Origin: Ornithinicoccus hortensis
GTDB lineage: Bacteria > Actinomycetota > Actinomycetes > Actinomycetales > Dermatophilaceae
DNA length: 64,000 bases
Assembly (NCBI RefSeq): GCF_006716185.1
Contig: NZ_VFOP01000001.1
Location: 868,001-932,000 of the forward strand
Direction of reading: 5' to 3'
Part shown: one piece after another, positions 1-64,000 of the stretch
Numbering within the stretch: position 1 is the first letter of the stretch
How the letters are laid out: every line of letters begins with the position of its first letter
Position numbers and translations under genes: made by a program
The notes under the pieces: generated by a model
Database searches by the model: none
Seen by the model: the letters and a program-made list of their open reading frames with translations, nothing else
Told to the model about the DNA's origin: nothing

Positions 1-1380
1 GACATCCGCAGCATCGCGATGCCGGTGACCAAGCACTCCTTCCTGGTGACCGACCCGGACCAGATCGCCGGCACCGTCCGTGCGGCCTTCCACCTAGCCG
101 CCAGCGGCCGCCCCGGCCCCGTGCTGGTGGACGTCTCCAAGGACGCCTTCACCGCGCTGACCAGTGGGACCGAGGCGCCGTTGGCGATGACCGGCTACAA
201 CCCGCAGACCACGGCGGCACCCGAGGCGGTCCGGGACGCGGCCGCGATGGTGCGGGCCGCGCGCAAGCCGGTCCTGTACGTCGGGGGCGGCACCCTGAAG
301 GCCGGGGCGCACGCCGAGCTGCGGGCCCTGGCAGACCTGACCGGGATCCCGGTCGTGACCACCCTGATGGCCAGGGGCGTGTTCCCGGACAGCCACCCCC
401 AGCACATGGGGATGCCGGGGATGCACGGCTCGGTCACCGCGGTCGCGGCCCTTCAGAAGTCCGACCTGATCGTCAGCCTGGGCGCCCGCTTCGACGACCG
501 GGTCACCGGTCAGCGCGAGTCGTTCGCCCCGCACGCCAAGGTGGTCCACGCCGACATCGACCCCTCGGAGATCAACAAGGTCCGGCACGCGGACGTCGCC
601 CTGGTCGGCGACTGCAAGGAGACCATCGCCGCGCTGACCCAGGAACTGGTGGGTGGGGAGGGTGGGGCCGACTACGCCGAGTGGCTGGCCTTCCTGTCCC
701 GGATGCGGATGCGGTACCCGGTCGGCTACGACATCCCCGCCGACGGGTCGGTCAGCCCGCAGCAGGTGATCGAGCGGATCGGTCAGATCGCCGGGCCGGA
801 TGCCGTCTACGCCTCCGGGGTCGGGCAGCACCAGATGTGGGCCGCGCACTTCCTGGGCTTCGAGAAGCCCCGCACCTGGCTGAACTCCGGTGGTCTGGGC
901 ACCATGGGGTATGCGGTCCCGGCCGCGATGGGCGCCAAGCTGGGCCGGCCGGAGGCCACCGTGTGGGCCATCGACGGCGACGGCTGCTTCCAGATGACCA
1001 ACCAGGAGCTGGCCACCTGCGCCGTCGAGGGCATCCCGATCAAGGTCGCCGTCATCAACAACGGCGCCCTGGGCATGGTCCGCCAGTGGCAGACCCTGTT
1101 CTACGACCAGCGCTACAGCCACTCCACGCTGCACTCCACCCAGGTGCCCGACTTCGTCGGCCTGTCCCGGGCGCTGGGTTGCGTCGGCCTGCTCTGCGAT
1201 CGCCCCGAGGACGTGGACGCCACGATCCACCGGGCGATGGAGATCGACGACCAGCCGGTCGTCGTGGACTTCCGGGTCAGCCAGGAGGCGCAGGTCTGGC
1301 CGATGGTCGCCTCCGGCACCAGCAACGACGCCATCCAGTACGCCAAGGGCATGGCCCCCGTCTTCGAGGAGGACGACTGA
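1..1380 (+). CDS. ilvB: Acetolactate synthase large subunit (5' end cut by window edge)
   Basis: Catalytic subunit of acetohydroxyacid synthase: ThDP- and FAD-dependent condensation of two pyruvates, or pyruvate with 2-oxobutyrate, the first common step of valine, leucine and isoleucine synthesis. The reading frame is open from base 1 and the first residues ([14 protein letters not shown]) are internal family sequence, so the N-terminal third lies outside the window. Visible are the central FAD-binding domain ([12 protein letters not shown] near the start, then [10 protein letters not shown]) and the C-terminal ThDP domain with the GDG...N motif ([14 protein letters not shown], then [12 protein letters not shown]). 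The stop TGA overlaps an ATG of the next frame (ATGA at 1377-1382 region). It is the first gene of the ilvB-N-C-D run. Very confident. Confidence 0.97.
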
Positions 1381-1457
1381 TGACCACCCTGACCACCCGT
1401 CCCACCGACCGCACGACCCACCCCCGACCGCGCACCACCCCACGAGAGGCACCCGCC

Positions 1458-1778
1458 ATGAGCCGTCACGCACTGTCCGTCCTGGTCGAGAACAACCCCG
1501 GGGTCCTGGCCCGGGTCTCGGTCCTGTTCGCCCGCCGCAGCTTCAACATCGACCACCTGGTGGTCGGCCCCACCCAGGACCCGAAGGTCTCCCGGATGAC
1601 CATCGTGGTCAACGTCGGCGCCGAGCAGCTGCACAAGGTCACCAGCCAGCTGGACAAGCTGATCGAGGTGATCCACATCGAGGAGCTGGAGGACGCCACC
1701 GCGATCCGGGACCAGCTGTGGGCGATCAACGACAACGGCCCGCGGCCGGTCGGCGCGATGGCCGCCGCCTGGGGCTGA
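1458..1778 (+). CDS. ilvN: Acetolactate synthase regulatory subunit, short ACT-only form
   Basis: Regulatory subunit that activates IlvB and normally confers valine feedback inhibition. The start at 1458 (MSRHALSVLVENNPGVL) has GAGAGG 8 bases upstream; an ATG at 1380 overlapping the ilvB stop would add 26 low-complexity Thr/Pro/Arg residues and is less likely. The 106 residues hold one ACT domain (about residues 4-78, ending in QLDKLIEVIHIEELED) and then only a short tail (AMAAAWG). Actinobacterial IlvN is usually about 165-175 residues with a second C-terminal domain; that domain is absent, and the 114 bases before ilvC leave no room for it in any frame. The length matches the short enterobacterial IlvN/IlvM type instead. 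Valine control may therefore be altered (inference). Confidence 0.93.
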   Translation: MSRHALSVLVENNPGVLARVSVLFARRSFNIDHLVVGPTQDPKVSRMTIVVNVGAEQLHKVTSQLDKLIEVIHIEELEDATAIRDQLWAINDNGPRPVGAMAAAWG

Positions 1779-1826
1779 GCGACCCCCGGACCGGTCCCGC
1801 ACACCACCTCGGGGTGCCGCTCCGTA

Positions 1827-1845
1827 GGGTGGGGTCGTCCCACCC
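1827..1845. other. GC-rich hairpin in the ilvN-ilvC gap
   Basis: GGGTGGG and CCCACCC form a perfect 7-bp stem with a 5-base loop, 47 bases before the ilvC start. There is no T run after it. It could be a partial terminator, an mRNA processing or stability element, or part of an ilvC-specific leader; the sequence does not decide. Confidence 0.4.
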
Positions 1846-1892
1846 GCCGCGCCCGACACCCACTGACAACCCCCTGAAGGAGCACCACCGCA

Positions 1893-2921
1893 ATGGCGAA
1901 GATGTACTACGACGAGGACGCCGACCTCAGCCTCATCCAGGACCGTGCCGTCGCCGTCATCGGCTACGGCAGCCAGGGTCACGCGCACGCCCTCTCGCTG
2001 CGTGACTCCGGTGTCGACGTCCGCGTCGGACTGCCCGAGACCTCCAAGTCCCGCGCCAAGGCCGAGGCCGAGGGCCTGCGGGTGGTCACGCCCGAGCAGG
2101 CCGCCCAGGAGGCGGACCTGATCATGGTGCTCACCCCGGACCACACCCAGCGCACCCTCTACAAGGACGCCATCGAGCCCAACCTGAACGAGGGCGACGC
2201 GCTGTTCTTCAGCCACGGCTTCAACATCCGGTTCGGCTACATCACCCCGCCGGAGGGGGTGGACGTGTGCATGGTGGCCCCGAAGGGTCCGGGTCACCTC
2301 GTGCGCCGTGAGTATGTCGACGGTCGCGGCGTGCCGGTCCTGGTCGCCGTGGAGCAGGACGCCAGCGGGCAGGGACTCAACCTGGCCCTGTCCTACGCCT
2401 CCGCCATCGGCGGCCTGCGGGCCGGCGGGATCGAGACCACCTTCACCGAGGAGACCGAGACCGACCTGTTCGGCGAGCAGGCCGTGCTGTGCGGCGGCGT
2501 CTCCCAGCTGATCATGAAGGGCTTCGAGACCCTGACCGAGGCCGGCTACCAGCCCGAGGTCGCCTACTTCGAGTGCCTGCACGAGCTCAAGCTCATCGTG
2601 GACCTGATGTACGAGGGCGGCATCGCCAAGCAGCGCTGGTCGGTCTCCGACACCGCCGAGTACGGCGACTACGTCTCCGGCCCGCGGGTCATCGACGACG
2701 CGGTGAAGCAGAACATGCAGGCCGTCCTGGAGGACGTGCGCAACGGCGCCTTCGCCCAGCGGTTCATCGACGACCAGGACGCCGGGGCCCCCGAGTTCGC
2801 CAAGCTCCGCGGCGAGGCCGAGGCCCACCCGATCGAGAAGGTCGGCCGCGAGCTGCGGGACATGATGGCCTGGGTCAAGTCGCACGACTCCGACTACGTG
2901 GAGGGGACCGCAGCGCGGTGA
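1893..2921 (+). CDS. ilvC: Ketol-acid reductoisomerase (class I)
   Basis: Converts 2-acetolactate or 2-aceto-2-hydroxybutyrate to the dihydroxy acid by Mg-dependent alkyl migration and NADPH reduction, the second common step of branched-chain amino acid synthesis. The 342 residues fit the short class I enzyme. The Rossmann motif GYGSQGHA is at residues 24-31, and the following loop ([13 protein letters not shown]) carries the serines usual for NADPH binding. The acidic metal-binding region and the knotted C-terminal helical domain follow ([18 protein letters not shown], then [17 protein letters not shown]). GAAGGAG ends 10 bases before the ATG. The stop overlaps the GTG of ilvD by four bases (GTGA), so the two are translationally coupled. 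Confidence 0.98.
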
Positions 2922-4702
2922 GCACCCCCACGGACACGGACCCGGACACGCAGGACCCGACCACCGCGACGGCGCAGGCCGGCGGCGGTGCCGGCACCCG
3001 GCATACGGACGTCGACCCCAAGCCCCGCTCGCGCGACGTCACCGACGGGATGGAGCGGGCCGCGGCCCGCGGCATGCTGCGCGCCGTCGGGATGGGCGAC
3101 GACGACTTCGCCAAGCCACAGGTCGGGGTGGGCAGCTCGTGGAACGAGATCACCCCGTGCAACCTGTCCCTGGACCGCCTGGCCAAGGCGGTCAAGGACG
3201 GCGTGCACGCGGCCGGTGGCTACCCGCTGGAGTTCGGCACCATCTCGGTCTCGGACGGCATCTCGATGGGGCACGAGGGGATGCACTACTCCCTGGTGTC
3301 CCGCGAGGTGATCGCCGACTCCGTGGAGACGGTGATGAGCGCGGAGCGGCTGGACGCCTCGGTGCTGCTGGCCGGCTGTGACAAGTCGCTGCCGGCGATG
3401 CTGATGGCGGCCGCACGGCTCGACCTGGCCTCGGTGTTCCTCTACGCCGGGTCGATCCTGCCGGGCATCGCCAAGCTGTCCGACGGGAGCGAGCGCGAGG
3501 TCACCATCATCGATGCCTTCGAGGCCGTCGGCGCCTGCGCCCGCGGCCTGATGTCGCGCGACGACGTCGACGCCATCGAGCGGGCGATCTGCCCCGGGGA
3601 GGGCGCCTGCGGCGGGTTCTACACGGCCAACACGATGGCGGCGGTGTCCGAGGCCCTGGGCATGTCGCTGCCCGGGTCGGCGGCCCCGCCCGCCACCGAC
3701 CGGCGCCGGGACGGGTTCGCCCGCAAGTCCGGCGAGGCCGTGGTGGAGATGCTCCGGCAGGGCATCACCGCCCGGCAGATCCTGACCAAGGAGGCGTTCG
3801 AGAACGCGATCGCCGTGGTGATGGCCTTCGGCGGGTCGACCAACGCGGTGCTGCACCTGCTGGCGATCGCGCACGAGGCGGAGGTCGAGCTCACCCTGGA
3901 GGACTTCCGCCGGGTCGGCGCGAAGGTGCCGCACCTGGCCGACGTGAAGCCGTTCGGTCAGCACGTCATGGTGGACGTCGACCGGGTCGGTGGCATCCCG
4001 GTCGTGATGAAGGCGCTGCTGGACGCCGGGCTGATCCACGGCGAGTGCCTCACCGTGACCGGTCGGACGGTCGCCGAGAACCTTGCCGACATCGCCCCAC
4101 CGGACCTGGACGGCAGCGTGTTGCGGGCGCTGGACAACCCGATCCACAAGACCGGCGGGCTGACCATCCTGCAGGGCACCCTGGCGCCCGGCGGGGCCGT
4201 CGTGAAGTCGGCGGGCTTCGACTCCGACGTCTTCCGCGGGACCGCCCGGGTCTTCGACCGGGAACGCCCGGCGATGGACGCGCTCGAGGACGGCACGATC
4301 GCCGCCGGCGACGTCGTCGTGATCCGCAACGAGGGACCGCAGGGCGGGCCCGGGATGCGGGAGATGCTGGCGATCACCGGCGCGATCAAGGGTGCCGGGC
4401 TGGGCAAGGACGTGCTGCTGATCACCGACGGCCGGTTTTCCGGCGGCACGACCGGCCTGTGCGTCGGACACATCGCACCCGAGGCCACCGAGTGCGGCCC
4501 GATCGCCCTCGTCGAGGACGGCGACGTCATCGAGCTGGACGTGGCCAAGGGCACCCTGGACCTGCACGTCGACGAGGCGACCCTGGAGCAGCGACGCGCG
4601 GCCTGGGTGGCCCCCGAGCCCCCGGAACGGGCCCGGCGCGGGGTGCTGGCCAAGTACAGCCGCCTGGTCGGCTCGGCCTCCTACGGGGCGGTCTGCGACT
4701 GA
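2918..4702 (+). CDS. ilvD: Dihydroxy-acid dehydratase
   Basis: Fe-S enzyme that dehydrates 2,3-dihydroxy acids to 2-oxo acids, third common step of branched-chain amino acid synthesis. The start is the GTG at 2918 overlapping the ilvC stop; it gives 594 residues with about 40 variable N-terminal residues (Thr/Asp-rich) before the family begins at [17 protein letters not shown]. Cluster cysteines are visible: C81 in [11 protein letters not shown]154 in [10 protein letters not shown] and C231 in [13 protein letters not shown]. The three-cysteine pattern is common to [4Fe-4S] and [2Fe-2S] members, so the cluster type is not assigned. The C-terminal domain is normal ([27 protein letters not shown]). 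Last gene of the ilv run. Confidence 0.97.
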
Positions 4703-4799
4703 CCGGTCCGAGTCGTCCACCGATGGCCACCGCGCAGGGATCCCCGTCCCCGGCGCGGTGGTCATCTCGGTATGCGGGTATGTCGTCGGCCGTGGCTCC

Positions 4800-5549
4800 G
4801 TGTCACCCGAGCTGAGGGTCGGCCTGGCCCTGCTGGTCCTGGTGGGTATCGCGGTGGGGTCCTGGCGGTAGCCCGCGTCCGGATGGGCGCCGACCTGCTC
4901 GTGGCCACGCTGCGGGGTGCGGTCCAGCTCACGCTGGTCGCGCTCGTCATCGCCTGGATCTTCCGGCACCCGGAGGGGATGGCCGTCTACCTGCCGGTGA
5001 TGCTCGGCGTGGCCGCCCTGACCGCGCAACGACGGATCGGGCTGGGGCGCTGGACCCTGCTGCGCCTGGTCGGGGCCATCGCCGCCGGCACGGTCTGCGC
5101 GGTGCTGCCGGTGCTGCTGAGCGGCGCCCTGGAGACGGACGCCCGCACCGTGCTGCCGTTCACCGCCCAGCTGATCGGCGGGTCGATGACGGCCGCGGGG
5201 CTGACCGGGCTGCGGATGGGGGAGGACGTCCGGGGGGGAGTGGCACGTGGTGGAGGGCTGGTTGGCGCTCGGCGCTCAGCCCCGGCAGGCGGTCGCCGAC
5301 CTGGCGCGGCGCTCGGTGGCGAGGGCCCTGGTGCCGGCGGTCGACTAGACGCGCAGTGCCGGACTGGTCACCCTGCCCGGCGCGTTCGTCGGACTGCTGT
5401 TGGGCGGAGTCCCGGTGGCCTACGCCGCCCAGGTGCAGGTCCTCGTCCTGGTCGGCCTGCTCGCCGCCGAAGCCGTCACCGGCGTCCTCACCGCGCGGGC
5501 GCTGGCCCTGCGCCTCGGGACGCAGCGGCCCGAAGCGGTCGACCGGTGA
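4800..5549 (+). pseudogene. Decayed FetB/UPF0014-family iron(II) exporter permease
   Basis: Homology to the FetB (YbbM, UPF0014) multi-pass permease is clear but split over two frames. Bases 4800-4867 read a first hydrophobic helix (LRVGLALLVLVGIAVGSW). The frame then shifts: 4868-5230 reads GADLLVATLRGAVQLTL through GGSMTAAGLTGLRMG. After a run of seven G at 5232-5238 the first frame resumes as EWHVVEGWLALGAQPRQAV, is interrupted by TAG at 5346 where the family has serine (family ..IDSTKTVG, here VD-stop-TRSAG), and continues as GLVTLPGAFVGLLLGG to a stop at 5547. FetB with the ATPase FetA exports iron in E. coli; no fetA lies next to it here. The two frameshifts could be sequence errors, but the stop is a separate lesion, so a dead gene is most likely. 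Confidence 0.85.
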
Positions 5550-5653
5550 TCAGAGCGGCCGGGGTCGCGGTCCGGTTGCCCGACCCATTGCGGGTTGTCA
5601 GGGGATCTGATTAGGTCAGGAAGTCACGCTGGCGTGCCTGCGAAAGGGCTGCG

Positions 5654-6661
5654 ATGAGGAATCGATTGCGAGCGATGACCCTGGTCACTGCGCTCCTGGT
5701 GGGGTTGGCAGGCTGCGGCGGTGGCGGGGGCGGCGACGTCACGATCCTGCGGGTCTCGCTGAACCAGACCGAGACGCATCCCTCCTACATCGCCCTGGAC
5801 AACTACAGCGACCGGTTGGAGGAGCGCAGCGACGGCCGGCTGCGGCTCGACATCTTCCCGAACGAGACGCTCGGCGCGCAGGCGGAGGTGATGCAGCTGG
5901 TCAGCGACGGGATCATCGACATGGCCATCATCTCGGGGTCGCAGCTGGAGAATCTCGATCTGGACTTCCGGGTGCTCGGTCTGCCGGGCCTGTTCGACTC
6001 CGTGGACCACCAGATGCCCGTCGTGCACGACCCGGAGATCGTCGGCGACCTCTACACCTCCCTGGAGGACAGCAACGGGCTCACCGTGCTGGGCGGCCTC
6101 ACGCAGGGCTCCCGGCACATCTACCTCAAGGAAGACATCGACGGCCTCGCCGACCTGCGGGGCAAGAAGATCCGGGTCCAGGAGAGCGAGCTCAACCTGG
6201 CCATGATCCGGGCGCTGGGCGGATCCCCGACGCCGATGGCCTTCGGCGAGGTCTACACGGCGCTGCAGTCCGGGGTGCTGGACGGGGCGGAGAACAACGA
6301 GGTGTCCTACTACACCCAGAAGCACTACGAGGTGGCCCCGTACTTCACCAACTCCAACCACCTGGTCGGTCTGGACTACATGGTGGTCAGCACCGAGAAC
6401 CTGAATGCGCTCACCCCCGAGGACCGGGCCCTGGTGGAGGAGGAGTGGGAGAACACCTGGAAGGACCACACCCAGCTGTGGGAGGAAGCGACCCAGGAGG
6501 CCATCACCGAGACCAAGGCCGGCGGGGCGACCTACATCGAGATCGACCAGGACGAGGTCCGGGAGGCGCTGGAGCCGCTGGCGGACGAGTTCCTGACGAC
6601 ACCCGAGCAACGTGAGCTCTACGACAAGATCCGGGCTGCGGCCGGGGAACAGGAGCGCTGA
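5654..6661 (+). CDS. dctP: TRAP transporter substrate-binding lipoprotein (DctP family)
   Basis: Extracytoplasmic solute receptor of a TRAP transporter, which imports carboxylates or sugar acids on a Na+ or H+ gradient. The 335 residues start with a lipoprotein signal peptide: basic MRNRLR, a hydrophobic stretch, then lipobox LAGC with Cys21, followed by a Gly-rich linker. The DctP fold follows (VTILRVSLNQTETHPSY; ERSDGRLRLDIFPNETLG; LRGKKIRVQE; SPTPMAFGEVYTALQSGVLDGAENN). The arginine of the KIRVQE segment is the usual carboxylate-binding residue of the family. It is followed by dctQ and dctM on the same strand. Substrate is inferred from the neighbouring genes to be a hexuronate or aldonate; sequence alone does not show this. 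Confidence 0.93.
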   Translation: MRNRLRAMTLVTALLVGLAGCGGGGGGDVTILRVSLNQTETHPSYIALDNYSDRLEERSDGRLRLDIFPNETLGAQAEVMQLVSDGIIDMAIISGSQLENLDLDFRVLGLPGLFDSVDHQMPVVHDPEIVGDLYTSLEDSNGLTVLGGLTQGSRHIYLKEDIDGLADLRGKKIRVQESELNLAMIRALGGSPTPMAFGEVYTALQSGVLDGAENNEVSYYTQKHYEVAPYFTNSNHLVGLDYMVVSTENLNALTPEDRALVEEEWENTWKDHTQLWEEATQEAITETKAGGATYIEIDQDEVREALEPLADEFLTTPEQRELYDKIRAAAGEQER

Positions 6662-6662
6662 G

Positions 6663-7169
6663 GTGGAACCCATCAAGAAGGGTCTGGACGGGGTGCTGAG
6701 AGGGGCCTCCGTGGCGCTCTTCGCCCTGCTGGTGGTCGTGGTGGTCTGGCAGGTGTTCACCCGGCAGGTGCTCAACTCGCCGAGCGCCTGGACCGAAGAA
6801 CTGGCGCGCTACACCTTCGTGTGGGTCGGGCTGTTCGCCACGGCTCTCGTCTTCTCCGAGCGCGGGCACATCGCGGTCGACTTCGTGGTCACCAAGTTCT
6901 CCGCCCCGGTCCAGAAGGCGGTCGCCGTCGTCGTGCAACTGTCGATCATCCTGTTCGCCGGGGCGGTCCTGATCTACGGCGGGATCCGCGCCTCCCGGGG
7001 AGCCTGGGGCCAGTCGCTCAGCGCGCTGCCCACCCAGGTGGGCGTGATGTACCTGGTGATGCCGATCACCGGGGTGTTGATCGCCTTCTACGCCGTCTAC
7101 CACCTCCTAGCGGTCCTGCGGGGTGTCGAGGCCGCCATCGAGGTCGACGACAACCCCCAGGTGGTGTGA
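6663..7169 (+). CDS. dctQ: TRAP transporter small permease (DctQ family)
   Basis: Four-helix membrane subunit that binds the large permease. The start is GTG 6663 (MEPIKKGLDGVL), one base after the dctP stop and with GGAG in the last dctP codons as ribosome site; a longer frame into dctP is possible but would add non-family residues. The 168 residues show hydrophobic helices at about 15-38 (VALFALLVVVVVWQVF), 50-70, 88-108 and 130-150, and the family segment WTEELARYTFVWVGLFAT. Translationally coupled to dctP. Confidence 0.92.
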   Translation: MEPIKKGLDGVLRGASVALFALLVVVVVWQVFTRQVLNSPSAWTEELARYTFVWVGLFATALVFSERGHIAVDFVVTKFSAPVQKAVAVVVQLSIILFAGAVLIYGGIRASRGAWGQSLSALPTQVGVMYLVMPITGVLIAFYAVYHLLAVLRGVEAAIEVDDNPQVV

Positions 7170-7172
7170 CCC

Positions 7173-8483
7173 ATGGACCCCATCGCGATCGCCGCCCTCG
7201 TCCTCGTCGCCACCATCGCGGCCGGCATCCTGCTCTCGGTGCCGATTGCCGTCAGCATCGGTCTCGGGTCCTTCTTCGCGGCCATCGTGCTGCTGGACTT
7301 CGAGAAGGCCGCCCTGGTCTCCAGCCAACGGCTGTTCACCGGGATCAACTCCTTCACCCTGTTGGCGATCCCGTTCTTCGTGCTGGCCGGGGTGTTGATG
7401 AATACGGGGGGCATCGCCGGCAGGCTGATCGACGCAGCCAAGGTGTTGGTGGGCAGGACCCCGGCCAGCCTGGCCAACACCAACGTGGTCGCCAACGCGA
7501 TGTTCGGCGCGGTGAGCGGTGCCGCGGTGGCCGCGGCCGCGGCGATCGGCACGGTGATGACGCCACGGATGGAGCAGGAGGGCTACCAGAAGCCCTGGTC
7601 CGCCGCCGTCAACGTGGCCTCGGCGCCCGCGGGCATGCTGATCCCGCCGAGCAACACCTTCATCGTCTACGCGCTGGTGAGCGGATCCTCGATCAGTGCC
7701 CTCTTCATCGCGGGGGTGATCCCCGGCCTGATCTGGGCGGCCGCCTGCATCTTCGTGGTGCTGCTCACCTACCGCCGCTACAGCAGCCCCCAGGCGGCCC
7801 AGCCCGTCACCTTCCGGCAGGCACTGTGGGTGATCTGGCGGGCGGTGCCGTCCCTGCTGATGATCGTGGTCGTGGTGGGCGGCATCGTGGGCGGCTACTT
7901 CACCGCCACCGAGTCCTCGGCCATCGCGGTCGTCTACTGCCTGGTCCTCGGGTTCGTCTACCGCACGATCAAGGTCTCGGACCTGCCGAGGTGCCTGCTC
8001 GACGCGGCACGCACCACGGCCATCATCATGCTCCTGGTCGGTGTCTCGACGGCCCTGTCGTTCGTCATGTCGTTCTCACACATCCCGGAGGCGGTCTCAG
8101 ACCTGCTGCTGGGTATCTCGGAGAGCCCGAACGTGATCCTGTTCATGATGGTGGTCATCCTGCTGTTGGTGGGCACCTTCATGGACCCGACGCCGGCGAT
8201 CCTGATCTTCACCCCGATCTTCCTGCCGATCGTGACCGCCTTCGAGATGGACCCCGTGCACTTCGGCACGATGATCGTCTACGCGCTGAGCGTGGGGGTG
8301 ATCACCCCGCCGGTCGGCAACGTGCTCTTCGTCGGGGCGCGCGTCGCCGGTCTGGGGATCGAGCCGGTGGTGGCCAGGTTGGTCTGGTTCCTGCTCGCCC
8401 TGATCGTCGGGCTGCTGCTCGTCGTGTACGTCGGGCCGCTCTCGTTGTGGCTGCCGGACCAGTTCGGCCTGTTGTCGGAGTAG
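7173..8483 (+). CDS. dctM: TRAP transporter large permease (DctM family)
   Basis: Large membrane subunit (436 residues, about 12 helices) that forms the transport path for the solute delivered by the receptor. Family features: GINSFTLLAIPFFVLAGVLMNTGGI near the N-terminus, NVVANAMFGAVSGAAVA, and the re-entrant PAGMLIPPSNTFIVYAL motif, with a mirrored second half (VGTFMDPTPAILIFTPIFLPI, GVITPPVGNVLFV). Its start is four bases after the dctQ stop. It ends the dctPQM operon and faces larB across a strong hairpin. The transporter is the likely entry point for the substrate of the uxaC-uxuB-gntK-larA-like pathway (inference). Confidence 0.94.
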   Translation: MDPIAIAALVLVATIAAGILLSVPIAVSIGLGSFFAAIVLLDFEKAALVSSQRLFTGINSFTLLAIPFFVLAGVLMNTGGIAGRLIDAAKVLVGRTPASLANTNVVANAMFGAVSGAAVAAAAAIGTVMTPRMEQEGYQKPWSAAVNVASAPAGMLIPPSNTFIVYALVSGSSISALFIAGVIPGLIWAAACIFVVLLTYRRYSSPQAAQPVTFRQALWVIWRAVPSLLMIVVVVGGIVGGYFTATESSAIAVVYCLVLGFVYRTIKVSDLPRCLLDAARTTAIIMLLVGVSTALSFVMSFSHIPEAVSDLLLGISESPNVILFMMVVILLLVGTFMDPTPAILIFTPIFLPIVTAFEMDPVHFGTMIVYALSVGVITPPVGNVLFVGARVAGLGIEPVVARLVWFLLALIVGLLLVVYVGPLSLWLPDQFGLLSE

Positions 8484-8502
8484 CGGTGGGCCAGCGGGCC
8501 GC

Positions 8503-8525
8503 GGGCCGGGTCGCCGACCCGGCCC
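8503..8525. terminator. Bidirectional terminator hairpin between dctM and larB
   Basis: GGGCCGGGTCG and CGACCCGGCCC form an 11-bp perfect inverted repeat around a single C (10 pairs with a 3-base loop in practice). It fills the 45-base gap between two convergent operons (dctPQM forward, gnd-larE-larB reverse), so it can stop both. There is no T tract, as is usual in high-GC actinobacteria. Confidence 0.7.
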
Positions 8526-8528
8526 CGC

Positions 8529-9233
8529 TCAGCCGCGCGGCGCGGTGATCTGTGCCGCGAGGTGCCCGGCGCCGTACCCGTTGTCGATGTTGACCACCGA
8601 TACCCCCGGGGCGCAGGCGTTCAGCATCGACAACAGGGGTGCCAGGCCGGCGAACGCCGCGCCGTAACCGACGGACGTGGGCACCCCGACGACCGGTGCG
8701 GCGGTGAGCCCGGCGACGACGCTGGCCAGCGCCCCGTCCATCCCCGCCACGACGACGACCGCACCGGCGGCGCGGATCGCCGGGACGCGGGCCAGGACCC
8801 GGTGCAGCCCGGCGACCCCGACGTCGACGACCAGGTCGGCGGGACGGCCGAGGTAGCGGGCCGTCAACCACGCCTCGCGCGCGACCGGGATGTCGGCGGT
8901 CCCGGCGCACAGCACGAGGACCTGCTCGCCGGCCGGCTCGGGCACCGTGCCCGGCCAGGCCACCATCCGGGCGAGCGGGTCGTGCTCGGCGTCGGGCAGC
9001 ACCCGGCATACGGCCTGCGCCCGGTCCGGGTCGACCCGGGTGAACAGGATGGTCTGGGCCGACCCCCCGCCCTGGGCGCCCCGGTCCCGCAGGGCGGTGG
9101 CGATGGCGACCAGCTGGTCGACGGACTTCCCCTCGCCCAGCACCGCCTCGGGGTAGCCCCGGCGGGTGCCGCGGTCGAAGTCGAACTCCGCGATCCCGGC
9201 CAACGGGTCGGTCGGTGACGCCTCCTCAGCCAT
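8529..9233 (-). CDS. larB: Nickel-pincer cofactor biosynthesis carboxylase/hydrolase LarB
   Basis: LarB carboxylates C5 of the pyridinium ring of nicotinic acid adenine dinucleotide and hydrolyses the phosphoanhydride, giving the dicarboxylated mononucleotide that LarE thiolates. The 234 residues match: N-terminal LarB segment (AEFDFDRGTRRGYPEAVLGEGK) and a C-terminal AIR-carboxylase-like domain (GTADIPVAREAWLTARYLG; GAVVVVAGMDGALASVVAGL; SVGYGAAFAGLAPLLSMLNAC). Cys207 in LNACAPGVSVVNIDNG is in the position of the substrate-binding Cys221 of the L. plantarum enzyme. Its start overlaps the larE end by 8 bases, so it is the last gene of gnd-larE-larB. A larC gene, needed for nickel insertion, is not in the window. 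Confidence 0.95.
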   Translation of the reverse strand: MAEEASPTDPLAGIAEFDFDRGTRRGYPEAVLGEGKSVDQLVAIATALRDRGAQGGGSAQTILFTRVDPDRAQAVCRVLPDAEHDPLARMVAWPGTVPEPAGEQVLVLCAGTADIPVAREAWLTARYLGRPADLVVDVGVAGLHRVLARVPAIRAAGAVVVVAGMDGALASVVAGLTAAPVVGVPTSVGYGAAFAGLAPLLSMLNACAPGVSVVNIDNGYGAGHLAAQITAPRG

Positions 9234-10095
9234 GCCGCACGGCGACCAGGGGCAGGGTGAACGCGCCGGACTGGATGCCCATCAGGTCCAGGGTGACGAA
9301 CCGGAAGCCGGCGTCCCGCACCCCACGGACGAGCGCATCCCGGGTGTCCGGCGCCACGGCGCGCACGAGCTCCTCCGGCGTGAGCTCCAACCGGGCGATG
9401 TCGCCGTGGTGGCGGACCCGGCAGTCGGTGAAGCCCAGCCCGCGCACGGCCGCCTCGGCGGCATCGATCTGCGCCAGCTTCTCCGGGGTGACCTCCTCGT
9501 GGTGCGGGATGCGCGAGGCCAGGCAGGGGGCGGCGGGCTTGTCGGCGTTCGGCAGGCCCAGCGCCGCCGCCACCGCCCGCACGTCGGCCTTGGTCAGGCC
9601 GGCGTCGGCCAGCGGCCGCAGCACCCGGTGGTTGGTCGCCGCCTGCCCACCCGGCCGGTCGGGGCGCACCGCGTCGTCGGCGTTCTCGCCGTAGGCGACC
9701 GCGGTGAGCCCGTGCTCGGCGACCAGCTGGTCGTCGATCCGGGTGAACAGCTCGTCCTTGCAGTGGAAGCAGCGGTCCGGCCCGTTGGCCCGGTAGGCCG
9801 CCAGGTCTCCCTCGTGCGTCTCCACCTCGACCACCGGCGCACCGATCAGCCGGGCGATGTCGTGGGCCGCGGCACGCTCGTCCCGGGCCAGGCTGGGGGA
9901 GACCCCGAGGATGGCGACGACCCGCTCGGGGCCGAGCAACCGCACCGCGACCGTCAGGAGGGTCGTGGAGTCGACGCCCCCGGAGTAGGCCACGCCGAGC
10001 CTGTCCGGTCGCCCGAGGTGCGGCCGGACGGCCTCGATCAGCGCGGCGACCCGGTCCTCGACCGTCGCCGTGACGTCGACCCGCGACTCAGGCAT
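9226..10095 (-). CDS. larE: Nickel-pincer cofactor sulfur transferase LarE
   Basis: PP-loop ATPase that adenylates the carboxylates made by LarB and inserts sulfur. The 289 residues hold the PP-loop SGGVDS at 38-43 and the family motif KPAAPCLASRIPH with Cys191, which matches the sacrificial Cys176 of the L. plantarum enzyme. It also has Cys109 and Cys112 (RCFHCKDELF); with Cys191 this makes a three-cysteine set like that reported to hold a [4Fe-4S] cluster in Thermotoga LarE, which would allow catalytic instead of sacrificial sulfur donation (inference). The ATG lies 8 bases inside the end of gnd, so the two are coupled. Its product is the cofactor needed by the LarA-like enzyme encoded at 15100. 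Confidence 0.95.
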   Translation of the reverse strand: MPESRVDVTATVEDRVAALIEAVRPHLGRPDRLGVAYSGGVDSTTLLTVAVRLLGPERVVAILGVSPSLARDERAAAHDIARLIGAPVVEVETHEGDLAAYRANGPDRCFHCKDELFTRIDDQLVAEHGLTAVAYGENADDAVRPDRPGGQAATNHRVLRPLADAGLTKADVRAVAAALGLPNADKPAAPCLASRIPHHEEVTPEKLAQIDAAEAAVRGLGFTDCRVRHHGDIARLELTPEELVRAVAPDTRDALVRGVRDAGFRFVTLDLMGIQSGAFTLPLVAVRHG

Positions 10096-11539
10096 CGATG
10101 AGGTCGACCTCCGACCGGTCGCCGGACCAGAGGGTGTGGAACGTCCCTGCCCGGTCGGTCCGCTGGTAGGTGTGGGCCCCGAAGAAGTCGCGCAGCCCCT
10201 GCACCAGCGCCGCGGGGAGCCGCTCGGCCCGCACCGTGTCGTAGTAGGCCAGGGCGGCGCTGAACCCGGGGACGGGCACGCCGGCCGTGGTGGCCACCCC
10301 GACGACGCCGCGCCAGGCGTCCTGGCTCTCGGCCAGCTCGGCCGCCACGCTCGGGGCGGCCAGCAGGGTGGGCAGCTGCGCCCCGGCGAACTCGTCCCGG
10401 ATGCGGTGCAGCAGCCGGGCGCGGATGATGCAGCCGCCCCGCCAGATCCGGGCGACCTCGGACAGGTCGACGTCCCAGTCGTAGGTCCGCGCGGCGGTGC
10501 TGATCTGGTCCAGGCCCTGGGCGTAGGCCACGACCTTGGCCGACCAGAGCGCGGCCCGGACGTTGTCCACGAAGGCCGCCCGGTCGGCGACCGTGATGGT
10601 GCGGTCGGGGCCGGTCAGCGCGCCGCGTCCGGCCTCCCGCAGGCCCGCGTGACCGGAGGTGGACCGGGCGAAGACCGACTCGGCGATGGTGTTGACCGGC
10701 ACGCCGAGCTCCAACGCGATCTGCACGGTCCAGCGCCCGGTGCCCTTCTGCTCGGCGGCGTCCTGGATCAGCTCGACCAGCGGCCGTCCGGTCGCGGCGT
10801 CGACCTGGTCGAGGACCTCGGCGGTGATCTCGATCAGGTAGGAGTCGAGGTCGCCCGCGTTCCACTCCCGGAACACCTCGGCGATCTCGGCGGCGGTCAG
10901 CCCGGCGGCGGACAGCAGATCGTAGGCCTCGGCGATGAACTGCATGTCGGCGTACTCGATACCGTTGTGCACCATCTTCACGAAGTGTCCGGCCCCGTCG
11001 GTGCCCATATAGGCACAGCACGGCTCGCCGTCGACCTTGGCCGAGATGTCCTCCAGGAGCGGACCGAGCGCGGCGTAGGACTCGCGGCTGCCGCCGGGCA
11101 TGATGCTCGGCCCGTGCAGCGCACCCTCCTCGCCACCGGAGATCCCGGCGCCGACGAAGTGCAGGCCGACCCCGCGCAGCGCCGCCTCCCGGCGCCGGGT
11201 GTCCTCGTAGTGGGCGTTGCCGCCGTCGACCACGATGTCGCCCTCCTCCAGGAGGGGGCGCAACTGCTCGATCACCGCGTCGGTGCCCTTGCCGGCCTGC
11301 ACCATGATGATCACCTTGCGGGGCCTCTCGAGGGCGGCGACGAACTCCTCCAGGGTGGGGGCCGCGATGAAGGTGCCGGTGGAGCCGAACTCGGTGTCGA
11401 AGGCCTCCGTCTTGGCGACGGTGCGGTTGTAGACGGCGACGGTGTGGCCGTGGGAGGCGAAGTTGCGGGCCAGGTTGGAACCCATCACCGCCAGGCCGAT
11501 CACCCCCACCTGGGCGAGCGGGGTCTCTGGTGCGGCCAT
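10088..11539 (-). CDS. gnd: 6-phosphogluconate dehydrogenase, decarboxylating
   Basis: Oxidises 6-phosphogluconate to ribulose 5-phosphate and CO2 with reduction of NADP+. The start ATG at 11539 (MAAPETPLAQVGVIG) has GAGGAG 8 bases upstream; the open frame runs 37 codons further back without family similarity. The 483 residues are the full homodimeric type: GLAVMGSNLARNFASHGH nucleotide-binding start, NRT for NADP, GISGGEEGALHGPSIMPGG substrate loop, and the active-site segment HFVKMVHNGIEYADMQ. First gene of gnd-larE-larB, divergent from uxaC. In this context it removes the 6-phosphogluconate made by gntK. It could also serve the general oxidative pentose phosphate pathway. Confidence 0.96.
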   Translation of the reverse strand: MAAPETPLAQVGVIGLAVMGSNLARNFASHGHTVAVYNRTVAKTEAFDTEFGSTGTFIAAPTLEEFVAALERPRKVIIMVQAGKGTDAVIEQLRPLLEEGDIVVDGGNAHYEDTRRREAALRGVGLHFVGAGISGGEEGALHGPSIMPGGSRESYAALGPLLEDISAKVDGEPCCAYMGTDGAGHFVKMVHNGIEYADMQFIAEAYDLLSAAGLTAAEIAEVFREWNAGDLDSYLIEITAEVLDQVDAATGRPLVELIQDAAEQKGTGRWTVQIALELGVPVNTIAESVFARSTSGHAGLREAGRGALTGPDRTITVADRAAFVDNVRAALWSAKVVAYAQGLDQISTAARTYDWDVDLSEVARIWRGGCIIRARLLHRIRDEFAGAQLPTLLAAPSVAAELAESQDAWRGVVGVATTAGVPVPGFSAALAYYDTVRAERLPAALVQGLRDFFGAHTYQRTDRAGTFHTLWSGDRSEVDLIDA

Positions 11540-11651
11540 CGGGCGACTCCTCGGGTCGTAGGCGGGCGGGGCGGACACTCTCTGCAGCCAGGGGCGGACG
11601 AGGGCTGGGCCCTCCCGGCACACTCTGGCCGAGTCGCACCCCTGAGGCAAG

Positions 11652-11664
11652 GGACGTTACGTCC
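11652..11664. promoter_or_regulatory. Palindrome in the gnd-uxaC divergent gap (site 1)
   Basis: GGACGTTACGTCC is a perfect inverted repeat with 6-base arms around one T. It lies 112 bases before the gnd start and 82 before the uxaC start. Together with site 2 it is a candidate operator for a regulator that controls both operons; no regulator gene is present in the locus. Confidence 0.4.
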
Positions 11665-11678
11665 GGAACGGGGACGGC

Positions 11679-11692
11679 GGCAACGTGTTGCC
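11679..11692. promoter_or_regulatory. Palindrome in the gnd-uxaC divergent gap (site 2)
   Basis: GGCAACGTGTTGCC has 6-base inverted arms (GGCAAC/GTTGCC) around GT, and is followed at once by a partial third copy of the half site (ATTGCCGC). Its size and position, 53 bases before uxaC, fit an operator of a LacI- or GntR-type sugar-acid regulator (inference). Confidence 0.45.
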
Positions 11693-11745
11693 AAGGATTG
11701 CCGCAGGGTCTGGCCGGGCCGCGAGATATCGGCTTGTATGGGGCC

Positions 11746-13155
11746 ATGTCGCCGAACGGATTGCCCCCTGACCGGTTGCTTCCCGCGGACCCGGCCACCC
11801 GTGACGTCGCCCGGCGGATCTACCGGTCGGTGCAGGACCAGCCGATCATCAGCCCGCACGGCCACGTCCCTCCGGAGTGGTTGGCCCAGGACCTCCCGTT
11901 CAAGGACCCGACCACCCTGTTGCTGTCCCCGGACCACTACATCTTCCGGATGCTGCACGCGGCCGGGGTCCCGCTGGGGGAGCTGGGCGTGGGGGGTGCT
12001 GAGCTCGACGAGGCCGGGTCCCGCCGGGCCTGGGCGCACCTGTGCCGGCACTGGGACCTGTTCCTCGGCACGCCGGTCCGGTACTGGCTGGAGGACCAGC
12101 TGGTCGACATCTTCGGGGTCACCGAGCGGCTCAGCGAAGCGACGGCCGATGCCAGCTACGACCGGATCGCGGAGGTGATCGCCGGGGACAACTTCCGCCC
12201 CCGCGCGCTGATGGACCGGTTCGGCATCACCGTGCTGGCCACGACCGACGACCCGTGCGACGACCTGTCCCACCATGCGGCGCTCGCCGCCGACGACAGC
12301 TTCACCCCACGGGTCATCCCCACCTTCCGCCCGGACAAGTACCTCGAGCCGGGACGCGCCGACTTCGCCGAGTCGGTGACCCGACTGGGCGAGGTCTCGG
12401 GGGAGGACACCGGCGACTACGCCGGCTACCTCCGGGCGCTGGAGGCACGGCGGCGCTACTTCGTCGAGCACGGTGCGGTGTCCAGCGACCACAGCCACGT
12501 CGACGTCCAGACCCTCACCCTCGACGACGGGGAGGCCAGCCAGATCTACGCCGCCGCCCTGGGCGGGACCGCCACCGAGCAGGAGAGCACCGCGCTGCGC
12601 CGGCACATGCTGGGCCAGATGGCGCGCATGGCCACCGACGACGGTCTCGTGATGACCCTGCACCCCGGCTCCTACCGGAACCACCACGGACCGACCCTGG
12701 CGGCGCACGGACCCGACACCGGCCACGACATCCCGGTCGGGGTGGAGTTCACCAAAGGCCTGGCGGACCTGCTCGGCCGGTACGGCACCGCCGAGGGGTT
12801 CCAGCTCGTCCTGTTCACCCTCGACGAGACCGTGTTCAGCCGGGAGATCGCGCCGCTGGCCGGCTTCTACCCCAGCGTGTATGCCGGCGCGCCGTGGTGG
12901 TTCCTGGACGCCCCCCGGGCGATCGGACGCTACCGGGCGGCGGTGACCGAGACCGTCGGCTTCTACCGGACCTCCGGGTTCATCGACGACACCCGGGCGT
13001 TCTGCTCGATCCCGGCCCGGCACGACATGTCGCGCCGGGTCGACGCCGGCTACCTGGCCGGCCTCGTCGTCGAGCACCAGTTCGAGGAGGAGGATGCCCT
13101 ACGCATCGCGACCGACCTCGTGACCACCATTCCGCAGAAGGCGTTCAAACTGTGA
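11746..13155 (+). CDS. uxaC: Glucuronate isomerase
   Basis: Isomerises D-glucuronate to D-fructuronate (and D-galacturonate to D-tagaturonate). The 469 residues match the UxaC family in length and order: N-terminal metal-site motif SPHGHVPPEW with His38 and His40, then LLLSPDHYIFRMLHAAGV, the central ATTDDP segment, HPGSYRNHHGP, and the C-terminal PWWFLDAP...RRVDAGYLAGLV. The ATG at 11746 is the only start that fits the family; it has no good ribosome site, so the mRNA may be nearly leaderless. First gene of a four-gene operon in which every stop overlaps the next start. Glucuronate rather than galacturonate is favoured by the downstream genes. Confidence 0.95.
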   Translation: MSPNGLPPDRLLPADPATRDVARRIYRSVQDQPIISPHGHVPPEWLAQDLPFKDPTTLLLSPDHYIFRMLHAAGVPLGELGVGGAELDEAGSRRAWAHLCRHWDLFLGTPVRYWLEDQLVDIFGVTERLSEATADASYDRIAEVIAGDNFRPRALMDRFGITVLATTDDPCDDLSHHAALAADDSFTPRVIPTFRPDKYLEPGRADFAESVTRLGEVSGEDTGDYAGYLRALEARRRYFVEHGAVSSDHSHVDVQTLTLDDGEASQIYAAALGGTATEQESTALRRHMLGQMARMATDDGLVMTLHPGSYRNHHGPTLAAHGPDTGHDIPVGVEFTKGLADLLGRYGTAEGFQLVLFTLDETVFSREIAPLAGFYPSVYAGAPWWFLDAPRAIGRYRAAVTETVGFYRTSGFIDDTRAFCSIPARHDMSRRVDAGYLAGLVVEHQFEEEDALRIATDLVTTIPQKAFKL

Positions 13156-14522
13156 CACCGCTGACTCGAGCCGAGCACGGACGGCCCCCCGCTCCCGTCC
13201 GGATGGTCCACCTGGGTGTGGGCAACTTCTTCCGGGCCCACCAGGCCTGGTTCACCGAGCACGCCCCCGACGCGGCCGACTGGGGCTACGCCGCCTTCAC
13301 CGGACGCTCGGCCACGATCGCCGAGGAGTTGGGCGGACAGGACAACCTCTACACGCTGCTGGTCAGGGAGGTCGACGGGGACCGCCCGGAGGTGATCTCC
13401 TCGCTGACCGCGGTGCATCCCGGGGGCGACCTGGGGGCGCTGCGCGGCTACTTCGCGTCCCCGGACCTGGCCCTGGTGACCAGCACCGTCACCGAGGCGG
13501 GCTACCGCCGTGACTCCTCGGGCGGGCTCGACCTGTCCGACCCGGACGTGCAGGCCGACATCGCCGCGCTGCGGGAGGACCCGGCGGCCGACGCGGTGCG
13601 CACCACCCCCGGCCGGCTCGTCGCCGGCCTCCTGGCGCGGCGCGCGGCCGGTGCCGGGGCGTTGGCGCTGGTGCCGTGCGACAACGTGCCGGACAACGGC
13701 GCGATGGTCGGTCGGGTCGTCCGGGAGCTCGCCGCCGAGGTCGACGACACGCTGGTGCCCTGGATCGAGCAGCACGTCGGCGTGGTCACCACGATGGTCG
13801 ACCGGATCACCCCGCGCGCCACCGACGAGGACCGTGCCGCGGTCGCGGAGGCCACCGGGGTCGACGACCCGCAGGCCGTGGTCACCGAGCCGTTCGCGGA
13901 GTGGGTCCTGGCCGGGGAGTTCCCGGCCGGCCGACCCGCCTGGGACCGCGCCGGGGCGACCTTCGTGGACGACGTGCGGCTGCACGAGGAGCGCAAGCTG
14001 TGGTTCCTCAACGGCGCCCACTCGCTGATGGCCTACACCGCGCCGCTGCGCGGGCACGAGACCGTCGCGGAGGCGATCGCCGACCCCACCGTCCGGGGCT
14101 GGGTCGAGGACTGGTGGGACCTGGCCGCCGGCCACCTGAAGGTCGATGAGGCAGCGGTCGCCGCCTACCGGGAGGCGCTCCTGGACCGGTTCGCCAACCA
14201 CCGGATCCGGCACCTGCTGGCCCAGATCGCGGCCGACGGGTCGCAGAAGGTGCCGATCCGGTTCGGCCCGGTGCTGGCCGCCGAGGCCGCGGCCGGCAAC
14301 CGGCCCGAGGCGGTCACCCGACCGGTCGCCGCCTGGCTGGCCCACCTGCACGGGCACGGGGTGCCGGTGCAGGACGCCCAGGAGGCGGTGGTGGGGGACC
14401 TGGCGGCCGCCGAGCCCGCCGACGCCGTCCGCACCCTCCTGGGGTGGATGGGCGTCGACCCCGACCCGGCGCTGGTCGAGCAGGTCCTGGCCCAGGCGGC
14501 CGGGTTCGAGGAGGCGGTCTGA
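13152..14522 (+). CDS. uxuB: Mannitol-dehydrogenase-family oxidoreductase, probable fructuronate reductase
   Basis: NAD-dependent polyol/aldonate dehydrogenase of the long-chain mannitol dehydrogenase family; the neighbour UxaC makes reduction of D-fructuronate to D-mannonate the most likely reaction. The start is GTG 13152, overlapping the uxaC stop (GTGA). The 456 residues begin with the nucleotide-binding motif GVGNFFRAHQAWFTEH and carry the family catalytic triad at the right spacing: Lys282, Asn287 and His290 (KLWFLNGAH). The C-terminal helical domain follows. Members also act on mannitol, arabinitol or tagaturonate, so substrate rests on context. Gene name given for the fructuronate reductase role. 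Confidence 0.85.
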   Translation: MTPLTRAEHGRPPAPVRMVHLGVGNFFRAHQAWFTEHAPDAADWGYAAFTGRSATIAEELGGQDNLYTLLVREVDGDRPEVISSLTAVHPGGDLGALRGYFASPDLALVTSTVTEAGYRRDSSGGLDLSDPDVQADIAALREDPAADAVRTTPGRLVAGLLARRAAGAGALALVPCDNVPDNGAMVGRVVRELAAEVDDTLVPWIEQHVGVVTTMVDRITPRATDEDRAAVAEATGVDDPQAVVTEPFAEWVLAGEFPAGRPAWDRAGATFVDDVRLHEERKLWFLNGAHSLMAYTAPLRGHETVAEAIADPTVRGWVEDWWDLAAGHLKVDEAAVAAYREALLDRFANHRIRHLLAQIAADGSQKVPIRFGPVLAAEAAAGNRPEAVTRPVAAWLAHLHGHGVPVQDAQEAVVGDLAAAEPADAVRTLLGWMGVDPDPALVEQVLAQAAGFEEAV

Positions 14523-15103
14523 TGTCGGGCGACCAGACGGGCGCCGCGCCCCGGACCCACCACGTCGTCGTGATCGGGGTGTCCGGGTCCGGCAAGAGCA
14601 CCATCGCGGCGGAGCTGGCGGGGCGGCTCAACCTACGGTTCGCCGACGCGGACGACTTCCACCCCCCGGCCAACGTCGCCAAGATGTCGGAGGGCATCCC
14701 GCTGACCGACGAGGACCGACTGCCCTGGCTGCAGTCCCTCGCCACCTGGATGCGGGAGCGGGGTGCGGCGGGGGAGTCGACCGTGCTGGCTTGCTCGGCG
14801 CTCAAGCGCTCCTATCGGGACCTGCTGCGGGAGGGCGGCGGGCAGGTGGCCTTCCTGCACCTGGACGGCCCTGCAGAGACGATCCTTTCCCGGATGCGGA
14901 CCCGGGACCACTTCATGCCACCGAGCCTGCTGGAGTCCCAGGTCGCCACCCTGGAGCCGCTCGAGGCCGACGAGCCGGGCACCGCCCTGGACCTGACCCT
15001 GACCCGCGAAGAGATCGTGGACCGCGCCGAGGACTGGTTGGTCGGTCCCGGCGGGCTCCCGGCACCCCCCGACCGCCCCCACCGAGGAGGAGACCCGCGA
15101 TGA
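14522..15103 (+). CDS. gntK: Gluconokinase
   Basis: Phosphorylates D-gluconate to 6-phosphogluconate with ATP. The 193 residues show the P-loop GVSGSGKST at 19-27, the family segment FADADDFHPPANVAKMSEGIPL that binds gluconate, LACSALKRSYRDLLR, and the LID-like region HFMPPSLLESQVATLEPLE. The C-terminal 25 residues are a Pro/Gly-rich extension. The ATG overlaps the uxuB stop and the stop overlaps the start of the LarA-like gene (ATGA). Its presence directly after uxaC-uxuB, where mannonate dehydratase and KDG kinase would be expected, is the key clue that mannonate is turned into gluconate here. Confidence 0.95.
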   Translation: MSGDQTGAAPRTHHVVVIGVSGSGKSTIAAELAGRLNLRFADADDFHPPANVAKMSEGIPLTDEDRLPWLQSLATWMRERGAAGESTVLACSALKRSYRDLLREGGGQVAFLHLDGPAETILSRMRTRDHFMPPSLLESQVATLEPLEADEPGTALDLTLTREEIVDRAEDWLVGPGGLPAPPDRPHRGGDPR

Positions 15104-16410
15104 CCTGGTTCACGCACGAGGACGACACCATCACGCGCGCCACCATCGAGGAGCTGGTGCGCCGCACCCTGGCCGAGTCCAAGGAGCGACTCGGCATCAC
15201 GGCATACGGCCGGGTGTTGCTGTTACCGCCCGACATCACCCGCGCCCACGCGGGCGTCGGGTGGATCACCGAGTACTTCTACAACCTCCTCACCGAGGAG
15301 GGCGCCGAGGTCCACGTCATCCCGACGCTGGGCCAGCACGTGCCGCACACGCCGGAGGACAACACCTGGATGTTCGGCTCCATCCCCGAGGAGCGGATCC
15401 ACAAGCACGACTGGAAGGACGGGGTGACCAACGTCGGCACCGTCCCGGCCGAGGTGGTCAGGGAGTACACCGGGGGCGCGGTCGACTGGGAGATGCCGAT
15501 CGACCTCAACACGATGACGGTCACGCAGGAGTGGGACCTGATCATCAACATCGGCCACGTCGTGCCGCACGAGGTGCTCGGCTTCGCCAACCACAACAAG
15601 AACTACTTCATCGGCCTCGGGGGCAAGCGGCTCCTCGGCTCCTCGCACATGGCCTCGGCCGTCTACGGGATCGAGAACAACCTGGGCAACCTGCTGACGC
15701 CCGTCCGGCGCTGCTTCAACTACGCCGAGGAGCGCTTCCTGTCCGAGCTGAAGGACATCTACTTCCAGGTGGTGATGGACTACGACGACGACGGCGCCCT
15801 GGTGCACACCGGGGTGTATGTCGGGGACGACCTGGACACCTACCTGGACGCGGCCCGGGCCAGCCGGGCGCAGAACATCACCGTCTTCGACGAGCCGGTC
15901 GACAAGATCGTGGCGGTCATGCAGGCCGACGAGTTCCGGGCCACCTGGGTGGCGAACAAGGCGGTGTACCGGACCCGGATGGCGATCGCCGACGGCGGCG
16001 AGCTGCTGGTGATCGCGCCGGGGGTCACCCGGTTCGGGGAGCAGCCGGAGGTCGACGACCTGATCCGCAAGTACGGCTACCTCTCGCAGGCCGAGGTGCT
16101 GGAGCTCTACGCGACCCAGGAGGACATGCAGGACATCCCGCACGGCACCGCCCACCTGGTGCACGGGTCAAGCGAGGGGCGGTTCACCATCACCTACGCC
16201 CCCGGCGGGCTGACCCGCGAGGAGATCGAGGGGGTCGGGTATGCCTACATGGACGTCGAGGAGGCCCAGCGGCGCTACGACCCGGCCGTGATGCAGGACG
16301 GCTGGAACACCATGCCGGACGGCGAGCGGGTCTTCTACATCTCCACCCCGTCCGCGGGGCTGTGGGCCACCCGGGAGAAGCTCGGCGGCCGGGAGGACGC
16401 GACCGACTGA
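15100..16410 (+). CDS. LarA-family nickel-pincer enzyme, probable D-mannonate/D-gluconate 2-epimerase
   Basis: Member of the LarA (DUF2088) superfamily of C2 racemases and epimerases of 2-hydroxy acids that use the nickel-pincer nucleotide. In the 436 residues the LarA active-site residues can be matched by motif: Asp45 and Arg48 (PDITRAHAG), His80 (LGQHVPHTPED), His157 (VVPHEVLGF), Lys167 (NHNKNYFIGLGG, the covalent cofactor lysine, Lys184 in L. plantarum), His183 (GSSHMAS) and probably Lys287. GAGGAGGAG lies 8 bases before the ATG, which overlaps the gntK stop. LarB and LarE, which make the cofactor, are in the divergent operon. Mannonate and gluconate differ only at C2, and this gene sits between a mannonate maker and a gluconate user. 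A GntE-type gluconate 2-epimerase has been described in this superfamily. Family certain; substrate inferred. Confidence 0.88.
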   Translation: MTWFTHEDDTITRATIEELVRRTLAESKERLGITAYGRVLLLPPDITRAHAGVGWITEYFYNLLTEEGAEVHVIPTLGQHVPHTPEDNTWMFGSIPEERIHKHDWKDGVTNVGTVPAEVVREYTGGAVDWEMPIDLNTMTVTQEWDLIINIGHVVPHEVLGFANHNKNYFIGLGGKRLLGSSHMASAVYGIENNLGNLLTPVRRCFNYAEERFLSELKDIYFQVVMDYDDDGALVHTGVYVGDDLDTYLDAARASRAQNITVFDEPVDKIVAVMQADEFRATWVANKAVYRTRMAIADGGELLVIAPGVTRFGEQPEVDDLIRKYGYLSQAEVLELYATQEDMQDIPHGTAHLVHGSSEGRFTITYAPGGLTREEIEGVGYAYMDVEEAQRRYDPAVMQDGWNTMPDGERVFYISTPSAGLWATREKLGGREDATD

Positions 16411-16425
16411 CCGGGGTCCGGGTGC

Positions 16426-17121
16426 TCAGCCCGGACGGACCACGCCCACCAGCGGCACGCTGCCGGAGCGGGTCGACTGCTCCTGGAGGACGCGCTCGAC
16501 CACCTCGGCCGGGAGCGCGCCGGCGGAGCAGCCCAGCACCCGCGGGTGGATCCGGTGTGGGCCCGGGCCGGTCGGCCCGACCCGGTCGTGGGTCCGGACC
16601 ACCGCGACCGGGCGACCCAGCAGGAACTCCAGCCAGGTGCTGACCGCGTCGGCCTCGTCGGGGAACAGTGCGGGCACGACCAGACCGGCCTCCGGGCCGG
16701 GGGTCAGGGCCCGCTCGGCGACCGGCCCGGCCAGTTCGCAGAACCGGGCCACGCGCCGCTCCCGCGGGGTGCCCAGCGACCGGAATGCCGCGTCGAGGAG
16801 GGCGGCCGCGTCCCAGTTGCGGGCCGCGTAGTGCAGCCGGGCCGTGCCCTCGACGCGGTCCCCGTGGGGGAGCACCAGGGCGGCCAGCAGCCGGGCCAAC
16901 GGTCCGGGGCGCTGGTCGGCGAGCCGCTCGGCGTTGCCGAGCCAGGCCATCAGCAGCCCGTCGTCGACCATCACGGTCTCCCGGTCACCGGAGGCGGGTG
17001 GCAGGCACCGGGCCACGTGGGCGGCCAATTCGCCGGAGGCCACCCCGGGCAGCGGCCCGCCCGACAGCGGTGGTGCGGGCAGCATCCGCCACGGGGTCAG
17101 CGGCATCCCGTCGGTGCGCAT
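16426..17121 (-). CDS. Uncharacterised protein, 231 residues
   Basis: I do not recognise the family. The ATG at 17121 (MRTDGMPLTPWRML) has AGAAGG about 8 bases upstream on its strand; a later in-frame ATG (MPLTPW) is possible. The protein is soluble, without signal peptide or membrane segments, with helical Ala/Leu-rich stretches (ERLADQRPGPLARLLAALVLP; RNWDAAALLDAAFRSLG) and a C-terminal VPLVGVVRPG strand. Its 3' end is 15 bases from the end of the LarA-like gene on the other strand, and it diverges from the PhzE-like gene across a 172-base gap. Nothing links it to either function. Confidence 0.75.
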   Translation of the reverse strand: MRTDGMPLTPWRMLPAPPLSGGPLPGVASGELAAHVARCLPPASGDRETVMVDDGLLMAWLGNAERLADQRPGPLARLLAALVLPHGDRVEGTARLHYAARNWDAAALLDAAFRSLGTPRERRVARFCELAGPVAERALTPGPEAGLVVPALFPDEADAVSTWLEFLLGRPVAVVRTHDRVGPTGPGPHRIHPRVLGCSAGALPAEVVERVLQEQSTRSGSVPLVGVVRPG

Positions 17122-17211
17122 GGCAGGGCCTTCTCTCACGGTGCGGGGGCGCCTCGTGCGCACCCGTCGTTCCACGGTAGGCACGGCGGATGAGCCCAGG
17201 CTGTGGATTCG

Positions 17212-17225
17212 GTGAAAGATTTCAC
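17212..17225. promoter_or_regulatory. Palindrome upstream of the PhzE-like gene
   Basis: GTGAAAGATTTCAC is a perfect inverted repeat with 6-base arms around GA, 68 bases before the PhzE-like start and 90 before the divergent gene. Its low GC content stands out locally and it fits a dimeric repressor or activator site; no regulator is known. Confidence 0.4.
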
Positions 17226-17293
17226 AACCTTCGGTGGCCGGCCGGTGCCCGGCGGGCGACGGCGGGGGGCGGGAGGATGGGAGGATTCCCTGC

Positions 17294-19219
17294 ATGTATC
17301 CGGTCCTCGACGCCATCCTCCGAGCACCCGCCGACCAGGCCTGGGCGCTGCTGTGGCGGGAGGGCCAGGAGACGGTCGAGGTGCTGCGCGGGACCACCGC
17401 GGACGTCGCGCGGCTCGCCGACATCCCGGCGGCCGAGGAGGGGCACCCGGTGCTGGCGATGGTCCCGTTCCGGCAGATCGCCGAGCGCGGCTTCGCCGTG
17501 CGGGACGACGGCACCCCGCTGCGGGTGCTGACCGGCACGGCATACGAGCGGGTCCCGGTCGAGGCGGTGGTGGCCGCCCTGCCGACCGGTGAGGTCGAGG
17601 TGACCGACGAACGGTTCAGCGTCTCCGACGAGGACTACGCCGCGATCGTCTCCCGGGTCATCGAGGAGGAGATCGGCAACGGCGAGGGTGCCAACTTCGT
17701 GATCCGCCGGGACGTGCTGGCCCACACCGCCACGGAGCCGGCGACCGCCGCCCTGACCTGGTTGCGGCGGCTGCTCACCGACGAGCGGGGCGCCTACTGG
17801 ACCTTCGCGGTGCACACCCCCGGGCACACCCTGGTCGGGGCGACGCCGGAGCGGCACGTGAGCGTCGAGGGCGGTCGGGTGCGGATGAACCCGATCTCGG
17901 GCACCTTCCGCCACCCCGCCGACATGGCGGACCTGGAGCCCGCCTTCCGCAGCTTCATCGCCGACACCAAGGAGACCGAGGAGCTCTTCATGGTGGTCGA
18001 CGAGGAGATGAAGATGATGTCCCAGATCTGCACCGACGGCGGACGCATCACCGGCCCGTACCTCAAGCAGATGGCCCACCTGACGCACACCGAGTACCTC
18101 CTCGACGGGCGCTCGGACGCCGACCCGCGCGACGTGCTGCGGCTGACCATGTTCGCCCCCACGGTCACCGGCTCGCCGATGGAGAACGCCTGCACCGTGA
18201 TCACCCGGCACGAGCCCGGGGGCCGCGGGTACTACTCCGGGGTGCTGGCCCTCCTCGAGCGGGACGCCGACGGCGGCGAACAGCTGGACGCGCCCATCCT
18301 GATCCGGACCGCGCACCTGGACGACGAAGGGACCGTGACGGTGAGCGCGGGCGCCACCCTGGTCCGCCACTCCGACCCCGTCTCGGAGGTGGCCGAGACC
18401 ACGGCCAAGGCCAGCGGGATGCTCGCCGCGCTCGGACTGCGCCCCCGGCGGGACATCTCGTATGCCGTCCCGCTGGCGGAGCTCGATGGCGTGGCCGAGG
18501 CACTGGGGGCGCGCAACGAGTCGCTGTCCCCGTTCTGGCTGTCCCCGCAGGAGGCCCGCCCGGACCCGGACCTCCTCGGGCGCCGGGTGCTGGTCGTGGA
18601 CGCCGCGGACACCTGGACCCAGATGCTGGCCCACCAGGTGCGCCACTTCGGCATGGCTGCCCGCGTGGCGCGCTGGGACGAGGTGACCGAGCAGGACCTG
18701 GCCGCGGTCGACCTGGTGCTCTTCGGGCCCGGGCCGGGCGACCCGGACGATCCGGACGACCCGCGGGTGACCCGGCTGCGGGACCTGCTCGCCGCGCGCC
18801 TGGCGGCCGGCGGGCCGGTCCTGGCGGTCTGCCTGAGCCACCAGATCCTGTCCCGCCTGGCCGGCCTGGACGTGACCCGGCTGGAGCGGCCCAACCAGGG
18901 CGTCCAGCTCCCGGTGGACCTCTGGGGGCATCCGGCACGGATCGGGTTCTACAACACCTTCGTCCCCCGCCCCGGCGACGCCGTGGTCGAGCGGGCCGGC
19001 GTCGGCACCCCCCTGGAGGCCGCGGTCGACCCGGCCCACGACGCGGTGGTCGGGCTGCGCGGCCCGGGCGTCGCCTCGATTCAGGGCCACGCCGAGTCCG
19101 TGCTCTCGCGGGACGGGCTCGGCGTGCTGCACCGGTTGATCCGGCACGCGCTGGGCCACGAAGCGGGCTTCGACACCGAAATGTCGGACATCCGACGCCC
19201 TGGCGGCAAAGTGTCATAG
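17294..19219 (+). CDS. PhzE-type fused chorismate amination enzyme (ADIC or anthranilate synthase family)
   Basis: Single chain joining a TrpE/MST-type chorismate enzyme to a glutamine amidotransferase, the PhzE architecture, which makes 2-amino-2-deoxyisochorismate in phenazine synthesis. GGGAGGA lies 8 bases before the ATG. Of 641 residues, about 90-420 are the chorismate-binding domain (MNPISGTFRHP at 199, EELFMVVDEEMKMM, GSPMENAC at 293) and about 430-625 the amidotransferase with nucleophile Cys513 in VCLSHQ and His599/Glu601 in GHAES. CLSHQ instead of CLGHQ is as I recall it from PhzE proteins. MNPISGT differs from the PIKGT of PabB, excluding aminodeoxychorismate synthase. No phzD, F, B, G or trp gene is nearby, so the product could be ADIC or anthranilate for an unseen pathway. 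The adjacent siderophore operon may be chance. Confidence 0.85.
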   Translation: MYPVLDAILRAPADQAWALLWREGQETVEVLRGTTADVARLADIPAAEEGHPVLAMVPFRQIAERGFAVRDDGTPLRVLTGTAYERVPVEAVVAALPTGEVEVTDERFSVSDEDYAAIVSRVIEEEIGNGEGANFVIRRDVLAHTATEPATAALTWLRRLLTDERGAYWTFAVHTPGHTLVGATPERHVSVEGGRVRMNPISGTFRHPADMADLEPAFRSFIADTKETEELFMVVDEEMKMMSQICTDGGRITGPYLKQMAHLTHTEYLLDGRSDADPRDVLRLTMFAPTVTGSPMENACTVITRHEPGGRGYYSGVLALLERDADGGEQLDAPILIRTAHLDDEGTVTVSAGATLVRHSDPVSEVAETTAKASGMLAALGLRPRRDISYAVPLAELDGVAEALGARNESLSPFWLSPQEARPDPDLLGRRVLVVDAADTWTQMLAHQVRHFGMAARVARWDEVTEQDLAAVDLVLFGPGPGDPDDPDDPRVTRLRDLLAARLAAGGPVLAVCLSHQILSRLAGLDVTRLERPNQGVQLPVDLWGHPARIGFYNTFVPRPGDAVVERAGVGTPLEAAVDPAHDAVVGLRGPGVASIQGHAESVLSRDGLGVLHRLIRHALGHEAGFDTEMSDIRRPGGKVS

Positions 19220-19507
19220 ATCCGCCGCGTGTGGCGCGTTTCCGAGGGCTTGCAGGACGCTTCTCTGTCGGGCAAGGGCACCCTACTCATCAGCGGAAGC
19301 CTCCGAGAGCCCTATGGGGCCGAGGACGTACCCACCGTCACGTCCTAGCCGGTCCCGGGTCGAGGTGGCCGGCCCAGGACGGTGCCGCACGTCCCACTGG
19401 GAGACGGTTTGGGGCACTGGTAGCACGTCCGACCATGCCACCAGTGCCCCGAACGTTCTCCTAGTGACCCGGCGCCGGGGTGGCCGGACCGGTGGACGCC
19501 ATTCCGG
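19220..19507. other. Gap between convergent genes, no coding sequence seen
   Basis: These 288 bases separate the PhzE-like gene from the iron ATPase gene. I see no ORF with a ribosome site. Besides the large hairpin at 19411-19450 there is a smaller one at 19323-19346 (AGGACGT and ACGTCCT, 7 bp, 10-base loop) and a palindrome GAACGTTC at 19451-19458. Confidence 0.5.
19411..19450. terminator. Large bidirectional terminator hairpin
   Basis: The 40 bases form two 15-base arms (GGGGCACTGGTAGCA and TGCCACCAGTGCCCC) with one mismatch and a 10-base loop. It lies between two convergent transcription units, the PhzE-like gene and the siderophore operon, and has no T tract on either side. Confidence 0.7.
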
Positions 19508-20323
19508 CTAGCGCGGGCTGGCCAGCGGCACGACGAGCGGGGTGTCCGTCTCGGGGTCCGGGATGACGCGGCACCCGAGCCCGAAGACGTGGGAGACCAC
19601 GTCCGCGGTGAGGATCGTCCGCGGATTGCCCTCGACGACGATCTCCCCGGCCTTCATGACGATCAGGTGCGTGGCGTAGCGGGCGGCCTGGTTGAGGTCG
19701 TGCAGCACCGCCACGATGGTGCGGCCCTCGCGGTTCAGCCGCGCGCAGATCTCCAGCAGGTCGAACTGGTGGGCGATGTCGAGGAAGGTGGTCGGCTCGT
19801 CCAGCAGCAACAACTCGGTCTGCTGGGCGAGCACGAGGGACACCCAGACCCGCTGGCGCTGACCGCCGGACAGCTCCGAGACGTGTCGGTCGACCAGGTC
19901 CTGGGCGCCGGTGGCCAGCAGCGCCTGTGCTACCGCCTCCTCGTCCTCGCGGGACCACTGCTTCAGCAGCGTCTGGTGCGGGAACCGGCCGCGGCCGACC
20001 AGGTCGCGCACGGTGATCCCGTCCGGGACCAGCGGGCTCTGCGGTAGCAGCGCCAGCCGGCGGGCGAGCTCCTTGGGACGGAAGCTGCTCAGGGCCTTGC
20101 CGTCCAGGGTCACCTGCCCGGCCTCCGGCTTGAGCGTGCGGGCGAACGACTTCAGCAGGGTGGACTTGCCGCAGGCGTTCGGGCCGATGATGACGGTGAA
20201 GCTGCCCGGCGGGATCTCGGTGCTCAGGTCGCGGCTCACCACCCGGCCCTCGTAGGAGAGGGTGACCCCGTCGGCGGCCAGGCGCGGACCCCCTGCGGTC
20301 TCGGCGAGCGGTAGCGCGGTCAC
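19508..20323 (-). CDS. Ferric-siderophore ABC transporter ATPase (FepC/FecE family)
   Basis: Energises import of ferric siderophore through the two permeases encoded upstream. The 271 residues contain Walker A (GPNACGKST), the Q-loop (LLPQSPLVPDGITV), signature LSGGQRQRVW, Walker B (LLLLDEPTTFLD) and the H-loop (VAVLHDLNQAARYATH), all intact. The start is GTG 20323, overlapping the stop of the preceding permease by four bases. Last gene of the operon SIP-binding protein-permease-permease-ATPase. Confidence 0.95.
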   Translation of the reverse strand: MTALPLAETAGGPRLAADGVTLSYEGRVVSRDLSTEIPPGSFTVIIGPNACGKSTLLKSFARTLKPEAGQVTLDGKALSSFRPKELARRLALLPQSPLVPDGITVRDLVGRGRFPHQTLLKQWSREDEEAVAQALLATGAQDLVDRHVSELSGGQRQRVWVSLVLAQQTELLLLDEPTTFLDIAHQFDLLEICARLNREGRTIVAVLHDLNQAARYATHLIVMKAGEIVVEGNPRTILTADVVSHVFGLGCRVIPDPETDTPLVVPLASPR

Positions 20324-21375
20324 AGGGTGCCTCTTCTCATCTCGGTGGCCAACAGGTAGCCCAGGTAGATGCTGCCGATCCCGGCGGTGACGATGCCCAC
20401 CGGCAGGTTGACCCCCTGGGGCAGGTTCTGCACGGTCATGTCGGCCAGCGTCAACAGCAGCGCCCCCACCAGGGCCGGGGCGATGATCCCGGGCGTGGCG
20501 GCGCGGGTCAACCGCATCGCGACCTGCGGCGCGACGAGCGCCACGAAGGAGACCGGCCCGCAGACCGCCACGGCGGCGCCCGCCAGGAGCACCGCGGCGC
20601 AGATCGCGGCGGACCGGGTGGCGTTGCTGCGGCCGCCCAGGCTGTCGGCCAGCTCGTCACCCAGCTGGACCAGGTTCAGGTTGCGGGCGATGGCCAGCAC
20701 AAACGGCAGCACGACCAGGAGCACCACCCAGACCTGGGCCACGTGTCCCCAGGCGCGGGAGGCCAGGGTGCCGCTGAGGTAGAAGGCCAGGCCCTCGGCC
20801 TGCTGCTCGCCGGCCTTGGTCAGCGCCAACCCGGTCAGCGCCGAGCAGATCGCGGACACCGCGATGCCGGCGATGATCAGGCGCCCGGGCGCGGAGAACC
20901 CCCGTCCCGTGCTGAACCAGACGAGGGTCACCGCGACGGCGCCGCCCAGGACCGCGCCGACGGGGAGCGGCACGATGCCCGGCCAGAGCACCCCGGCCGC
21001 CGCGGCGCCGCCGCCGGCACCGGCGGTCAGGCCGACGATCTCCGGACTGCCGAGCGGGTTCCGGGTGACGGTCTGGAAGAGCGATCCGGAGATACCCAGC
21101 GCCGCGCCGGCACCGAGCGCCACGAACAGGCGCGGGCCGCTGAGCCGCTCCAGCGAGAACTCGGTCGCCCGGCTGAGCTCCGCCGACCCGGTCAGGACGC
21201 CCCACAGCTCACCCGCGGTGAGACCGTTCTTGCCCAACATCAACGACGCCGCCGCCACCACGAGGGTGACCACCCCGATCGCGACGCCGACCGCGAGGGT
21301 CCGGGGCCGGAACTGGAGGCTCGTCGCCGAGCCGAGGCGCAGGGTGCGCGGTCCGGTGGAGGCGGGGGCGGTCAC
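20320..21375 (-). CDS. Ferric-siderophore ABC permease, second subunit (FecCD family)
   Basis: Membrane subunit of the iron importer, 351 residues with about nine to ten helices. It starts at GTG 21375 inside the end of the first permease (4-base overlap); the longer open frame upstream is the shadow of that gene. Family features: RLPRLFVALGAGAALGISG-type segment (SGPRLFVALGAGAALGIS), FQTVTRNPLGSPEIVGL, and the ATPase-contact loop GPVSFVALVAPQVAMRLT, then LPVGIVTAGIGSIYLGYLL. It would pair with the subunit encoded at 21372-22463. Confidence 0.94.
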   Translation of the reverse strand: MTAPASTGPRTLRLGSATSLQFRPRTLAVGVAIGVVTLVVAAASLMLGKNGLTAGELWGVLTGSAELSRATEFSLERLSGPRLFVALGAGAALGISGSLFQTVTRNPLGSPEIVGLTAGAGGGAAAAGVLWPGIVPLPVGAVLGGAVAVTLVWFSTGRGFSAPGRLIIAGIAVSAICSALTGLALTKAGEQQAEGLAFYLSGTLASRAWGHVAQVWVVLLVVLPFVLAIARNLNLVQLGDELADSLGGRSNATRSAAICAAVLLAGAAVAVCGPVSFVALVAPQVAMRLTRAATPGIIAPALVGALLLTLADMTVQNLPQGVNLPVGIVTAGIGSIYLGYLLATEMRRGTL

Positions 21376-22463
21376 GTCAGTCCCCGCATCCGCCGCACCG
21401 CCACGATGAGCAACGGGGCGCCGAGGACCGCGGTGACGATCCCGGTGAGCAGCACCTCGGGCCGGGCGATCCAGCGGCCCAGCACGTCGCTGAAGAGCAG
21501 CAGGGCTGGCCCGGCGACGGCACTGACCAGGATCAGCCACCGGTTGTCGGGACCGGTGAAACTCCGCACGATGTGGGGCACCGCGAGGCCGACGAACCCG
21601 ATCGGGCCGACGGCGGCGGTGGCCGCCGCGCAGAGCAGGGTGGCCGAGAGCGCGCCCACGATCTTGGCCCGCCCGGTCCGCACCCCGAGGGAGGTGGCCG
21701 ACTCCTCCCCGAGCGCCAGCGCGTTCAGGGAGGCGCCGAGCGGAAGCGCCAGCAACAACCCCACAACGAAGAAGGGCAGGACGTCGACGGCCTGGTCCAT
21801 GGTGCGCCCGGCGAGGCCGCCGACCGCCCAGAAGCGATAGGCGCCGAAGACCTGGTCCATGTTGAGCGTGACGGACTGGATGTAGGCCATCAGCACCGAG
21901 CTGACCACCGTGCCGGTGAGCACCAACCGCACCGGGGTGGCGCCGCGCCGACCGGAGGCGAGGGCATACACGAGGACGACTGCGAGGAAGGCTCCCGGCA
22001 GGGCGGCCCACACGTTGCTCGTCGCGCTGCTCATGCCGAGGAAGGCCATCGCGGTGACGATGCCGGCGGCGGCCCCGGCGTTGACCCCGAGGATCCCGGG
22101 GTCGGCCAGCGGGTTGCGGGTCAGCGCCTGCATCACCACCCCGGCGACGGCCAGGGCGCTGCCCGCGATCAGGCCGAGCACGGTCTGCGGGATCCGGCTG
22201 GCGATGACGTCGTCGGCGTAGGTCTCGCCGGTGCCGAAGAGTTCGGTCCACAGCGAGTTCCAGACGTCCGTCAACGGGATCTGGTTGGAGCCGACAGCCA
22301 GGCTGAGGCCCACCGCCAGCACCAGGAGGGCCAGGGCGACCAGGAGCAGCCCGAGGCCGCCGGCCGGCCCCAGCCTGTTCCGGGACCGGCCGACCATCGC
22401 CGGGATCGCACCCGGCTCCGCCCGGTCCTCCGGGCGGGTGGCGACCTCAGTCGAGCTGCTCAA
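21372..22463 (-). CDS. Ferric-siderophore ABC permease, first subunit (FecCD family)
   Basis: Membrane subunit of the same importer, 363 residues if started at TTG 22463, which overlaps the end of the binding-protein gene by 17 bases. The ribosome site there is weak, so a start at the later ATG (MVGRSRNRLG) cannot be excluded; the first helix (LGLLLVALALLVLAVGLSLA) begins after both. Family motifs: SRIPQTVLGLIAGSALAVAG, MQALTRNPLADPGILGVNAG, and the C-terminal contact loop VGPIGFVGLAVPHIVR. Paralogue of the next permease in the operon. Confidence 0.93.
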   Translation of the reverse strand: MSSSTEVATRPEDRAEPGAIPAMVGRSRNRLGPAGGLGLLLVALALLVLAVGLSLAVGSNQIPLTDVWNSLWTELFGTGETYADDVIASRIPQTVLGLIAGSALAVAGVVMQALTRNPLADPGILGVNAGAAAGIVTAMAFLGMSSATSNVWAALPGAFLAVVLVYALASGRRGATPVRLVLTGTVVSSVLMAYIQSVTLNMDQVFGAYRFWAVGGLAGRTMDQAVDVLPFFVVGLLLALPLGASLNALALGEESATSLGVRTGRAKIVGALSATLLCAAATAAVGPIGFVGLAVPHIVRSFTGPDNRWLILVSAVAGPALLLFSDVLGRWIARPEVLLTGIVTAVLGAPLLIVAVRRMRGLT

Positions 22464-23547
22464 CGGCGGTCTGGATCTCGGGGATGAACCGGTCCAGCGC
22501 CCACGGGACGCTCAGCGGGGTCAGGAAGCTGGAGGCCATGCCCAGCTCCCGGTCGATGCTCACCACCTGGGATCCGCGCTCGACGGCCGGGATCTGGGCG
22601 AAGAGTCGCTGCTCCTCGGTGCGGGCCTGCTCCTCCTCGTCGTTGTACCAGGTGAACAGGATGTCGACGTCGTCCAGCATGTCGGCATTCTCCAGGCCGA
22701 CGTTCGAGGTGAACGCGCCGTCGCTGAGCGGGACCTCCGCCACGGTCGGGTCCAGTTCGAGCCCGAGTCCCTTGATCAGGTCGACCCGCGCCGCGCCGTC
22801 CTGGTAGAAGGACAGCGTGCCGGGCTCGCCGCCGGCATACACGTAGGCGAAGGAGAGGCCGGCGAACTCGGGGTGCTCGGCCGCCCGGTCCGCCAGCTCC
22901 TGCTCGATGCCCTCGATCGCCTCCTGGGCCGCCTCCGGCTCCCCGAGGGCCTGCCCGATGAGCTCGATCTGGGTGTCCCAGGGCGTGTTCCACACCGTGT
23001 CCGGGTAGGCGACGGTGGGCGCCAGGTCGTTGAGGATGTTGAAGTCGTCCTGCGTGATGCCGGACAGGGGGGCCAGGATGAGGTCCGGCTCGAGCCCGAT
23101 GATGGCGTCCATGTCGATCTCCTGGCCGCCGGTGAAGGTCTCCGGGAGCTCGGCGCCCATCTCCTCGATGGCCTCGGTCACCCAGGGGTAGTTGCCGTGC
23201 TCGTCGTTGCCCCAGGTGACCTCCTCGATCCCGACCGGGACCACGCCCAGGGCGACAGCGGTGTCCGAAGACCCCCAGCCGATGGTGACCACCCGTTCCG
23301 GGCGCTCCTCGATGACGGCTTCGCCGAGGGCGGAGTCGATGGTGACGGGGAAGTGGTCGTCCGCTCCCGCCTCGGCGTCCTGATCGCCCTCGTCCGCGTC
23401 GTCGCCCTCGTCGGCGGCGGAGACATCACCGTCGTCGGCGGAGCCGCCCTCGGGTGAGTCCTCGCCGGAGGAGCAGGCAGTGAGCAGGAGGGATCCGGCC
23501 ACGAGGGTGGCGACGGCCGTGCGGCGGGTCAGCAGGAGGCGGGTCAT
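22447..23547 (-). CDS. Ferric-siderophore binding lipoprotein (FecB/FhuD type)
   Basis: Class III solute-binding protein that captures a ferric siderophore outside the membrane and hands it to the FecCD permeases. The 366 residues start with a twin-Arg-like basic stretch, a hydrophobic core and lipobox LTAC (Cys about 25), then an unusually long acidic linker of some 45 residues (GGSADDGDVSAADEGDDADE...). The binding fold follows (RPERVVTIGWGSSDTAVALGVVPVGIEE, IIGLEPDLILAP, FLTPLSVPWALDRF). GAAAGG precedes the ATG. It lies 35 bases after the SIP gene, so both probably share the IdeR-controlled promoter. Confidence 0.94.
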   Translation of the reverse strand: MTRLLLTRRTAVATLVAGSLLLTACSSGEDSPEGGSADDGDVSAADEGDDADEGDQDAEAGADDHFPVTIDSALGEAVIEERPERVVTIGWGSSDTAVALGVVPVGIEEVTWGNDEHGNYPWVTEAIEEMGAELPETFTGGQEIDMDAIIGLEPDLILAPLSGITQDDFNILNDLAPTVAYPDTVWNTPWDTQIELIGQALGEPEAAQEAIEGIEQELADRAAEHPEFAGLSFAYVYAGGEPGTLSFYQDGAARVDLIKGLGLELDPTVAEVPLSDGAFTSNVGLENADMLDDVDILFTWYNDEEEQARTEEQRLFAQIPAVERGSQVVSIDRELGMASSFLTPLSVPWALDRFIPEIQTAVEQLD

Positions 23548-23582
23548 GGGGGGCCTTTCGTACAGGCGGGTGGTTGCCGCCG

Positions 23583-24416
23583 TCAGGCGGCCTTGGTGGT
23601 GCGTTCGGACTTCCAGTAGCCGGCGAAGCGGATCAGGGCGGGGTCGTGGCCGGCGCGCACCAGGTGCCGGCGCAGCCCCGTGGCGAGGCCGGACTCTCCG
23701 GCCACGAAGACGTAGGCCAGCCGGTCGACCGGTGGGCCGTCCCGCACGTGTTCCAGCGCCGCCCGTCCGAGGACGGACCCGGGAGATCGCGCCGTGCGCA
23801 CCACCCAGTCGAGGGTCACCCCGGTGGGATGGGTCAGCGGTCGTATGTCGTCCCTCTCCGGCACCTCGAGGACGGCCCGACCGCGGGTGGTCGGGTCGAG
23901 GCCGGCCAGGATCCCCTCGAGGGCGGGCAGCGCCGACTCCTCACCGGCCAGCAGCACCCCGCGGGACCCGGCCGACGGGGCGAACGTGGTGCCCTGGTCG
24001 AGCAGGACGACCGGCTCATCCGGCTCGGCCCGCACGGCCCAGCCCGCATCAGGTGAGTCGATCCGCCCGGACGGGCCCGGGTGGAGCACGAAGTCGATGT
24101 CGAGTTCGCGGTCGTCCGGACGGAATGCGCGGACCGTGTAGTTGCGGCAGCCGGGCCGCTGCTCCTCGGGCATCGCCAGCCACTGCTGGTACCAGCCCGT
24201 GGCCTCGACAGTTCCCGCAGTGTCGGTCCGCGACGACGCGAGGCACTCCGGGAGCCGGAGACGGTCCTGCCCGGGCAGCCGGAAGAACATCCGGAACCAC
24301 TGGTCGAGGCCGGCGTTCGGCATACGGTCCAGGGCCGGGCCGCCGACGGTGACCCGCTGGAAGTGTGCCGAGACGCGCACCGATCGGCGCACGGAGAGCT
24401 CGACGACGGCAGGCAT
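23583..24416 (-). CDS. Siderophore-interacting protein, FAD-dependent ferric reductase (SIP family)
   Basis: Cytoplasmic flavoprotein that reduces ferric siderophore so that iron is released. The 277 residues show the FAD-binding motif CRNYTVRAFRPDD, the SIP domain (LLAGEESALPALEGIL), the NADPH or ferredoxin region (RLAYVFVAGESGLATGLRRHL) and the conserved end GYWKSER. The ATG at 24416 abuts and partly overlaps an IdeR box and has no Shine-Dalgarno sequence, which suggests a leaderless transcript. First gene of the five-gene iron operon, and most likely induced by iron starvation. Confidence 0.94.
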   Translation of the reverse strand: MPAVVELSVRRSVRVSAHFQRVTVGGPALDRMPNAGLDQWFRMFFRLPGQDRLRLPECLASSRTDTAGTVEATGWYQQWLAMPEEQRPGCRNYTVRAFRPDDRELDIDFVLHPGPSGRIDSPDAGWAVRAEPDEPVVLLDQGTTFAPSAGSRGVLLAGEESALPALEGILAGLDPTTRGRAVLEVPERDDIRPLTHPTGVTLDWVVRTARSPGSVLGRAALEHVRDGPPVDRLAYVFVAGESGLATGLRRHLVRAGHDPALIRFAGYWKSERTTKAA

Positions 24417-24434
24417 AAGGGGAGGCTAACCTAA
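24416..24434 (-). promoter_or_regulatory. IdeR/DtxR iron box
   Basis: TAAGGGGAGGCTAACCTAA matches the 19-base IdeR/DtxR consensus (TTAGGTTAGGCTAACCTAA) at 16 of 19 positions, with a perfect right half. It touches the ATG of the siderophore-interacting protein gene, a position where Fe-bound repressor would block transcription start. It is the only such box I see for the five-gene operon. Confidence 0.88.
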
Positions 24435-24664
24435 ATCTCTGGGTGCGCGGGACCCCCGGGCTTGCCGAGTTTGACCGCGACCGCCCGACCGACGGGACCG
24501 ACGACGCCGTGGCGGCGAGGTGAACGAAGCCTGAACGCCGCCTGAGAGAAGTCTCACGACGACCTCATGGTCGTTTCACCAGCCGAATCTAGCGTGGCTG
24601 ACGAGCCCGGACGACGGTTCCGGGTCAGGCCCGAGGCGTTCCGCCTCCCGCGAAAGGAACTCTC

Positions 24665-25177
24665 ATGAAGCGCATGTTCAGCTCGGTGGCCGCCGGCCTC
24701 GTCCTGGTCGCCAGCCTGGGCGTCGCCGCCCCTGCCGCCCATGCCGGCGACCGCGTGTGCACCGGCAAGATCGGGTCCATCACGGTGGACGACAACATCC
24801 GGGTGCCGGCCGGCAAGACCTGCACCCTGAACGGCACCAAGGTCAAGGGCAACATCGAGGTCAAGGGCAACGCGACCCTCAACGCCGCCAAGATCCGGGT
24901 CGACGGCAACATCCAGTCCCAGGCCCACAAGCGCGTCTCCGTGGTCGATGCCCGGGTGGAGGGCAACATCCAGCTCAAGTCCGGCGGCCAGGTGAACCTG
25001 CGCCGCAACACCGTCGACGGTGACATCCAGCTGTTCAGCAACAAGAAGTCGGGCAGCAAGTACGTCTTCAAGAACGTCGTCGACGGCAACCTGCAGTGCA
25101 AGTCCAACAGCCCCAAGCCGACCGGCGGCCAGAACAAGGTCGACGGCAACAAGGAGAACCAGTGCAAGAAGCTCTGA
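24665..25177 (+). CDS. Small secreted protein with beta-helix-like VxGNI repeats
   Basis: Family not recognised. The 170 residues begin with a signal peptide (MKRMFSSVAAGLVLVASLGV, cleavage near AHA-GD). The mature part is built of repeats about 20-24 residues apart, each with a V-x-G-(N/D)-(I/L) core: VKGNIEV, VKGNATL, VDGNIQS, VEGNIQL, VDGDIQL, VDGNLQC, VDGNKEN. This spacing and the alternating polar/hydrophobic pattern suggest a right-handed beta-helix or bactofilin-like stack (inference). Four cysteines (near C34, C45, the LQC and the end) could form disulfides. GAAAGGAACT precedes the ATG. It is basic (many Lys) and monocistronic, with a terminator after it. Confidence 0.85.
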   Translation: MKRMFSSVAAGLVLVASLGVAAPAAHAGDRVCTGKIGSITVDDNIRVPAGKTCTLNGTKVKGNIEVKGNATLNAAKIRVDGNIQSQAHKRVSVVDARVEGNIQLKSGGQVNLRRNTVDGDIQLFSNKKSGSKYVFKNVVDGNLQCKSNSPKPTGGQNKVDGNKENQCKKL

Positions 25178-25206
25178 CCGGCTGATCGGCTGACCGCCCG
25201 AGACGA

Positions 25207-25238
25207 GACCGGCCCGCCCCTCCTCGGGTGGGCCGGTC
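25207..25238. terminator. Terminator hairpin after the secreted repeat protein
   Basis: GACCGGCCCGCCC pairs with GGGTGGGCCGGTC (13 pairs, one G-U) over a 6-base loop. It sits 30 bases after the gene on the plus strand and 24 bases beyond the 3' end of tRNA-Phe on the minus strand, so it may serve both. Confidence 0.75.
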
Positions 25239-25261
25239 CGGCGCTGCTCGCGCTGTGCTGC

Positions 25262-25338
25262 TGGTGGCCAGGGGCGGGGTCGAACCGCCGACCTTCCGAT
25301 TTTCAGTCGGACGCTCGTACCAACTGAGCTACCTGGCC
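25262..25338 (-). tRNA. tRNA-Phe (GAA)
   Basis: Cloverleaf read on the minus strand: acceptor GGCCAGG with CCTGGCC, D arm GCTC..GAGC, anticodon loop CTGAAAATC with GAA, T arm GGCGG-TTCGACC-CCGCC. Discriminator A is followed by an encoded CCA (25262-25264), unlike the two neighbouring tRNAs. Confidence 0.97.
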
Positions 25339-25481
25339 GGGTCTGCGCGCTCAGAGGCGATCTGACCTGCGCAAACATCACGCCGGATCGCTCCGGCGCG
25401 GGATCACTATACCTGATCCTGGGCGACCCACCCTCATCGCGCGCGGGCGTGCTCGCCGGGTGCTGGACGGGACACATGGCA

Positions 25482-25517
25482 AAGGGCCGCCGCTCTCCGG
25501 GGAGAGCGGCGGCCCTT
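25482..25517 (-). terminator. Terminator hairpin after tRNA-Glu and tRNA-Asp
   Basis: Two perfect 17-base arms (AAGGGCCGCCGCTCTCC and its complement) separated by GG. It begins 10 bases beyond the 3' end of tRNA-Asp on the minus strand and ends in a short T run there (CCCTTTGCC), a good intrinsic terminator. Confidence 0.85.
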
Positions 25518-25526
25518 CGTCTCCTG

Positions 25527-25600
25527 CGACCTCGACGGGACTCGAACCCGCGACCTCCGCCGTGACAGGGCGGCGCGCTAACCAACTGCGCCACGAGGCC
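25527..25600 (-). tRNA. tRNA-Asp (GTC)
   Basis: Minus-strand cloverleaf with acceptor GGCCTCG/CGAGGTC (one G-U pair), anticodon loop CTGTCAC with GTC, T arm GCGGG-TTCGAGT-CCCGT, discriminator G. CCA is not encoded. It follows tRNA-Glu by 43 bases, with a small hairpin (25623-25641, GTGTCCC/GGGACAC) between them that may aid processing. Confidence 0.97.
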
Positions 25601-25643
25601 TTGGTAGGCCGTTGTGCCTTCAGTGTCCCATGACGGGACACCG

Positions 25644-25716
25644 TATCCCCAACGGGATTCGAACCCGTGTTACCGCCGTGAAAGGGCGGGGTCCTAGGCC
25701 GCTAGACGATGGGGAC
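25644..25716 (-). tRNA. tRNA-Glu (TTC)
   Basis: Minus-strand cloverleaf with acceptor GTCCCCA/TGGGGAT, anticodon loop CTTTCAC with TTC, T arm ACGGG-TTCGAAT-CCCGT, discriminator A; CCA not encoded. First of the Glu-Asp pair, probably transcribed from the promoter at 25775-25804. Confidence 0.97.
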
Positions 25717-25774
25717 CTTGTCCGTACGGTCCCTCGCCGTCAGGCGGATCCCGGTTCCGTCGAGGACGTCGGGA

Positions 25775-25804
25775 AGCATACGTGAGCATCCCGGCAAACT
25801 CCAA
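25775..25804 (-). promoter_or_regulatory. Candidate promoter for tRNA-Glu/tRNA-Asp
   Basis: On the minus strand, TTGGAG and TATGCT are separated by 18 bases, a fair match to vegetative actinobacterial -35 and -10 elements. Transcription would begin about 50 bases before tRNA-Glu. The low-GC -10 stands out in the gap. Confidence 0.5.
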
Positions 25805-25862
25805 AGCGAGCCGTTCAGCGGCGGTGGGAGCCGGCGGCCGGTCACCGCCGGAGCCGGACCGG

Positions 25863-26894
25863 TCAGGGGCGCTCGGGGTTCGCCCACGCGAGGAGGTCCT
25901 CCAGCGGCCAGGTGTTCACGATCCGCTCGAGCGGGACGCCGAGCCGCTGGGCGCGCTCGCAGCCGTAGGCCTGGAAGTCCAGCTGTCCGGGTGCGTGCGC
26001 GTCGGTGTCGATGGCGAACAGGCAGCCGGTCTCGATCGAGAGGGTGAGCAGGTCGTCTGGCGGGTCGGTCCGCTCCGGCCGGGAGTTGATCTCGACCGCC
26101 GTCCCCGTCTCCGCGCACGCCTCGAAGACGGCCCGGGCATCGAAGGTGCTCTGCTTGCGGGTGCCGCGGTTGCCCTCGACCAGCCGGCCGGTGCAGTGCC
26201 CCAGGATGTTGGTATGCCGGTTGCGCACCGCCGCGATCATCCGCCGGGTCATCGAGGGGGAGTCCATCCTGAGCTTGGAGTGGACCGAGGCGACCCGGAC
26301 GTCCAGCGCGTCCAGCATCTGCTCGGTCTGGTCCAGGGTGCCGTCGTCGAGGATGTCGACCTCGATCGCCTTGAGCAGCCGGAAGGAGTCCCCCAGGTGC
26401 CCGTTGATGGCGTCGACGACCTTCAGCTGCTTGGCGAGCCGGGCGGCGGTCAGTCCGTTGGCCACGGTCAGGCGGGGGGAGTGGTCGGTCAGGGCGAGGT
26501 AGTCGTGCCCCAGCTCCATCGCGGAGGCGACCATCTCCTCAATCGGGGAGCCGCCGTCGGACCAGTCGGAGTGGCTGTGCAGGTCACCCCGCAGGGCCGC
26601 CCGGACCTCCTCCCCGCCCGTCACGAGGGGGCCCGCGGCCTCGGCCTCCAGCTCGGCGAGCTTCTCCGGCACCTCCCCGGCGGCCGCCTGCTCGATGACC
26701 GCCGCCGTGGACGGGCCGATGCCGGGCAGGTCCTTCAGCGTGCCGTTGCGCACCCGGTCCCGCACCTCGCTCTCGGGCAGGGTCAACAGGGTGCTGGCCG
26801 CCTCCCGGTAGGCCTTCACCCGGTAGGTCGACTGACGGCTGCGTTCCAGCAGGAACCCGATCCTGCGCAGCGCGTCCACCGGCTCGATGCTCAT
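25863..26894 (-). CDS. PHP-domain phosphoesterase with N-terminal HhH region (PolX C-terminal type)
   Basis: Resembles the C-terminal half of bacterial DNA polymerase X as a free-standing protein: residues about 1-90 hold a helix-hairpin-helix region (LKDLPGIGPSTAAVIEQAAAG) and 100-340 a PHP domain with its metal-ligand motifs in order, GDLHSHSDWSDG, LALTDHSP, EVDIL, ASVHS, LGH, EINSRP and DTDAHAPGQL. All metal ligands look intact, so it should hydrolyse a phosphoester, perhaps a DNA 3' end or histidinol phosphate-like compound; the substrate cannot be read. Divergent from the ElaA-like gene by 55 bases. Confidence 0.88.
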   Translation of the reverse strand: MSIEPVDALRRIGFLLERSRQSTYRVKAYREAASTLLTLPESEVRDRVRNGTLKDLPGIGPSTAAVIEQAAAGEVPEKLAELEAEAAGPLVTGGEEVRAALRGDLHSHSDWSDGGSPIEEMVASAMELGHDYLALTDHSPRLTVANGLTAARLAKQLKVVDAINGHLGDSFRLLKAIEVDILDDGTLDQTEQMLDALDVRVASVHSKLRMDSPSMTRRMIAAVRNRHTNILGHCTGRLVEGNRGTRKQSTFDARAVFEACAETGTAVEINSRPERTDPPDDLLTLSIETGCLFAIDTDAHAPGQLDFQAYGCERAQRLGVPLERIVNTWPLEDLLAWANPERP

Positions 26895-26949
26895 GGGTAG
26901 ACGGTACGCGGCGCCCCTGCCCCGGGCCCACGGTCCTACGCTTGTCCCC

Positions 26950-27405
26950 GTGACTGAGCCCGGGACCGAGCCGGCCGTGCGGGTGGCACGGTTCGAGGAA
27001 CTGACGACCGCTCAGCTGTATGCGCTGCTCCGGCTGCGCGTGGACGTCTTCGTGGTGGAGCAGGAGTGCCCCTACCCCGAGCTCGACGGTCGGGACGACG
27101 AGCCGGGCACCGAGCACCTGTGGGTCGAGGTCGACGGAGCCGTGGCCGCCACGGTGCGCATCCTCACCGACCCCGACACGATGATCATCGGCCGGGTCGC
27201 CACCGCCGAGGGGCACCGGGGGCACGGGTATGCCGCGGTGCTGGTCCGCGAGGCGATCACCCGGATCGGCGGCCGGCGCATCCGGATCGGGGCGCAGGCG
27301 CACCTGGAGGGGTGGTACGGCCGATTCGGCTTTGTGCGCAGTGGTCCGGACTACGACGAGGACGGGATCCGGCACCTGCCGATGGTGCGCGAGGGCAGTG
27401 TCTGA
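26950..27405 (+). CDS. ElaA-family GNAT N-acetyltransferase
   Basis: Small acetyltransferase related to E. coli ElaA. The start GTG 26950 (MTEPGTEPAVRVARFEEL) gives 151 residues, the usual length; the frame continues upstream to 26887 but without family similarity and overlapping the divergent gene. Signature ELTTAQLYALLRLRVDVFVVEQECPYPELDGRD is at the N-terminus and the acetyl-CoA loop RVATAEGHRGHGYAAVLV in the middle. Substrate unknown. It converges with the DUF4097 gene, 16 bases apart. Confidence 0.9.
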   Translation: MTEPGTEPAVRVARFEELTTAQLYALLRLRVDVFVVEQECPYPELDGRDDEPGTEHLWVEVDGAVAATVRILTDPDTMIIGRVATAEGHRGHGYAAVLVREAITRIGGRRIRIGAQAHLEGWYGRFGFVRSGPDYDEDGIRHLPMVREGSV

Positions 27406-27421
27406 ACAGCGCTGCCGAGCG

Positions 27422-28141
27422 TCAGTCCCGGTGGATGAAGATGTCGCCCACGGAGGTCGACAGGGTGATCACCTTGCTGGCGCCCCGCTCGTCGCCCACC
27501 CGGTTGTGGGTCTCCCCGATCGAGGTGTCGGTGTCCACCCGGTAGGCGGCCCCGTCGCCCGGGAGGGTCAGCCGGACGTCGCCGGTGCTCGTCCGCCCCT
27601 GCACCGAGTCGGGGGCGACCAGGCTGGTGACGAAGATCTCACCGACCGAGGACCGCACGTCTACGTCCGGGCTCCCGGAGTCGGTGAGGATGACGTCGCC
27701 GACGTTGGTCTGCGCCCGCACGACGCCGGAGACGCCCACCACGCGAAGCTGACCGACCGAGGTGCGCAGGTCCACATCCGCCCCGGCCGGCACCAGGACA
27801 TCCCACTCCACCTCGCACGGGTCGATCCACCCGGGCCCCCTGCAGTCGCTGCGTAGGGTGGTCGCCCCGCCGTTCTGCGCGACGGTGACCGTGGGGTCGG
27901 TGAAGCTCGAGCGGCTGGTGGCCACCGCTCCCGGCTCCTCGCCCGGCGCCATCGCCCTGATCCGGATCTCACCCACGTCGGCGTGGACCGTCAGCCGGTC
28001 CAGGTCCGCAGCGAGCGGGTGCTCTGTCACCTCGGTGTGGCGGATCAGCTGGGCGACGCCAGGACCGGCCAGACCCAGGACGATGAGGATGGCCACCAGG
28101 ACGCCGGCGATGCGGATGGCGGCTGCGGTCGAACGGGTCAT
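27422..28141 (-). CDS. Membrane-anchored DUF4097 (adhesin/LiaF-like) protein
   Basis: The 239 residues begin with one membrane helix (IAGVLVAILIVLGLAGPGVA) and continue as an outside beta-solenoid-like DUF4097 domain with repeated motifs (HADVGEIRI, TSVGQLRV, TNVGDVIL, SSVGEIFV, TSTGDVRL, TSVGDIFI), each about 20 residues apart. Two cysteines (DCRGPGWIDPCEV) may form a disulfide. The ATG overlaps the response-regulator stop (ATGA), so it is the third gene of a kinase-regulator operon, a common actinobacterial arrangement for envelope stress sensing. Likely a regulated or accessory component of that system (inference). Confidence 0.88.
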   Translation of the reverse strand: MTRSTAAAIRIAGVLVAILIVLGLAGPGVAQLIRHTEVTEHPLAADLDRLTVHADVGEIRIRAMAPGEEPGAVATSRSSFTDPTVTVAQNGGATTLRSDCRGPGWIDPCEVEWDVLVPAGADVDLRTSVGQLRVVGVSGVVRAQTNVGDVILTDSGSPDVDVRSSVGEIFVTSLVAPDSVQGRTSTGDVRLTLPGDGAAYRVDTDTSIGETHNRVGDERGASKVITLSTSVGDIFIHRD

Positions 28142-28818
28142 GACGGCTCCCCCGGGGTCCGGTCCTGGTCGAGCCACCGGAGCACGGCGAGCACCCGACG
28201 GTGGTCCTGCCCCGTCGGCGGCAGGTCGAGTTTGCTGAAGATGGAGGACACGTTCTTCTCGACGGCCCCCTCACCGATGAACAGACGTCCCGCGATCGCG
28301 GTGTTCGTGCGGCCCTCCGCCATCAGACCGAGCACCTCCCGTTCCCGCGGGGTGAGGCGCGCGAGCGGGTCGGCGTTCCGGGCCCGGGACAACAGTTGCA
28401 GCACCACCTCAGGGTCCAGGACGGTGCCGCCCTGGCTGACCTCCCGGAGCGCGTCGATGAATTCGGAGGTGTCGGCGACCCGGTCCTTGAGCAGGTAGCC
28501 CACGCCCTTGGCCCGGCTGGCGACCAGCTCGGTCGCGTACTGCTCCTCGACGTACTGGCTGAGCACCAGCACGGCGGTCTCGGGATACCGATCCCGCACC
28601 TGCAGGGCCGCCCGGATGCCTTCGGAGGTGAAGGTGGGTGGCATCCGGACGTCGACCACGACCAGGCCGGGACGGTGCTCCTCGACGGCTGCCAGGAAGG
28701 TCTCCGCGTCCGGGCAGGCAGCGACGACCTCGAAGCCGCCCTCGGTGATCAGGCGGACCAGGCCGTCGCGCAGCAGGACCGAGTCCTCGGCCAGGACGAC
28801 GTGGGTGGGCGAAGTCAT
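28138..28818 (-). CDS. LuxR/NarL-type response regulator
   Basis: DNA-binding regulator of the adjacent kinase. The ATG at 28818 (MTSPTHVVLAEDSVLL) has GAGGAG 7 bases upstream. Of 226 residues, 1-125 are a receiver domain with acidic pocket ED at 11-12 and phospho-acceptor Asp56 (VVVDVRMPP), and about 150-215 a LuxR helix-turn-helix (LTPREREVLGLMAEGRTNTAIAGRL). Overlaps its neighbours by four bases on both sides. Probable targets are its own operon and the divergent MMPL exporter. Confidence 0.95.
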   Translation of the reverse strand: MTSPTHVVLAEDSVLLRDGLVRLITEGGFEVVAACPDAETFLAAVEEHRPGLVVVDVRMPPTFTSEGIRAALQVRDRYPETAVLVLSQYVEEQYATELVASRAKGVGYLLKDRVADTSEFIDALREVSQGGTVLDPEVVLQLLSRARNADPLARLTPREREVLGLMAEGRTNTAIAGRLFIGEGAVEKNVSSIFSKLDLPPTGQDHRRVLAVLRWLDQDRTPGEPS

Positions 28819-30113
28819 CGGGTGCTCCTCGGATGGGCTGCGGGGCGTTCGGGAAGGGTGATGATGACGCGGGTGGGGCCGCCCTCGGGAGAGGTGACCT
28901 GCATGGTGCCGTCGACGGCGGTGATCCGCTGGCGAAGCCCGACGAGTCCGGTGCCCCGACCGGGCACGGCACCGCCGACGCCGTCGTCCTCGACCTCGAT
29001 GACGAGCCGATGCAGTTCTCCCGGTGAGCGGGTCAACCGGACCAGTGCGTGGTCGGCCCGGGAGTGTTTGGCGACGTTGGTGAGCAGTTCCGAGACGCAG
29101 AAGTAGGCGATCGCCTCGGTGGTGGGGTCGAGCCGGCCCACACCGTCCGCCTCGATCCGTACCGGGACGGGTGAGCGCGCCGCCAGGGCCGAGGCGGCTG
29201 GCCCCAGGCCACGGTCGGCCAGGATGGGCGGCGTGATACCGCGCGCCACCTGGCGCATCTCCACGATCGCCTCCTTGGAGGCCAGGTGCGCCTGGTCCAG
29301 CAACTCCCGTGCCCCCTCGGGGTCGTCGGCCATCCGCTGCCGGGCCATGCCCAGGTCCATCGCGATGGCGACGAGGCGCTGCTGGGGCCCGTCGTGCAGG
29401 TCGCGCTCGATCCGGCGCCGCTCCGACTCGACCGAGTCGACCGTCTCCTCCCGGGTCTGGGTGAGCGTCTCGACCCGCTCGGACAGTTGGGCGATCTCGG
29501 CATCCGGGTCGCGGCCGAGCAGTGTCCGGGCCAGCTGGATGTCCACGCTGGTGAGCACCACGGCCAGGAACGGGAGGAGGAGAAGCACGACGACGGCGAC
29601 CACCCAGAGGACCACCCGACCCGTGGTGGAACTGACATCGACCACCCACAGCACGTGCAGGCCACTGTCCGGGATGCGCGAGGCATACAACGGCATCGCC
29701 AGGAGCGAGACGGCCAGCGCGACGAATGACGCCACTACGGTGCCGATCAGGAGCCCCCACAGGGAGTGCAGGGCGACGTAGGCCGCCGCGCGCCGGTGCA
29801 CCCGGGTGAGACCCAGGACGTTGACCCACGTTGGCTCGGGACGGTGCGTCTCCGCCGGGATCCGGTGGGCGGTGAACACCTCGATCCGGCCCAATTCGGC
29901 CCTGGCGAACAGCCAGGCCAGCCACATGGCGGGGACCAGGACCGCCAGCCCGGAGCCGGCGGCCAATAGCCCGAGGGCACCGATCACGATGGACAGCACG
30001 ATGCTGAGGGCCACCAGTCCGGTCAGCACGTTGAGCACGAGGAAGACCAGGTGCTGCCAGCCCCGCAACCACAGGTGCACGGGGCCGGGAATGGCCGACG
30101 GGACGGAAGTCAT
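28815..30113 (-). CDS. Sensor histidine kinase (HisKA_3/NarX type)
   Basis: Membrane kinase of 432 residues. The N-terminal 220 residues contain about four to five helices (LVFLVLNVLTGLVALSIVLSI, ALGLLAAGSGLAVLVPAMW, LWGLLIGTVVASFVALAV, VVLWVVAVVVLLLLPFLAVV) arranged like the actinobacterial putative sensor domain, with little sequence outside, so it may sense the membrane. Then a coiled linker, HisKA_3 with phospho-His in RRRIERDLHDGPQQRLV, and an HATPase domain (ELLTNVAKHSRAD, EDDGVGG, GTGLVGLRQR). Its stop overlaps the regulator start. Divergent from the MMPL transporter. Confidence 0.95.
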   Translation of the reverse strand: MTSVPSAIPGPVHLWLRGWQHLVFLVLNVLTGLVALSIVLSIVIGALGLLAAGSGLAVLVPAMWLAWLFARAELGRIEVFTAHRIPAETHRPEPTWVNVLGLTRVHRRAAAYVALHSLWGLLIGTVVASFVALAVSLLAMPLYASRIPDSGLHVLWVVDVSSTTGRVVLWVVAVVVLLLLPFLAVVLTSVDIQLARTLLGRDPDAEIAQLSERVETLTQTREETVDSVESERRRIERDLHDGPQQRLVAIAMDLGMARQRMADDPEGARELLDQAHLASKEAIVEMRQVARGITPPILADRGLGPAASALAARSPVPVRIEADGVGRLDPTTEAIAYFCVSELLTNVAKHSRADHALVRLTRSPGELHRLVIEVEDDGVGGAVPGRGTGLVGLRQRITAVDGTMQVTSPEGGPTRVIITLPERPAAHPRSTR

Positions 30114-30173
30114 GCCACAACCCTAGGGAGAACCCCGTGCGGGAGGTCAGCCGAGGAACCCCCTGAACCGGGT

Positions 30174-30186
30174 GGGGGTAACCCCC
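30174..30186. promoter_or_regulatory. Palindrome between the kinase operon and the MMPL gene
   Basis: GGGGGTAACCCCC, perfect 6-base arms around one A, 61 bases before the kinase start and 61 before the MMPL start. It is a plausible site for the neighbouring response regulator, but GC-rich palindromes of this size can arise by chance. Confidence 0.35.
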
Positions 30187-30246
30187 GTCCGGAATCGGGA
30201 GTATGCGCCAATGATCCAGGCATCGTCCGCCGAGAGGCTGATGGGC

Positions 30247-32517
30247 ATGATCCAGAACCAGGAACAGAGCCCGGTCGCCCTCGTCGAGGGCGACCGCGTC
30301 GAGGTGCGAGAGACGGCGGCCGGAGTGTCCACCAACCCCGCCCGTCTCGGGATAGAAGACTCGGGCGGCTACCGCCCGGAGCAACCCCGCAGCCCGCTGG
30401 CCCGTTGGTCGGTCCGGCATCGGTGGCTTGTCGTCCTGTCATCGCTGCTCGTCCTGGTGGCCGGCGTCGCGGTGACCGCCGGGGTCGGTATCGCCACCCT
30501 TGAGCAGGGAGGGGAACTGGTCGGCGATTCGGCGGCTGCCGAGGACATCATGGACGGGGCCGACTTCGGCGACGTCCCGACCGAATACGTCATCGTGACC
30601 GACCCGGCGGGCCCCCTCGCGCCAGAGGATGCGGCGGACCTGACCGCGGAGCTCTCGATGGCGTACGACGGCGTGACCGGCGTCGTGGGGGTGGGGGAGG
30701 CGTTCCCCGGTGCCGACGGCAGCCTCGTCGTCCCGCTGGAGATGGTCGCCGACGACGACGGGGTGGCGGTCGAGCCCGGACCGGCCGTCGCCGCGACCCA
30801 GGAGATGGCACAGGCACATCCGGACCTGGAGATCGGGCAGTTCGGCGAGGCGTCCTTGGATGACGAGGTGAACGAGACGATCGGCGAGGACTTCGTGCGC
30901 GCTGAGATCTTCTCGATCCCGGTGACGTTGATCATCCTGCTGCTCGCCTTCGGGGCGGTCGTCGCGGCCGGCGTGCCGCTCGTCCTGGGGCTGGGTAGCG
31001 TGGCCGTGGCGCTGGGACTGACCGCCATCGTCTCCACCGGGCTGATCCCCGTCGACCCGAACAGCCAGAGTCTCGTGCTGCTCATCGGTCTCGCGGTCGG
31101 GGTCGACTACGCGCTGTTCGTGTTGCGCCGGGCGCGGGAGGAACGACATGCCGGCGCGACGGTCGAGGACTCGATCGCGATCGCCGGCGGCACCGCGGGC
31201 CGTGCGGTGGCAATCTCCGGTCTGACCGTCGTGATCGCGATGTCGGGCATGCTGGTGGCCGGTGGCATGTTCACCTCGCTCGGCCTGGGCGCGATGCTCG
31301 TGGTCGGGGCCGCCGTGCTCGCCGCCACCATCACCCTCCCCGCGATCCTGGCGATCCTCGGGGACAAGGTCGAGGCGTTGCGACTGCCGTTCACCCGGCG
31401 GCGCGAGGCCCGACGTGGCTCGGTGGACACCTTCTGGGGCCGGCTTGCCGGGCAGGTCACCAAGCGCCCGCTGGCTTGGGCGGTGACCGTGGGGGCCTTG
31501 CTCGTGGCGCTCGCCTCCCCGGCGCTGGGCATGAAGACCGCCACGGGGGGCATCGAGACGCTGCCGCAGGACCTGGCTTCGGTGCGTGCCTACCACCAGT
31601 TCCACGACGCGGTCCCGGCCGACGAGTCCGGCGCCCTCCAGGTCGTCGTCCGGGCCCCCGCCGGGTCGGCCGCCGACGTCGAGGCGGCGCTGCTCGCCTC
31701 CGGTGACACCGCGGGCTCGCTCGACCTGGTGAGCGCGGTGGATGACAGCGTCCAGGTCTCCGCCGACGGGACGGTCAGCGTCTGGAACATCGGCCTACAG
31801 GTCAACTCCAGCGACGAGGCGATGCCCGACGTCGTGGACCAGGTCCGGGCACAGGTGCTGCCCGAGATCGAGGCCGCCCTCGCCGACGTGCCCGACGCAG
31901 CGGTACATCTGGGCGGTGCCGCCGCGGTCACCGACCTCACCAGCTGGATGGACGGGCGACTGCCCTGGGTGGTCGGATTCGTCCTGGCGCTCACCCTGAT
32001 TGTGATGACGTTGTCCTTCGGCTCACCCGCCCTAGCCCTGGCGACGGTGGCGCTCAACGCCCTGTCGGTCGGCGCTGCATACGGGATCCTGACGGCGGTC
32101 TTCGGCGGCACCTGGGCCGAGGGGCTGCTCGACTTCAACTCCACCGGCGCCATCGCCTCGTGGTTGCCGTTGATGCTGTTCGTGCTGCTGTTCGGGCTGT
32201 CGATGGACTACCACATCTTCGTGACGAGCCGGGTTCGTGAGGCCCGGGACGGCGGTGCCTCGCCCCGTGAAGCCATCCGGGTCGGCCTGGCCCGGTCGGC
32301 GGGGGTGGTGACGGCCGCGGCGGCGGTCATGGTGGGCGTCTTCTCGATCTTCGGCACTCTGTCGATCCTGGAGATGAAGCAACTCGGTGTCGGCCTCGCC
32401 GCGGCGGTGTTGCTCGACGCCACGGTGGTGCGCGGCATCATGCTCCCCGCCCTGTTGGGGCTGCTCGGCGACCGGGCACACACCGGCCCGTCGTGGTTGC
32501 CGCGGCTGCACCACTGA
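30247..32517 (+). CDS. MMPL-family RND transporter
   Basis: Large export protein of the MmpL/YdfJ type, 756 residues from ATG 30247, which has GAGAGG 9 bases upstream. In-frame ATGs at 30211 and 30241 are alternatives. About 60 cytoplasmic residues precede helix 1 (WLVVLSSLLVLVAGVAVTAGV), then an outside domain, a five-helix block with the family VGVDYALFVLRRAREE motif (Asp relay), a second outside domain (about 480-590), and a second block with LFGLSMDYHIFVTSRVREARDGG. It exports lipids, drugs or other envelope compounds in known members. Divergent from a sensor kinase operon, which probably controls it. Confidence 0.92.
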   Translation: MIQNQEQSPVALVEGDRVEVRETAAGVSTNPARLGIEDSGGYRPEQPRSPLARWSVRHRWLVVLSSLLVLVAGVAVTAGVGIATLEQGGELVGDSAAAEDIMDGADFGDVPTEYVIVTDPAGPLAPEDAADLTAELSMAYDGVTGVVGVGEAFPGADGSLVVPLEMVADDDGVAVEPGPAVAATQEMAQAHPDLEIGQFGEASLDDEVNETIGEDFVRAEIFSIPVTLIILLLAFGAVVAAGVPLVLGLGSVAVALGLTAIVSTGLIPVDPNSQSLVLLIGLAVGVDYALFVLRRAREERHAGATVEDSIAIAGGTAGRAVAISGLTVVIAMSGMLVAGGMFTSLGLGAMLVVGAAVLAATITLPAILAILGDKVEALRLPFTRRREARRGSVDTFWGRLAGQVTKRPLAWAVTVGALLVALASPALGMKTATGGIETLPQDLASVRAYHQFHDAVPADESGALQVVVRAPAGSAADVEAALLASGDTAGSLDLVSAVDDSVQVSADGTVSVWNIGLQVNSSDEAMPDVVDQVRAQVLPEIEAALADVPDAAVHLGGAAAVTDLTSWMDGRLPWVVGFVLALTLIVMTLSFGSPALALATVALNALSVGAAYGILTAVFGGTWAEGLLDFNSTGAIASWLPLMLFVLLFGLSMDYHIFVTSRVREARDGGASPREAIRVGLARSAGVVTAAAAVMVGVFSIFGTLSILEMKQLGVGLAAAVLLDATVVRGIMLPALLGLLGDRAHTGPSWLPRLHH

Positions 32518-32555
32518 TCCGGCCTCCGGGTGGTGGGCACGGCAGAATATCCACC

Positions 32556-33494
32556 ATGCCCACCACCTGGCGTCCGATGACCGCCGACGACGCACCGGCG
32601 CTCGCCGCCCTGTTCAACACCGTGGCCGAGGCCGACGGGACGGGGGACACCGCCACCGAGCAGGTGGTCGCGGAGATCTTCGCGATGCCGCGCTTCGAGG
32701 CGGCCGACGACAGTTTCTCCGTGTGGGACGGTGCGGACCTGGTCGGCGCGGGCTTCGTGACCGTGCGGGACGTCGCCGTCGACGGGCGGGCGATGGTCGT
32801 GCCGGAGGGCGCGATCCACCCGGACCGGCGCGGCGCTGGTCTCGGCGCCGAGCTGCTGGCCCGCCTCGAGCGGCGCGGGATCGAGTTGGCGCACACCCGG
32901 CTCCCCGGCCTGCCCGTGCGGTTGCGCACCTCCGGCGGGCTCCAGGGCTCCTCGGCCCAGCGCCTGCTGGAGCAGGCGGGCTACGCGCCGGGCAACTACT
33001 TCCTGACGATGGAGGTCGACCTGGCCACCTGGCGCGACCCCGGGGCCGAGACCGTCTCGGTGCAGCCGGGGCCGGAACTGTCCGAGGCCGTCCGGGAGGC
33101 GCACAACGACGCCTTCCGCGACCACCGCAACTTCAGTCCCATCCCGCAGGACTCCTGGGAGCACTGGGGCCGCTCATCGGCATACCGCCCCCGACTCAGC
33201 CGGGTGGTCGTCGAGGACGGTCGGGTCCTGGCGTACGCGACGGCCAGCGAGTACGAACCGGGCACCGTGCACATCGACCTGGTCGGCACCCGGCGGGAAG
33301 CCCGCGGGCGCGGCCTCGCCAAGGACGTGCTGACCAGTGGGCTCCGGGCGGCCCGAGCGGCGGGGATGTCCACCAGCGAGCTGGAGGTCGACAGCACCAG
33401 CCCGACGGGCGCCGACCGGCTCTACACCTCGGTCGGCTACCACGAGGTCAGGGTCGTGTCCCGCTACCAGCGGGACGTGCCGGACCCTCGGTGA
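32556..33494 (+). CDS. Tandem GNAT acetyltransferase
   Basis: The 312 residues contain two GNAT domains in tandem, as in mycothiol synthase-like proteins: the first (about 1-150) has IHPDRRGAGLGAELLARLE, the second (about 165-312) has VGTRREARGRGLAKDVLTSGL and ends SVGYHEVRVVSRYQRD. The start MPTTWRPMTADDAPAL is the first ATG with family similarity. It is not the close MshD type, so substrate is open. Its last 47 bases overlap the end of the lldR-like gene on the other strand. Confidence 0.88.
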   Translation: MPTTWRPMTADDAPALAALFNTVAEADGTGDTATEQVVAEIFAMPRFEAADDSFSVWDGADLVGAGFVTVRDVAVDGRAMVVPEGAIHPDRRGAGLGAELLARLERRGIELAHTRLPGLPVRLRTSGGLQGSSAQRLLEQAGYAPGNYFLTMEVDLATWRDPGAETVSVQPGPELSEAVREAHNDAFRDHRNFSPIPQDSWEHWGRSSAYRPRLSRVVVEDGRVLAYATASEYEPGTVHIDLVGTRREARGRGLAKDVLTSGLRAARAAGMSTSELEVDSTSPTGADRLYTSVGYHEVRVVSRYQRDVPDPR

Positions 33495-34224
33495 ACTGGG
33501 GCAGCGACTCCGCGGCCCCGCGGATGTGCCGCTCGGCCAGCTCGGCAGCCCGGTCCCCTTCCCCGGCGCTGATCGCCCGCTCGATCCCGTGGTGCTCCTG
33601 CCGCAGCACCGCGGCCATGGCCTCCCAGTCCGCGACCCGGTGAAAGGCCGCGAGGTGCCGGGGGCGCAGTGAGGCCCGGATCGCCTCGGTGAGGTTGGCG
33701 AACAGCCGGTTGCCGCCGGCCCGGGCGATGGCGACGTGGAACTCGGTGTCGGCGTCGTTGAACTCCTCCCGGCTCAGCCCCGGGGCATCCATCGCATCGA
33801 GGTGGGACCGGATCGCGGCCAGTGAGTCCTCGTCGGCCCGCTGGGCGGCCAGGGAGGCGCTGGAGCGCTCGAGCAGGACCCGGGTCTCCACGACGTCGTC
33901 GACCGGGAAGTTCGCCAGCGCGACGTGCAGCCGGAGCAACCGGGTGAGGGCGGCGCTGGGGAGCGAGGCGACGAAGGTGCCCGCGCCCCGACCGGACCCG
34001 ACGTTCGACCGGAGCACGCCGTGGCTCTCCAGGACCCGGATCGCCTCGCGCACGCCGGCCCGGCTGACCTGGAGCTTGCTGGCCAGGTCGCGCTCGGAGG
34101 GGAGTGGGTCGTCCACGGTGAGCTGACCGGTCAGGATCTGGTCCTCGATCGCCTCGATGACCAGCTCGTGGGTGCTGTTGCGGGGCACCGGCGCCCACTG
34201 CGGGCCGCCTCCAGGCTCTGCCAT
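33448..34224 (-). CDS. lldR: GntR-family regulator, FadR subgroup, probable L-lactate regulator
   Basis: Transcriptional regulator with N-terminal winged helix (about 15-85: LVIEAIEDQILTGQLTVDDPLPSERDLASKL, VSRAGVREAIRVLESHGVL) and C-terminal FCD ligand domain (about 100-235) with the metal-binding Asp/His set (NDADTEFHVAIA, H in EEHHG-like QEHHGIERAI, HIRGA). The ATG at 34224 gives 258 residues. It is divergent from lldP, and the gap holds TGGTC-N-GACCA sites typical of this subgroup, one at its own start. L-lactate is the likely ligand because lldP and lldD follow (inference). Convergent overlap of 47 bases with the GNAT gene. Confidence 0.88.
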   Translation of the reverse strand: MAEPGGGPQWAPVPRNSTHELVIEAIEDQILTGQLTVDDPLPSERDLASKLQVSRAGVREAIRVLESHGVLRSNVGSGRGAGTFVASLPSAALTRLLRLHVALANFPVDDVVETRVLLERSSASLAAQRADEDSLAAIRSHLDAMDAPGLSREEFNDADTEFHVAIARAGGNRLFANLTEAIRASLRPRHLAAFHRVADWEAMAAVLRQEHHGIERAISAGEGDRAAELAERHIRGAAESLPQFTEGPARPAGSGTRP

Positions 34225-34227
34225 ATG

Positions 34228-34238
34228 TGGTCCAACCT
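34228..34238. promoter_or_regulatory. Imperfect FadR-type operator at the lldR start
   Basis: TGGTCCAACCT differs from the TGGTC-N-GACCA site by two bases and lies 4 bases before the lldR start codon. A further half site (TGGTCCCAGA) is at 34261. It is a candidate autoregulatory site. Confidence 0.45.
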
Positions 34239-34309
34239 CACAAAGGTAGATGCGGTCAGGTGGTCCCAGAGTTGTAGCACAGGTCACACCGGGTGGCGTC
34301 GCAGACCCC

Positions 34310-34339
34310 TTGACGGGCTCTCAGTGACGGCCCTACGAT
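34310..34339 (+). promoter_or_regulatory. lldP promoter
   Basis: TTGACG and TACGAT are separated by 18 bases, a strong match to a vegetative actinobacterial promoter. Transcription would start near 34346, leaving a leader of about 105 bases before the lldP ATG. Confidence 0.75.
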
Positions 34340-34348
34340 CATCCGTCA

Positions 34349-34363
34349 AGTGGTCGGACCACT
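34349..34363. promoter_or_regulatory. LldR operator downstream of the lldP promoter
   Basis: AGTGGTCGGACCACT is a perfect inverted repeat with 7-base arms around one G and contains the TGGTC-N-GACCA core of FadR-subgroup GntR regulators. It lies just past the -10 element, where a bound repressor would block the polymerase. Confidence 0.85.
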
Positions 34364-34452
34364 AAGAGTTCAACCTCTCATCCGCACTCACCAGAATGCG
34401 TCATCGACGGCGATACGTAGGCAGCACCGCAGCCGATGTGCACGGAGACGAT

Positions 34453-36138
34453 ATGTACACTCCCGATCTGGCGCCGATTGCCGGCAGCCTCCTGTGGTCC
34501 TCCCTCGTCGCGGTCCTTCCGCTCCTGACGATCTTCATCGCCCTCGGGGCGCTGCGCTGGAAGGCCCACTGGGCCGGTCTGGCCGCGCTCGCGGTAGCCG
34601 CCCTCGTCGCGTTGTTCGCCTACGGCATGCCCGTCCACCTGGTCGGACTGTCGGCCACGCAGGGCTTCGCGTTCGGTCTCTTCCCGATCATGTGGATCGT
34701 GGTGAACGCGATCTGGCTGTACGAACTCACCGTGCGGTCCGGCCGCTTCGAGGACCTGCGCAGGGTCATCGACGTCATCTCCGACGACCCGCGCGTGCAG
34801 GCCATCATCATCGCCTTCTGTTTCGGCGGCCTGCTCGAGGCGCTGGCCGGCTTCGGTGCCCCGGTCGCGATCACCGGCGTGATGCTGATGGCGGTGGGCT
34901 TCACCGCGATGCGGGCGGCCTCGGTGGTCCTGATCGCCAACACGGCGCCGGTGGCCTTCGGCGCCATCGCCATCCCGATCATCACGGCAGGCAACCTGAC
35001 CGGCATCGACTACCAGCACATCGGCGCGGTCGTCGGACACCAGACCCCGTTCCTGGCCGCCTTCGTCCCGCTCTTCCTCGTGCTCCTCGTCGACGGTAAG
35101 CGTGGGGTGCGGCAGTTGTGGCCGCTGGCCCTGACCGTGGGTGTCGTCTTCGCCGTCGCCCAGTTCGTGTCGGCCAACCACATCTCGGTGGAGCTGACCG
35201 ACATCATCGCCTCCCTGGCCGGGCTGGCCGCCGCCGTGCTGCTGCTGCAGGTCTGGAAGCCCCAGGGCGGGCAGGACGCGCTGGAGAAGATGCGCGTGGA
35301 GCGGGTCGACGAGGCAGCCGACCCGGTGGACACCGAGGTGATCGGCGGTGGCGTCGCCACCGCGGCGCGGACGGAGACCACCCTCACCGGCAGCCGGGTC
35401 TTCCTGGCCCTGTTCCCCTACCTGCTGGTCATCGTGATCTTCTCCGCCGCCAAGCTGTGGGGCTGGCTGAACGGCCTGCTCGCCGGGACCGACGTCAAGA
35501 TCCCGTGGCCCGGCCTGGACGGCAACATCTCCACGGCGGCGGGGGAGGTCTCCGGCAGCACGGTCTACAACTTCCAGTGGCTGTCCTCGCCCGGGACCCT
35601 GTTGCTGATCACCGGTGTCGTCGTGGCGGCGGTCTACCGGCTCTCCGCGGCCGATGCCCTCGCCGTCTACCGGGAGACCCTGGTGAAGATGCGTTTCGCC
35701 ATCCTGACCGTCGGGTCGGTGCTGGCCCTGGCATACGTGATGAACCAGTCGGGTCAGACGATCACGATCGGCACCTGGATCGCCGGCACGGGGGCGGCCT
35801 TCGCCTTCCTCTCGCCCGTCCTCGGGTGGCTGGGCACCGCGGTGACCGGCTCCGACACCAGCGCCAACGCGCTCTTCGCCACCCTGCAGCAGACCGCCGC
35901 GGAGCAGGCCGGGATCGACCCGGCCCTGCTGGTGGCGGCGAACACCTCCGGCGGGGTGGTTGGCAAGATGATCAGTCCGCAGAACCTGACCATCGCGGCG
36001 ACCGCCGTCGGCCTGGTCGGCCGGGAGTCGGAGATCTTCCGCAAGGTCATCTGGTGGAGCCTGGGGATGCTGTTGGCCCTGTGCATCCTCGTCGGCCTGC
36101 AGTCCACCGTCCTCTCCTGGATGATCCCGACCCAGTAG
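34453..36138 (+). CDS. lldP: L-lactate permease
   Basis: Lactate:H+ symporter of the LctP family, 561 residues with about 12-14 helices. The ATG at 34453 ([12 protein letters not shown]) has GGAG about 6 bases upstream; the frame is open to 34396 but that stretch carries the leader. Family motifs: [26 protein letters not shown], the central [24 protein letters not shown] and [41 protein letters not shown]-type segment (given here only in part), and [16 protein letters not shown]. It is followed after 58 bases by lldD and preceded by the LldR-controlled promoter, so both are probably co-transcribed and induced by lactate. Confidence 0.96.
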
Positions 36139-36196
36139 GCAGCAGCGGATTCCACTAGGTTCACCCTCAAGCTCAACCGTCCAGCAAAGGAGCACC

Positions 36197-37453
36197 ATGG
36201 TCCAGCGACAGGTCCCCAACCCGGCCGAGATCTTCGAGCTGATGAAGTTCAAGAAGCTCGAGCTCAACGGCAAGAAGCGCCGGCTCCAGTCGGCCCTGAC
36301 CATCGAAGACCTGCGCCGTATCGCTAAGCGGCGTACCCCTGCCGCCGCCTTCGACTACACCGACGGCGCGGCCGAGGGCGAGATCTCGCTGGCGCGGGCG
36401 GTCCAGGCGTTCGAGGACGTCGAGTTCCACCCGGCCATCCTCAACGACGTCTCCGAGGTGAACACCTCGACTCAGGTGCTGGGCGGCAGCTCCGCGCTGC
36501 CGTTCGGCATCGCCCCGACCGGGTTCACCCGGTTGATGCAGACCGAGGGCGAGGTGGCCGGCGCCGGCGCCGCCGGGGCGGCCGGGATCCCGTTCACCCT
36601 CTCCACCCTGGGCACCACCTCGATCGAGGACGTCAAGGCGGCCAACCCGCACGGCCGCAACTGGTTCCAGCTCTACGTGATGAACCAGCGCGAGATCTCC
36701 TACGGGTTGGTCGAGCGGGCCGCCAAGGCGGGTTACGACAGCCTCTTCTTCACCGTCGACACCCCGGTGGCCGGGGCGCGGTTGCGGGACACCCGCAACG
36801 GCTTCTCCATCCCCCCGCAGCTGTCCCTGGGCACGATCGCCAACGCCTCGGTCCGGCCGTGGTGGTGGTACGACTTCCTGACCACCCCGGGCCTGGAGTT
36901 CGCCTCCCTGTCCGAGACCGGCGGGACCGTCGGCGAGCTGTTGAACTCCGCGATGGACCCGACGATCAACTTCGATGACCTGGCCGAGATCCGCGAGATG
37001 TGGCCGGGCAAGCTGGCGATCAAGGGTGTGCAGACGGTCGAGGACGCCAAGAAGCTCACCGGGCTCGGCGTGGACGCGATCCTGCTGTCCAACCACGGCG
37101 GTCGCCAGCTGGACCGCGCCCCGGTGCCGTTTCACCTGCTCCCCGAGGTGGTGCGGGAGGTCGGCCAGGACGTCGAGGTCATGGTCGACACCGGGATCCG
37201 CAACGGTGCCGACGTGGTGGCCTCGCTCGCGCTCGGGGCGAAGTTCACCCTGATCGGCCGGGCCTACCTCTACGGGCTGATGGCCGGTGGGCGCGAGGGT
37301 GTGGACCGCACCATCGAGATCCTGGCCGACCAGGTGCGCCGCACCATGAAGCTGCTGCAGGTGCGCACCGTGCAGGAGCTCAACCCCTCCCACGTCACGC
37401 AGCTGGTCCGCTTCAACCGGGTGGGCGCACGGGAGGGCGCGTTCCGGGCGTAG
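36197..37453 (+). CDS. lldD: FMN-dependent L-lactate dehydrogenase (quinone)
   Basis: Oxidises L-lactate to pyruvate and passes electrons to the quinone pool. The 418 residues are the longer actinobacterial LldD form: FMN/substrate motifs [48 protein letters not shown], catalytic His and base in [14 protein letters not shown], and phosphate-binding [17 protein letters not shown] with [19 protein letters not shown] precedes the ATG by 4 bases. Its place after lldP and LldR makes L-lactate the likely substrate over other 2-hydroxy acids. Only 21 bases separate its end from the convergent MFS gene. Confidence 0.94.
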
Positions 37454-37474
37454 TCCGGGGGAGCGCCGGGCAGG

Positions 37475-38731
37475 TCAGCGCGGCTGGCTGATCTCGCCCG
37501 GCTCCTCCGCGTCGCGGGTGCCCTGGCTGCGCCGCAGGGTGCGGGCGCCCAGCAGCGAGAGCGCCATCGCGGCTGCGGCCGCGCCGACGGTGACCGCGAA
37601 GGCCGGGTGGTGCCCGCCCCAGTCGGCCAGTCGGCCGGCCAGGCTCGAGCCGAGCGCGTAGCCGAGCCCGGTCGTGGCCGCCAACACCGTCATCGCGGCC
37701 CCGAGCCGGCTCACGGGCGTGATCCGCTCCGCCAGGGTGAAGGTGGTGATCATCGAGGGGGCGATCGCCACACCGAGCACCAGGAGTGCGGCTGACAGCC
37801 CGCCCAGACCCTGGACCGCCAGCAGCGGCAGCGCGAGCACGGGCAGCGCCGTGGTGAAGACCCGCAGCCGGCTCTCGTAGCGGAACGTCTCGGGGACGGC
37901 CACCACCGCCAGCCCCGCAGCGACGCTGCCGATGCCGAGCAGCGCGTGGAACAACCCGGTCAGGCCGGGTTCGCCGGCGTCGGTGGCCAGCACCGAGGTG
38001 CCGGTCTGCACCGACCCGAAGATCATCCCGATCGAGAGTTGCACGGTGGCCAGGACGACCAGGGCGGGGGTGAGCAACCGGCCCCGCCCCGCCTCGCCCG
38101 GACGGGCAGGCTCGACCAGCCCCGCCGTCGGGTGCACCGCGAACCAGGTGCCGAACGCCGCCAGGAGCGCGGCGGCGGCCAGGATGGCGGCCCCCGGGTC
38201 CAACACCGCCGCGACGACGCCCACCAGGGCGGGTCCGAGCACGAAGGACGCCTCGTCGGCGGCGCCTTCGTAGGAGAAGGCGGCATCGACCACGTCGCGT
38301 CGCTCCACGCCGCGCCGCCGGCTGATCGGGCGCCACCGGACCCGGGCCATGGTGCCGACCTGCGGGGTGAAGGCACCGGCGACGGCGCCGACCGCGGCGA
38401 GCGGCCACCAGGGGTCTCCCGGTTGGTACAGGGACGCCAGCAGGACCAGGGCGGTCAGGCCGGCGGACCCGACGACGGCCTGGACGAGCAGCACGGGACG
38501 TTGGCCGAGGCGGTCGGTGAGTGCCCCGGCGACGGGGGAGCCGATCGCGTTGGCGATTGCCAACGCGCCGGCCGTGGCCCCACCCGCCCCGTAGGACCCG
38601 GTGACGCCGCTGACCAGCAGCAGGGTGCCCAGCTGGGACATGGCGAGGGGGAGGCGACCGAGGAAGGCCACGACGACATACAACGGGCCGGTGAGGGCGA
38701 ACAGGCGGCGGTAGGACGCCACTGGTGACAA
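37475..38731 (-). CDS. MFS transporter
   Basis: Twelve-helix major facilitator of 418 residues; substrate not readable. The start is TTG 38731 (MSPVASYRRLFALTGPLYVVV) with AGGAGA 5 bases upstream. The loop 2-3 motif is GALTDRLGQRPVLLVQA; the middle loop holds a basic stretch (RVRWRPISRRRGVERRDVVDAAFSYEGAADEAS is split here by helix 5) resembling actinobacterial sugar or drug exporters. It does not look like a lactate carrier, and it is not co-oriented with lldPD. Confidence 0.87.
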   Translation of the reverse strand: MSPVASYRRLFALTGPLYVVVAFLGRLPLAMSQLGTLLLVSGVTGSYGAGGATAGALAIANAIGSPVAGALTDRLGQRPVLLVQAVVGSAGLTALVLLASLYQPGDPWWPLAAVGAVAGAFTPQVGTMARVRWRPISRRRGVERRDVVDAAFSYEGAADEASFVLGPALVGVVAAVLDPGAAILAAAALLAAFGTWFAVHPTAGLVEPARPGEAGRGRLLTPALVVLATVQLSIGMIFGSVQTGTSVLATDAGEPGLTGLFHALLGIGSVAAGLAVVAVPETFRYESRLRVFTTALPVLALPLLAVQGLGGLSAALLVLGVAIAPSMITTFTLAERITPVSRLGAAMTVLAATTGLGYALGSSLAGRLADWGGHHPAFAVTVGAAAAAMALSLLGARTLRRSQGTRDAEEPGEISQPR

Positions 38732-38803
38732 GGCTTCTCCTGGGAGGGTGCGGCGGGCTGCACCATCCCACCCCTGGCGCTCTAACCCTGTGCGCGCACC
38801 ATT

Positions 38804-39901
38804 CTACCGGTCCCCGGCGGTCCCGTGCCCACCTTCCGCGCCGTCGTCGCCCTCCAACGGCACCACCGGCTCACCCTCGGCCCGTCGCGGGTCCTGGTGG
38901 AAGGTTCGCACCGCCCGGGCCAGGCCGAGCAGCGCGAGGTTCACCAGGACCGGCAGGTAGCCGATGAACTGGGCGTCGAGGAGCTGGAAGAACTGGACGA
39001 CGAGCAACTGCAGCAGCAGCGCCGCCTCGAAAGCGGTCAGCGCCGGTCCGACCCGGTCCCGGCGCCAGAGCCACAGCCCGACCAGGGCGACGACCGCCGA
39101 GGCCACCGCGGAGCCGAGGTAGACCGTGTTGCGGACGGTGGGGGCACCGGCGAACGCCCAGGTCGGTGCCACCAGCGAGAACAGCGCGAAGGCGACGAAC
39201 AGGAACACCGCCGCCTTGCGGACCAGCGCGATCTTGGGCAGCGCGACGACCGCCCGCCGGAGCGCGCCGTAGCCGCCCGCCAGCCACGAGCCGTTCGGTG
39301 TCTGGACCGGCAGCGACTGCAGCGTCTCCACCAACGCCCGCGCCATCGGGTCCCCGGGGCCGACCTCCCGCAACAGGGTGAGGGCGCGCTCCCGCTCGGC
39401 GGTGTCCAGATCGTGGGCGGCGGACTCCTTGAGCAGCTCGACCGCGTTGACCACCCGCTCCCGGTCGGCCAGCGGCCGTCGCCGCACCGCGACGTCGACC
39501 ACCAAGTACAGCGCCACGAAGGTGCCGTAGATGATCGCCGCGACCGGCTCGTAGAAGTAGTTGTTGTCCCCGGTGACGAACTTGCCGACCTCGTCGATGA
39601 ACATCCCGAACCCCACGCCCCCCACGAACGCGGCCGCCGTGCGCACCCGCCGGCTCAGGAAGAGCAGGCACAGCAGCAGCCCGACGAGCATGCCGAGGCC
39701 GCCCCACAGCAGGTGCGCCAGGTGCAGGGTGCCCCCACCGATCTGCGGGTAGTCGGCCAGCTCCAGGTAGATCCGGGTCACCGCGATCGAGGCCACCGCG
39801 CTGACCAGGAAGATCTCGAACCGGTCACCGCCCTCGGCATCGCGGACGGGGAGTCGCGAGTAGGCGGCGCGGGCAGCCGGTCGGCCGGGCTGGTCCCTCA
39901 T
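38804..39901 (-). CDS. Uncharacterised multi-pass membrane protein
   Basis: Family not recognised. The 365 residues contain about eight helices in two groups: residues 28-145 ([71 protein letters not shown]), a soluble middle of about 80 residues with a helical repeat ([19 protein letters not shown]), and 215-340 ([61 protein letters not shown] given in part). The conserved-looking FIDEVGKF in a helix could be functional. Starts at ATG 39901; next to, but not clearly cotranscribed with, the SPFH pair. Confidence 0.85.
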
Positions 39902-39916
39902 CGGCCCAGGGTATGC

Positions 39917-39951
39917 CGAGAGCCGCCCGGGACGTGCCCGGACGGCTCTCG
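39917..39951 (-). terminator. Terminator after the SPFH gene pair
   Basis: CGAGAGCCG and CGGCTCTCG form a 9-bp outer stem with an inner CCGGG/CCCGG stem, one mismatch and a 5-base loop. It is 27 bases beyond the stop of the second SPFH gene on the minus strand. Confidence 0.75.
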
Positions 39952-39977
39952 CGTGGTGCTGGTGTGCAGCGGGGGGA

Positions 39978-41378
39978 TCAGCCCTGTCGGCCCCTGCCGC
40001 GCGCCGCCTTGGCGGCCTGCTGGGCGACCTGGGTCGCCTGCTGCACCACCTGCTCCTGCCCGCCCTCGGACGGGCCGGGGCGCAGGGCCCTGCGCGCCCG
40101 GTCGGTCGACTCCGACTGGATCTGCGGCAGCAGCTGGGCCATCAGCAGCGTGGACAGCGCGGAGCTGTCGCCCTGCTGGCCGTCGGTGTGCACGATGACC
40201 GGCCGCGGGGCGGACTCGGCCAGCTGGGCGCCAACGTCCAGGCGGCGCCGGGCCAGCTCGTACTCGAGCACCGCCCGGTTGTCGCGGTAGGCGGTGGCGA
40301 GCTGCTCCTGCGCCTTGGCCTCACCCTGGGCGGCCACCAGGTTGGTGCGCGCCCGGGTCTCGATCTCGTACTTGACCTTCTGCGCCTCGGTCTCGCGCTC
40401 CTCCAACATCTGGGCGACGTCCTTGCGGGCCTTGTTCAGGGCCGCGCTGACCTCGACGATCTTGGCGTCGCGGACCTTCTTGGACCGCTCGATCTCCATC
40501 AGCAGGGTGTCGATCCGGCGCTTGCGAGCCAGCTCCCACTCCTTCTCGTAGGCGACGAGCTCCTTGGAGACCCGCTCCCGGGTGGACAGGTGCTCGCGGT
40601 ACTGGTCGGGCAGCTGCACGTCCGGGATGTTGCAGCCCATGATCTGCACGCCGTAGCGGGTCAGCTGCCGGTTGAGCAGCTCCTGCATGTCCTTGACGTC
40701 GCTGCCGCGCAGGTCGTAGGCCCGCTCGGTGTGGACCTGGCGGCTGCGCTGCCGGATCGCGTCCTGCACCGAGTTGGACAGCACCAGGTCGAAGTTGCCG
40801 GCGCCGATGGTCTGCACGAAGCGGATCGCGTCGATGATCCGGAACCGCAGGAAGAACTCGATCGACTTCAGCGGCACGTTCTCGTGCGTCGGGCTGGACA
40901 GGACGGGTGCGGCATACGGGATCTCGGTGGTCACGTCGACCACGTAGGCGACCCGCGCCCACGGGTGCCACAGGTAGTGCCGACCCGGGGACAGGCCCGG
41001 CCCGGAGATGGCACCGAACTTGGTGAGCACGCCCACGGTGCCCTCCTCGATCTCCACGATCGAGGAACGCCACCACCACAGGGCCGAGAGCAGGATCGAG
41101 ACGACCGCCACGGCGATCGCCACGCCCCCGAGCCCGCCGTGGTCCGAGGCGATCAGCATGATCCCGCTGAACAGCGCCCAGAGGGCGAACCAGAGCAGGG
41201 TGACCCACCGCAGGCCGCGGGAGTCCTTGGGGATGACGACGGGCACCACGGCGCCCTGCTCGCCACCGCGCAGCAGCCGCGCGACGTCGCCCCACCCGGC
41301 CAGGGCCTCCTTGATCGAGGACATGCCCTGACCGCGCATCATCTGTTGCGCCTGGGCGGCGCCGGTCTGCTCACTCAT
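39978..41378 (-). CDS. SPFH/band-7 membrane protein (second of a pair)
   Basis: The 466 residues hold two adjacent membrane helices near the N-terminus ([38 protein letters not shown]), then an SPFH domain (about 110-290: [48 protein letters not shown]) and a long charged coiled coil (about 290-410) ending in a Gln/Ala-rich tail. Such proteins form large membrane rings or rafts that organise envelope functions. Its start overlaps the end of the first SPFH gene by 8 bases. The two are paralogues and probably co-assemble (inference). Function in this organism unknown. Confidence 0.9.
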
Positions 41379-43467
41379 TGTTGCCCTCCTCCGGGTTGGT
41401 CACGCCGCGCATCTGCTGACGGCTGCGCTCGATGAACTGCTGGGCACGGCTCTGGCCCGCCGAGGGCGGCTGGCCCTGGTCGGGTGCGCCCTGGCCCGGT
41501 GCGGCCTGACCGGGACCACCCAACCGCGGGTCACCCTGCTGGGGCCCGACGGGGGCGAACCCCTGACCGCGGCCGCCCTGCTGCGGGCCGTTCGGGCCGT
41601 TCGGACCGCCCTGGGGCGGACCACCGACCGGAGGCATCCCCGGCGGGGGCTGCTGACCCGGGTGACCGGCCGGCGCCTGCGGACCGCCGTGTCCCTGCGG
41701 ACGTCCCTGGTGCTGCTGACCGCCGGCGCCCTGGCCGGGGGCAGGCTCCCGGGTCACTTCCTCCCGGGTCTGCGGAGCCCGCTCCTCGGGGGCCCTCTCC
41801 TGGTGAGCCGTCTCCTGGGGAGCCGCCGCCTGGGGAGCCGCCGCCTCGGGCGCCGACCCGTCCTCAGGTGCGGTCACGGACCGGCGGATCTCCTCCATCC
41901 GGTCCTCCCCGGGCACGGCGGCCTCCTCGCCCTCGGACACGATCTCGACCGTGGTCTCCTCCGGCGGCTCGAGCAGGTGCTCGATCTCGTCGGAGCGACC
42001 CTCGATCCGCTCGGCGATCTCGTTCTTGCGGGTGCGGATGCCCTCCATGTCCTCGCTGGTGAACAGCTTGTCCTCGGAACCGCCGACGAGGCCCCGGGCG
42101 ATGCCCAGGAAGTCGACGCCCTCGCTGTCGCCGCCCACGCGGACGATCTGCGGCAGGGAGTCGGCCAGCGACTCGAGCTTGTCGAGCACGTCCCGCTGGT
42201 AGCGGTAGTCCAGGATCTCCGGCGCCAGCGCCGCGCTCATCGCGCGGATGTCGAGGGCCTGCGCCTCCAACAACGCCGCGTTGGCCTGGGCGGTGGACTC
42301 CGCCTCGACGAAGCGCTGCCGGGCCATCGCGTCGGCCCGGTTGGTCTCCCGCTCCAGGGCGGTGTCCATCTGGGCCTGATAGCGCGCCACGTCGGCCTGG
42401 ATCGCCGAGAGCGACTCGTTGAGCGAGGCGAGGTCCTTGTTCAGGTCACCCTCGTTCTGCTCCTTGCGCAGGTTCAGTTCGTACTCGTAGGTGTAGGCCT
42501 CCTTGGCCACCCGCACCATCTCGGGGGCGGCCAGGTCCATCCGGTACTCCTGCGCCGACGGCTCGGCGTGGGTGATGTTGGCGGTGGTCAGCTCCACGGC
42601 CGGGGCGAACTGGGAGTTCAGCTGCTCCAACAGGCGGGTGGTGCTCTCACCGACCAGGTCGTAGATGCCGGAAGCCTCCTGCTCGTAGATCAACGAACGG
42701 GTGGTCTCGGAGATGGCGTTGTTCAGCTTGTCCTGGAAGCCGTTGACGGCGCCGAGCACGAAGACGAACTCGCGGGCGCTGACGATCCGGAACTGCAGGA
42801 ACAGGTCGACCGACGCCTGCACACCGGACTTGGTGGGCGCCTGGCGGATCGGCGCGTTGAACGGGTACTCCCGGGTGGTGTTGACGATGTAGGAGACCCG
42901 CTTCCACGGGTTCCACAGGGTGACCCGTCCCGGCCCGACCTCGGCCTCGACCTTGCCGAACCGCGAGATCAGCGCGGTGCACCCCTCGGGAACCATCACC
43001 ATGCCCTGGCGCCACCACATGAACGCGGCGATGAGCAGCACGATGATCCAGTAGTGGACGCCGAAGAGCGCCCCGCCGAGGTTCTCGGTCGGCAGCAGGA
43101 TCACGTAGCCGACGATCCCGACGATCGCCAGCAGGATCACCGGCAGCAGCGCCCGGAGCTTGCGCCCGCGGGGCATCACCATCGGGGTGATCACGTGCAG
43201 GGGACCGTTCGGTCCCATCTCGTAGTGGCTCCTGGAGAGCTTCTCCGAAGCATCGTCCAGCGAGCACGACTCGGCCTGGATCCGGGTGCCTGCCGAACTG
43301 CCGTTCTCCCGGGCGGCCGGAAAGTCCTTGGCGGACAGTCCGAAACCGTCACCGCTCATTCCGGCCTGTTGGGCGACGTTTTGGACTGTCTGTCCCACGA
43401 CTTCGCGGACGTCCGCCCCGCCTGCCACCTGCTTGGCGGCATCGATGAACTGTTGGGCCCTACTCAC
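41371..43467 (-). CDS. SPFH/band-7 membrane protein with Pro/Gln/Gly-rich tail (first of a pair)
   Basis: The 698 residues start at GTG 43467 (MSRAQQFIDAAKQVAGGADV). About 105 polar residues are followed by two helices (LLPVILLAIVGIVGYVILL, YWIIVLLIAAFMWW), an SPFH domain (about 155-330: GCTALISRFGKVEAEVGPGRV; ASVDLFLQFRIVSAREFVFVLGA), a coiled coil with heptads (about 330-430), and a disordered tail of about 170 residues rich in Pro, Gln and Gly. The tail ends with SRAQQFIERSRQQMRG, repeating the SRAQQFI seen at the extreme N-terminus. Neighbour and paralogue of the gene at 39978. The tail may be an interaction or phase-separating segment (inference). Confidence 0.9.
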   Translation of the reverse strand: MSRAQQFIDAAKQVAGGADVREVVGQTVQNVAQQAGMSGDGFGLSAKDFPAARENGSSAGTRIQAESCSLDDASEKLSRSHYEMGPNGPLHVITPMVMPRGRKLRALLPVILLAIVGIVGYVILLPTENLGGALFGVHYWIIVLLIAAFMWWRQGMVMVPEGCTALISRFGKVEAEVGPGRVTLWNPWKRVSYIVNTTREYPFNAPIRQAPTKSGVQASVDLFLQFRIVSAREFVFVLGAVNGFQDKLNNAISETTRSLIYEQEASGIYDLVGESTTRLLEQLNSQFAPAVELTTANITHAEPSAQEYRMDLAAPEMVRVAKEAYTYEYELNLRKEQNEGDLNKDLASLNESLSAIQADVARYQAQMDTALERETNRADAMARQRFVEAESTAQANAALLEAQALDIRAMSAALAPEILDYRYQRDVLDKLESLADSLPQIVRVGGDSEGVDFLGIARGLVGGSEDKLFTSEDMEGIRTRKNEIAERIEGRSDEIEHLLEPPEETTVEIVSEGEEAAVPGEDRMEEIRRSVTAPEDGSAPEAAAPQAAAPQETAHQERAPEERAPQTREEVTREPAPGQGAGGQQHQGRPQGHGGPQAPAGHPGQQPPPGMPPVGGPPQGGPNGPNGPQQGGRGQGFAPVGPQQGDPRLGGPGQAAPGQGAPDQGQPPSAGQSRAQQFIERSRQQMRGVTNPEEGNNE

Positions 43468-43785
43468 GCTTGCATCCCCTTCGTCCTTCCGGTCACCGGC
43501 GCCTGCGGGGCGCCGGTCGTGCAGAGTCTTTCACAGCACAGACGCGACGCAGTCGGCCTCGGTTCCGCCCAGGGGGCCGCCGGGTGGTGCTGGGGCGGTG
43601 GGTCAGGACTCATCCGTTGGCGGCCATGCACCTTGCGTCATGCATTCTGCGTCGCAGGCCACTCAGAGTGCATGACCCAAAGTGCATGGCCTGGGGCTGC
43701 CGCGGGGCGCTATCCACAGGCCCCGGATGCGGATGACCTGAGTGGGGCACGCTAGAGGGGACCGAGAGCGAGGGGGTGGTCCGCG
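43468..43785. other. Intergenic region, 318 bases, no gene seen
   Basis: This gap separates the SPFH operon (leftward) from the DUF559 gene (rightward). I see no ORF with a ribosome site. Its main content is the long inverted repeat at 43622-43691; a promoter for each side is expected but none matches the consensus well. Confidence 0.5.
43622..43691. repeat. Long inverted repeat with four TGCAT elements
   Basis: Two 28-base arms (43622-43649 and 43664-43691) match at 25 of 28 positions in inverted order, around a 14-base centre. Each arm has GGCCATGCAC, a 5-base spacer and GTCATGCA-TCTG; the three mismatches are two in the spacer and one in the second element. The TGCAT core thus occurs twice per arm. 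It can fold into a long hairpin or bind two dimers of a regulator. Local GC content is lower than the surroundings. Confidence 0.8.
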
Positions 43786-44838
43786 GTGGGTAATCGCGAG
43801 GGGGATGTCCACGTGGGTTATCGCGAGGGGGCGGTCGACGACGACCGGTATGCCGTGTCAAAGGGTGGCCATACCGTGCCGGAGGGTGGCCCGGGACGGC
43901 GGTCGCGGCCGCGGCGCAGCGTCGAGGGTGCCCGGCGCCGAGAGCGCCGCGCACTGTTGGCGAAGGGGCCGGCCGTGGTGCACGGCGGGGTGGCGACCTG
44001 GCGCATCCTGCAGGACAGGGGTCTGTCGCGGGCGGAGATCCGGACCGAGATCGAGACGGGGCGCTGGACCCGGCTGGGGCGCCACACGATCGGGGTGACG
44101 GTGCGACAGGCGACCGGCCGCGGCGCCTGGTGGCGGGCTGTCTGGGAAGCGGGGCCGCGGGCGGTGCTCGATGGGGTGTCGGCCCTCCAGGCGGCAGGTC
44201 TCGAGCACTGGGAGGAACGCACCGTGCACGTCTCGGTGCCGGCCAGGAACAGGGTCCACGACGTTCCCGGGGTGACGGTCCACCGACCCCGAACCACCGA
44301 CCCGGTGGGTGTCGGTGGCGTGCCGCGGAGCCGACCGGAGGGTGCCGCGGTCCGGGCGGCCCAGTGGGCGGTGTCGGACCGGCAGGCGGCCACGATCCTG
44401 GCGATGGCGGTCCAGCAGGGGGTGGTGGCCCCGGAGGCGCTGCTCGGGGCCTGGGCCGGCGTCCGGTCGACCAACCGGCGGACGTTGCTCGACGCCGTCA
44501 TCCGCGACATCTGTGCCGGTGCCGAGGCCCTGGGCGAACTCGACTTCGCGGCGCTGTGCCGTCGCAGGGGGCTGCCCGAGCCCACGCGCCAGGTGCTGCG
44601 GACGGGACCGCGGGGGAGGGTCTATCTCGATGTCTACTGGGCCGAGTTCGGGTTGCACGTGGAGATCGACGGCGCGCAGCACTACCGGGGGTTGGCCCCG
44701 GTGGACGACGCCCTCCGGCAGAACGAGGTCGCCCTCGGGGGTGATGTGACCCTGCGGATACCCGTCCTGGGCCTCCGGGTGCGGCCCGATGCGTTTCTCG
44801 ACCAGGTGGAGCGGGCGATGACACCGCGCGGTGCGTGA
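43786..44838 (+). CDS. DUF559 (Vsr-like nuclease fold) protein with AbiEi-like N-terminal region
   Basis: The last 100 residues are a DUF559 domain, a PD-(D/E)XK-like fold (GRVYLDVYWAEFGLHVEIDGAQHY with Asp and Glu in place; DVTLRIPVLGLRVRPDAF). Residues about 55-250 resemble the winged helix and regulatory region of AbiEi-type antitoxin-like proteins (GGVATWRILQDRGLSRAEIRTEI; VHVSVPARNRVHDVPGVTVHRP). Such single genes are very common in actinobacteria and their role is not known. The GTG start at 43786 has GAGGGGG upstream, but the first 45 residues are encoded by short DNA repeats and may not be translated; a later start is possible. Confidence 0.82.
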   Translation: MGNREGDVHVGYREGAVDDDRYAVSKGGHTVPEGGPGRRSRPRRSVEGARRRERRALLAKGPAVVHGGVATWRILQDRGLSRAEIRTEIETGRWTRLGRHTIGVTVRQATGRGAWWRAVWEAGPRAVLDGVSALQAAGLEHWEERTVHVSVPARNRVHDVPGVTVHRPRTTDPVGVGGVPRSRPEGAAVRAAQWAVSDRQAATILAMAVQQGVVAPEALLGAWAGVRSTNRRTLLDAVIRDICAGAEALGELDFAALCRRRGLPEPTRQVLRTGPRGRVYLDVYWAEFGLHVEIDGAQHYRGLAPVDDALRQNEVALGGDVTLRIPVLGLRVRPDAFLDQVERAMTPRGA

Positions 44839-44998
44839 CGATCACCCTCGTGCCGGATCGCCCCTTCGCGTACGGTTCACAGTGACCGCCCACACCGTCG
44901 GGAGCGAGACCGCGCCCGGCGCTCGGGCCCTGAGCCGGCACGCCATCCCGGGCCGCGCCCAACGAGGCCCGGACCGTCCCGAGAAGTCGGAGGACACC

Positions 44999-45979
44999 AT
45001 GAGCAACGTCGAGGTCGACCCGGTGGAGATCGCCTGCGGGGAGGACCGCGCCGAGGCGGACGTGGAGTTGATCCCGCCGCGGGAGGTGCCGCTCGGCGGG
45101 CCGAGGGCGATGCTTGTGCGCCGCACTCTCCCGTCGCGGGGCCGCACCATGGTGGGCGCCTGGTGCTTCGCCGACCACTACGGCCCGGACCACGTCTCCG
45201 AGACCGGGGGGATGGTGGTCCCGCCGCACCCGCACACCGGCCTGCAGACCGTCTCCTGGCTGTTCACCGGGGAGATCGAGCACCGGGACAGCCTGGGCAC
45301 GGTGGCGCCGGTCCGTCCCGGCGAGCTCAACCTGATGACCTCCGGCCGCGGCATCTCGCACTCGGAGGTCTCCACGGCGGCCACCGACATCCTGCACGGG
45401 GTGCAGCTCTGGGTGGCGCTGCCCGAGGAGGCGCGGGGGATGGCCCCGGAGTTCGAGAACTACGTGCCCGAGCCGTATGACGACGGTGCCGTCCGGCTGG
45501 CCGTCTTCGTCGGCGGGCTCGGGCTGGCCGACGGCACCCGGCTGACCTCGCCGGTCCGGATGCACACCCCGATTCTCGGTGCCGAGCTGACCCTGTGCCC
45601 CGGTGCCGATGTCGCGCTCGCCGTCGACCCGGCATACGAGCACGGCGTCCTCGTCGACGGCGGCCAGGTGGAGGTGCTGGGTGAGGTGGTGCCCCAGGGG
45701 ACCCTCGGGTATGTCGCCCCGGGTGCCCGGCAGCTGCGCCTGCGGGCCGGTGAGCACGGGGCCCGGGCGGTGCTGCTGGGCGGCACCCCGTTCGGCGAGC
45801 AGATCGTCATGTGGTGGAACTTCATCGGGCGCAGCCACGAGGAGGTGGTGGCGTCCCGCGAGCAGTGGCAGGCCGAGATCGGCGGGGCCGAGGCGGTGCA
45901 GTTCGGCCGGTTCGACTACGACGGGGACCCGCTCCCGGCGCCGGGGATGCCCGGGGTGCGGCTGCGCCCCCGGGGCTGA
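44999..45979 (+). CDS. Pirin family protein
   Basis: Bicupin of 326 residues. The ATG at 44999 has GGAGG about 6 bases upstream. The N-terminal cupin has the pirin metal-ligand set: PPHPHTGLQTVSWLF (two His), then His and Glu in GISHSEVS. The C-terminal cupin is conserved in shape (VALAVDPAYEHGVLVDGGQV). Some pirins are quercetinases or redox regulators; the physiological substrate cannot be read. panC begins one base after its stop. Confidence 0.93.
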   Translation: MSNVEVDPVEIACGEDRAEADVELIPPREVPLGGPRAMLVRRTLPSRGRTMVGAWCFADHYGPDHVSETGGMVVPPHPHTGLQTVSWLFTGEIEHRDSLGTVAPVRPGELNLMTSGRGISHSEVSTAATDILHGVQLWVALPEEARGMAPEFENYVPEPYDDGAVRLAVFVGGLGLADGTRLTSPVRMHTPILGAELTLCPGADVALAVDPAYEHGVLVDGGQVEVLGEVVPQGTLGYVAPGARQLRLRAGEHGARAVLLGGTPFGEQIVMWWNFIGRSHEEVVASREQWQAEIGGAEAVQFGRFDYDGDPLPAPGMPGVRLRPRG

Positions 45980-45980
45980 C

Positions 45981-46859
<879 letters not shown>

Positions 46860-46905
46860 CCCGGGGTGCGCCGGGGGCGGCCGGTCCACGCGGCGTCGTC
46901 CGCGG

Positions 46906-48543
46906 TCAGTGCCGGGCGAGCACCGCCGCAAGGTCGGACCCCTCCGGGAGCGCCCCGTAGAGCAGGCCCGGACCGGCCGGGCCCGACGCGCCGAGCCGTG
47001 CCCCGACGAAGGCCTCGGCCACCGGCGCGGGGGACTCCCGCAGCAGGAGTGAGGCCTGCAGGGCCAGGGCGAGCGCCGCCACGAGCGACCGGGCCCGGTG
47101 GGCCGCCGTCGCGGAGGTCGGGTCGGCGGCCAGCTCCCGCGCGAGGGACCGGGTGCGGGCCAGGTGCTCGTCCAGCAGCGGGTGGGCTCCTTCGGCGACG
47201 GCGACCTCGGCGTCGAAGGCCTCCAGCGCCTCCGGCGACCGGGCCAGGACGCGCAGCACGTCCAGCGCGATGACGTTGCCGGAGCCCTCCCAGACCGCCA
47301 TCACCGGCTGCTCCCGGTAGCGCATCGCGAGCGGGAAGGCCTCGGTGTAACCGTTGCCGCCGAGGCACTCCAGCGCCTCGTAGGCGTGCCCCGGCCCGCG
47401 CTTGCACACCCAGTACTTGGCGACCGGCGTCGCGAGACGCCGGAACGCCCGCTCCGCGTCGTCCGCGTCCTCGTCGTGCGCCCGGGCCAGCCGCAGCGCG
47501 GTCGCCGTCGCCGCCTCGGACTCCAGGGCCAGGTCGGCCAGGACCGCGGTCATCGCCGGCTGGTCGACGAGCAGGGCACCGAAGGCGCTGCGGTGCCGGG
47601 CGTGCCAGACCGCCTCGGCGACCGACTGCCGCATCCCGGCGGCGCTGCCGAGCACGCAGTCCAGCCGGGTCCGGCTCACCATCTCGATGATCGCCGGCAC
47701 GCCCCGGCCGGGCTCGCCGACCCGCACCCCCACAGTGTCGGCGAACTCCACCTCGGCCGAGGCGTTGGCCCGGTTGCCCAGCTTGTCCTTGAGCCGCTGG
47801 ATCCGGAAGGCGTTGCGCGTGCCGTCCGGCAGCACCCGCGGCACCAGGAAGCAGGTCAGCCCCTCGGGTGCCTGGGCGAGCACCAGGAAGGCGTCCGACA
47901 TCGGGGCGCTGCAGAACCACTTGTGCCCGGTCAGCCGGTGCGTCCCGTCGGCCGCGGGCACCGCGCGGCTGGTGCCCGCCCGCACGTCGGAGCCACCCTG
48001 CTTCTCGGTCATCGCCATGCCCACCAGCGCGGAGGTCTTGCCGGGTCGCAGGGTCGGGTCGTAGTCCCGGCTGAGCAGTCGGGGCAGCCAGTCGCGCGCC
48101 AGGTCCGGCGCCAGGCGCAGGCTCGGCACCGCGGCGTGCGTCATCGACACCGGGCAGGCGTGGCCCGGTTCGACCTGGGCGAAGAGCAGGAAGGTCGCGG
48201 CCCGCGCGACGTTGGCCCCCGGGCGGGGCTGGGCCCAGGCCGCCGTGTGCGCCCCTGCCGCGACGGCGGCGGAGATCACCCGGTGGTATGCCGGGTGGTA
48301 GCTCACCTCGTCGGCGCGCCGGCCCCACCGGTCGTGGGTGTGCAGCTCGGGCTCGTGCCGGTTGGCCAGCGCGGCGTCGGCCTGGAAGTCGGCGGTGCCC
48401 ACGAGCGCGCCGACCCGGTGCAGGTCCCCGGAGGCCCAGCCCGCGGCATACCGCTCCACACCCTCGACGAGCGGCACGTTGGCGGCGTACTCGTCCAGCC
48501 CGGCCCGCAGCGGCGGCTGGTTGGTCACCTCGTGCGTGTCCAT
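46906..48543 (-). CDS. AidB-like acyl-CoA dehydrogenase
   Basis: The 545 residues match the AidB branch of acyl-CoA dehydrogenases in length and motifs: MTEKQGGSDVRAGTSRA for FAD contact, GHKWFCSAPMSDAFLVLAQ, LVPRVLPDGTRNAFRIQRLKDKLG in part, and the late GGNGYTEAFPLAMRYREQPVMAVWEGSGN in part. E. coli AidB binds DNA and is part of the adaptive response to alkylation, with weak isovaleryl-CoA dehydrogenase activity. No ada or alk gene is near. The ATG at 48543 starts 37 bases after the NDH-2-like gene, so it may end a three-gene operon with the acyl-ACP-reductase homologue. Confidence 0.9.
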   Translation of the reverse strand: MDTHEVTNQPPLRAGLDEYAANVPLVEGVERYAAGWASGDLHRVGALVGTADFQADAALANRHEPELHTHDRWGRRADEVSYHPAYHRVISAAVAAGAHTAAWAQPRPGANVARAATFLLFAQVEPGHACPVSMTHAAVPSLRLAPDLARDWLPRLLSRDYDPTLRPGKTSALVGMAMTEKQGGSDVRAGTSRAVPAADGTHRLTGHKWFCSAPMSDAFLVLAQAPEGLTCFLVPRVLPDGTRNAFRIQRLKDKLGNRANASAEVEFADTVGVRVGEPGRGVPAIIEMVSRTRLDCVLGSAAGMRQSVAEAVWHARHRSAFGALLVDQPAMTAVLADLALESEAATATALRLARAHDEDADDAERAFRRLATPVAKYWVCKRGPGHAYEALECLGGNGYTEAFPLAMRYREQPVMAVWEGSGNVIALDVLRVLARSPEALEAFDAEVAVAEGAHPLLDEHLARTRSLARELAADPTSATAAHRARSLVAALALALQASLLLRESPAPVAEAFVGARLGASGPAGPGLLYGALPEGSDLAAVLARH

Positions 48544-48580
48544 GGGGTGACCGTAGCGCCGCCCGGCGAGCAGGGACCGG

Positions 48581-49879
48581 TCAGCCGACCGCCGGTATGC
48601 CGTCGCGCGCCGGTGGCGCGTCCGTCACCGGTCGGTGGGTCAGTCGGGACGCGAGGTCGAGGGTGACGGTCAGGGCGGTGCGGCGGGACGGCATGAACCG
48701 GAGGAAGAAGGCCATCCGCAGGACCCACGCCACCTCGCCGGTCAGCTCGATCCCGTAGAGCGTGGCGACCGAGCGCCCCAGCCCGAAGGACGCCGCCTGC
48801 CCGAGCCCCCGGTAGCGGAACCGCCGGGTGGGGCGGCCCCGCAGCGTGCGGGCGACGTTGCGTCCCACGTGCGCGCCGCCCTTGATCGCCCACAGGGCGT
48901 TGGTCGCGACTGGCCGCCCCGTCCCCGGGTGCTCCACGAGGGCGGCGTCGCCGGCTGCCCAGGTGCCGCCGGCGACCGAGAGGTCGCGGCGGGTGACCAG
49001 TCGGTCCCTCGGGTCGTGGGGCAGCTGCTCCAGCCCGGGGATCTGCACGGGTCGCTGGCCGATCGTGCCGAGCACCGTGCCGGCCGGGAGGAGCTCCGTG
49101 GAGTGGTCGCGCAGCACGGCGCCGAGGCTCGACACGGCCACCAGGCGGACCCCGCGATGGGTGTGCACACCGAGCCGGGCCAGCTCCTGCTCGGCACGGT
49201 CGGCCAGCCGGGGGTGGTCGGCGCGGAGCTCCGGCAGCAGCTCGTCGCCGGAGTGGACCAGGTGCACCTCGAGGCCGCCGCGGCCGAAGTCGGCGATGGC
49301 GGCGGCCAGCTCCACGCCGGCGATGCCCCCGCCGGCGACGACCACGGAGCGTGCGCTGTCGCCCGGCCAGGTGGGGACACCTGCTCCGGGGGAGCGGTCG
49401 GGCAGCACCGGACCGGGGCGGGCCACCCGCTGCAGGTGCTCGCTGAGCGCCCGGATGTGTCCCGGGGCGCGCAGCGTGAAGCCGTGCTCGGCCAGGCCGG
49501 GGACGGTGCCGACCGGTTCGCGTCCGCCGGTGCCGACGACGAGCTGGTCGTAGTCGAGGGTGACCTCGGCCGCGGAGTCGCCCGCGGGGGCGACCGGCAG
49601 GTAGCGCACCCGCCGGCCGTCGGGGTCGATGTGGGTGACCCGGGCGTGCAGCACCCGGGCCCGGGGGCAGGCCTGCGCCAGCGGGGTGCGCGTCCGGTCG
49701 AACGGCAGGATCCCGGCGAGGACCTCGCCGGTGAAGCCGTGGAAGCTGTGGCAGTCGTCGGCGCTGAGCACCACGATCTCGACCTCGCCGCGGCGCAGCT
49801 CGCCGCGCAGGCGCCGCGCCAGCTGCCGGTAGGCGTGCAGCGTCACGTAGCCCCCGCCGACCAGCACGACCCGCTTCAT
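48581..49879 (-). CDS. NDH-2-like NAD(P)H:quinone oxidoreductase
   Basis: Single-chain flavoprotein of 432 residues of the type II NADH dehydrogenase family. Two dinucleotide-binding folds: FAD site VVLVGGGYVTLHAYRQLAR at the N-terminus and NAD(P)H site VVVAGGGIAGVELAAAIADFG near 190; the second FAD contact is GGTWAAGDAALVEHP. A C-terminal amphipathic or membrane region (VAWVLRMAFFLRFMPSRR) would hold it to the membrane. The start overlaps the end of the acyl-ACP-reductase homologue by four bases. It could be a general respiratory enzyme or a partner of its neighbours. Confidence 0.9.
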   Translation of the reverse strand: MKRVVLVGGGYVTLHAYRQLARRLRGELRRGEVEIVVLSADDCHSFHGFTGEVLAGILPFDRTRTPLAQACPRARVLHARVTHIDPDGRRVRYLPVAPAGDSAAEVTLDYDQLVVGTGGREPVGTVPGLAEHGFTLRAPGHIRALSEHLQRVARPGPVLPDRSPGAGVPTWPGDSARSVVVAGGGIAGVELAAAIADFGRGGLEVHLVHSGDELLPELRADHPRLADRAEQELARLGVHTHRGVRLVAVSSLGAVLRDHSTELLPAGTVLGTIGQRPVQIPGLEQLPHDPRDRLVTRRDLSVAGGTWAAGDAALVEHPGTGRPVATNALWAIKGGAHVGRNVARTLRGRPTRRFRYRGLGQAASFGLGRSVATLYGIELTGEVAWVLRMAFFLRFMPSRRTALTVTLDLASRLTHRPVTDAPPARDGIPAVG

Positions 49880-50976
49880 GCGGGCACCTGCTCCCGGCGG
49901 CCGACCGCCGGCAGCGGCCGGCCGAACGAGGTGTGCACGGCGGGCCGGAAGCCCAGGTGCGACAGCGAGGCGGCCAGGGCGCGGGTGTGGTCCACCTGCT
50001 CCAGGGTGGGGACGCCCATGGCGAAGTGGCCGCGGTGCCCCGAGAGGGCGAGCAGCGCGGTCTCGGCGAAACAGGCGTAGGCCCGGCCGTCGGGCAGGCC
50101 GATGTCGCCACCGACCAGGCGCAGCGACGGGATGTCTAGCACGCCGCCGTCGACGACGGTCACGTCCGGCCGGGCAGTCAGCAGGGAGGGGTCGGTGTTG
50201 CGGGGTTGCGTGGCGTCCAGCACCACGGCGCCGGGGGCCAGGTGCTCCGGCCCGAGGACCGCGTCGGCGGAGGCGGTGAGGAGCACGACCAGGTCCGCCT
50301 GGGCGACCGAGGCCAGGTCGTTGCTCATCGTGGTGTGGACCCGGTCACCGAGCCGGGCGGCGAGGGCGCCGAGCTTGGGCAGCGAGCGGCCCACCAGGGT
50401 GAGCCGGTCGACGGCCCGGTCCCGGGCGAGCAGGGCCGCGACCGCGCCGCCGACGCTGCCGGTGGCGCCGACGACCGCGACGTGCCGGTCCCGGGACGGG
50501 TCGACGCGCGTGCCGAGCAGGTCCCGGGCCTGGGTGTCGACGGTGGCCGCCGTGAAGGCGTTGCCGTTGGTGACCCCGATGTCGGTGCGGTCGCGCAGCG
50601 AGACCCCACCCGCGGTGACGGTGGCGGTCAGCGCGCCGAGCCCCACGACGGAGGCCCCGAGGTCGACCGCACGGTCGACGGCGCGGGACACCCGCTGCCG
50701 CCCCTGACCGGGGTGTTCGAGCAGGTGCCGGGCGCCGAACGGCACCAGCACCACGTGGCCGACCGCGCGACCGCCGATCTCGACGGCGGCCATCGTCACC
50801 GGCGGCAGCGGCAGCCTGCGCAGGCCGAAGGAGTAGAGCCCGTCGGGTGCCAGCCCGAGGGGACGCCAGACGCGGGCCAGGTCGGTGCTGAGCTCGCGAC
50901 GGGGGTGCACGAGGAAGGCGAAGGTGCCGGCCGCGGCCGGGAGGGCTGCGGCGGAGGGCAGGGGGGAGCCGGGCAT
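49876..50976 (-). CDS. Homologue of cyanobacterial long-chain acyl-ACP reductase (AAR)
   Basis: AAR reduces long-chain acyl-ACP to fatty aldehyde in cyanobacteria. This 366-residue protein aligns over the whole length: N-terminal FLVHPRRELSTDLARVWRPLG, middle GASVVGLGALTATVTAGG and VTNGNAFTAATVDTQARD, NADPH fold VAVVGATGSVGGAVAALL (about 167-183), and C-terminal YACFAETALLALSGHRGHFAMG with Cys302 where AAR has its acyl-carrying Cys294. AGGA precedes ATG 50976 by 7 bases; GTG 51006 is an alternative. No aldehyde-deformylating oxygenase is in the window. Identification is from remembered family sequence; actual substrate unproven. Confidence 0.75.
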   Translation of the reverse strand: MPGSPLPSAAALPAAAGTFAFLVHPRRELSTDLARVWRPLGLAPDGLYSFGLRRLPLPPVTMAAVEIGGRAVGHVVLVPFGARHLLEHPGQGRQRVSRAVDRAVDLGASVVGLGALTATVTAGGVSLRDRTDIGVTNGNAFTAATVDTQARDLLGTRVDPSRDRHVAVVGATGSVGGAVAALLARDRAVDRLTLVGRSLPKLGALAARLGDRVHTTMSNDLASVAQADLVVLLTASADAVLGPEHLAPGAVVLDATQPRNTDPSLLTARPDVTVVDGGVLDIPSLRLVGGDIGLPDGRAYACFAETALLALSGHRGHFAMGVPTLEQVDHTRALAASLSHLGFRPAVHTSFGRPLPAVGRREQVPA

Positions 50977-51186
50977 GGCGACGTCCTGTTCGCGGGTGGT
51001 GGTCACGGGAGGCGGCACCCGGGCTGCTGCAGGCGGACCCGGGTGCCGCTGGGCCGGATCCGCTGGGCGGTTCCGACCCCACGGACTAGGAGAGCGCGCA
51101 GGCCCTGCCCTGATACACCCGCCGGTCGGCGCCGTCGACCTCCGCGACCCGGCCGTCGCGGCGGCCGCCCCCAGTAGGGTCGCCCT

Positions 51187-53382
51187 GTGGAGCGAGGGCG
51201 CGTGCTGCTGATCGACAACGTCGACAGCTTCACCTTCAACATCGCCGACCTGCTGCACCGGGTGTTGGGTCGGCCCCCTGTCGTGTGGGGGCACGACCAC
51301 CCGGCCTCCGCCGAGGACCTGCGGGGGTTCGCGGCCATCGTCGTTGGACCGGGGCCGGGGCGTCCCCAGCACGCCGCCGACATGGGCCTGAGCGACCTGG
51401 CCCTGCGCCAGCGCGAGGTGCCCGTCCTCGGCATCTGTCTCGGGCACCAGGGCCTGGCGCACCTGGCCGGTGACGAGGTGGTGGAGCTGGCCGAGCCCAT
51501 GCACGGCCGGGTCGGCACCGTCGAGCACGACGGCTCGGGGTTGTTCGAGGGGGTGCCCTCGCCGTTCCGGGTGGTCCGCTACCACTCCCTCGAGGTCCGC
51601 CCCGCACCGGCGTCACCGTTGCGGGTCACCGCCCGCACCCGGGAGGACGGGTGCGTCATGGGCCTGGCGGACCCGGGGGCCCGCCGGTGGGGGGTCCAGT
51701 TCCACCCCGAGTCGGTGCTCTCCGAGCACGGCGACCGGGTCGTGGCCAACTTCCTGCGCCTCGCGGGGGTGCCGGTCGAGACCGATCCGCAGGGGGGCGC
51801 GGTGGCGACCGGTGATGTCCTCGATACGAGGACACCGCAGGTCAGCGGCTCGCGGGCGGTGGAGATGGGGGTATGCAGCGTGCCGGGTCCGGTGGACCCG
51901 TGGCTGTTGCACAACCGGCTCGTCGGCGGGTCGGCGAGCTCGTTCTGGCTGGACTCCTCCGCGGGCGCCGCCCAGGGCGCGGCCGCGGTGCCGGCCGCCC
52001 GGTTCTCCGTGATCGGCGACGCCGGCGGGCCGCTGTCCTGCGAGGTCACCCACCGGGTGGGCACGGGCAGCACGGTCCGCCGGGAGGGGCTGCCCGAGGA
52101 ACGCCTGCCCGGCCGGCTGCTGGACACGCTGGACACGCTGCTGGCGCGGTGGGAACTCGTGGGCACGCGGCCCCGGTTGCCCTTCGGCTTCCGCCCCGGA
52201 CTCGTGGGCTACCTCGGGTACGAGCTGAAGGCCGAGACGGACGGGTCGGCCGCGCACCCGTCCCCGCACCCCGACGCCTGGCTGGTGTTCGCCGACCGGG
52301 CCGTGGTCATCGACCACCACACCGACGAGGTGTATGCCGTGTACCTGCACGACCCGGCGACCCGGGCGGTGCAGCAGGCGTGGGCCGACGATGTGCGCGC
52401 CCTGGTGTCCTCGATCCGGGGACAGACATCGGGTGTCACGCCCCCCGACGGCCCCGACGGCCCCGACGGACCCGGCGTCCCCGGGACGGACCCGGCCCAC
52501 GACGCCGGTGCGGCCGACGTCGTGGCCGGGCTACGGCATACCGAGTCCGCCTATCGGGATCTCATCGCCCGCTGCCAGAAGGAGATCCGGGCCGGTGAGT
52601 CCTACGAGATCTGCCTGACCAACACGGTGACCTGGCCGCACGAGGTGGACCCGGCGGCGGCCTACCGGGCGCTGCGCTCGATCAGCCCGGTGCCGTTCGG
52701 GGCCTGGCTGCGCAGGCCCGGCCTCGACGTGGTCGGGTCCTCGCCCGAGCGGTTCCTGGCCCTGGACGCGGACGGCCGGGTGGAGGCCCGTCCGATCAAG
52801 GGCACCCGGCCCCGCGACCCGGACCCGGCGCGGGACGCGGCGCTGGCCCACGACCTGGCCACCGCGGTGAAGGATCGCGCGGAGAACCTGATGATCGTGG
52901 ACCTGCTGCGCCACGACCTGCACCGGGTCTGCCGCTCGGGCAGCGTGCACGTGCCCGAGCTGTTCGCGGTGGAGAGCTACGCGACCGTGCACCAGCTGGT
53001 CTCCACCATCCGGGGGACCCTCGCGCCGGGGAAGGACGCCCTCGACCTGGTCGCCAGCTGCTTCCCCGGCGGGTCCATGACCGGGGCGCCGAAGGTGCGC
53101 ACCATGGAGCTGCTGGACGGGTTCGAGGACGGGCCCCGCGGGGTCTACTCCGGGGTGATCGGCTGGTTCGGGCTGGACGGGGCGATGGACCTGTCGATCG
53201 TGATCCGCACCGCCACGGTGGTGCAGGGGCGGGCCGAGTTCGGGATCGGAGGCGCGATCACCGCGCTGTCCGACCCGGCGGAGGAGTTCGCCGAGACGTT
53301 GCACAAGGCCCGGGCGCTGGGTGCGGCGCTGTCCCTGGCGCACCCGGGTCAGGAGGCACCGGGGCAGGCGGTGGCGGAATAG
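51187..53382 (+). CDS. pabAB: Aminodeoxychorismate synthase, fused PabA-PabB
   Basis: Converts chorismate and glutamine to 4-amino-4-deoxychorismate for folate p-aminobenzoate. The 731 residues start at GTG 51187. Residues 1-195 are the amidotransferase with Cys84 (GICLGHQGLAHL) and the His-Glu pair in GVQFHPESVLSEHG; after a linker, about 240-725 are the chorismate enzyme with the PabB-specific lysine motif RPIKGTRPRDPDP and GGSMTGAPKVRTMELLDGF. A linker at 52441-52480 repeats Pro-Asp-Gly. No lyase (pabC) is adjacent. Similar fusions also serve antibiotic pathways, but there is no such cluster here. Confidence 0.93.
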   Translation: MERGRVLLIDNVDSFTFNIADLLHRVLGRPPVVWGHDHPASAEDLRGFAAIVVGPGPGRPQHAADMGLSDLALRQREVPVLGICLGHQGLAHLAGDEVVELAEPMHGRVGTVEHDGSGLFEGVPSPFRVVRYHSLEVRPAPASPLRVTARTREDGCVMGLADPGARRWGVQFHPESVLSEHGDRVVANFLRLAGVPVETDPQGGAVATGDVLDTRTPQVSGSRAVEMGVCSVPGPVDPWLLHNRLVGGSASSFWLDSSAGAAQGAAAVPAARFSVIGDAGGPLSCEVTHRVGTGSTVRREGLPEERLPGRLLDTLDTLLARWELVGTRPRLPFGFRPGLVGYLGYELKAETDGSAAHPSPHPDAWLVFADRAVVIDHHTDEVYAVYLHDPATRAVQQAWADDVRALVSSIRGQTSGVTPPDGPDGPDGPGVPGTDPAHDAGAADVVAGLRHTESAYRDLIARCQKEIRAGESYEICLTNTVTWPHEVDPAAAYRALRSISPVPFGAWLRRPGLDVVGSSPERFLALDADGRVEARPIKGTRPRDPDPARDAALAHDLATAVKDRAENLMIVDLLRHDLHRVCRSGSVHVPELFAVESYATVHQLVSTIRGTLAPGKDALDLVASCFPGGSMTGAPKVRTMELLDGFEDGPRGVYSGVIGWFGLDGAMDLSIVIRTATVVQGRAEFGIGGAITALSDPAEEFAETLHKARALGAALSLAHPGQEAPGQAVAE

Positions 53383-53410
53383 TCACCGGCGCGGCTGCGT
53401 AGACCACGAC

Positions 53411-54253
53411 ATGACGACTTCCGTTCCGACGATCGAACTCAACAACGGCGTGCAGATCCCCCAGGTGGGCTTCGGCGTCTTCCAGGTGCCGGACACGCAG
53501 ACCCAACAGGCGGTCGAGACCGCGCTGGAGGCGGGCTACCGGCACATCGACACCGCCGCGGCCTACTACAACGAGGCCGGCGTGGGTGCCGCGATCCGGG
53601 CCAGCGGCCTGCCGCGGGAGGAGATCTTCGTCACCACCAAGCTGCGCAACGGGGACCAGGGGGCGCAGTCCGCGCTGACCGCCTTCGAGAACAGCCGCCA
53701 GGCGCTCGGCCTGGATGTCGTGGACCTCTACCTGATCCACTGGCCCTACCCCAGCGCCGGGCTGTTCGTGGAGACCTGGAAGGCCTTCGAGAAGCTGTAT
53801 GCCGAGGGTGCCGTCCGCGCGATCGGCGTGTCCAACTTCCTGCCCGACCACCTGCAGACGCTGCTCGCCGAGGCCGAGGTGGTGCCGACGGTGAACCAGA
53901 TCGAGGTGCACCCCTCCTTCCAGCAGCCGGCCACCCAGGAGGCCAGCCGCGCCGCCGGCATCGCTGTCGAGGCCTACTCCCCGCTCGGCCAGGGCGCCGA
54001 CCTGTCCGCCGAGGCGGTCACGGCGGTGGCGGAGCGGATCGGCGTCACCCCGGGCCAGGTCGTGCTGCGGTGGCACGTCCAGGAGGGGCGCATCGTCATC
54101 CCCAAGTCGGTCACCCCGGAGCGCATCGCCGGCAACATCGACCTCTTCACGTTCGAGCTGACCGACGAGGACGTCGCGACGATCACCGGGTTGGACAGTG
54201 AGGAGCGGATCGGCGCCGACCCGGCGACCGCCGCCTTCACCCAGGTGCGCTGA
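53411..54253 (+). CDS. Aldo/keto reductase (2,5-diketo-gluconate reductase type)
   Basis: NADPH-dependent carbonyl reductase of the AKR5 group, 280 residues, (beta/alpha)8 barrel. The catalytic tetrad is visible: Asp and Tyr in HIDTAAAYYNEAGVG, Lys in VTTKLRNGD, His in YLIHWPYP. The cofactor region RIVIPKSVTPERIAGNIDLF is standard for NADPH. The ATG at 53411 gives the family N-terminus (VPTIELNNGVQIPQVGFG). Substrate is broad in this group. It lies between pabAB and the PAP2 gene without a functional link. Confidence 0.93.
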   Translation: MTTSVPTIELNNGVQIPQVGFGVFQVPDTQTQQAVETALEAGYRHIDTAAAYYNEAGVGAAIRASGLPREEIFVTTKLRNGDQGAQSALTAFENSRQALGLDVVDLYLIHWPYPSAGLFVETWKAFEKLYAEGAVRAIGVSNFLPDHLQTLLAEAEVVPTVNQIEVHPSFQQPATQEASRAAGIAVEAYSPLGQGADLSAEAVTAVAERIGVTPGQVVLRWHVQEGRIVIPKSVTPERIAGNIDLFTFELTDEDVATITGLDSEERIGADPATAAFTQVR

Positions 54254-54354
54254 GCGGCCAACACGAGGGTCGGGAAGGGGGAGGGAGCCCGGCGGCCCGC
54301 CTCGCCTCCCTCCCCGTCCTGGCCCTGACCTTCCTGACCATCACGCTGCTCGCG

Positions 54355-55113
54355 ATGGGCCCGCTGCAGGGTCTGGACATCACGCTGAACCGGTCCTACC
54401 CGGACCCGCCGCTCCCCGGCTGGGGGTTCTTCTCCAAGGAGGTGCTGGACCGGGTGGCCGGCCAGGCGGTGGCAGTCCCGGTCCTGGCCACCGTGGCCGG
54501 CGTCCTGGCCTGGCGCCGCCGGTCCTGGCGGCCGCTGGCCTTCGCGGCGCTCGCCGAGGCCTGCGTGATGGGCCTGGTGGGGGTGGCGAAGCTGGTCACG
54601 GCCCGGCGGATCCCCCACTCCACAGTGGAGGACTTCTTCGCCGGCGGCTTCCTCGAGTTCGGCCGGCACGGCATCAGCTTCCCCTCGGGGCACGCCGCCG
54701 AGGCGGTCGGTCTCTACGGTGCCGTCGTGCTGCTCCTCTGCCGGCACGCCTCCCCCTCGCCCAGGACCGTCCGGTGGCTCTGGATCGGCGTGGGCGTGAT
54801 CACCACCGCCACCGCGCTGAACTCCCTGCACCTCGGCTACCACTGGGCGACCGACCTGCTGGGTGGGGTCGCCGCCGGCGCGTTGGCGCTCCGGGTGGCC
54901 GAGCGTCTGTCCCACCGCTGGCCGGTGCCGGCGCCCACGTGGTGGCTGGCATCCAGTCCCGTCACCGTGCGGACGGCCGTCGCCGCCTGGTACGACACGG
55001 CACGCCGGCCGCTAATCGGACTGGTCGAGTCCGAGGGCGATGAGGTCGGCCCCGCCCTCGGGCCAGCTGAACCGCAGCACGGTCCCGTCCGGGCCGGAGC
55101 CCCAGGACGCTAA
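54355..55113 (+). CDS. PAP2-family phosphatase, 5' end uncertain
   Basis: Membrane phosphatase of the lipid phosphatase/undecaprenyl-diphosphatase fold, about six helices. Motif 1 is KLVTARRIP, motif 2 the intact SFPSGHAAEA with catalytic His, motif 3 LHLGYHWATD with the nucleophile-side His and Asp, but its usual arginine before the LG is not present (SL in its place). The first ATG is 54355, yet the frame is open back to 54202 and bases 54301-54354 encode a hydrophobic segment (LASLPVLALTFLTITLLA), so translation probably begins earlier, perhaps at CTG 54250, which overlaps the preceding stop. The last 102 bases overlap the next gene on the other strand. Confidence 0.78.
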   Translation: MGPLQGLDITLNRSYPDPPLPGWGFFSKEVLDRVAGQAVAVPVLATVAGVLAWRRRSWRPLAFAALAEACVMGLVGVAKLVTARRIPHSTVEDFFAGGFLEFGRHGISFPSGHAAEAVGLYGAVVLLLCRHASPSPRTVRWLWIGVGVITTATALNSLHLGYHWATDLLGGVAAGALALRVAERLSHRWPVPAPTWWLASSPVTVRTAVAAWYDTARRPLIGLVESEGDEVGPALGPAEPQHGPVRAGAPGR

Positions 55114-55479
55114 CCGGACGCCCTCGCGGTGCACCCGGATGGCGAGGGCATAGAGGTCCCCCGGTCGTTCGGCCCGGCAGATCAGCACCGTGCCGTTCGC
55201 GAACACCAGGCGGGCGGCGTGCTCACCGGGTGCCGGGCGCATCGCGCGCAGCGGCACGCCCCGGGACACCAGCACCCGCAGCCGCGCGGCCAGGAGCGTC
55301 TCGAGGATCCCGGACTCCTCCCGCTCCACGCGGGCAAAACCCTGCTCCAACTCGGTGAGTTCCTGCGGGCTGAGGTCGGGCAGGTCCGACCCCGCGGTCT
55401 GCCTGGCGCGGCGTCGCCGGAGCCACCGGCCCAGGACCACGGCCAGGGCGACCAGCAGCGCGAGGACGACCCACTTCAT
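55012..55479 (-). CDS. Small membrane-anchored protein, unknown function
   Basis: The 155 residues have one N-terminal membrane helix (VVLALLVALAVVLGRWL) followed by a basic stop (RRRRAR), an acidic helical part (LTELEQGFARVEREESGIL) and a compact beta-rich domain (ARLVFANGTVLICRAERPG, TVLRFSWPEGG). No family recognised. Its 3' end overlaps the PAP2 gene by 102 bases on the opposite strand, an unusually long convergent overlap; one of the two ends may be shorter in reality. Confidence 0.75.
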   Translation of the reverse strand: MKWVVLALLVALAVVLGRWLRRRRARQTAGSDLPDLSPQELTELEQGFARVEREESGILETLLAARLRVLVSRGVPLRAMRPAPGEHAARLVFANGTVLICRAERPGDLYALAIRVHREGVRLASWGSGPDGTVLRFSWPEGGADLIALGLDQSD

Positions 55480-55504
55480 ACCCCAGTGTGGCCCGTCCGG
55501 TCGG

Positions 55505-56107
55505 TCAGCGGCTCAGCACGGCGACGAGGAAGTCCGAGTCGTCCCGGAAGGGCCTCAGGTCCCAGGTCGAGAGCAGCACGTCCGGCGCGAGGCCGGCGGC
55601 GGCCGCGTGCTCCAGGAACTCCTCGAACGGGTAGCCGCGGCCCGCGCCGAAGCCGAGCACGGCGCGCCCGTCCGGCGCGAGGTGCGCGGCGATCCGGCGG
55701 ATCACCTCCGCCCGGGTGCTGGGGGCGAGGAAGGCCATCACGTTGCCGGCCGAGACGACCACGTCGAACGGCTCCGGTATGCCGTGGGCCGGCAGGTCCA
55801 GCTCGGCCAGGTCGGCGACGATCCAGCGGGGACCCGGATGGTCCTCCTCGGCCGCGGCGATGAGCACCGGGTCGACGTCCACCCCGACCACGGTATGACC
55901 CGCCCGGTGCAGGTGACCGCCGAGCCGCCCCGGACCACAGCCGGCGTCCAGGATGCGGGCGCCGCGCCCGACCATCGCGTCGACCAGCCGCGCCTCGCCG
56001 TCCAGGTCCTGGCCCGCAGCGGCCATCGCCCGGAACCGCTCGACATACCAGTGCGAGTGGCCCGGATCGGCTTCGACCTGCTTCATCCACGCGCTCTGCT
56101 CGACCAT
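55505..56107 (-). CDS. Class I SAM-dependent methyltransferase
   Basis: The 200 residues contain the SAM motifs ILDAGCGPGRLGGHL (motif I), VVGVDVDPVLIAAA (acidic loop), WIVADLAELDLP (motif II) and FDVVVSAGNVMAFL (motif III), followed by a GRAVLGFGAG strand. It resembles methyltransferase domain 25/11 proteins; acceptor unknown. Starts at ATG 56107, 9 bases after the FGE-like gene, and is probably in one operon with it. Confidence 0.88.
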   Translation of the reverse strand: MVEQSAWMKQVEADPGHSHWYVERFRAMAAAGQDLDGEARLVDAMVGRGARILDAGCGPGRLGGHLHRAGHTVVGVDVDPVLIAAAEEDHPGPRWIVADLAELDLPAHGIPEPFDVVVSAGNVMAFLAPSTRAEVIRRIAAHLAPDGRAVLGFGAGRGYPFEEFLEHAAAAGLAPDVLLSTWDLRPFRDDSDFLVAVLSR

Positions 56108-56116
56108 GACGCCAGC

Positions 56117-56809
56117 CTAGGAGGCCGCGCGCCGGCGAGGTCGACCCGGTGCCGTTCGGCGACGTTGATCCGTGCGGGCGACCCGGAAGCCGACGTCGTC
56201 GATCCGGAACGTCGGGTGGCTACGCCGGCGGACCGAGGCCCGGCAACTCCAGTGCGGGTCCGCCCAGCCGCCGCCGCGCAGCACCCGGTAGCTGCCGTAG
56301 ACCTCCGTGTCGTAGAAGTCCCAGCACCAGTCCCACACATTGCCGAGCATGTCGTGCAGTCCCCACGCGTTCGGCGTCTTGCCGGCGACCTCGTGCGCCC
56401 GGTCGCCGGAGTTGCCGCGGTGCCAGGCGATGTCGTCCAACGGGCCATATGTCGGTCCGGTGCTGCCGGCGCGGCAGGCGTGCTCCCACTCGGCCTCGGT
56501 GGGCAGTCGGTAACCGTCGGCGGTGACCTCCCAGTGCACCTCCTGCTCGCCAGGCCCGAGCCGGTAGGCGTGCTGCAGGCCCGCTGCAGTCGAACTCGCG
56601 TTGCAGAACCGCACGGCATCCCACCAGGAGACCGTCTCCACGGGCAGCCCGGGGCCGGCGGCCGTGCTCGGGCAGCGGCCGGTGACCGCGGCAAACTGCT
56701 GCTGGGTGACCGGCGTGGTGCCGAGTTCGAAGGCGGCGACCTCCACGGTCCACCGGCGTTCGGTGCGGCGATCGGACAGTTCGACGGTCCCCGCGGGCAC
56801 GGCCATCAT
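56117..56809 (-). CDS. FGE-sulfatase-fold protein lacking one catalytic cysteine
   Basis: SUMF1/formylglycine-generating-enzyme fold of 230 residues: MMAVPAGTVELSD start, ELGTTPVTQQQFAAV, LPVETVSWWDAVRFCN, YRLPTEAEWEHACRAG, NAWGLHDMLGNVWDWCWD and RGGGWADPHWSCRASVRR. True aerobic FGEs carry two cysteines in the last motif; here only the second position (Cys in WSCRAS) is present and the first is replaced, so conversion of sulfatase cysteines is unlikely. The fold is also used by other modifying enzymes. The start is ATG 56809 (AGGGGA upstream); the open frame continues back into the DUF808 gene without similarity. Confidence 0.85.
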   Translation of the reverse strand: MMAVPAGTVELSDRRTERRWTVEVAAFELGTTPVTQQQFAAVTGRCPSTAAGPGLPVETVSWWDAVRFCNASSTAAGLQHAYRLGPGEQEVHWEVTADGYRLPTEAEWEHACRAGSTGPTYGPLDDIAWHRGNSGDRAHEVAGKTPNAWGLHDMLGNVWDWCWDFYDTEVYGSYRVLRGGGWADPHWSCRASVRRRSHPTFRIDDVGFRVARTDQRRRTAPGRPRRRAAS

Positions 56810-56895
56810 CGGAAGGTCGATCCCCTGATCCGCGGCCCCGAGCGTACGCGGCGGTCCTGCGGCGTGCGCCCTCAGACTCTGCCCTCGCCTCCAGA

Positions 56896-57843
56896 TCAGT
56901 GCGCGGCGTTGGTCTTCCGGCGGGGGACGACGTGCATGACGAGCACGACGACCGCCCCCACCAGGAGGCCGATCACCGCGGAGAAGAAGGTGTTGACCAG
57001 CCAGGCCAGCGCCCCACCGATGCCCGGGACCCAACCGGCGACGGCCTCCTCCATGTGGTGCACCACGTCATACAACGCGTGCCAGCCCAGCTCGTCGATA
57101 CCCACCAGGATGATGTGCCCGCCGACCCACAGCATCGCGACGACACCGACGACGGTGAGGCCGGCGAGGAGCTTCGGCATCCCCTTGACCAGGCCGTTGC
57201 CGGTGGTCTGTGCGAACGAGGACTCCCGCTGTGCCAGGTGCAGCCCGATGTCGTCCATCTTCACGATCAGGCCGACGACCCCGTAGACCACCGCCGTGAT
57301 GAAGATCGCGACGACGATCAGGATGATCAGCCGGGACAGGAACGGTTCGTCGGCCACCTCGTTGAGGGAGATCACCATGATCTCGGCGGACAGGATGAAG
57401 TCGGTTCGGATCGCGCTGCTCACCATCTTGGCCTCGCGGTCGGCACCCTGCTCGATGGCCGGCTTCTCCTTGGCGGGATCGTGGTGACCGAAGAACTTCT
57501 CGTAAAGCTTCTCCGCGCCCTCGAAGCACAGGTAGGTCCCGCCGATCATGAGGATCGGGGTGAGGATCCAGGGCAGGAACTGGCTGAGCAGCATGATCGC
57601 CGGGAGGATGAACACCAGCTTGTTGCGGATCGAACCGATGGCGATCTTCTTGATCATCGGCAACTCGCGCGACGGGCTGAACCCCTGCACGTAGCGCGGT
57701 GTCACCGCGGTGTCGTCGACGACGACGCCGGCCGCCTTCGCGCTCGCCTTCCCGGCGGCGGCGGCCACGTCGTCGACCGAGGCGGCGGCCATCCGGGCCA
57801 GGGCCGCGATGTCGTCCAGCAGCGCGACCAGACCGGCGCTCAC
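56896..57843 (-). CDS. DUF808 (YedI-like) membrane protein
   Basis: The 315 residues start at GTG 57843 with the family N-terminus (SAGLVALLDDIAALARMAAASVDDV) and GAGGGG upstream. About seven helices follow (NKLVFILPAIMLLSQFLPW, ILTPILMIGGTYLCFEGAEKL, LIILIVVAIFITAVVYGVVGL, LLAGLTVVGVVAMLWVGG, FFSAVIGLLVGAVVVLV). The conserved RTDFILSAEIMVISL segment is present. Widely distributed, no established function. The longer open frame runs into the tRNA-Lys and is not real. Confidence 0.93.
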   Translation of the reverse strand: MSAGLVALLDDIAALARMAAASVDDVAAAAGKASAKAAGVVVDDTAVTPRYVQGFSPSRELPMIKKIAIGSIRNKLVFILPAIMLLSQFLPWILTPILMIGGTYLCFEGAEKLYEKFFGHHDPAKEKPAIEQGADREAKMVSSAIRTDFILSAEIMVISLNEVADEPFLSRLIILIVVAIFITAVVYGVVGLIVKMDDIGLHLAQRESSFAQTTGNGLVKGMPKLLAGLTVVGVVAMLWVGGHIILVGIDELGWHALYDVVHHMEEAVAGWVPGIGGALAWLVNTFFSAVIGLLVGAVVVLVMHVVPRRKTNAAH

Positions 57844-57998
57844 CGTCGGCCCCCTCGGAGTGCGGTCCAATAGGTAGGGCGCGGCACCGGGCACGTGATC
57901 TTCACGAGGCGCAAGCGTATAGGGCGTACCGGTGTGCTTCAGCCGTTTCGCACTCAGACCCCTGCCTGCGGGATGTCCCTGGCGAGGGTCGGGGAGGG

Positions 57999-58071
57999 TG
58001 GGCCCCGTGGGATTCGAACCCACAACCTACGGATTAAAAGTCCGCAGCTCTAACCGTTGAGCTAGAGGCCC
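57999..58071 (-). tRNA. tRNA-Lys (TTT)
   Basis: Minus-strand cloverleaf: acceptor GGGCCTC with GGGGCCC (one G-U), D arm GCTC..GAGC, anticodon loop CTTTTAA with TTT, T arm GTGGG-TTCGAAT-CCCAC, discriminator A, CCA not encoded. It stands alone between the DUF808 gene and phoD. Confidence 0.97.
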
Positions 58072-58149
58072 TGGTCGCACGCGGCGCCCCGTGCAGGATA
58101 CGCGGTGGTCGCCTGGGAGGCCCCAACCGTGGGCTGGCAGACTGCCGTG

Positions 58150-59907
58150 ATGAGTTCCAGCCTCGTCCTCGGGCCGATGCTCCGGCACACCGACACCACG
58201 TCGGCGGCCGTCTGGGTGGAGACCCGACGGGCCGCCCAGGTGAGCGTGCACGCGGGGACGGACGAGGACGGCTCCCCGCGGGTGTGGCGGGCGCCCACCT
58301 TCCGGGTCCACGGACACCACTACGCCCTCGTCGAGGTGACCGGTCTGCGCCCGGGGGAGCGGACGGCATACCGGGTCGAGGTCGACGGCGCCCCGGCGTG
58401 GCCGCCGCCGGACGACCCCTTCCCGCCGGCGGAGTTGCACACCCTCACCGGTGACGAGGAGGTCAACCTGGCGTTCGGCTCGTGCCGGACCAGCGTGCCG
58501 CACGACCGGGCGCACCACCTGACGCACGGCGTGGACGCGCTGCGCACCTTGGCCCTGGCGGTCGCGGGCGGGGAGCGGCCGGATGTGGGGGTGCCCGACC
58601 TGCTGCTGCTCCTGGGGGACCAGGTGTATGCCGACGCCACCAGCGAGGCGATGCAGGAGTTCATCGCCTCCCGCCGCAGCCTGGACGAGGAGCCGGGCAC
58701 GGAGTTGGCGGACTACGCCGAGTACGCCCACCTGTACTCCCTGGCCTGGAGCGAGCCGGCGCTGCGCTGGCTGTTCTCCTGGCTGCCCAGCCTGATGATC
58801 TTCGACGACCACGACGTGCGGGACGACTGGAACACCTCGGTGCAGTGGCGCGAGGAGATGGAGGCGACGTCCTGGTGGCACGGCCGGATCGTGGCCGCGC
58901 TCGCCTCGTACTGGGTGTACCAGCACCTCGGCAACCTGTCCGTGGCCGAACGGGCGGAGGACGAGATGTGGCGGGAGCTGCTGACCCGCCGGGAGCTGGC
59001 CGGGGCGGACGTCGAGGTCGATCTGACCGACGTGCTGGACGCCTTCGCCGAGCGGGTCGACAAGCATCCGGAGACCTACCGCTGGAGCTATGCGCGCAGG
59101 CTCGGTGACGCCCGGCTCGTGGTGATCGACTCCCGTGCCGCCCGCAAGCTCGAACCGGGCCGCCGGTCGATGCTGGACGAGGCGGAGATGGCGTGGCTGG
59201 ACGAGCAGGTGCGGGGCGACTGCAGCCACCTGGTCATCGGCACCTCGCTGCCCTACCTGCTGCCGCAGGGGCTGCACCACCTGGAGTCCTGGAACGAGGC
59301 GGTGGTCGACGGTGGGTGGGGGCGGCGCCTGGTCGGCGTCGGGGAGCGGCTGCGCACCGCCTTCGACCTCGAGCACTGGGGCGCCTTCACGGACGGGTTC
59401 GAGCGGGTCGGGCGGATGGTGCAGGAGGTGGCCGACGGGCAGCGCGGCGCGGCGCCCGGCTCGGTGCTCTTCCTGTCCGGCGACGTGCACCACTCCTACA
59501 TCTCCGAGGTGGACCGGTCGGGCGGCTCGCGGGTCCTGCAGTTGGTCTGCTCCCCGATCCGCAACCCGCTGCCACGGGTGTTGCGGACGGCGACTGCGGT
59601 CCTGGCCCGTGGCATCGCGCGGCCGGCGGCCCGGGGCCTGGCCCGCTCCGCCGGGGTGGCGCGACCGCCGTTCGCGTGGCACACCGTGGCCGGTCCGTGG
59701 TTCGACAACAACATCGCCCTGCTGCGGGTCGAACAGGACCGGTTGAGCACGTCGTGGCTGACCGGTGAGGTGCGGCACGGCGACCACGACCACCCGATCC
59801 TGCAGGTGGCCGCCGATGTCGAGCTCGACGTGCCCGTCCCCGGCCCGGGCGCGCTGGCCGGGGACCCGGCCGTGGCCCATGTCCACGGGCGTCAACAACG
59901 CCCCTGA
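58150..59907 (+). CDS. PhoD-family alkaline phosphatase/metallophosphatase
   Basis: Fe3+/Ca2+-type phosphatase fold of 585 residues. An N-terminal beta domain (about 1-95: MLRHTDTTSAAVWVETRRAAQVSV) precedes the catalytic domain with metal motifs FGSCRTSVPHDRAHH, LLGDQVYADAT, MIFDDHDVRDDWNT and LFLSGDVHHSYISE. There is no signal peptide, so it is probably cytoplasmic, unlike classical secreted PhoD. The ATG at 58150 starts the family region; GTG 58147 is an alternative. It is preceded by tRNA-Lys on the other strand. Confidence 0.9.
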   Translation: MSSSLVLGPMLRHTDTTSAAVWVETRRAAQVSVHAGTDEDGSPRVWRAPTFRVHGHHYALVEVTGLRPGERTAYRVEVDGAPAWPPPDDPFPPAELHTLTGDEEVNLAFGSCRTSVPHDRAHHLTHGVDALRTLALAVAGGERPDVGVPDLLLLLGDQVYADATSEAMQEFIASRRSLDEEPGTELADYAEYAHLYSLAWSEPALRWLFSWLPSLMIFDDHDVRDDWNTSVQWREEMEATSWWHGRIVAALASYWVYQHLGNLSVAERAEDEMWRELLTRRELAGADVEVDLTDVLDAFAERVDKHPETYRWSYARRLGDARLVVIDSRAARKLEPGRRSMLDEAEMAWLDEQVRGDCSHLVIGTSLPYLLPQGLHHLESWNEAVVDGGWGRRLVGVGERLRTAFDLEHWGAFTDGFERVGRMVQEVADGQRGAAPGSVLFLSGDVHHSYISEVDRSGGSRVLQLVCSPIRNPLPRVLRTATAVLARGIARPAARGLARSAGVARPPFAWHTVAGPWFDNNIALLRVEQDRLSTSWLTGEVRHGDHDHPILQVAADVELDVPVPGPGALAGDPAVAHVHGRQQRP

Positions 59908-60068
59908 CCTGCGATGTCCTCGTCACGAGGACAGCCTGCCGACACGCCTTGCGACACGCCGCGATGTGCGAACGGCCGCCGTCTTCGCTAGCGTCGATGG
60001 CCGCGTTGGAGAGTCCACGTGCACCGGGATGGGGGGAACTCGTCCCTGGGGAGGCAAGGAGGAATCAC

Positions 60069-60533
60069 ATGCGCACCAGCACCAAGGCCCTCGCGACCGT
60101 GGCCGCCGGAGCGGCGATCTTCGCCGCGGGGGCGCCCGCGGCCACCGCCGACCACAGCGGACCGCTGAAGCCCAACTGCTCCGGGACGCAGATCGACCAC
60201 CGGACCCTCAAGAACTCCGGCGGAGGGACGATCGGTCGCGTCGAGCTCTGGTACGACGGCTCCAAGCCCGGCGGCCAGAACTGCGTGAAGACCTACACCT
60301 TCTACCCGGGCAAGAGTTACACCGGCGCCTCGCTCGGCGTCGACGGCGACGGGGACCGCAAGGCCAACCGCTACGCCTACGACGAGGGTTGGTACTCCAG
60401 CTACGCCGGGGCCACCTTCCTGAACCACACCGCCGGCAAGTGCGTCCAGTGGGGTGGCCTCATCTACGGGCCGAACGAGGGCAGCCACGCGGACGACGAC
60501 TCGTTCAAGTCCAAGTGGAAGCACTGCGGCTGA
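60069..60533 (+). CDS. Small secreted protein, unknown function
   Basis: The 154 residues start with a signal peptide (MRTSTKALATVAAGAAIFAAG, cleavage near ATA-DH). The mature 126 residues are rich in Gly, Tyr, Trp, Lys and Asp with four cysteines (PNCSGT, NCVKTY, KCVQW, KHCG) that probably form two disulfides. No family recognised; the aromatic-rich strands suggest a small beta fold. AAGGAGG lies 7 bases before the ATG, so it should be well translated. A CTAGCGT element stands 75 bases upstream, as also before the secreted repeat protein at 24665. Confidence 0.82.
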   Translation: MRTSTKALATVAAGAAIFAAGAPAATADHSGPLKPNCSGTQIDHRTLKNSGGGTIGRVELWYDGSKPGGQNCVKTYTFYPGKSYTGASLGVDGDGDRKANRYAYDEGWYSSYAGATFLNHTAGKCVQWGGLIYGPNEGSHADDDSFKSKWKHCG

Positions 60534-60610
60534 TCGCCTGACCCGCCGGGCGCCCTGCCGTTCGCGGGGAAACTTTTGGGGCCTATGACGCCACATGGTT
60601 TCCACACGAA

Positions 60611-60657
60611 GGGCGCCCGGCCCCAGCCGGGGTCACTCCGAGCCGCTCCGGGCGCCC
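60611..60657. terminator. Bidirectional terminator hairpin
   Basis: GGGCGCCCGG and CCGGGCGCCC form a 10-bp perfect outer stem enclosing a smaller CCCC-AGCC-GGGG hairpin. It lies between the convergent small secreted protein gene and the endonuclease/phosphatase gene. Confidence 0.7.
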
Positions 60658-60672
60658 ACGGCACTCATCGGG

Positions 60673-61941
60673 TCACTGCCGGTGCGGCAGCTTCAGGTCC
60701 ACCCAGACGAGCCGGTGGTCGCTCGAGGGGAACGGGTAGGTCCCGGTCAGCCGGCTCAACGGGTCGTCGCTGGTCGGCCAGAACACGCCGGAGTCCAGGA
60801 TCCGCAGCCGGCTGCTGGGCAGCACGTAGTCGGCCCGGATGTTGCCGGGCGGCTCGGCGAAGTCGGCCGTGTCGTGCCCCGGGTCGCCGAGGTGCTCGAG
60901 GTTGATCCCGCCCTGCAGCTCGCTGGCCTCGACCCCGCCCGCACTGCTCGGGGTGGACCGGGTGTTGATCCGGGGGTGGTCCAGCAGCGCGCTGATGGCG
61001 CCGTCGTAGGAGTCGCCGTCCAGCGGATCGGCGTTCTGGTCGCCGGCGATCACGAAGGCCGCGCGGGCCGGGAGCCCGCCGGTGCCGCCCTGGTCGTCGT
61101 AGATGTAGTCGGCCGTCGCGCCCGGGGTCACGTAGTCCGCCCAGAACCTGATCTCGTCGTGGTTGCGGCGCCCGTTGCGGTCCTCCGGACCGTCGAAGGT
61201 CGGCGGCGTGGGGTGGCTGACCAGGAAGTGGACGGTGGTGTTGCCGACGCTGATCGGCAGGTCCCAGTGCGACTTGCTGGACAGCCGGAGCACGGCCTGC
61301 TCCTCGGGCGAGTAGAAGTCGGTCGGGATGAGGTTGCCGGGCATGTCGGCCCACTTGAACAGCTGGAAGGTGCGGACCGCCTCGACGTCGATCGGGAACT
61401 TGGAGTACACGACCATGCCGTACTGCCCCTCGAACTCCCCGAACCCGAAGGCGTCGTCCGGCCCACCGACAACGCCGTCGTTGTTGAGGTCGTAACCGCT
61501 GGGCACCCCGGTGTTGGACGGCGCCACGTAGTAATAGGGGTAGTCCACCGGCTCCGCACCCTGCTGCGGGACCTCGAGGTAGTTGCTGCGGAACAGCTCG
61601 GCCGCCGCACCGCCCTCGACGAAGTCGAACTCGTTGACCAGCAGCACGTCCGGGTCGGTGCGCTGGATGATCTCGGCCACGGCCCGGGCCTGCGCGTTGT
61701 CCGGGGTCGACAGGTCGGCGAGCAGCTGCCCCTCCTCGGCACGGTTCAGGGAGGCGTTGAAGGTCGCGAAGCGCACGTCCATGTCGGGGCGGCCCACCTC
61801 CTTGGCTGCGTGCGGGTCCGGACGGTCCGTGGGGGACGGTGACCCCGCCGTGGCGACGGACGTCAGGGTCAGTCCGGACAGCAGTGTGGCAGCGACGGCG
61901 CCGACGAGGAGACGACGGGCCGGACGGGTCGGAAGGCGCAT
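60673..61941 (-). CDS. Secreted endonuclease/exonuclease/phosphatase-family protein
   Basis: The 422 residues begin with a signal peptide (RRLLVGAVAATLLSGLTLT, cleavage near ATA-GS) and an EEP fold: VRFATFNASLNRAEEGQL (Asn), DVLLVNEFDF (catalytic Glu), VSHPTPP, FVIAGDQNADP (Asp, Asn) and the final YPFPSSDHRLVWVDLKLP (Asp-His). All catalytic residues of the family are present. An inserted NNDGVVGGPDD loop looks like a calcium site. It acts outside the cell on nucleic acid or a phosphoester; which one is not readable. The ATG 61941 is preceded by GGAGG at very short spacing. Confidence 0.9.
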   Translation of the reverse strand: MRLPTRPARRLLVGAVAATLLSGLTLTSVATAGSPSPTDRPDPHAAKEVGRPDMDVRFATFNASLNRAEEGQLLADLSTPDNAQARAVAEIIQRTDPDVLLVNEFDFVEGGAAAELFRSNYLEVPQQGAEPVDYPYYYVAPSNTGVPSGYDLNNDGVVGGPDDAFGFGEFEGQYGMVVYSKFPIDVEAVRTFQLFKWADMPGNLIPTDFYSPEEQAVLRLSSKSHWDLPISVGNTTVHFLVSHPTPPTFDGPEDRNGRRNHDEIRFWADYVTPGATADYIYDDQGGTGGLPARAAFVIAGDQNADPLDGDSYDGAISALLDHPRINTRSTPSSAGGVEASELQGGINLEHLGDPGHDTADFAEPPGNIRADYVLPSSRLRILDSGVFWPTSDDPLSRLTGTYPFPSSDHRLVWVDLKLPHRQ

Positions 61942-62051
61942 GTCCTCCAACCTAGGACGAGGGGTATGCCGTGTCGCCCGCTGCCGGGTGAAGGGTGCCC
62001 CAATTCCTGGTGTGCACCGGGTCAAGCGCGGAGGGACCCGGTTGGGAGGCG

Positions 62052-62546
62052 TCAGTTCAGGAAGCTGAACAGCCCGTCGAGGCCGTCCCGCGGGGTGCCC
62101 CACACGATGTCGTCCCGCAGCACCTCCACCTGCCCGGTCGTGTCGAGGCGCCAGTACTTCTGCGCCTTGCCCTCCACCGTGGCCGACACGACCAGGGAGG
62201 TGAGCGTCACCGGCGGCGACAGGCGGGGCAGCGCCAGGGAACACCGGGACCCGGGCTCGGCCTGCGCCGGGGCGCCGGGACGGAGGGTCGGTTGGTGCAG
62301 CACGGCCACGCCGTGGCGGCGGTCCGGCAGCGCCAGCCGGGTGCTCGCGACCCACCGGCCGAGGTCGCCGTCGGGGACCGGCTCGCGGCAGGTGGCGGCG
62401 ACGAGCGTCACGGGGTGGGGCGAGGGATTGTCCAGGAGCACGGAGCGCCCGTCGGGCGTGGCCTCCTCGGTCCAGCGGACTGTCGCCACCTCCTTCCAGA
62501 AGGTGCCGGTCAGCAGGACCTGACAGATGTCGCGGAGCACGGCCAT
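62052..62546 (-). CDS. Uncharacterised protein, 164 residues
   Basis: Not recognised. The ATG at 62546 has GAGGTGG about 5 bases upstream; GTG 62555 is an alternative start. The sequence is soluble, beta-rich and Pro/Arg-rich (SVLLDNPSPHPVTLVAATCREP; LPRLSPPVTLTSLVVSATVEGKAQKYW in part), without signal peptide. The end GLDGLFSFLN is hydrophobic. It stands alone, 110 bases from the secreted phosphatase gene and divergent from the SpoIID gene. Confidence 0.7.
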   Translation of the reverse strand: MAVLRDICQVLLTGTFWKEVATVRWTEEATPDGRSVLLDNPSPHPVTLVAATCREPVPDGDLGRWVASTRLALPDRRHGVAVLHQPTLRPGAPAQAEPGSRCSLALPRLSPPVTLTSLVVSATVEGKAQKYWRLDTTGQVEVLRDDIVWGTPRDGLDGLFSFLN

Positions 62547-62738
62547 GGGGTCCACCTCGTCGGTACGTCGTGGGTCGGATGCTAGCTCGGACGGTCCGCT
62601 CGCCCCCGGGGTTCCGGTGGATCGTCACGGCGCGGTCAGCGTTTGCCCAACGCGGGGCCAGCATTCGTGCGCAACTCTTGTCACAGGAGTCACACCTGCT
62701 CCATGCTGGCTGGCGCCCGACGGACTTGGAGAACTCCC

Positions 62739-64000
62739 GTGCGCCGCACTCTTGTCACCGCCCTCGCCGTGCTGTCCCTCGCGATCGCCCCCGCATCGCT
62801 GGCCCAGCCGGAGCCCACCACCGCCGACGAACCGGCGGCCGACGTCGTCGTGCTGGGGGTCACCCCCGACGACGGGGAGGGCGGAGAGGCACCCGCCGGG
62901 GAACTCGAGCCGACCCCCGAGATCGTGGTGAACGACGACGGCCTGGTCGAGGACCAGCGACACGGCATGGTCGCCCCGGAAGCCGAGGTGCTCGGCCACG
63001 TGCCGGAGGCCGTCGTCGTCCCGGACCAGACCACGCTGCCGGCGGCCGAGCCGCACGCCGAGGTCTTCGACCGGCCCAGCGACGGGATCTTCGACCTCGT
63101 CGGCGGCGGATTCGGGCACGGCATCGGGATGTCCCAGTACGGGGCCGACGGCGCCGGGAAGGCGGGGCTGAACCACAAGCAGATCCTCGACTTCTACTAC
63201 CCGGGCACGAAGCTGGAGACCCGGTCGACCGGCACCATCCGGATCGGCATCACCATCGACAACGACGGGGTCACCCGCGTCGCCCACCGGAGCGGCCTGC
63301 AGGTGTCCAGCGGACCCGGCGGCACGAAATACACCCTGCCGTCCGGTCGGAACCAGTGGCGGGTGCTGGCGACCGGCAGCTCGGCCAGCAGCTGCCAGCT
63401 GCAGGGGCGCGACAGCGCAGGCACGTGGACCGCCTACTGGCCCTCGGGCATGGCCAAGGCATGCCCGGTCACCTTCAGCTCCCCGTCGGAGTCGACGGTG
63501 GACCTCTACCTGCCGAGCGGCCAGCTGCGGGTCTACCGGGGGGCGATCACCGGCACCCACACCGGCTCCAGCGCCCTGACCACGGTCAACGCGCTGCCGA
63601 TGCAGCAGTACCTGCGCTCGGTGGTCAACACCGAGATGCCCAACTACTTCCACGCCCAGGCGCTGCGGGTGCAGGCCGTGGCGGCGCGCACCTACGCGCT
63701 GCGGGGCAGCGGCGGCACGCCCTCCTACGACACCTGTGACACGACCTACTGCCAGGCCTACTCCGGACGTGGGGTGCGCAACAGCAACGGCACCATCACC
63801 TCCCACGAGCACCCGAACGCCGACGCGGCGGTCGAGGCGACGAACGGCCAGGTGCTCACCTTCAAGTTCGCCGACGGCGTCACCCGGTTGGCCACCACGA
63901 TGTACTCCTCCTCCACCGGGGGCTGGACCACGACCGGGGGCGCCGGCCACGACTACCTGGCGGCCCACGCGGACCCCTACGACGCCGTCGCGGGCAACGC
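62739..64000 (+). CDS. Secreted SpoIID/LytB-domain protein (3' end cut by window edge)
   Basis: Reading frame open from GTG 62739 (GGAG 8 bases upstream) to the window end, 420 codons seen. A signal peptide (RRTLVTALAVLSLAIAPASLA) and an acidic Pro/Glu-rich linker of about 100 residues come first. The SpoIID/LytB domain follows: GGGFGHGIGMSQYGADGAGKAG, KQILDFYYPGT, and NALPMQQYLRSVVNTEMPNYF with the catalytic Glu and QALRVQAVAARTYAL, then YSSSTGGWT. SpoIID cleaves peptidoglycan glycan strands; in non-sporulating actinobacteria the domain occurs in secreted wall-modifying proteins. Further domains may lie past the edge. Confidence 0.92.
   Translation, partial: MRRTLVTALAVLSLAIAPASLAQPEPTTADEPAADVVVLGVTPDDGEGGEAPAGELEPTPEIVVNDDGLVEDQRHGMVAPEAEVLGHVPEAVVVPDQTTLPAAEPHAEVFDRPSDGIFDLVGGGFGHGIGMSQYGADGAGKAGLNHKQILDFYYPGTKLETRSTGTIRIGITIDNDGVTRVAHRSGLQVSSGPGGTKYTLPSGRNQWRVLATGSSASSCQLQGRDSAGTWTAYWPSGMAKACPVTFSSPSESTVDLYLPSGQLRVYRGAITGTHTGSSALTTVNALPMQQYLRSVVNTEMPNYFHAQALRVQAVAARTYALRGSGGTPSYDTCDTTYCQAYSGRGVRNSNGTITSHEHPNADAAVEATNGQVLTFKFADGVTRLATTMYSSSTGGWTTTGGAGHDYLAAHADPYDAVAGN

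Follow-up and report, generated by a model that had tools for sequence, protein, structure and literature searches.

A cluster in the single-contig, 3.94-Mb genome of Ornithinicoccus hortensis combines genes leading from a hexuronate to D-mannonate with genes for the use of D-gluconate, and raises the question of how the two halves are joined. The cluster lies at positions 5654 to 16410 of the window, that is, the whole stretch of 64,000 nucleotides that was analyzed (NZ_VFOP01000001.1, positions 868,001 to 932,000). The most probable answer, to which we assign a probability of roughly 0.75 on the basis of gene content and protein families, is that it serves D-glucuronate catabolism, with D-mannonate converted to D-gluconate by a LarA homologue (LarAH) of group 18.

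All 10 reading frames of the cluster were open, with GC3 values of 0.91 to 0.98. On the plus strand, overlaps of 4 bases (uxaC and uxuB-like), 1 base (uxuB-like and gntK; TGATG), and 4 bases (gntK and the LarA homologue gene) were found, and on the minus strand gnd and larE, as well as larE and larB, overlapped by 8 bases. The TRAP transporter genes converge with larB and are not part of the larB operon. Coordinates and family matches thus confirmed the sequence-only reading of this DNA in its description of an overlapping uxaC-uxuB-gntK-larA operon, a divergent gnd-larE-larB group, and a TRAP importer. As an operator candidate, the gnd-uxaC gap offered one weak 10-base pair; no clear palindrome emerged when the gap was aligned with two relatives.

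Table 1. Features of the cluster, with window coordinates and supporting matches
Feature	Coordinates	Strand	Evidence
dctP, solute-binding protein of the TRAP importer (probable ligand, D-glucuronate)	5654..6661	+	TIGR00787 and NF037995
dctQ, TRAP small permease	about 6612..7169 (true start uncertain)	+	PF04290, 109.5 bits
dctM, TRAP large permease	7173..8483	+	TIGR00786, 393 bits
larB, NaAD carboxylase/hydrolase acting in synthesis of the nickel-pincer cofactor	8529..9233	-	NF033503, 255 bits (cut-off 175)
larE, sulfur insertase, three conserved cysteines	9226..10095	-	TIGR00268, 269 bits (cut-off 150)
gnd, 6-phosphogluconate dehydrogenase	10088..11539	-	NF006765, 696 bits (cut-off 413)
gnd/uxaC divergent region, 206 bases between starts	11540..11745		no convincing operator
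uxaC, glucuronate isomerase	11746..13155	+	NF002794, 540 bits (cut-off 387); PDB 2q01, uronate isomerase, E 6.9e-134
uxuB-like long-chain dehydrogenase, putative D-fructuronate reductase forming D-mannonate	13152..14522	+	PF01232 and PF08125; name by context
gntK, GntK-type gluconokinase	14522..15103	+	TIGR01313, 186 bits (cut-off 114)
LarA homologue, group 18, putative D-mannonate/D-gluconate 2-epimerase	15100..16410	+	NF052594, 579 bits (cut-off 500); PDB 4nar, E 5.3e-32

From these observations we infer the reactions, the substrates, and, further below, the mode of metal insertion. The TRAP importer would take up glucuronate, UxaC would isomerize it to D-fructuronate, and the uxuB-like reductase would form D-mannonate. 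The group-18 LarA homologue, carrying a pincer nucleotide cofactor whose thiolated precursor P2TMN would be made by LarB and LarE of the same cluster, would then invert C2 to give D-gluconate, which GntK would phosphorylate and Gnd would oxidize further. As GntK and Gnd would yield ribulose 5-phosphate, carbon could bypass UxuA, KdgK, and KDPG aldolase on its way into the pentose phosphate pathway.

The first steps were assigned with differing confidence. The best solved-chain match of DctP was 4n91, the D-glucuronate-binding protein Apre_1383 (PMC7660916). Six of the seven ligand residues described for that protein were matched by eye in the 4n91 alignment (N37, Q38, R154, R174, N214, and D241); spacing gave no position for the seventh, a glutamate. 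The substrate of DctP is therefore probably of the D-glucuronate type. The uxuB-like protein belongs to the mannitol dehydrogenase family and scored almost equally as a D-arabinitol dehydrogenase (243 bits; cut-off, 600) and as a fructuronate reductase (241 bits; cut-off, 603). Because both NCBIfam scores were far below cut-off, its name rests on context.

The LarA homologue matched the Lar_N domain (PF09861, 39.8 bits; cut-off, 23.3) and passed the cut-off of the curated model for LarAH group 18. Its solved match, 4nar, is presumably TM0442/GntE2 of Thermotoga maritima, a group-20 enzyme with the same catalytic residues in the 4nar alignment. The counterparts of the seven catalytic and cofactor residues of LarA (D72, R75, H108, H174, K184, H200, and K298; PMC7583248) were D45, R48, H80, H157, K167, H183, and K287, all invariant in the 81 group-18 rows aligned. 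The same was true of E158-V159, the EV/S loop signature of groups 18 to 20, and of W283, read from the alignment as the helix-11 tryptophan of those groups. Three further histidines (H153, H165, and H50) were also invariant in all 81 rows, in a comparison that left out one duplicate (L036) and three locus-end fragments (L150, L157, and L158). H153 and H165 occurred in none of the 20 other LarA homologues compared; H50 is less well supported than these two, since most of those homologues have a gap at that position. From sequence distance, these histidines may lie near the cofactor, next to the catalytic histidine and the cofactor lysine. H83 was dropped as a group-specific residue because 4 of the 20 other homologues also have a histidine there.

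For group 18, no more than a hexonate substrate had been hypothesized (PMC7583248), and the GntE enzymes assayed in that work were active on D-mannonate. The group-18 family, the active-site residues, and the cluster context make the earlier proposal that the LarA homologue joins mannonate to gluconate the most likely one. The assignment of mannonate and gluconate to group 18, which draws on gene neighbors in relatives and on the D-glucuronate-type TRAP binding protein, seems to be new.

A conventional route from mannonate would require a dehydratase, and searches for UxuA and ManD yielded none. There was no PF03786 (UxuA) match in the O. hortensis genome, in agreement with the earlier suggestion that UxuA is not needed, and 38 of the 50 named group-18 genomes likewise had no UxuA match, with some match in the other 12. 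The four enolase-superfamily matches in the O. hortensis genome (two OSBS proteins, enolase, and one protein of unassigned specificity) were all rejected as ManD on family scores, the best ManD score, that of the last of these, being 133.6 against a cut-off of 550. For KdgK, the best NF052444 score was 40.4 of 400 bits, but this model is insensitive: of 14 control genomes, just 1 gave a score above the cut-off. A KDPG aldolase, unlinked to uxaC, is present elsewhere in the genome (G000:C1:83421; 206 bits, and 229 bits with TIGR01182 against a cut-off of 156) and, like the UxuA matches of the 12 genomes, counts against the proposed route.

Gene linkage was examined in 80 related loci with the window's own proteins as queries and flanks of up to 10 kb, some of them shorter. 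Linked genes were larB and larE (26 loci each), uxaC (18), gnd (12), uxuB (8), and gntK (2). The sequence-only reading had proposed conserved uxaC-uxuB-gntK-larA linkage as a check; this exact order was confined to the window and two Ornithinimicrobium loci, which retain the whole arrangement (dctP of one lies beyond the locus end), whereas linkage of larB and larE with uxaC is widely kept. In 17 of the 21 named actinobacterial genomes examined, larE lay within 11 kb of uxaC, and in 10 of these 17 the LarA homologue was elsewhere. Retention in the two Ornithinimicrobium loci, together with the proximity of larE to uxaC, indicates that the arrangement is not due to chance, but support for the latter half of the route comes largely from one genus, given how rarely gntK, uxuB, and gnd are linked. 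In a Georgenia locus (L184), the genes between larE and uxaC include one for a beta-glucuronidase, which scored 865 bits against a cut-off of 544, and one for a GPH protein whose nearest model, that of the glucuronide transporter, gave 477 bits (below the cut-off of 528). The order in a verrucomicrobial locus (L083) was uxaC, SDR, LarA homologue, larE, and larB; divergent from these are genes for UxaE and an MFS transporter. The kinases varied: GntK in the window, an FGGY kinase closest to the gluconokinase model, though short of its cut-off, in another Georgenia locus (L045), and a PfkB kinase in Flaviflexus (L178). This variation does not decide between the two possible orders of phosphorylation and epimerization.

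The cofactor poses a second question. LarB and LarE, named as cofactor makers in the sequence-only reading, both scored above cut-off, but that reading overlooked that LarC, the cyclometallase that inserts nickel and the third enzyme of the Lactiplantibacillus plantarum pathway, is missing. PF01969 had no match in the O. hortensis genome, and a TIGR00299 search to an E value of 10 gave only two scores (15.9 and 12.8 bits). These did not represent divergent LarC copies but an amidohydrolase (above the TIGR01891 cut-off) and an MFS-like protein. Among the 50 named group-18 genomes, 49 had LarB and 36 had no LarC match; LarC was absent from 7 of 232 LarB-bearing genomes of an actinobacterial sample (selected at E < ~1e-45; 231 above the LarB cut-off). 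The complete genome of Terriglobus roseus encodes LarB, LarE, and a LarA homologue without LarC, and the starred branches of the LarB tree show five or more changes in LarC presence. This LarC-less state, which the available part of PMC7583248 does not mention, seems to be new and suggests that nickel is inserted differently or that the cofactor differs. The LarE cysteines C109, C112, and C191 were present in all 70 LarE rows, three as in T. maritima LarE, but with CxxC rather than CxxxC spacing (PMC9283937).

With LarC not found, insertion of the metal would fall to some other protein or to the LarA homologue. We see an even chance that group-18 LarA homologues use a metal-pincer cofactor completed without LarC, which would have been lost several times: P2TMN would come from LarB and LarE, and insertion of nickel (or a different metal) would either take place inside the LarA homologue, with the help of H153, H165, and perhaps H50, or be carried out by an undescribed insertase. 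At slightly under even odds, LarC would be replaced by an unrelated nickel insertase encoded elsewhere in the genome, the LarA homologue being an ordinary NPN enzyme. The invariance of the nickel ligand H183 and of K167 leads one to expect a metal pincer cofactor, as this explanation has it. However, no gene of the window cluster is left over for this role, and no LarC replacement conserved across lineages was seen beside larB and larE in 80 loci, the window, and 20 additional stretches surrounding LarB (19 from LarC-less genomes and 1 from the LarC-bearing Micropruina), in which genes were called crudely. The neighborhood clusters comprised LarE, UxaC, UxuB, Gnd, SDR, UxaE, kinases, transporters, and lineage-specific genes, and many of those from the 80 loci and the window were antisense shadow frames. 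At the thresholds used, no position of the LarA homologue tracked LarC (36 LarC-less versus 14 LarC-bearing rows).

Phosphorylation might also come first, with a GntK-like kinase forming 6-phosphomannonate and the LarA homologue acting as a 6-phosphomannonate 2-epimerase to give 6-phosphogluconate. The gene set of the window is compatible with either order, and cell extracts of Lactobacillus suebicus phosphorylated mannonate first and did not convert it to gluconate (PMC6978723). In that hybrid isomerase/phosphoketolase route, a mannonate kinase is followed by a 6-phosphomannonate 2-epimerase to which the same paper assigns no gene, and the L. suebicus genome carries uxuA, unmatched in the O. 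hortensis genome. However, the two GntE enzymes that were assayed use unphosphorylated mannonate (PMC7583248), and the kinase-first order thus seems unlikely here.

A different hexonate or an aldarate, such as altronate from tagaturonate, or glucarate/mannarate, is quite improbable as the substrate of the LarA homologue. An aldarate or uronate was suggested for group 19, represented by GntE1 of Corynebacterium glutamicum, which is likewise actinobacterial, has mannonate/gluconate activity, and lies in a uronate-linked context; its Km for mannonate is 120 mM, and its authors doubted that mannonate is the native substrate (PMC7583248). The UxaE gene adjoining the verrucomicrobial cluster suggests that galacturonate may also feed the route, and the score of the uxuB-like reductase leaves its own substrate unsettled. 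However, the gluconokinase and Gnd beside the LarA homologue need gluconate, and the glucuronate signals (DctP and beta-glucuronidase) point to the mannonate branch. Decay of the cluster after loss of LarC, one of three cofactor-making enzymes in L. plantarum (PMC11796402), is hardly credible given the open frames with strong GC3, the lack of a LarC match in as many as 36 of the 50 named genomes, the intact active sites of the LarA homologues, and the repeated changes in LarC presence.

The sequence-only reading knew of no full description of the conversion of glucuronate by way of mannonate and gluconate; the view that this pathway is undescribed was not supported, since Rodionova (2012) proposed such a hexuronate route for Thermotoga (cited in PMC6978723 and PMC7583248). 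Both routes would comprise isomerase-route enzymes to mannonate, C2 epimerization to gluconate, gluconokinase, and the pentose phosphate pathway, and the members UxaC, GntK, and Gnd were all above cut-off in the window. Unlike the T. maritima system, the window cluster includes larB, larE, and gnd. As controls, T. maritima matched UxuA and LarC and C. glutamicum matched LarC, for which the O. hortensis genome has no matches.

If the proposed route is correct, glucuronate carbon would feed straight into the pentose phosphate pathway by a nickel-dependent hexuronate branch. With no UxuA present and the epimerase labeled only as a putative hexonate epimerase (NF052594), such a route can escape standard annotation, and a concrete candidate substrate is now proposed for LarAH group 18. 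As LarC is the enzyme known for the metal-carbon bond of the cofactor, the LarC-less genomes touch a bigger question: their pattern implies a second cyclometallase, metallation of the cofactor by the apoenzyme itself, or a cofactor other than the one described.

The gene order proposed in the sequence-only reading proved correct when the frames were checked on the window sequence, which has a GC content of 72% and occupies positions 868001 to 932000 of a genome assembled as one contig (3,935,242 bases). The plus strand carries the TRAP genes dctPQM and, divergent from gnd, uxaC, a uxuB-like gene, gntK and the LarA homologue gene; the minus strand carries larB, larE and gnd. Overlaps are 4, 1, and 4 bases from uxaC to the LarA homologue gene and 8 and 8 bases in the gnd, larE, and larB operon. 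All 10 frames of the cluster are open, with GC3 values of 0.91 to 0.98. Among named organisms, the LarA homologue is closest to two Ornithinimicrobium sequences (86% identity), and both of these loci have the same arrangement. The cluster is real and well preserved. The group-18 model was unmatched in the three other sampled genomes that belong to the same family, and matches to the LarB model there were weak and probably represent PurE, which the window LarB gene also resembles; the distribution of the cluster is therefore patchy.

UxaC, GntK, Gnd, LarE, LarB, and the LarA homologue all scored above curated cutoffs, and the LarA homologue falls in NF052594 (LarAH group 18), "NPN_18_hexonate, nickel-dependent putative hexonate epimerase." For the uxuB-like protein, a long-chain polyol-type dehydrogenase, the models leave the specificity undecided. 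The only solved chain matching the LarA homologue at an E value of 0.001 was 4nar, which we take to be T. maritima TM0442, GntE2. In the alignment, the residue numbers given for GntE2 in a section of PMC7583248 (R41, K164, and H180) agree with the 4nar chain.

UxuA had no match in the O. hortensis genome. Of 50 named genomes that encode core group-18 enzymes (picked from the 80 loci mainly for longer contigs), 38 also had no UxuA match, and UxuA was matched in the other 12, 11 of them above the cutoff. Of the four enolase-superfamily matches in O. hortensis, two are OSBS, a third is enolase, and the fourth, of unknown specificity, is far under the ManD cutoff; none is ManD. No KdgK was above the cutoff in this genome, with a model that passes in just 1 of 14 controls. 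The single KDPG aldolase gene is away from uxaC, in a cluster that also encodes a ribokinase-like kinase and GntR regulators.

Among the best 80 of 457 candidate LarA-homologue loci (flanking DNA reached 10 kb at most and was truncated in some), LarB and LarE were linked in 26 loci each, UxaC in 18 (13 of them with at least 45% identity), Gnd in 12, UxuB in 8, and GntK in 2. Of the 21 named actinobacterial genomes inspected, 17 have larE no more than 11 kb from uxaC, with the LarA homologue located elsewhere in 10 of the 17, and the pair was not seen in the remaining 4. In Georgenia (locus L184), a beta-glucuronidase above the cutoff lies between larE and uxaC, as does a GPH protein nearest the glucuronide transporter model, under its cutoff. 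A verrucomicrobial locus (L083) has the order uxaC-SDR-LarAH-larE-larB; UxaE and an MFS transporter are encoded divergently from it. Clustering of frames gave relatives of the PfkB kinase of Flaviflexus in four other loci. The closest solved relative of DctP, 4n91, is Apre_1383, which is specific for D-glucuronate (PMC7660916). In an alignment matched by eye, DctP retains six of the seven D-glucuronate-binding residues listed there for Apre_1383, and the imported substrate is therefore predicted to be D-glucuronate.

Features located in the window and in related loci
Sequence	Position	Strand	Feature
Window	5654-6661	+	DctP, nearest solved chain 4n91
Window	16426-17538	-	Reading frame following the LarA homologue gene; no Pfam match
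Window	19508-24416	-	ABC transporter ATPase, periplasmic binding protein, siderophore-interacting protein; probably iron-siderophore uptake
L056 (Propionibacteriaceae bin)	13038-14816	-	593-residue frame, LarE (N-terminal) fused to LarB (C-terminal), both above cutoff
L088 (related locus)	from 4383		Two tandem LarA homologues after gnd, 68% and 44% identity to that of the window
L178 (Flaviflexus)	6498-7568		PfkB kinase between gnd and larE; nearest kinase half of the KHG/KDPG aldolase-kinase fusion model, under cutoff

Taken together, genome content, linkage, and the likeness of DctP point to a route in which D-glucuronate would be converted via D-mannonate and D-gluconate to 6-phosphogluconate. 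The biochemistry of the sequence-only reading is probably right. The route is weakest at the naming of the reductase and at gntK, whose linkage is narrow.

The counterparts of D72, R75, H108, H174, K184, H200, and K298, as well as the E-V loop pair and W283, were invariant in an alignment of 81 rows (the window and 80 loci), so the group-18 homologues are expected to be working NPN-type enzymes of the group 18 to 20 kind. H153 and H165 were also invariant in these rows and were absent from all 20 of the LarA homologues used for comparison. The pattern at H50 was similar, but most of the 20 are gapped there and one has histidine. The extra histidines lie close in sequence (two to four positions) to the cofactor lysine and catalytic histidine. 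In a more distant relative (genome G136, 39% identity), position 50 is N, position 153 is Q, and position 165 is Y, and LarC is present in that genome.

LarC inserts nickel into P2TMN, the LarB/LarE product, in a CTP-dependent reaction (PMC11796402, PMC9283937, in part). Two LarC models found none in the O. hortensis genome. LarC was matched in 14 of the 50 named group-18 genomes (one split with TGA, one partial) and unmatched in 36; LarB was above the cutoff in 49, and the sole exception also lacked a LarC match. The 36 include Terriglobus roseus, titled a complete genome; the others are drafts or metagenome bins. For comparison, a sample of 396 genomes taken evenly across the phylum had 232 with LarB, and LarC was missing from 7 of these; among the 7, only O. 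hortensis and G163 were at least 90% complete. G163 and G270 (82% complete), of one genus (g134), have LarB but match neither LarC nor the group-18 model, possibly another LarC-less system. Conversely, 22 genomes of the phylum sample had LarC without LarB at about 1e-45, some of them incomplete bins.

Genomes without LarC occur in Actinomycetota, Acidobacteria, Planctomycetes, one verrucomicrobium, and a few other groups. A LarB tree of 56 rows requires 8 changes of the LarC label, at least 5 of them on starred branches, so LarC has repeatedly been lost or gained. In Micropruina glycogenica, LarC is in two pieces, one with an internal TGA; this is a split form or else a gene in decay. LarC was unmatched in the bin with the LarE-LarB fusion. 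larB or larE was beside the LarA homologue gene in 16 of 36 LarC-less versus 1 of 14 LarC-bearing genomes, a count in which flanks were short in 5 and 4, respectively, and divergent LarB or LarE may escape detection.

LarA has been found to carry a nickel-free form of the cofactor in addition to NPN, according to a portion of PMC11796402, and can therefore accept the unmetallated precursor. Given the kept nickel-ligand histidine and the nearby extra histidines, it is possible that the cofactor is metallated in situ, inside the LarA homologue. About as likely, an insertase other than LarC would supply the nickel; no replacement gene for LarC stood out in the neighborhoods compared. The extra histidines may equally bind hexonate hydroxyls, and LarC-bearing group-18 members also keep them. 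No LarC-less system was found described in the literature searched, which omitted the original LarC papers.

The suggestion that the pathway was undescribed was mistaken, since a passage of PMC6978723 refers to Rodionova et al. (2012) for the hexuronate route. D-Gluconate 2-epimerase activity is reported, in sections of PMC7583248, for enzymes of groups 19 and 20 (that of group 19 from the actinobacterium C. glutamicum), with a hexonate hypothesized as the group-18 substrate, and a section of PMC11770544 adds an oomycete GntE. The pathway had therefore already been proposed, and assays of the key enzyme exist for LarAH groups other than 18. In the open-licence literature searched, no publication described the complete route in actinobacteria. 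The points that appear new are the assignment of a substrate to group 18 and the frequent absence of LarC.
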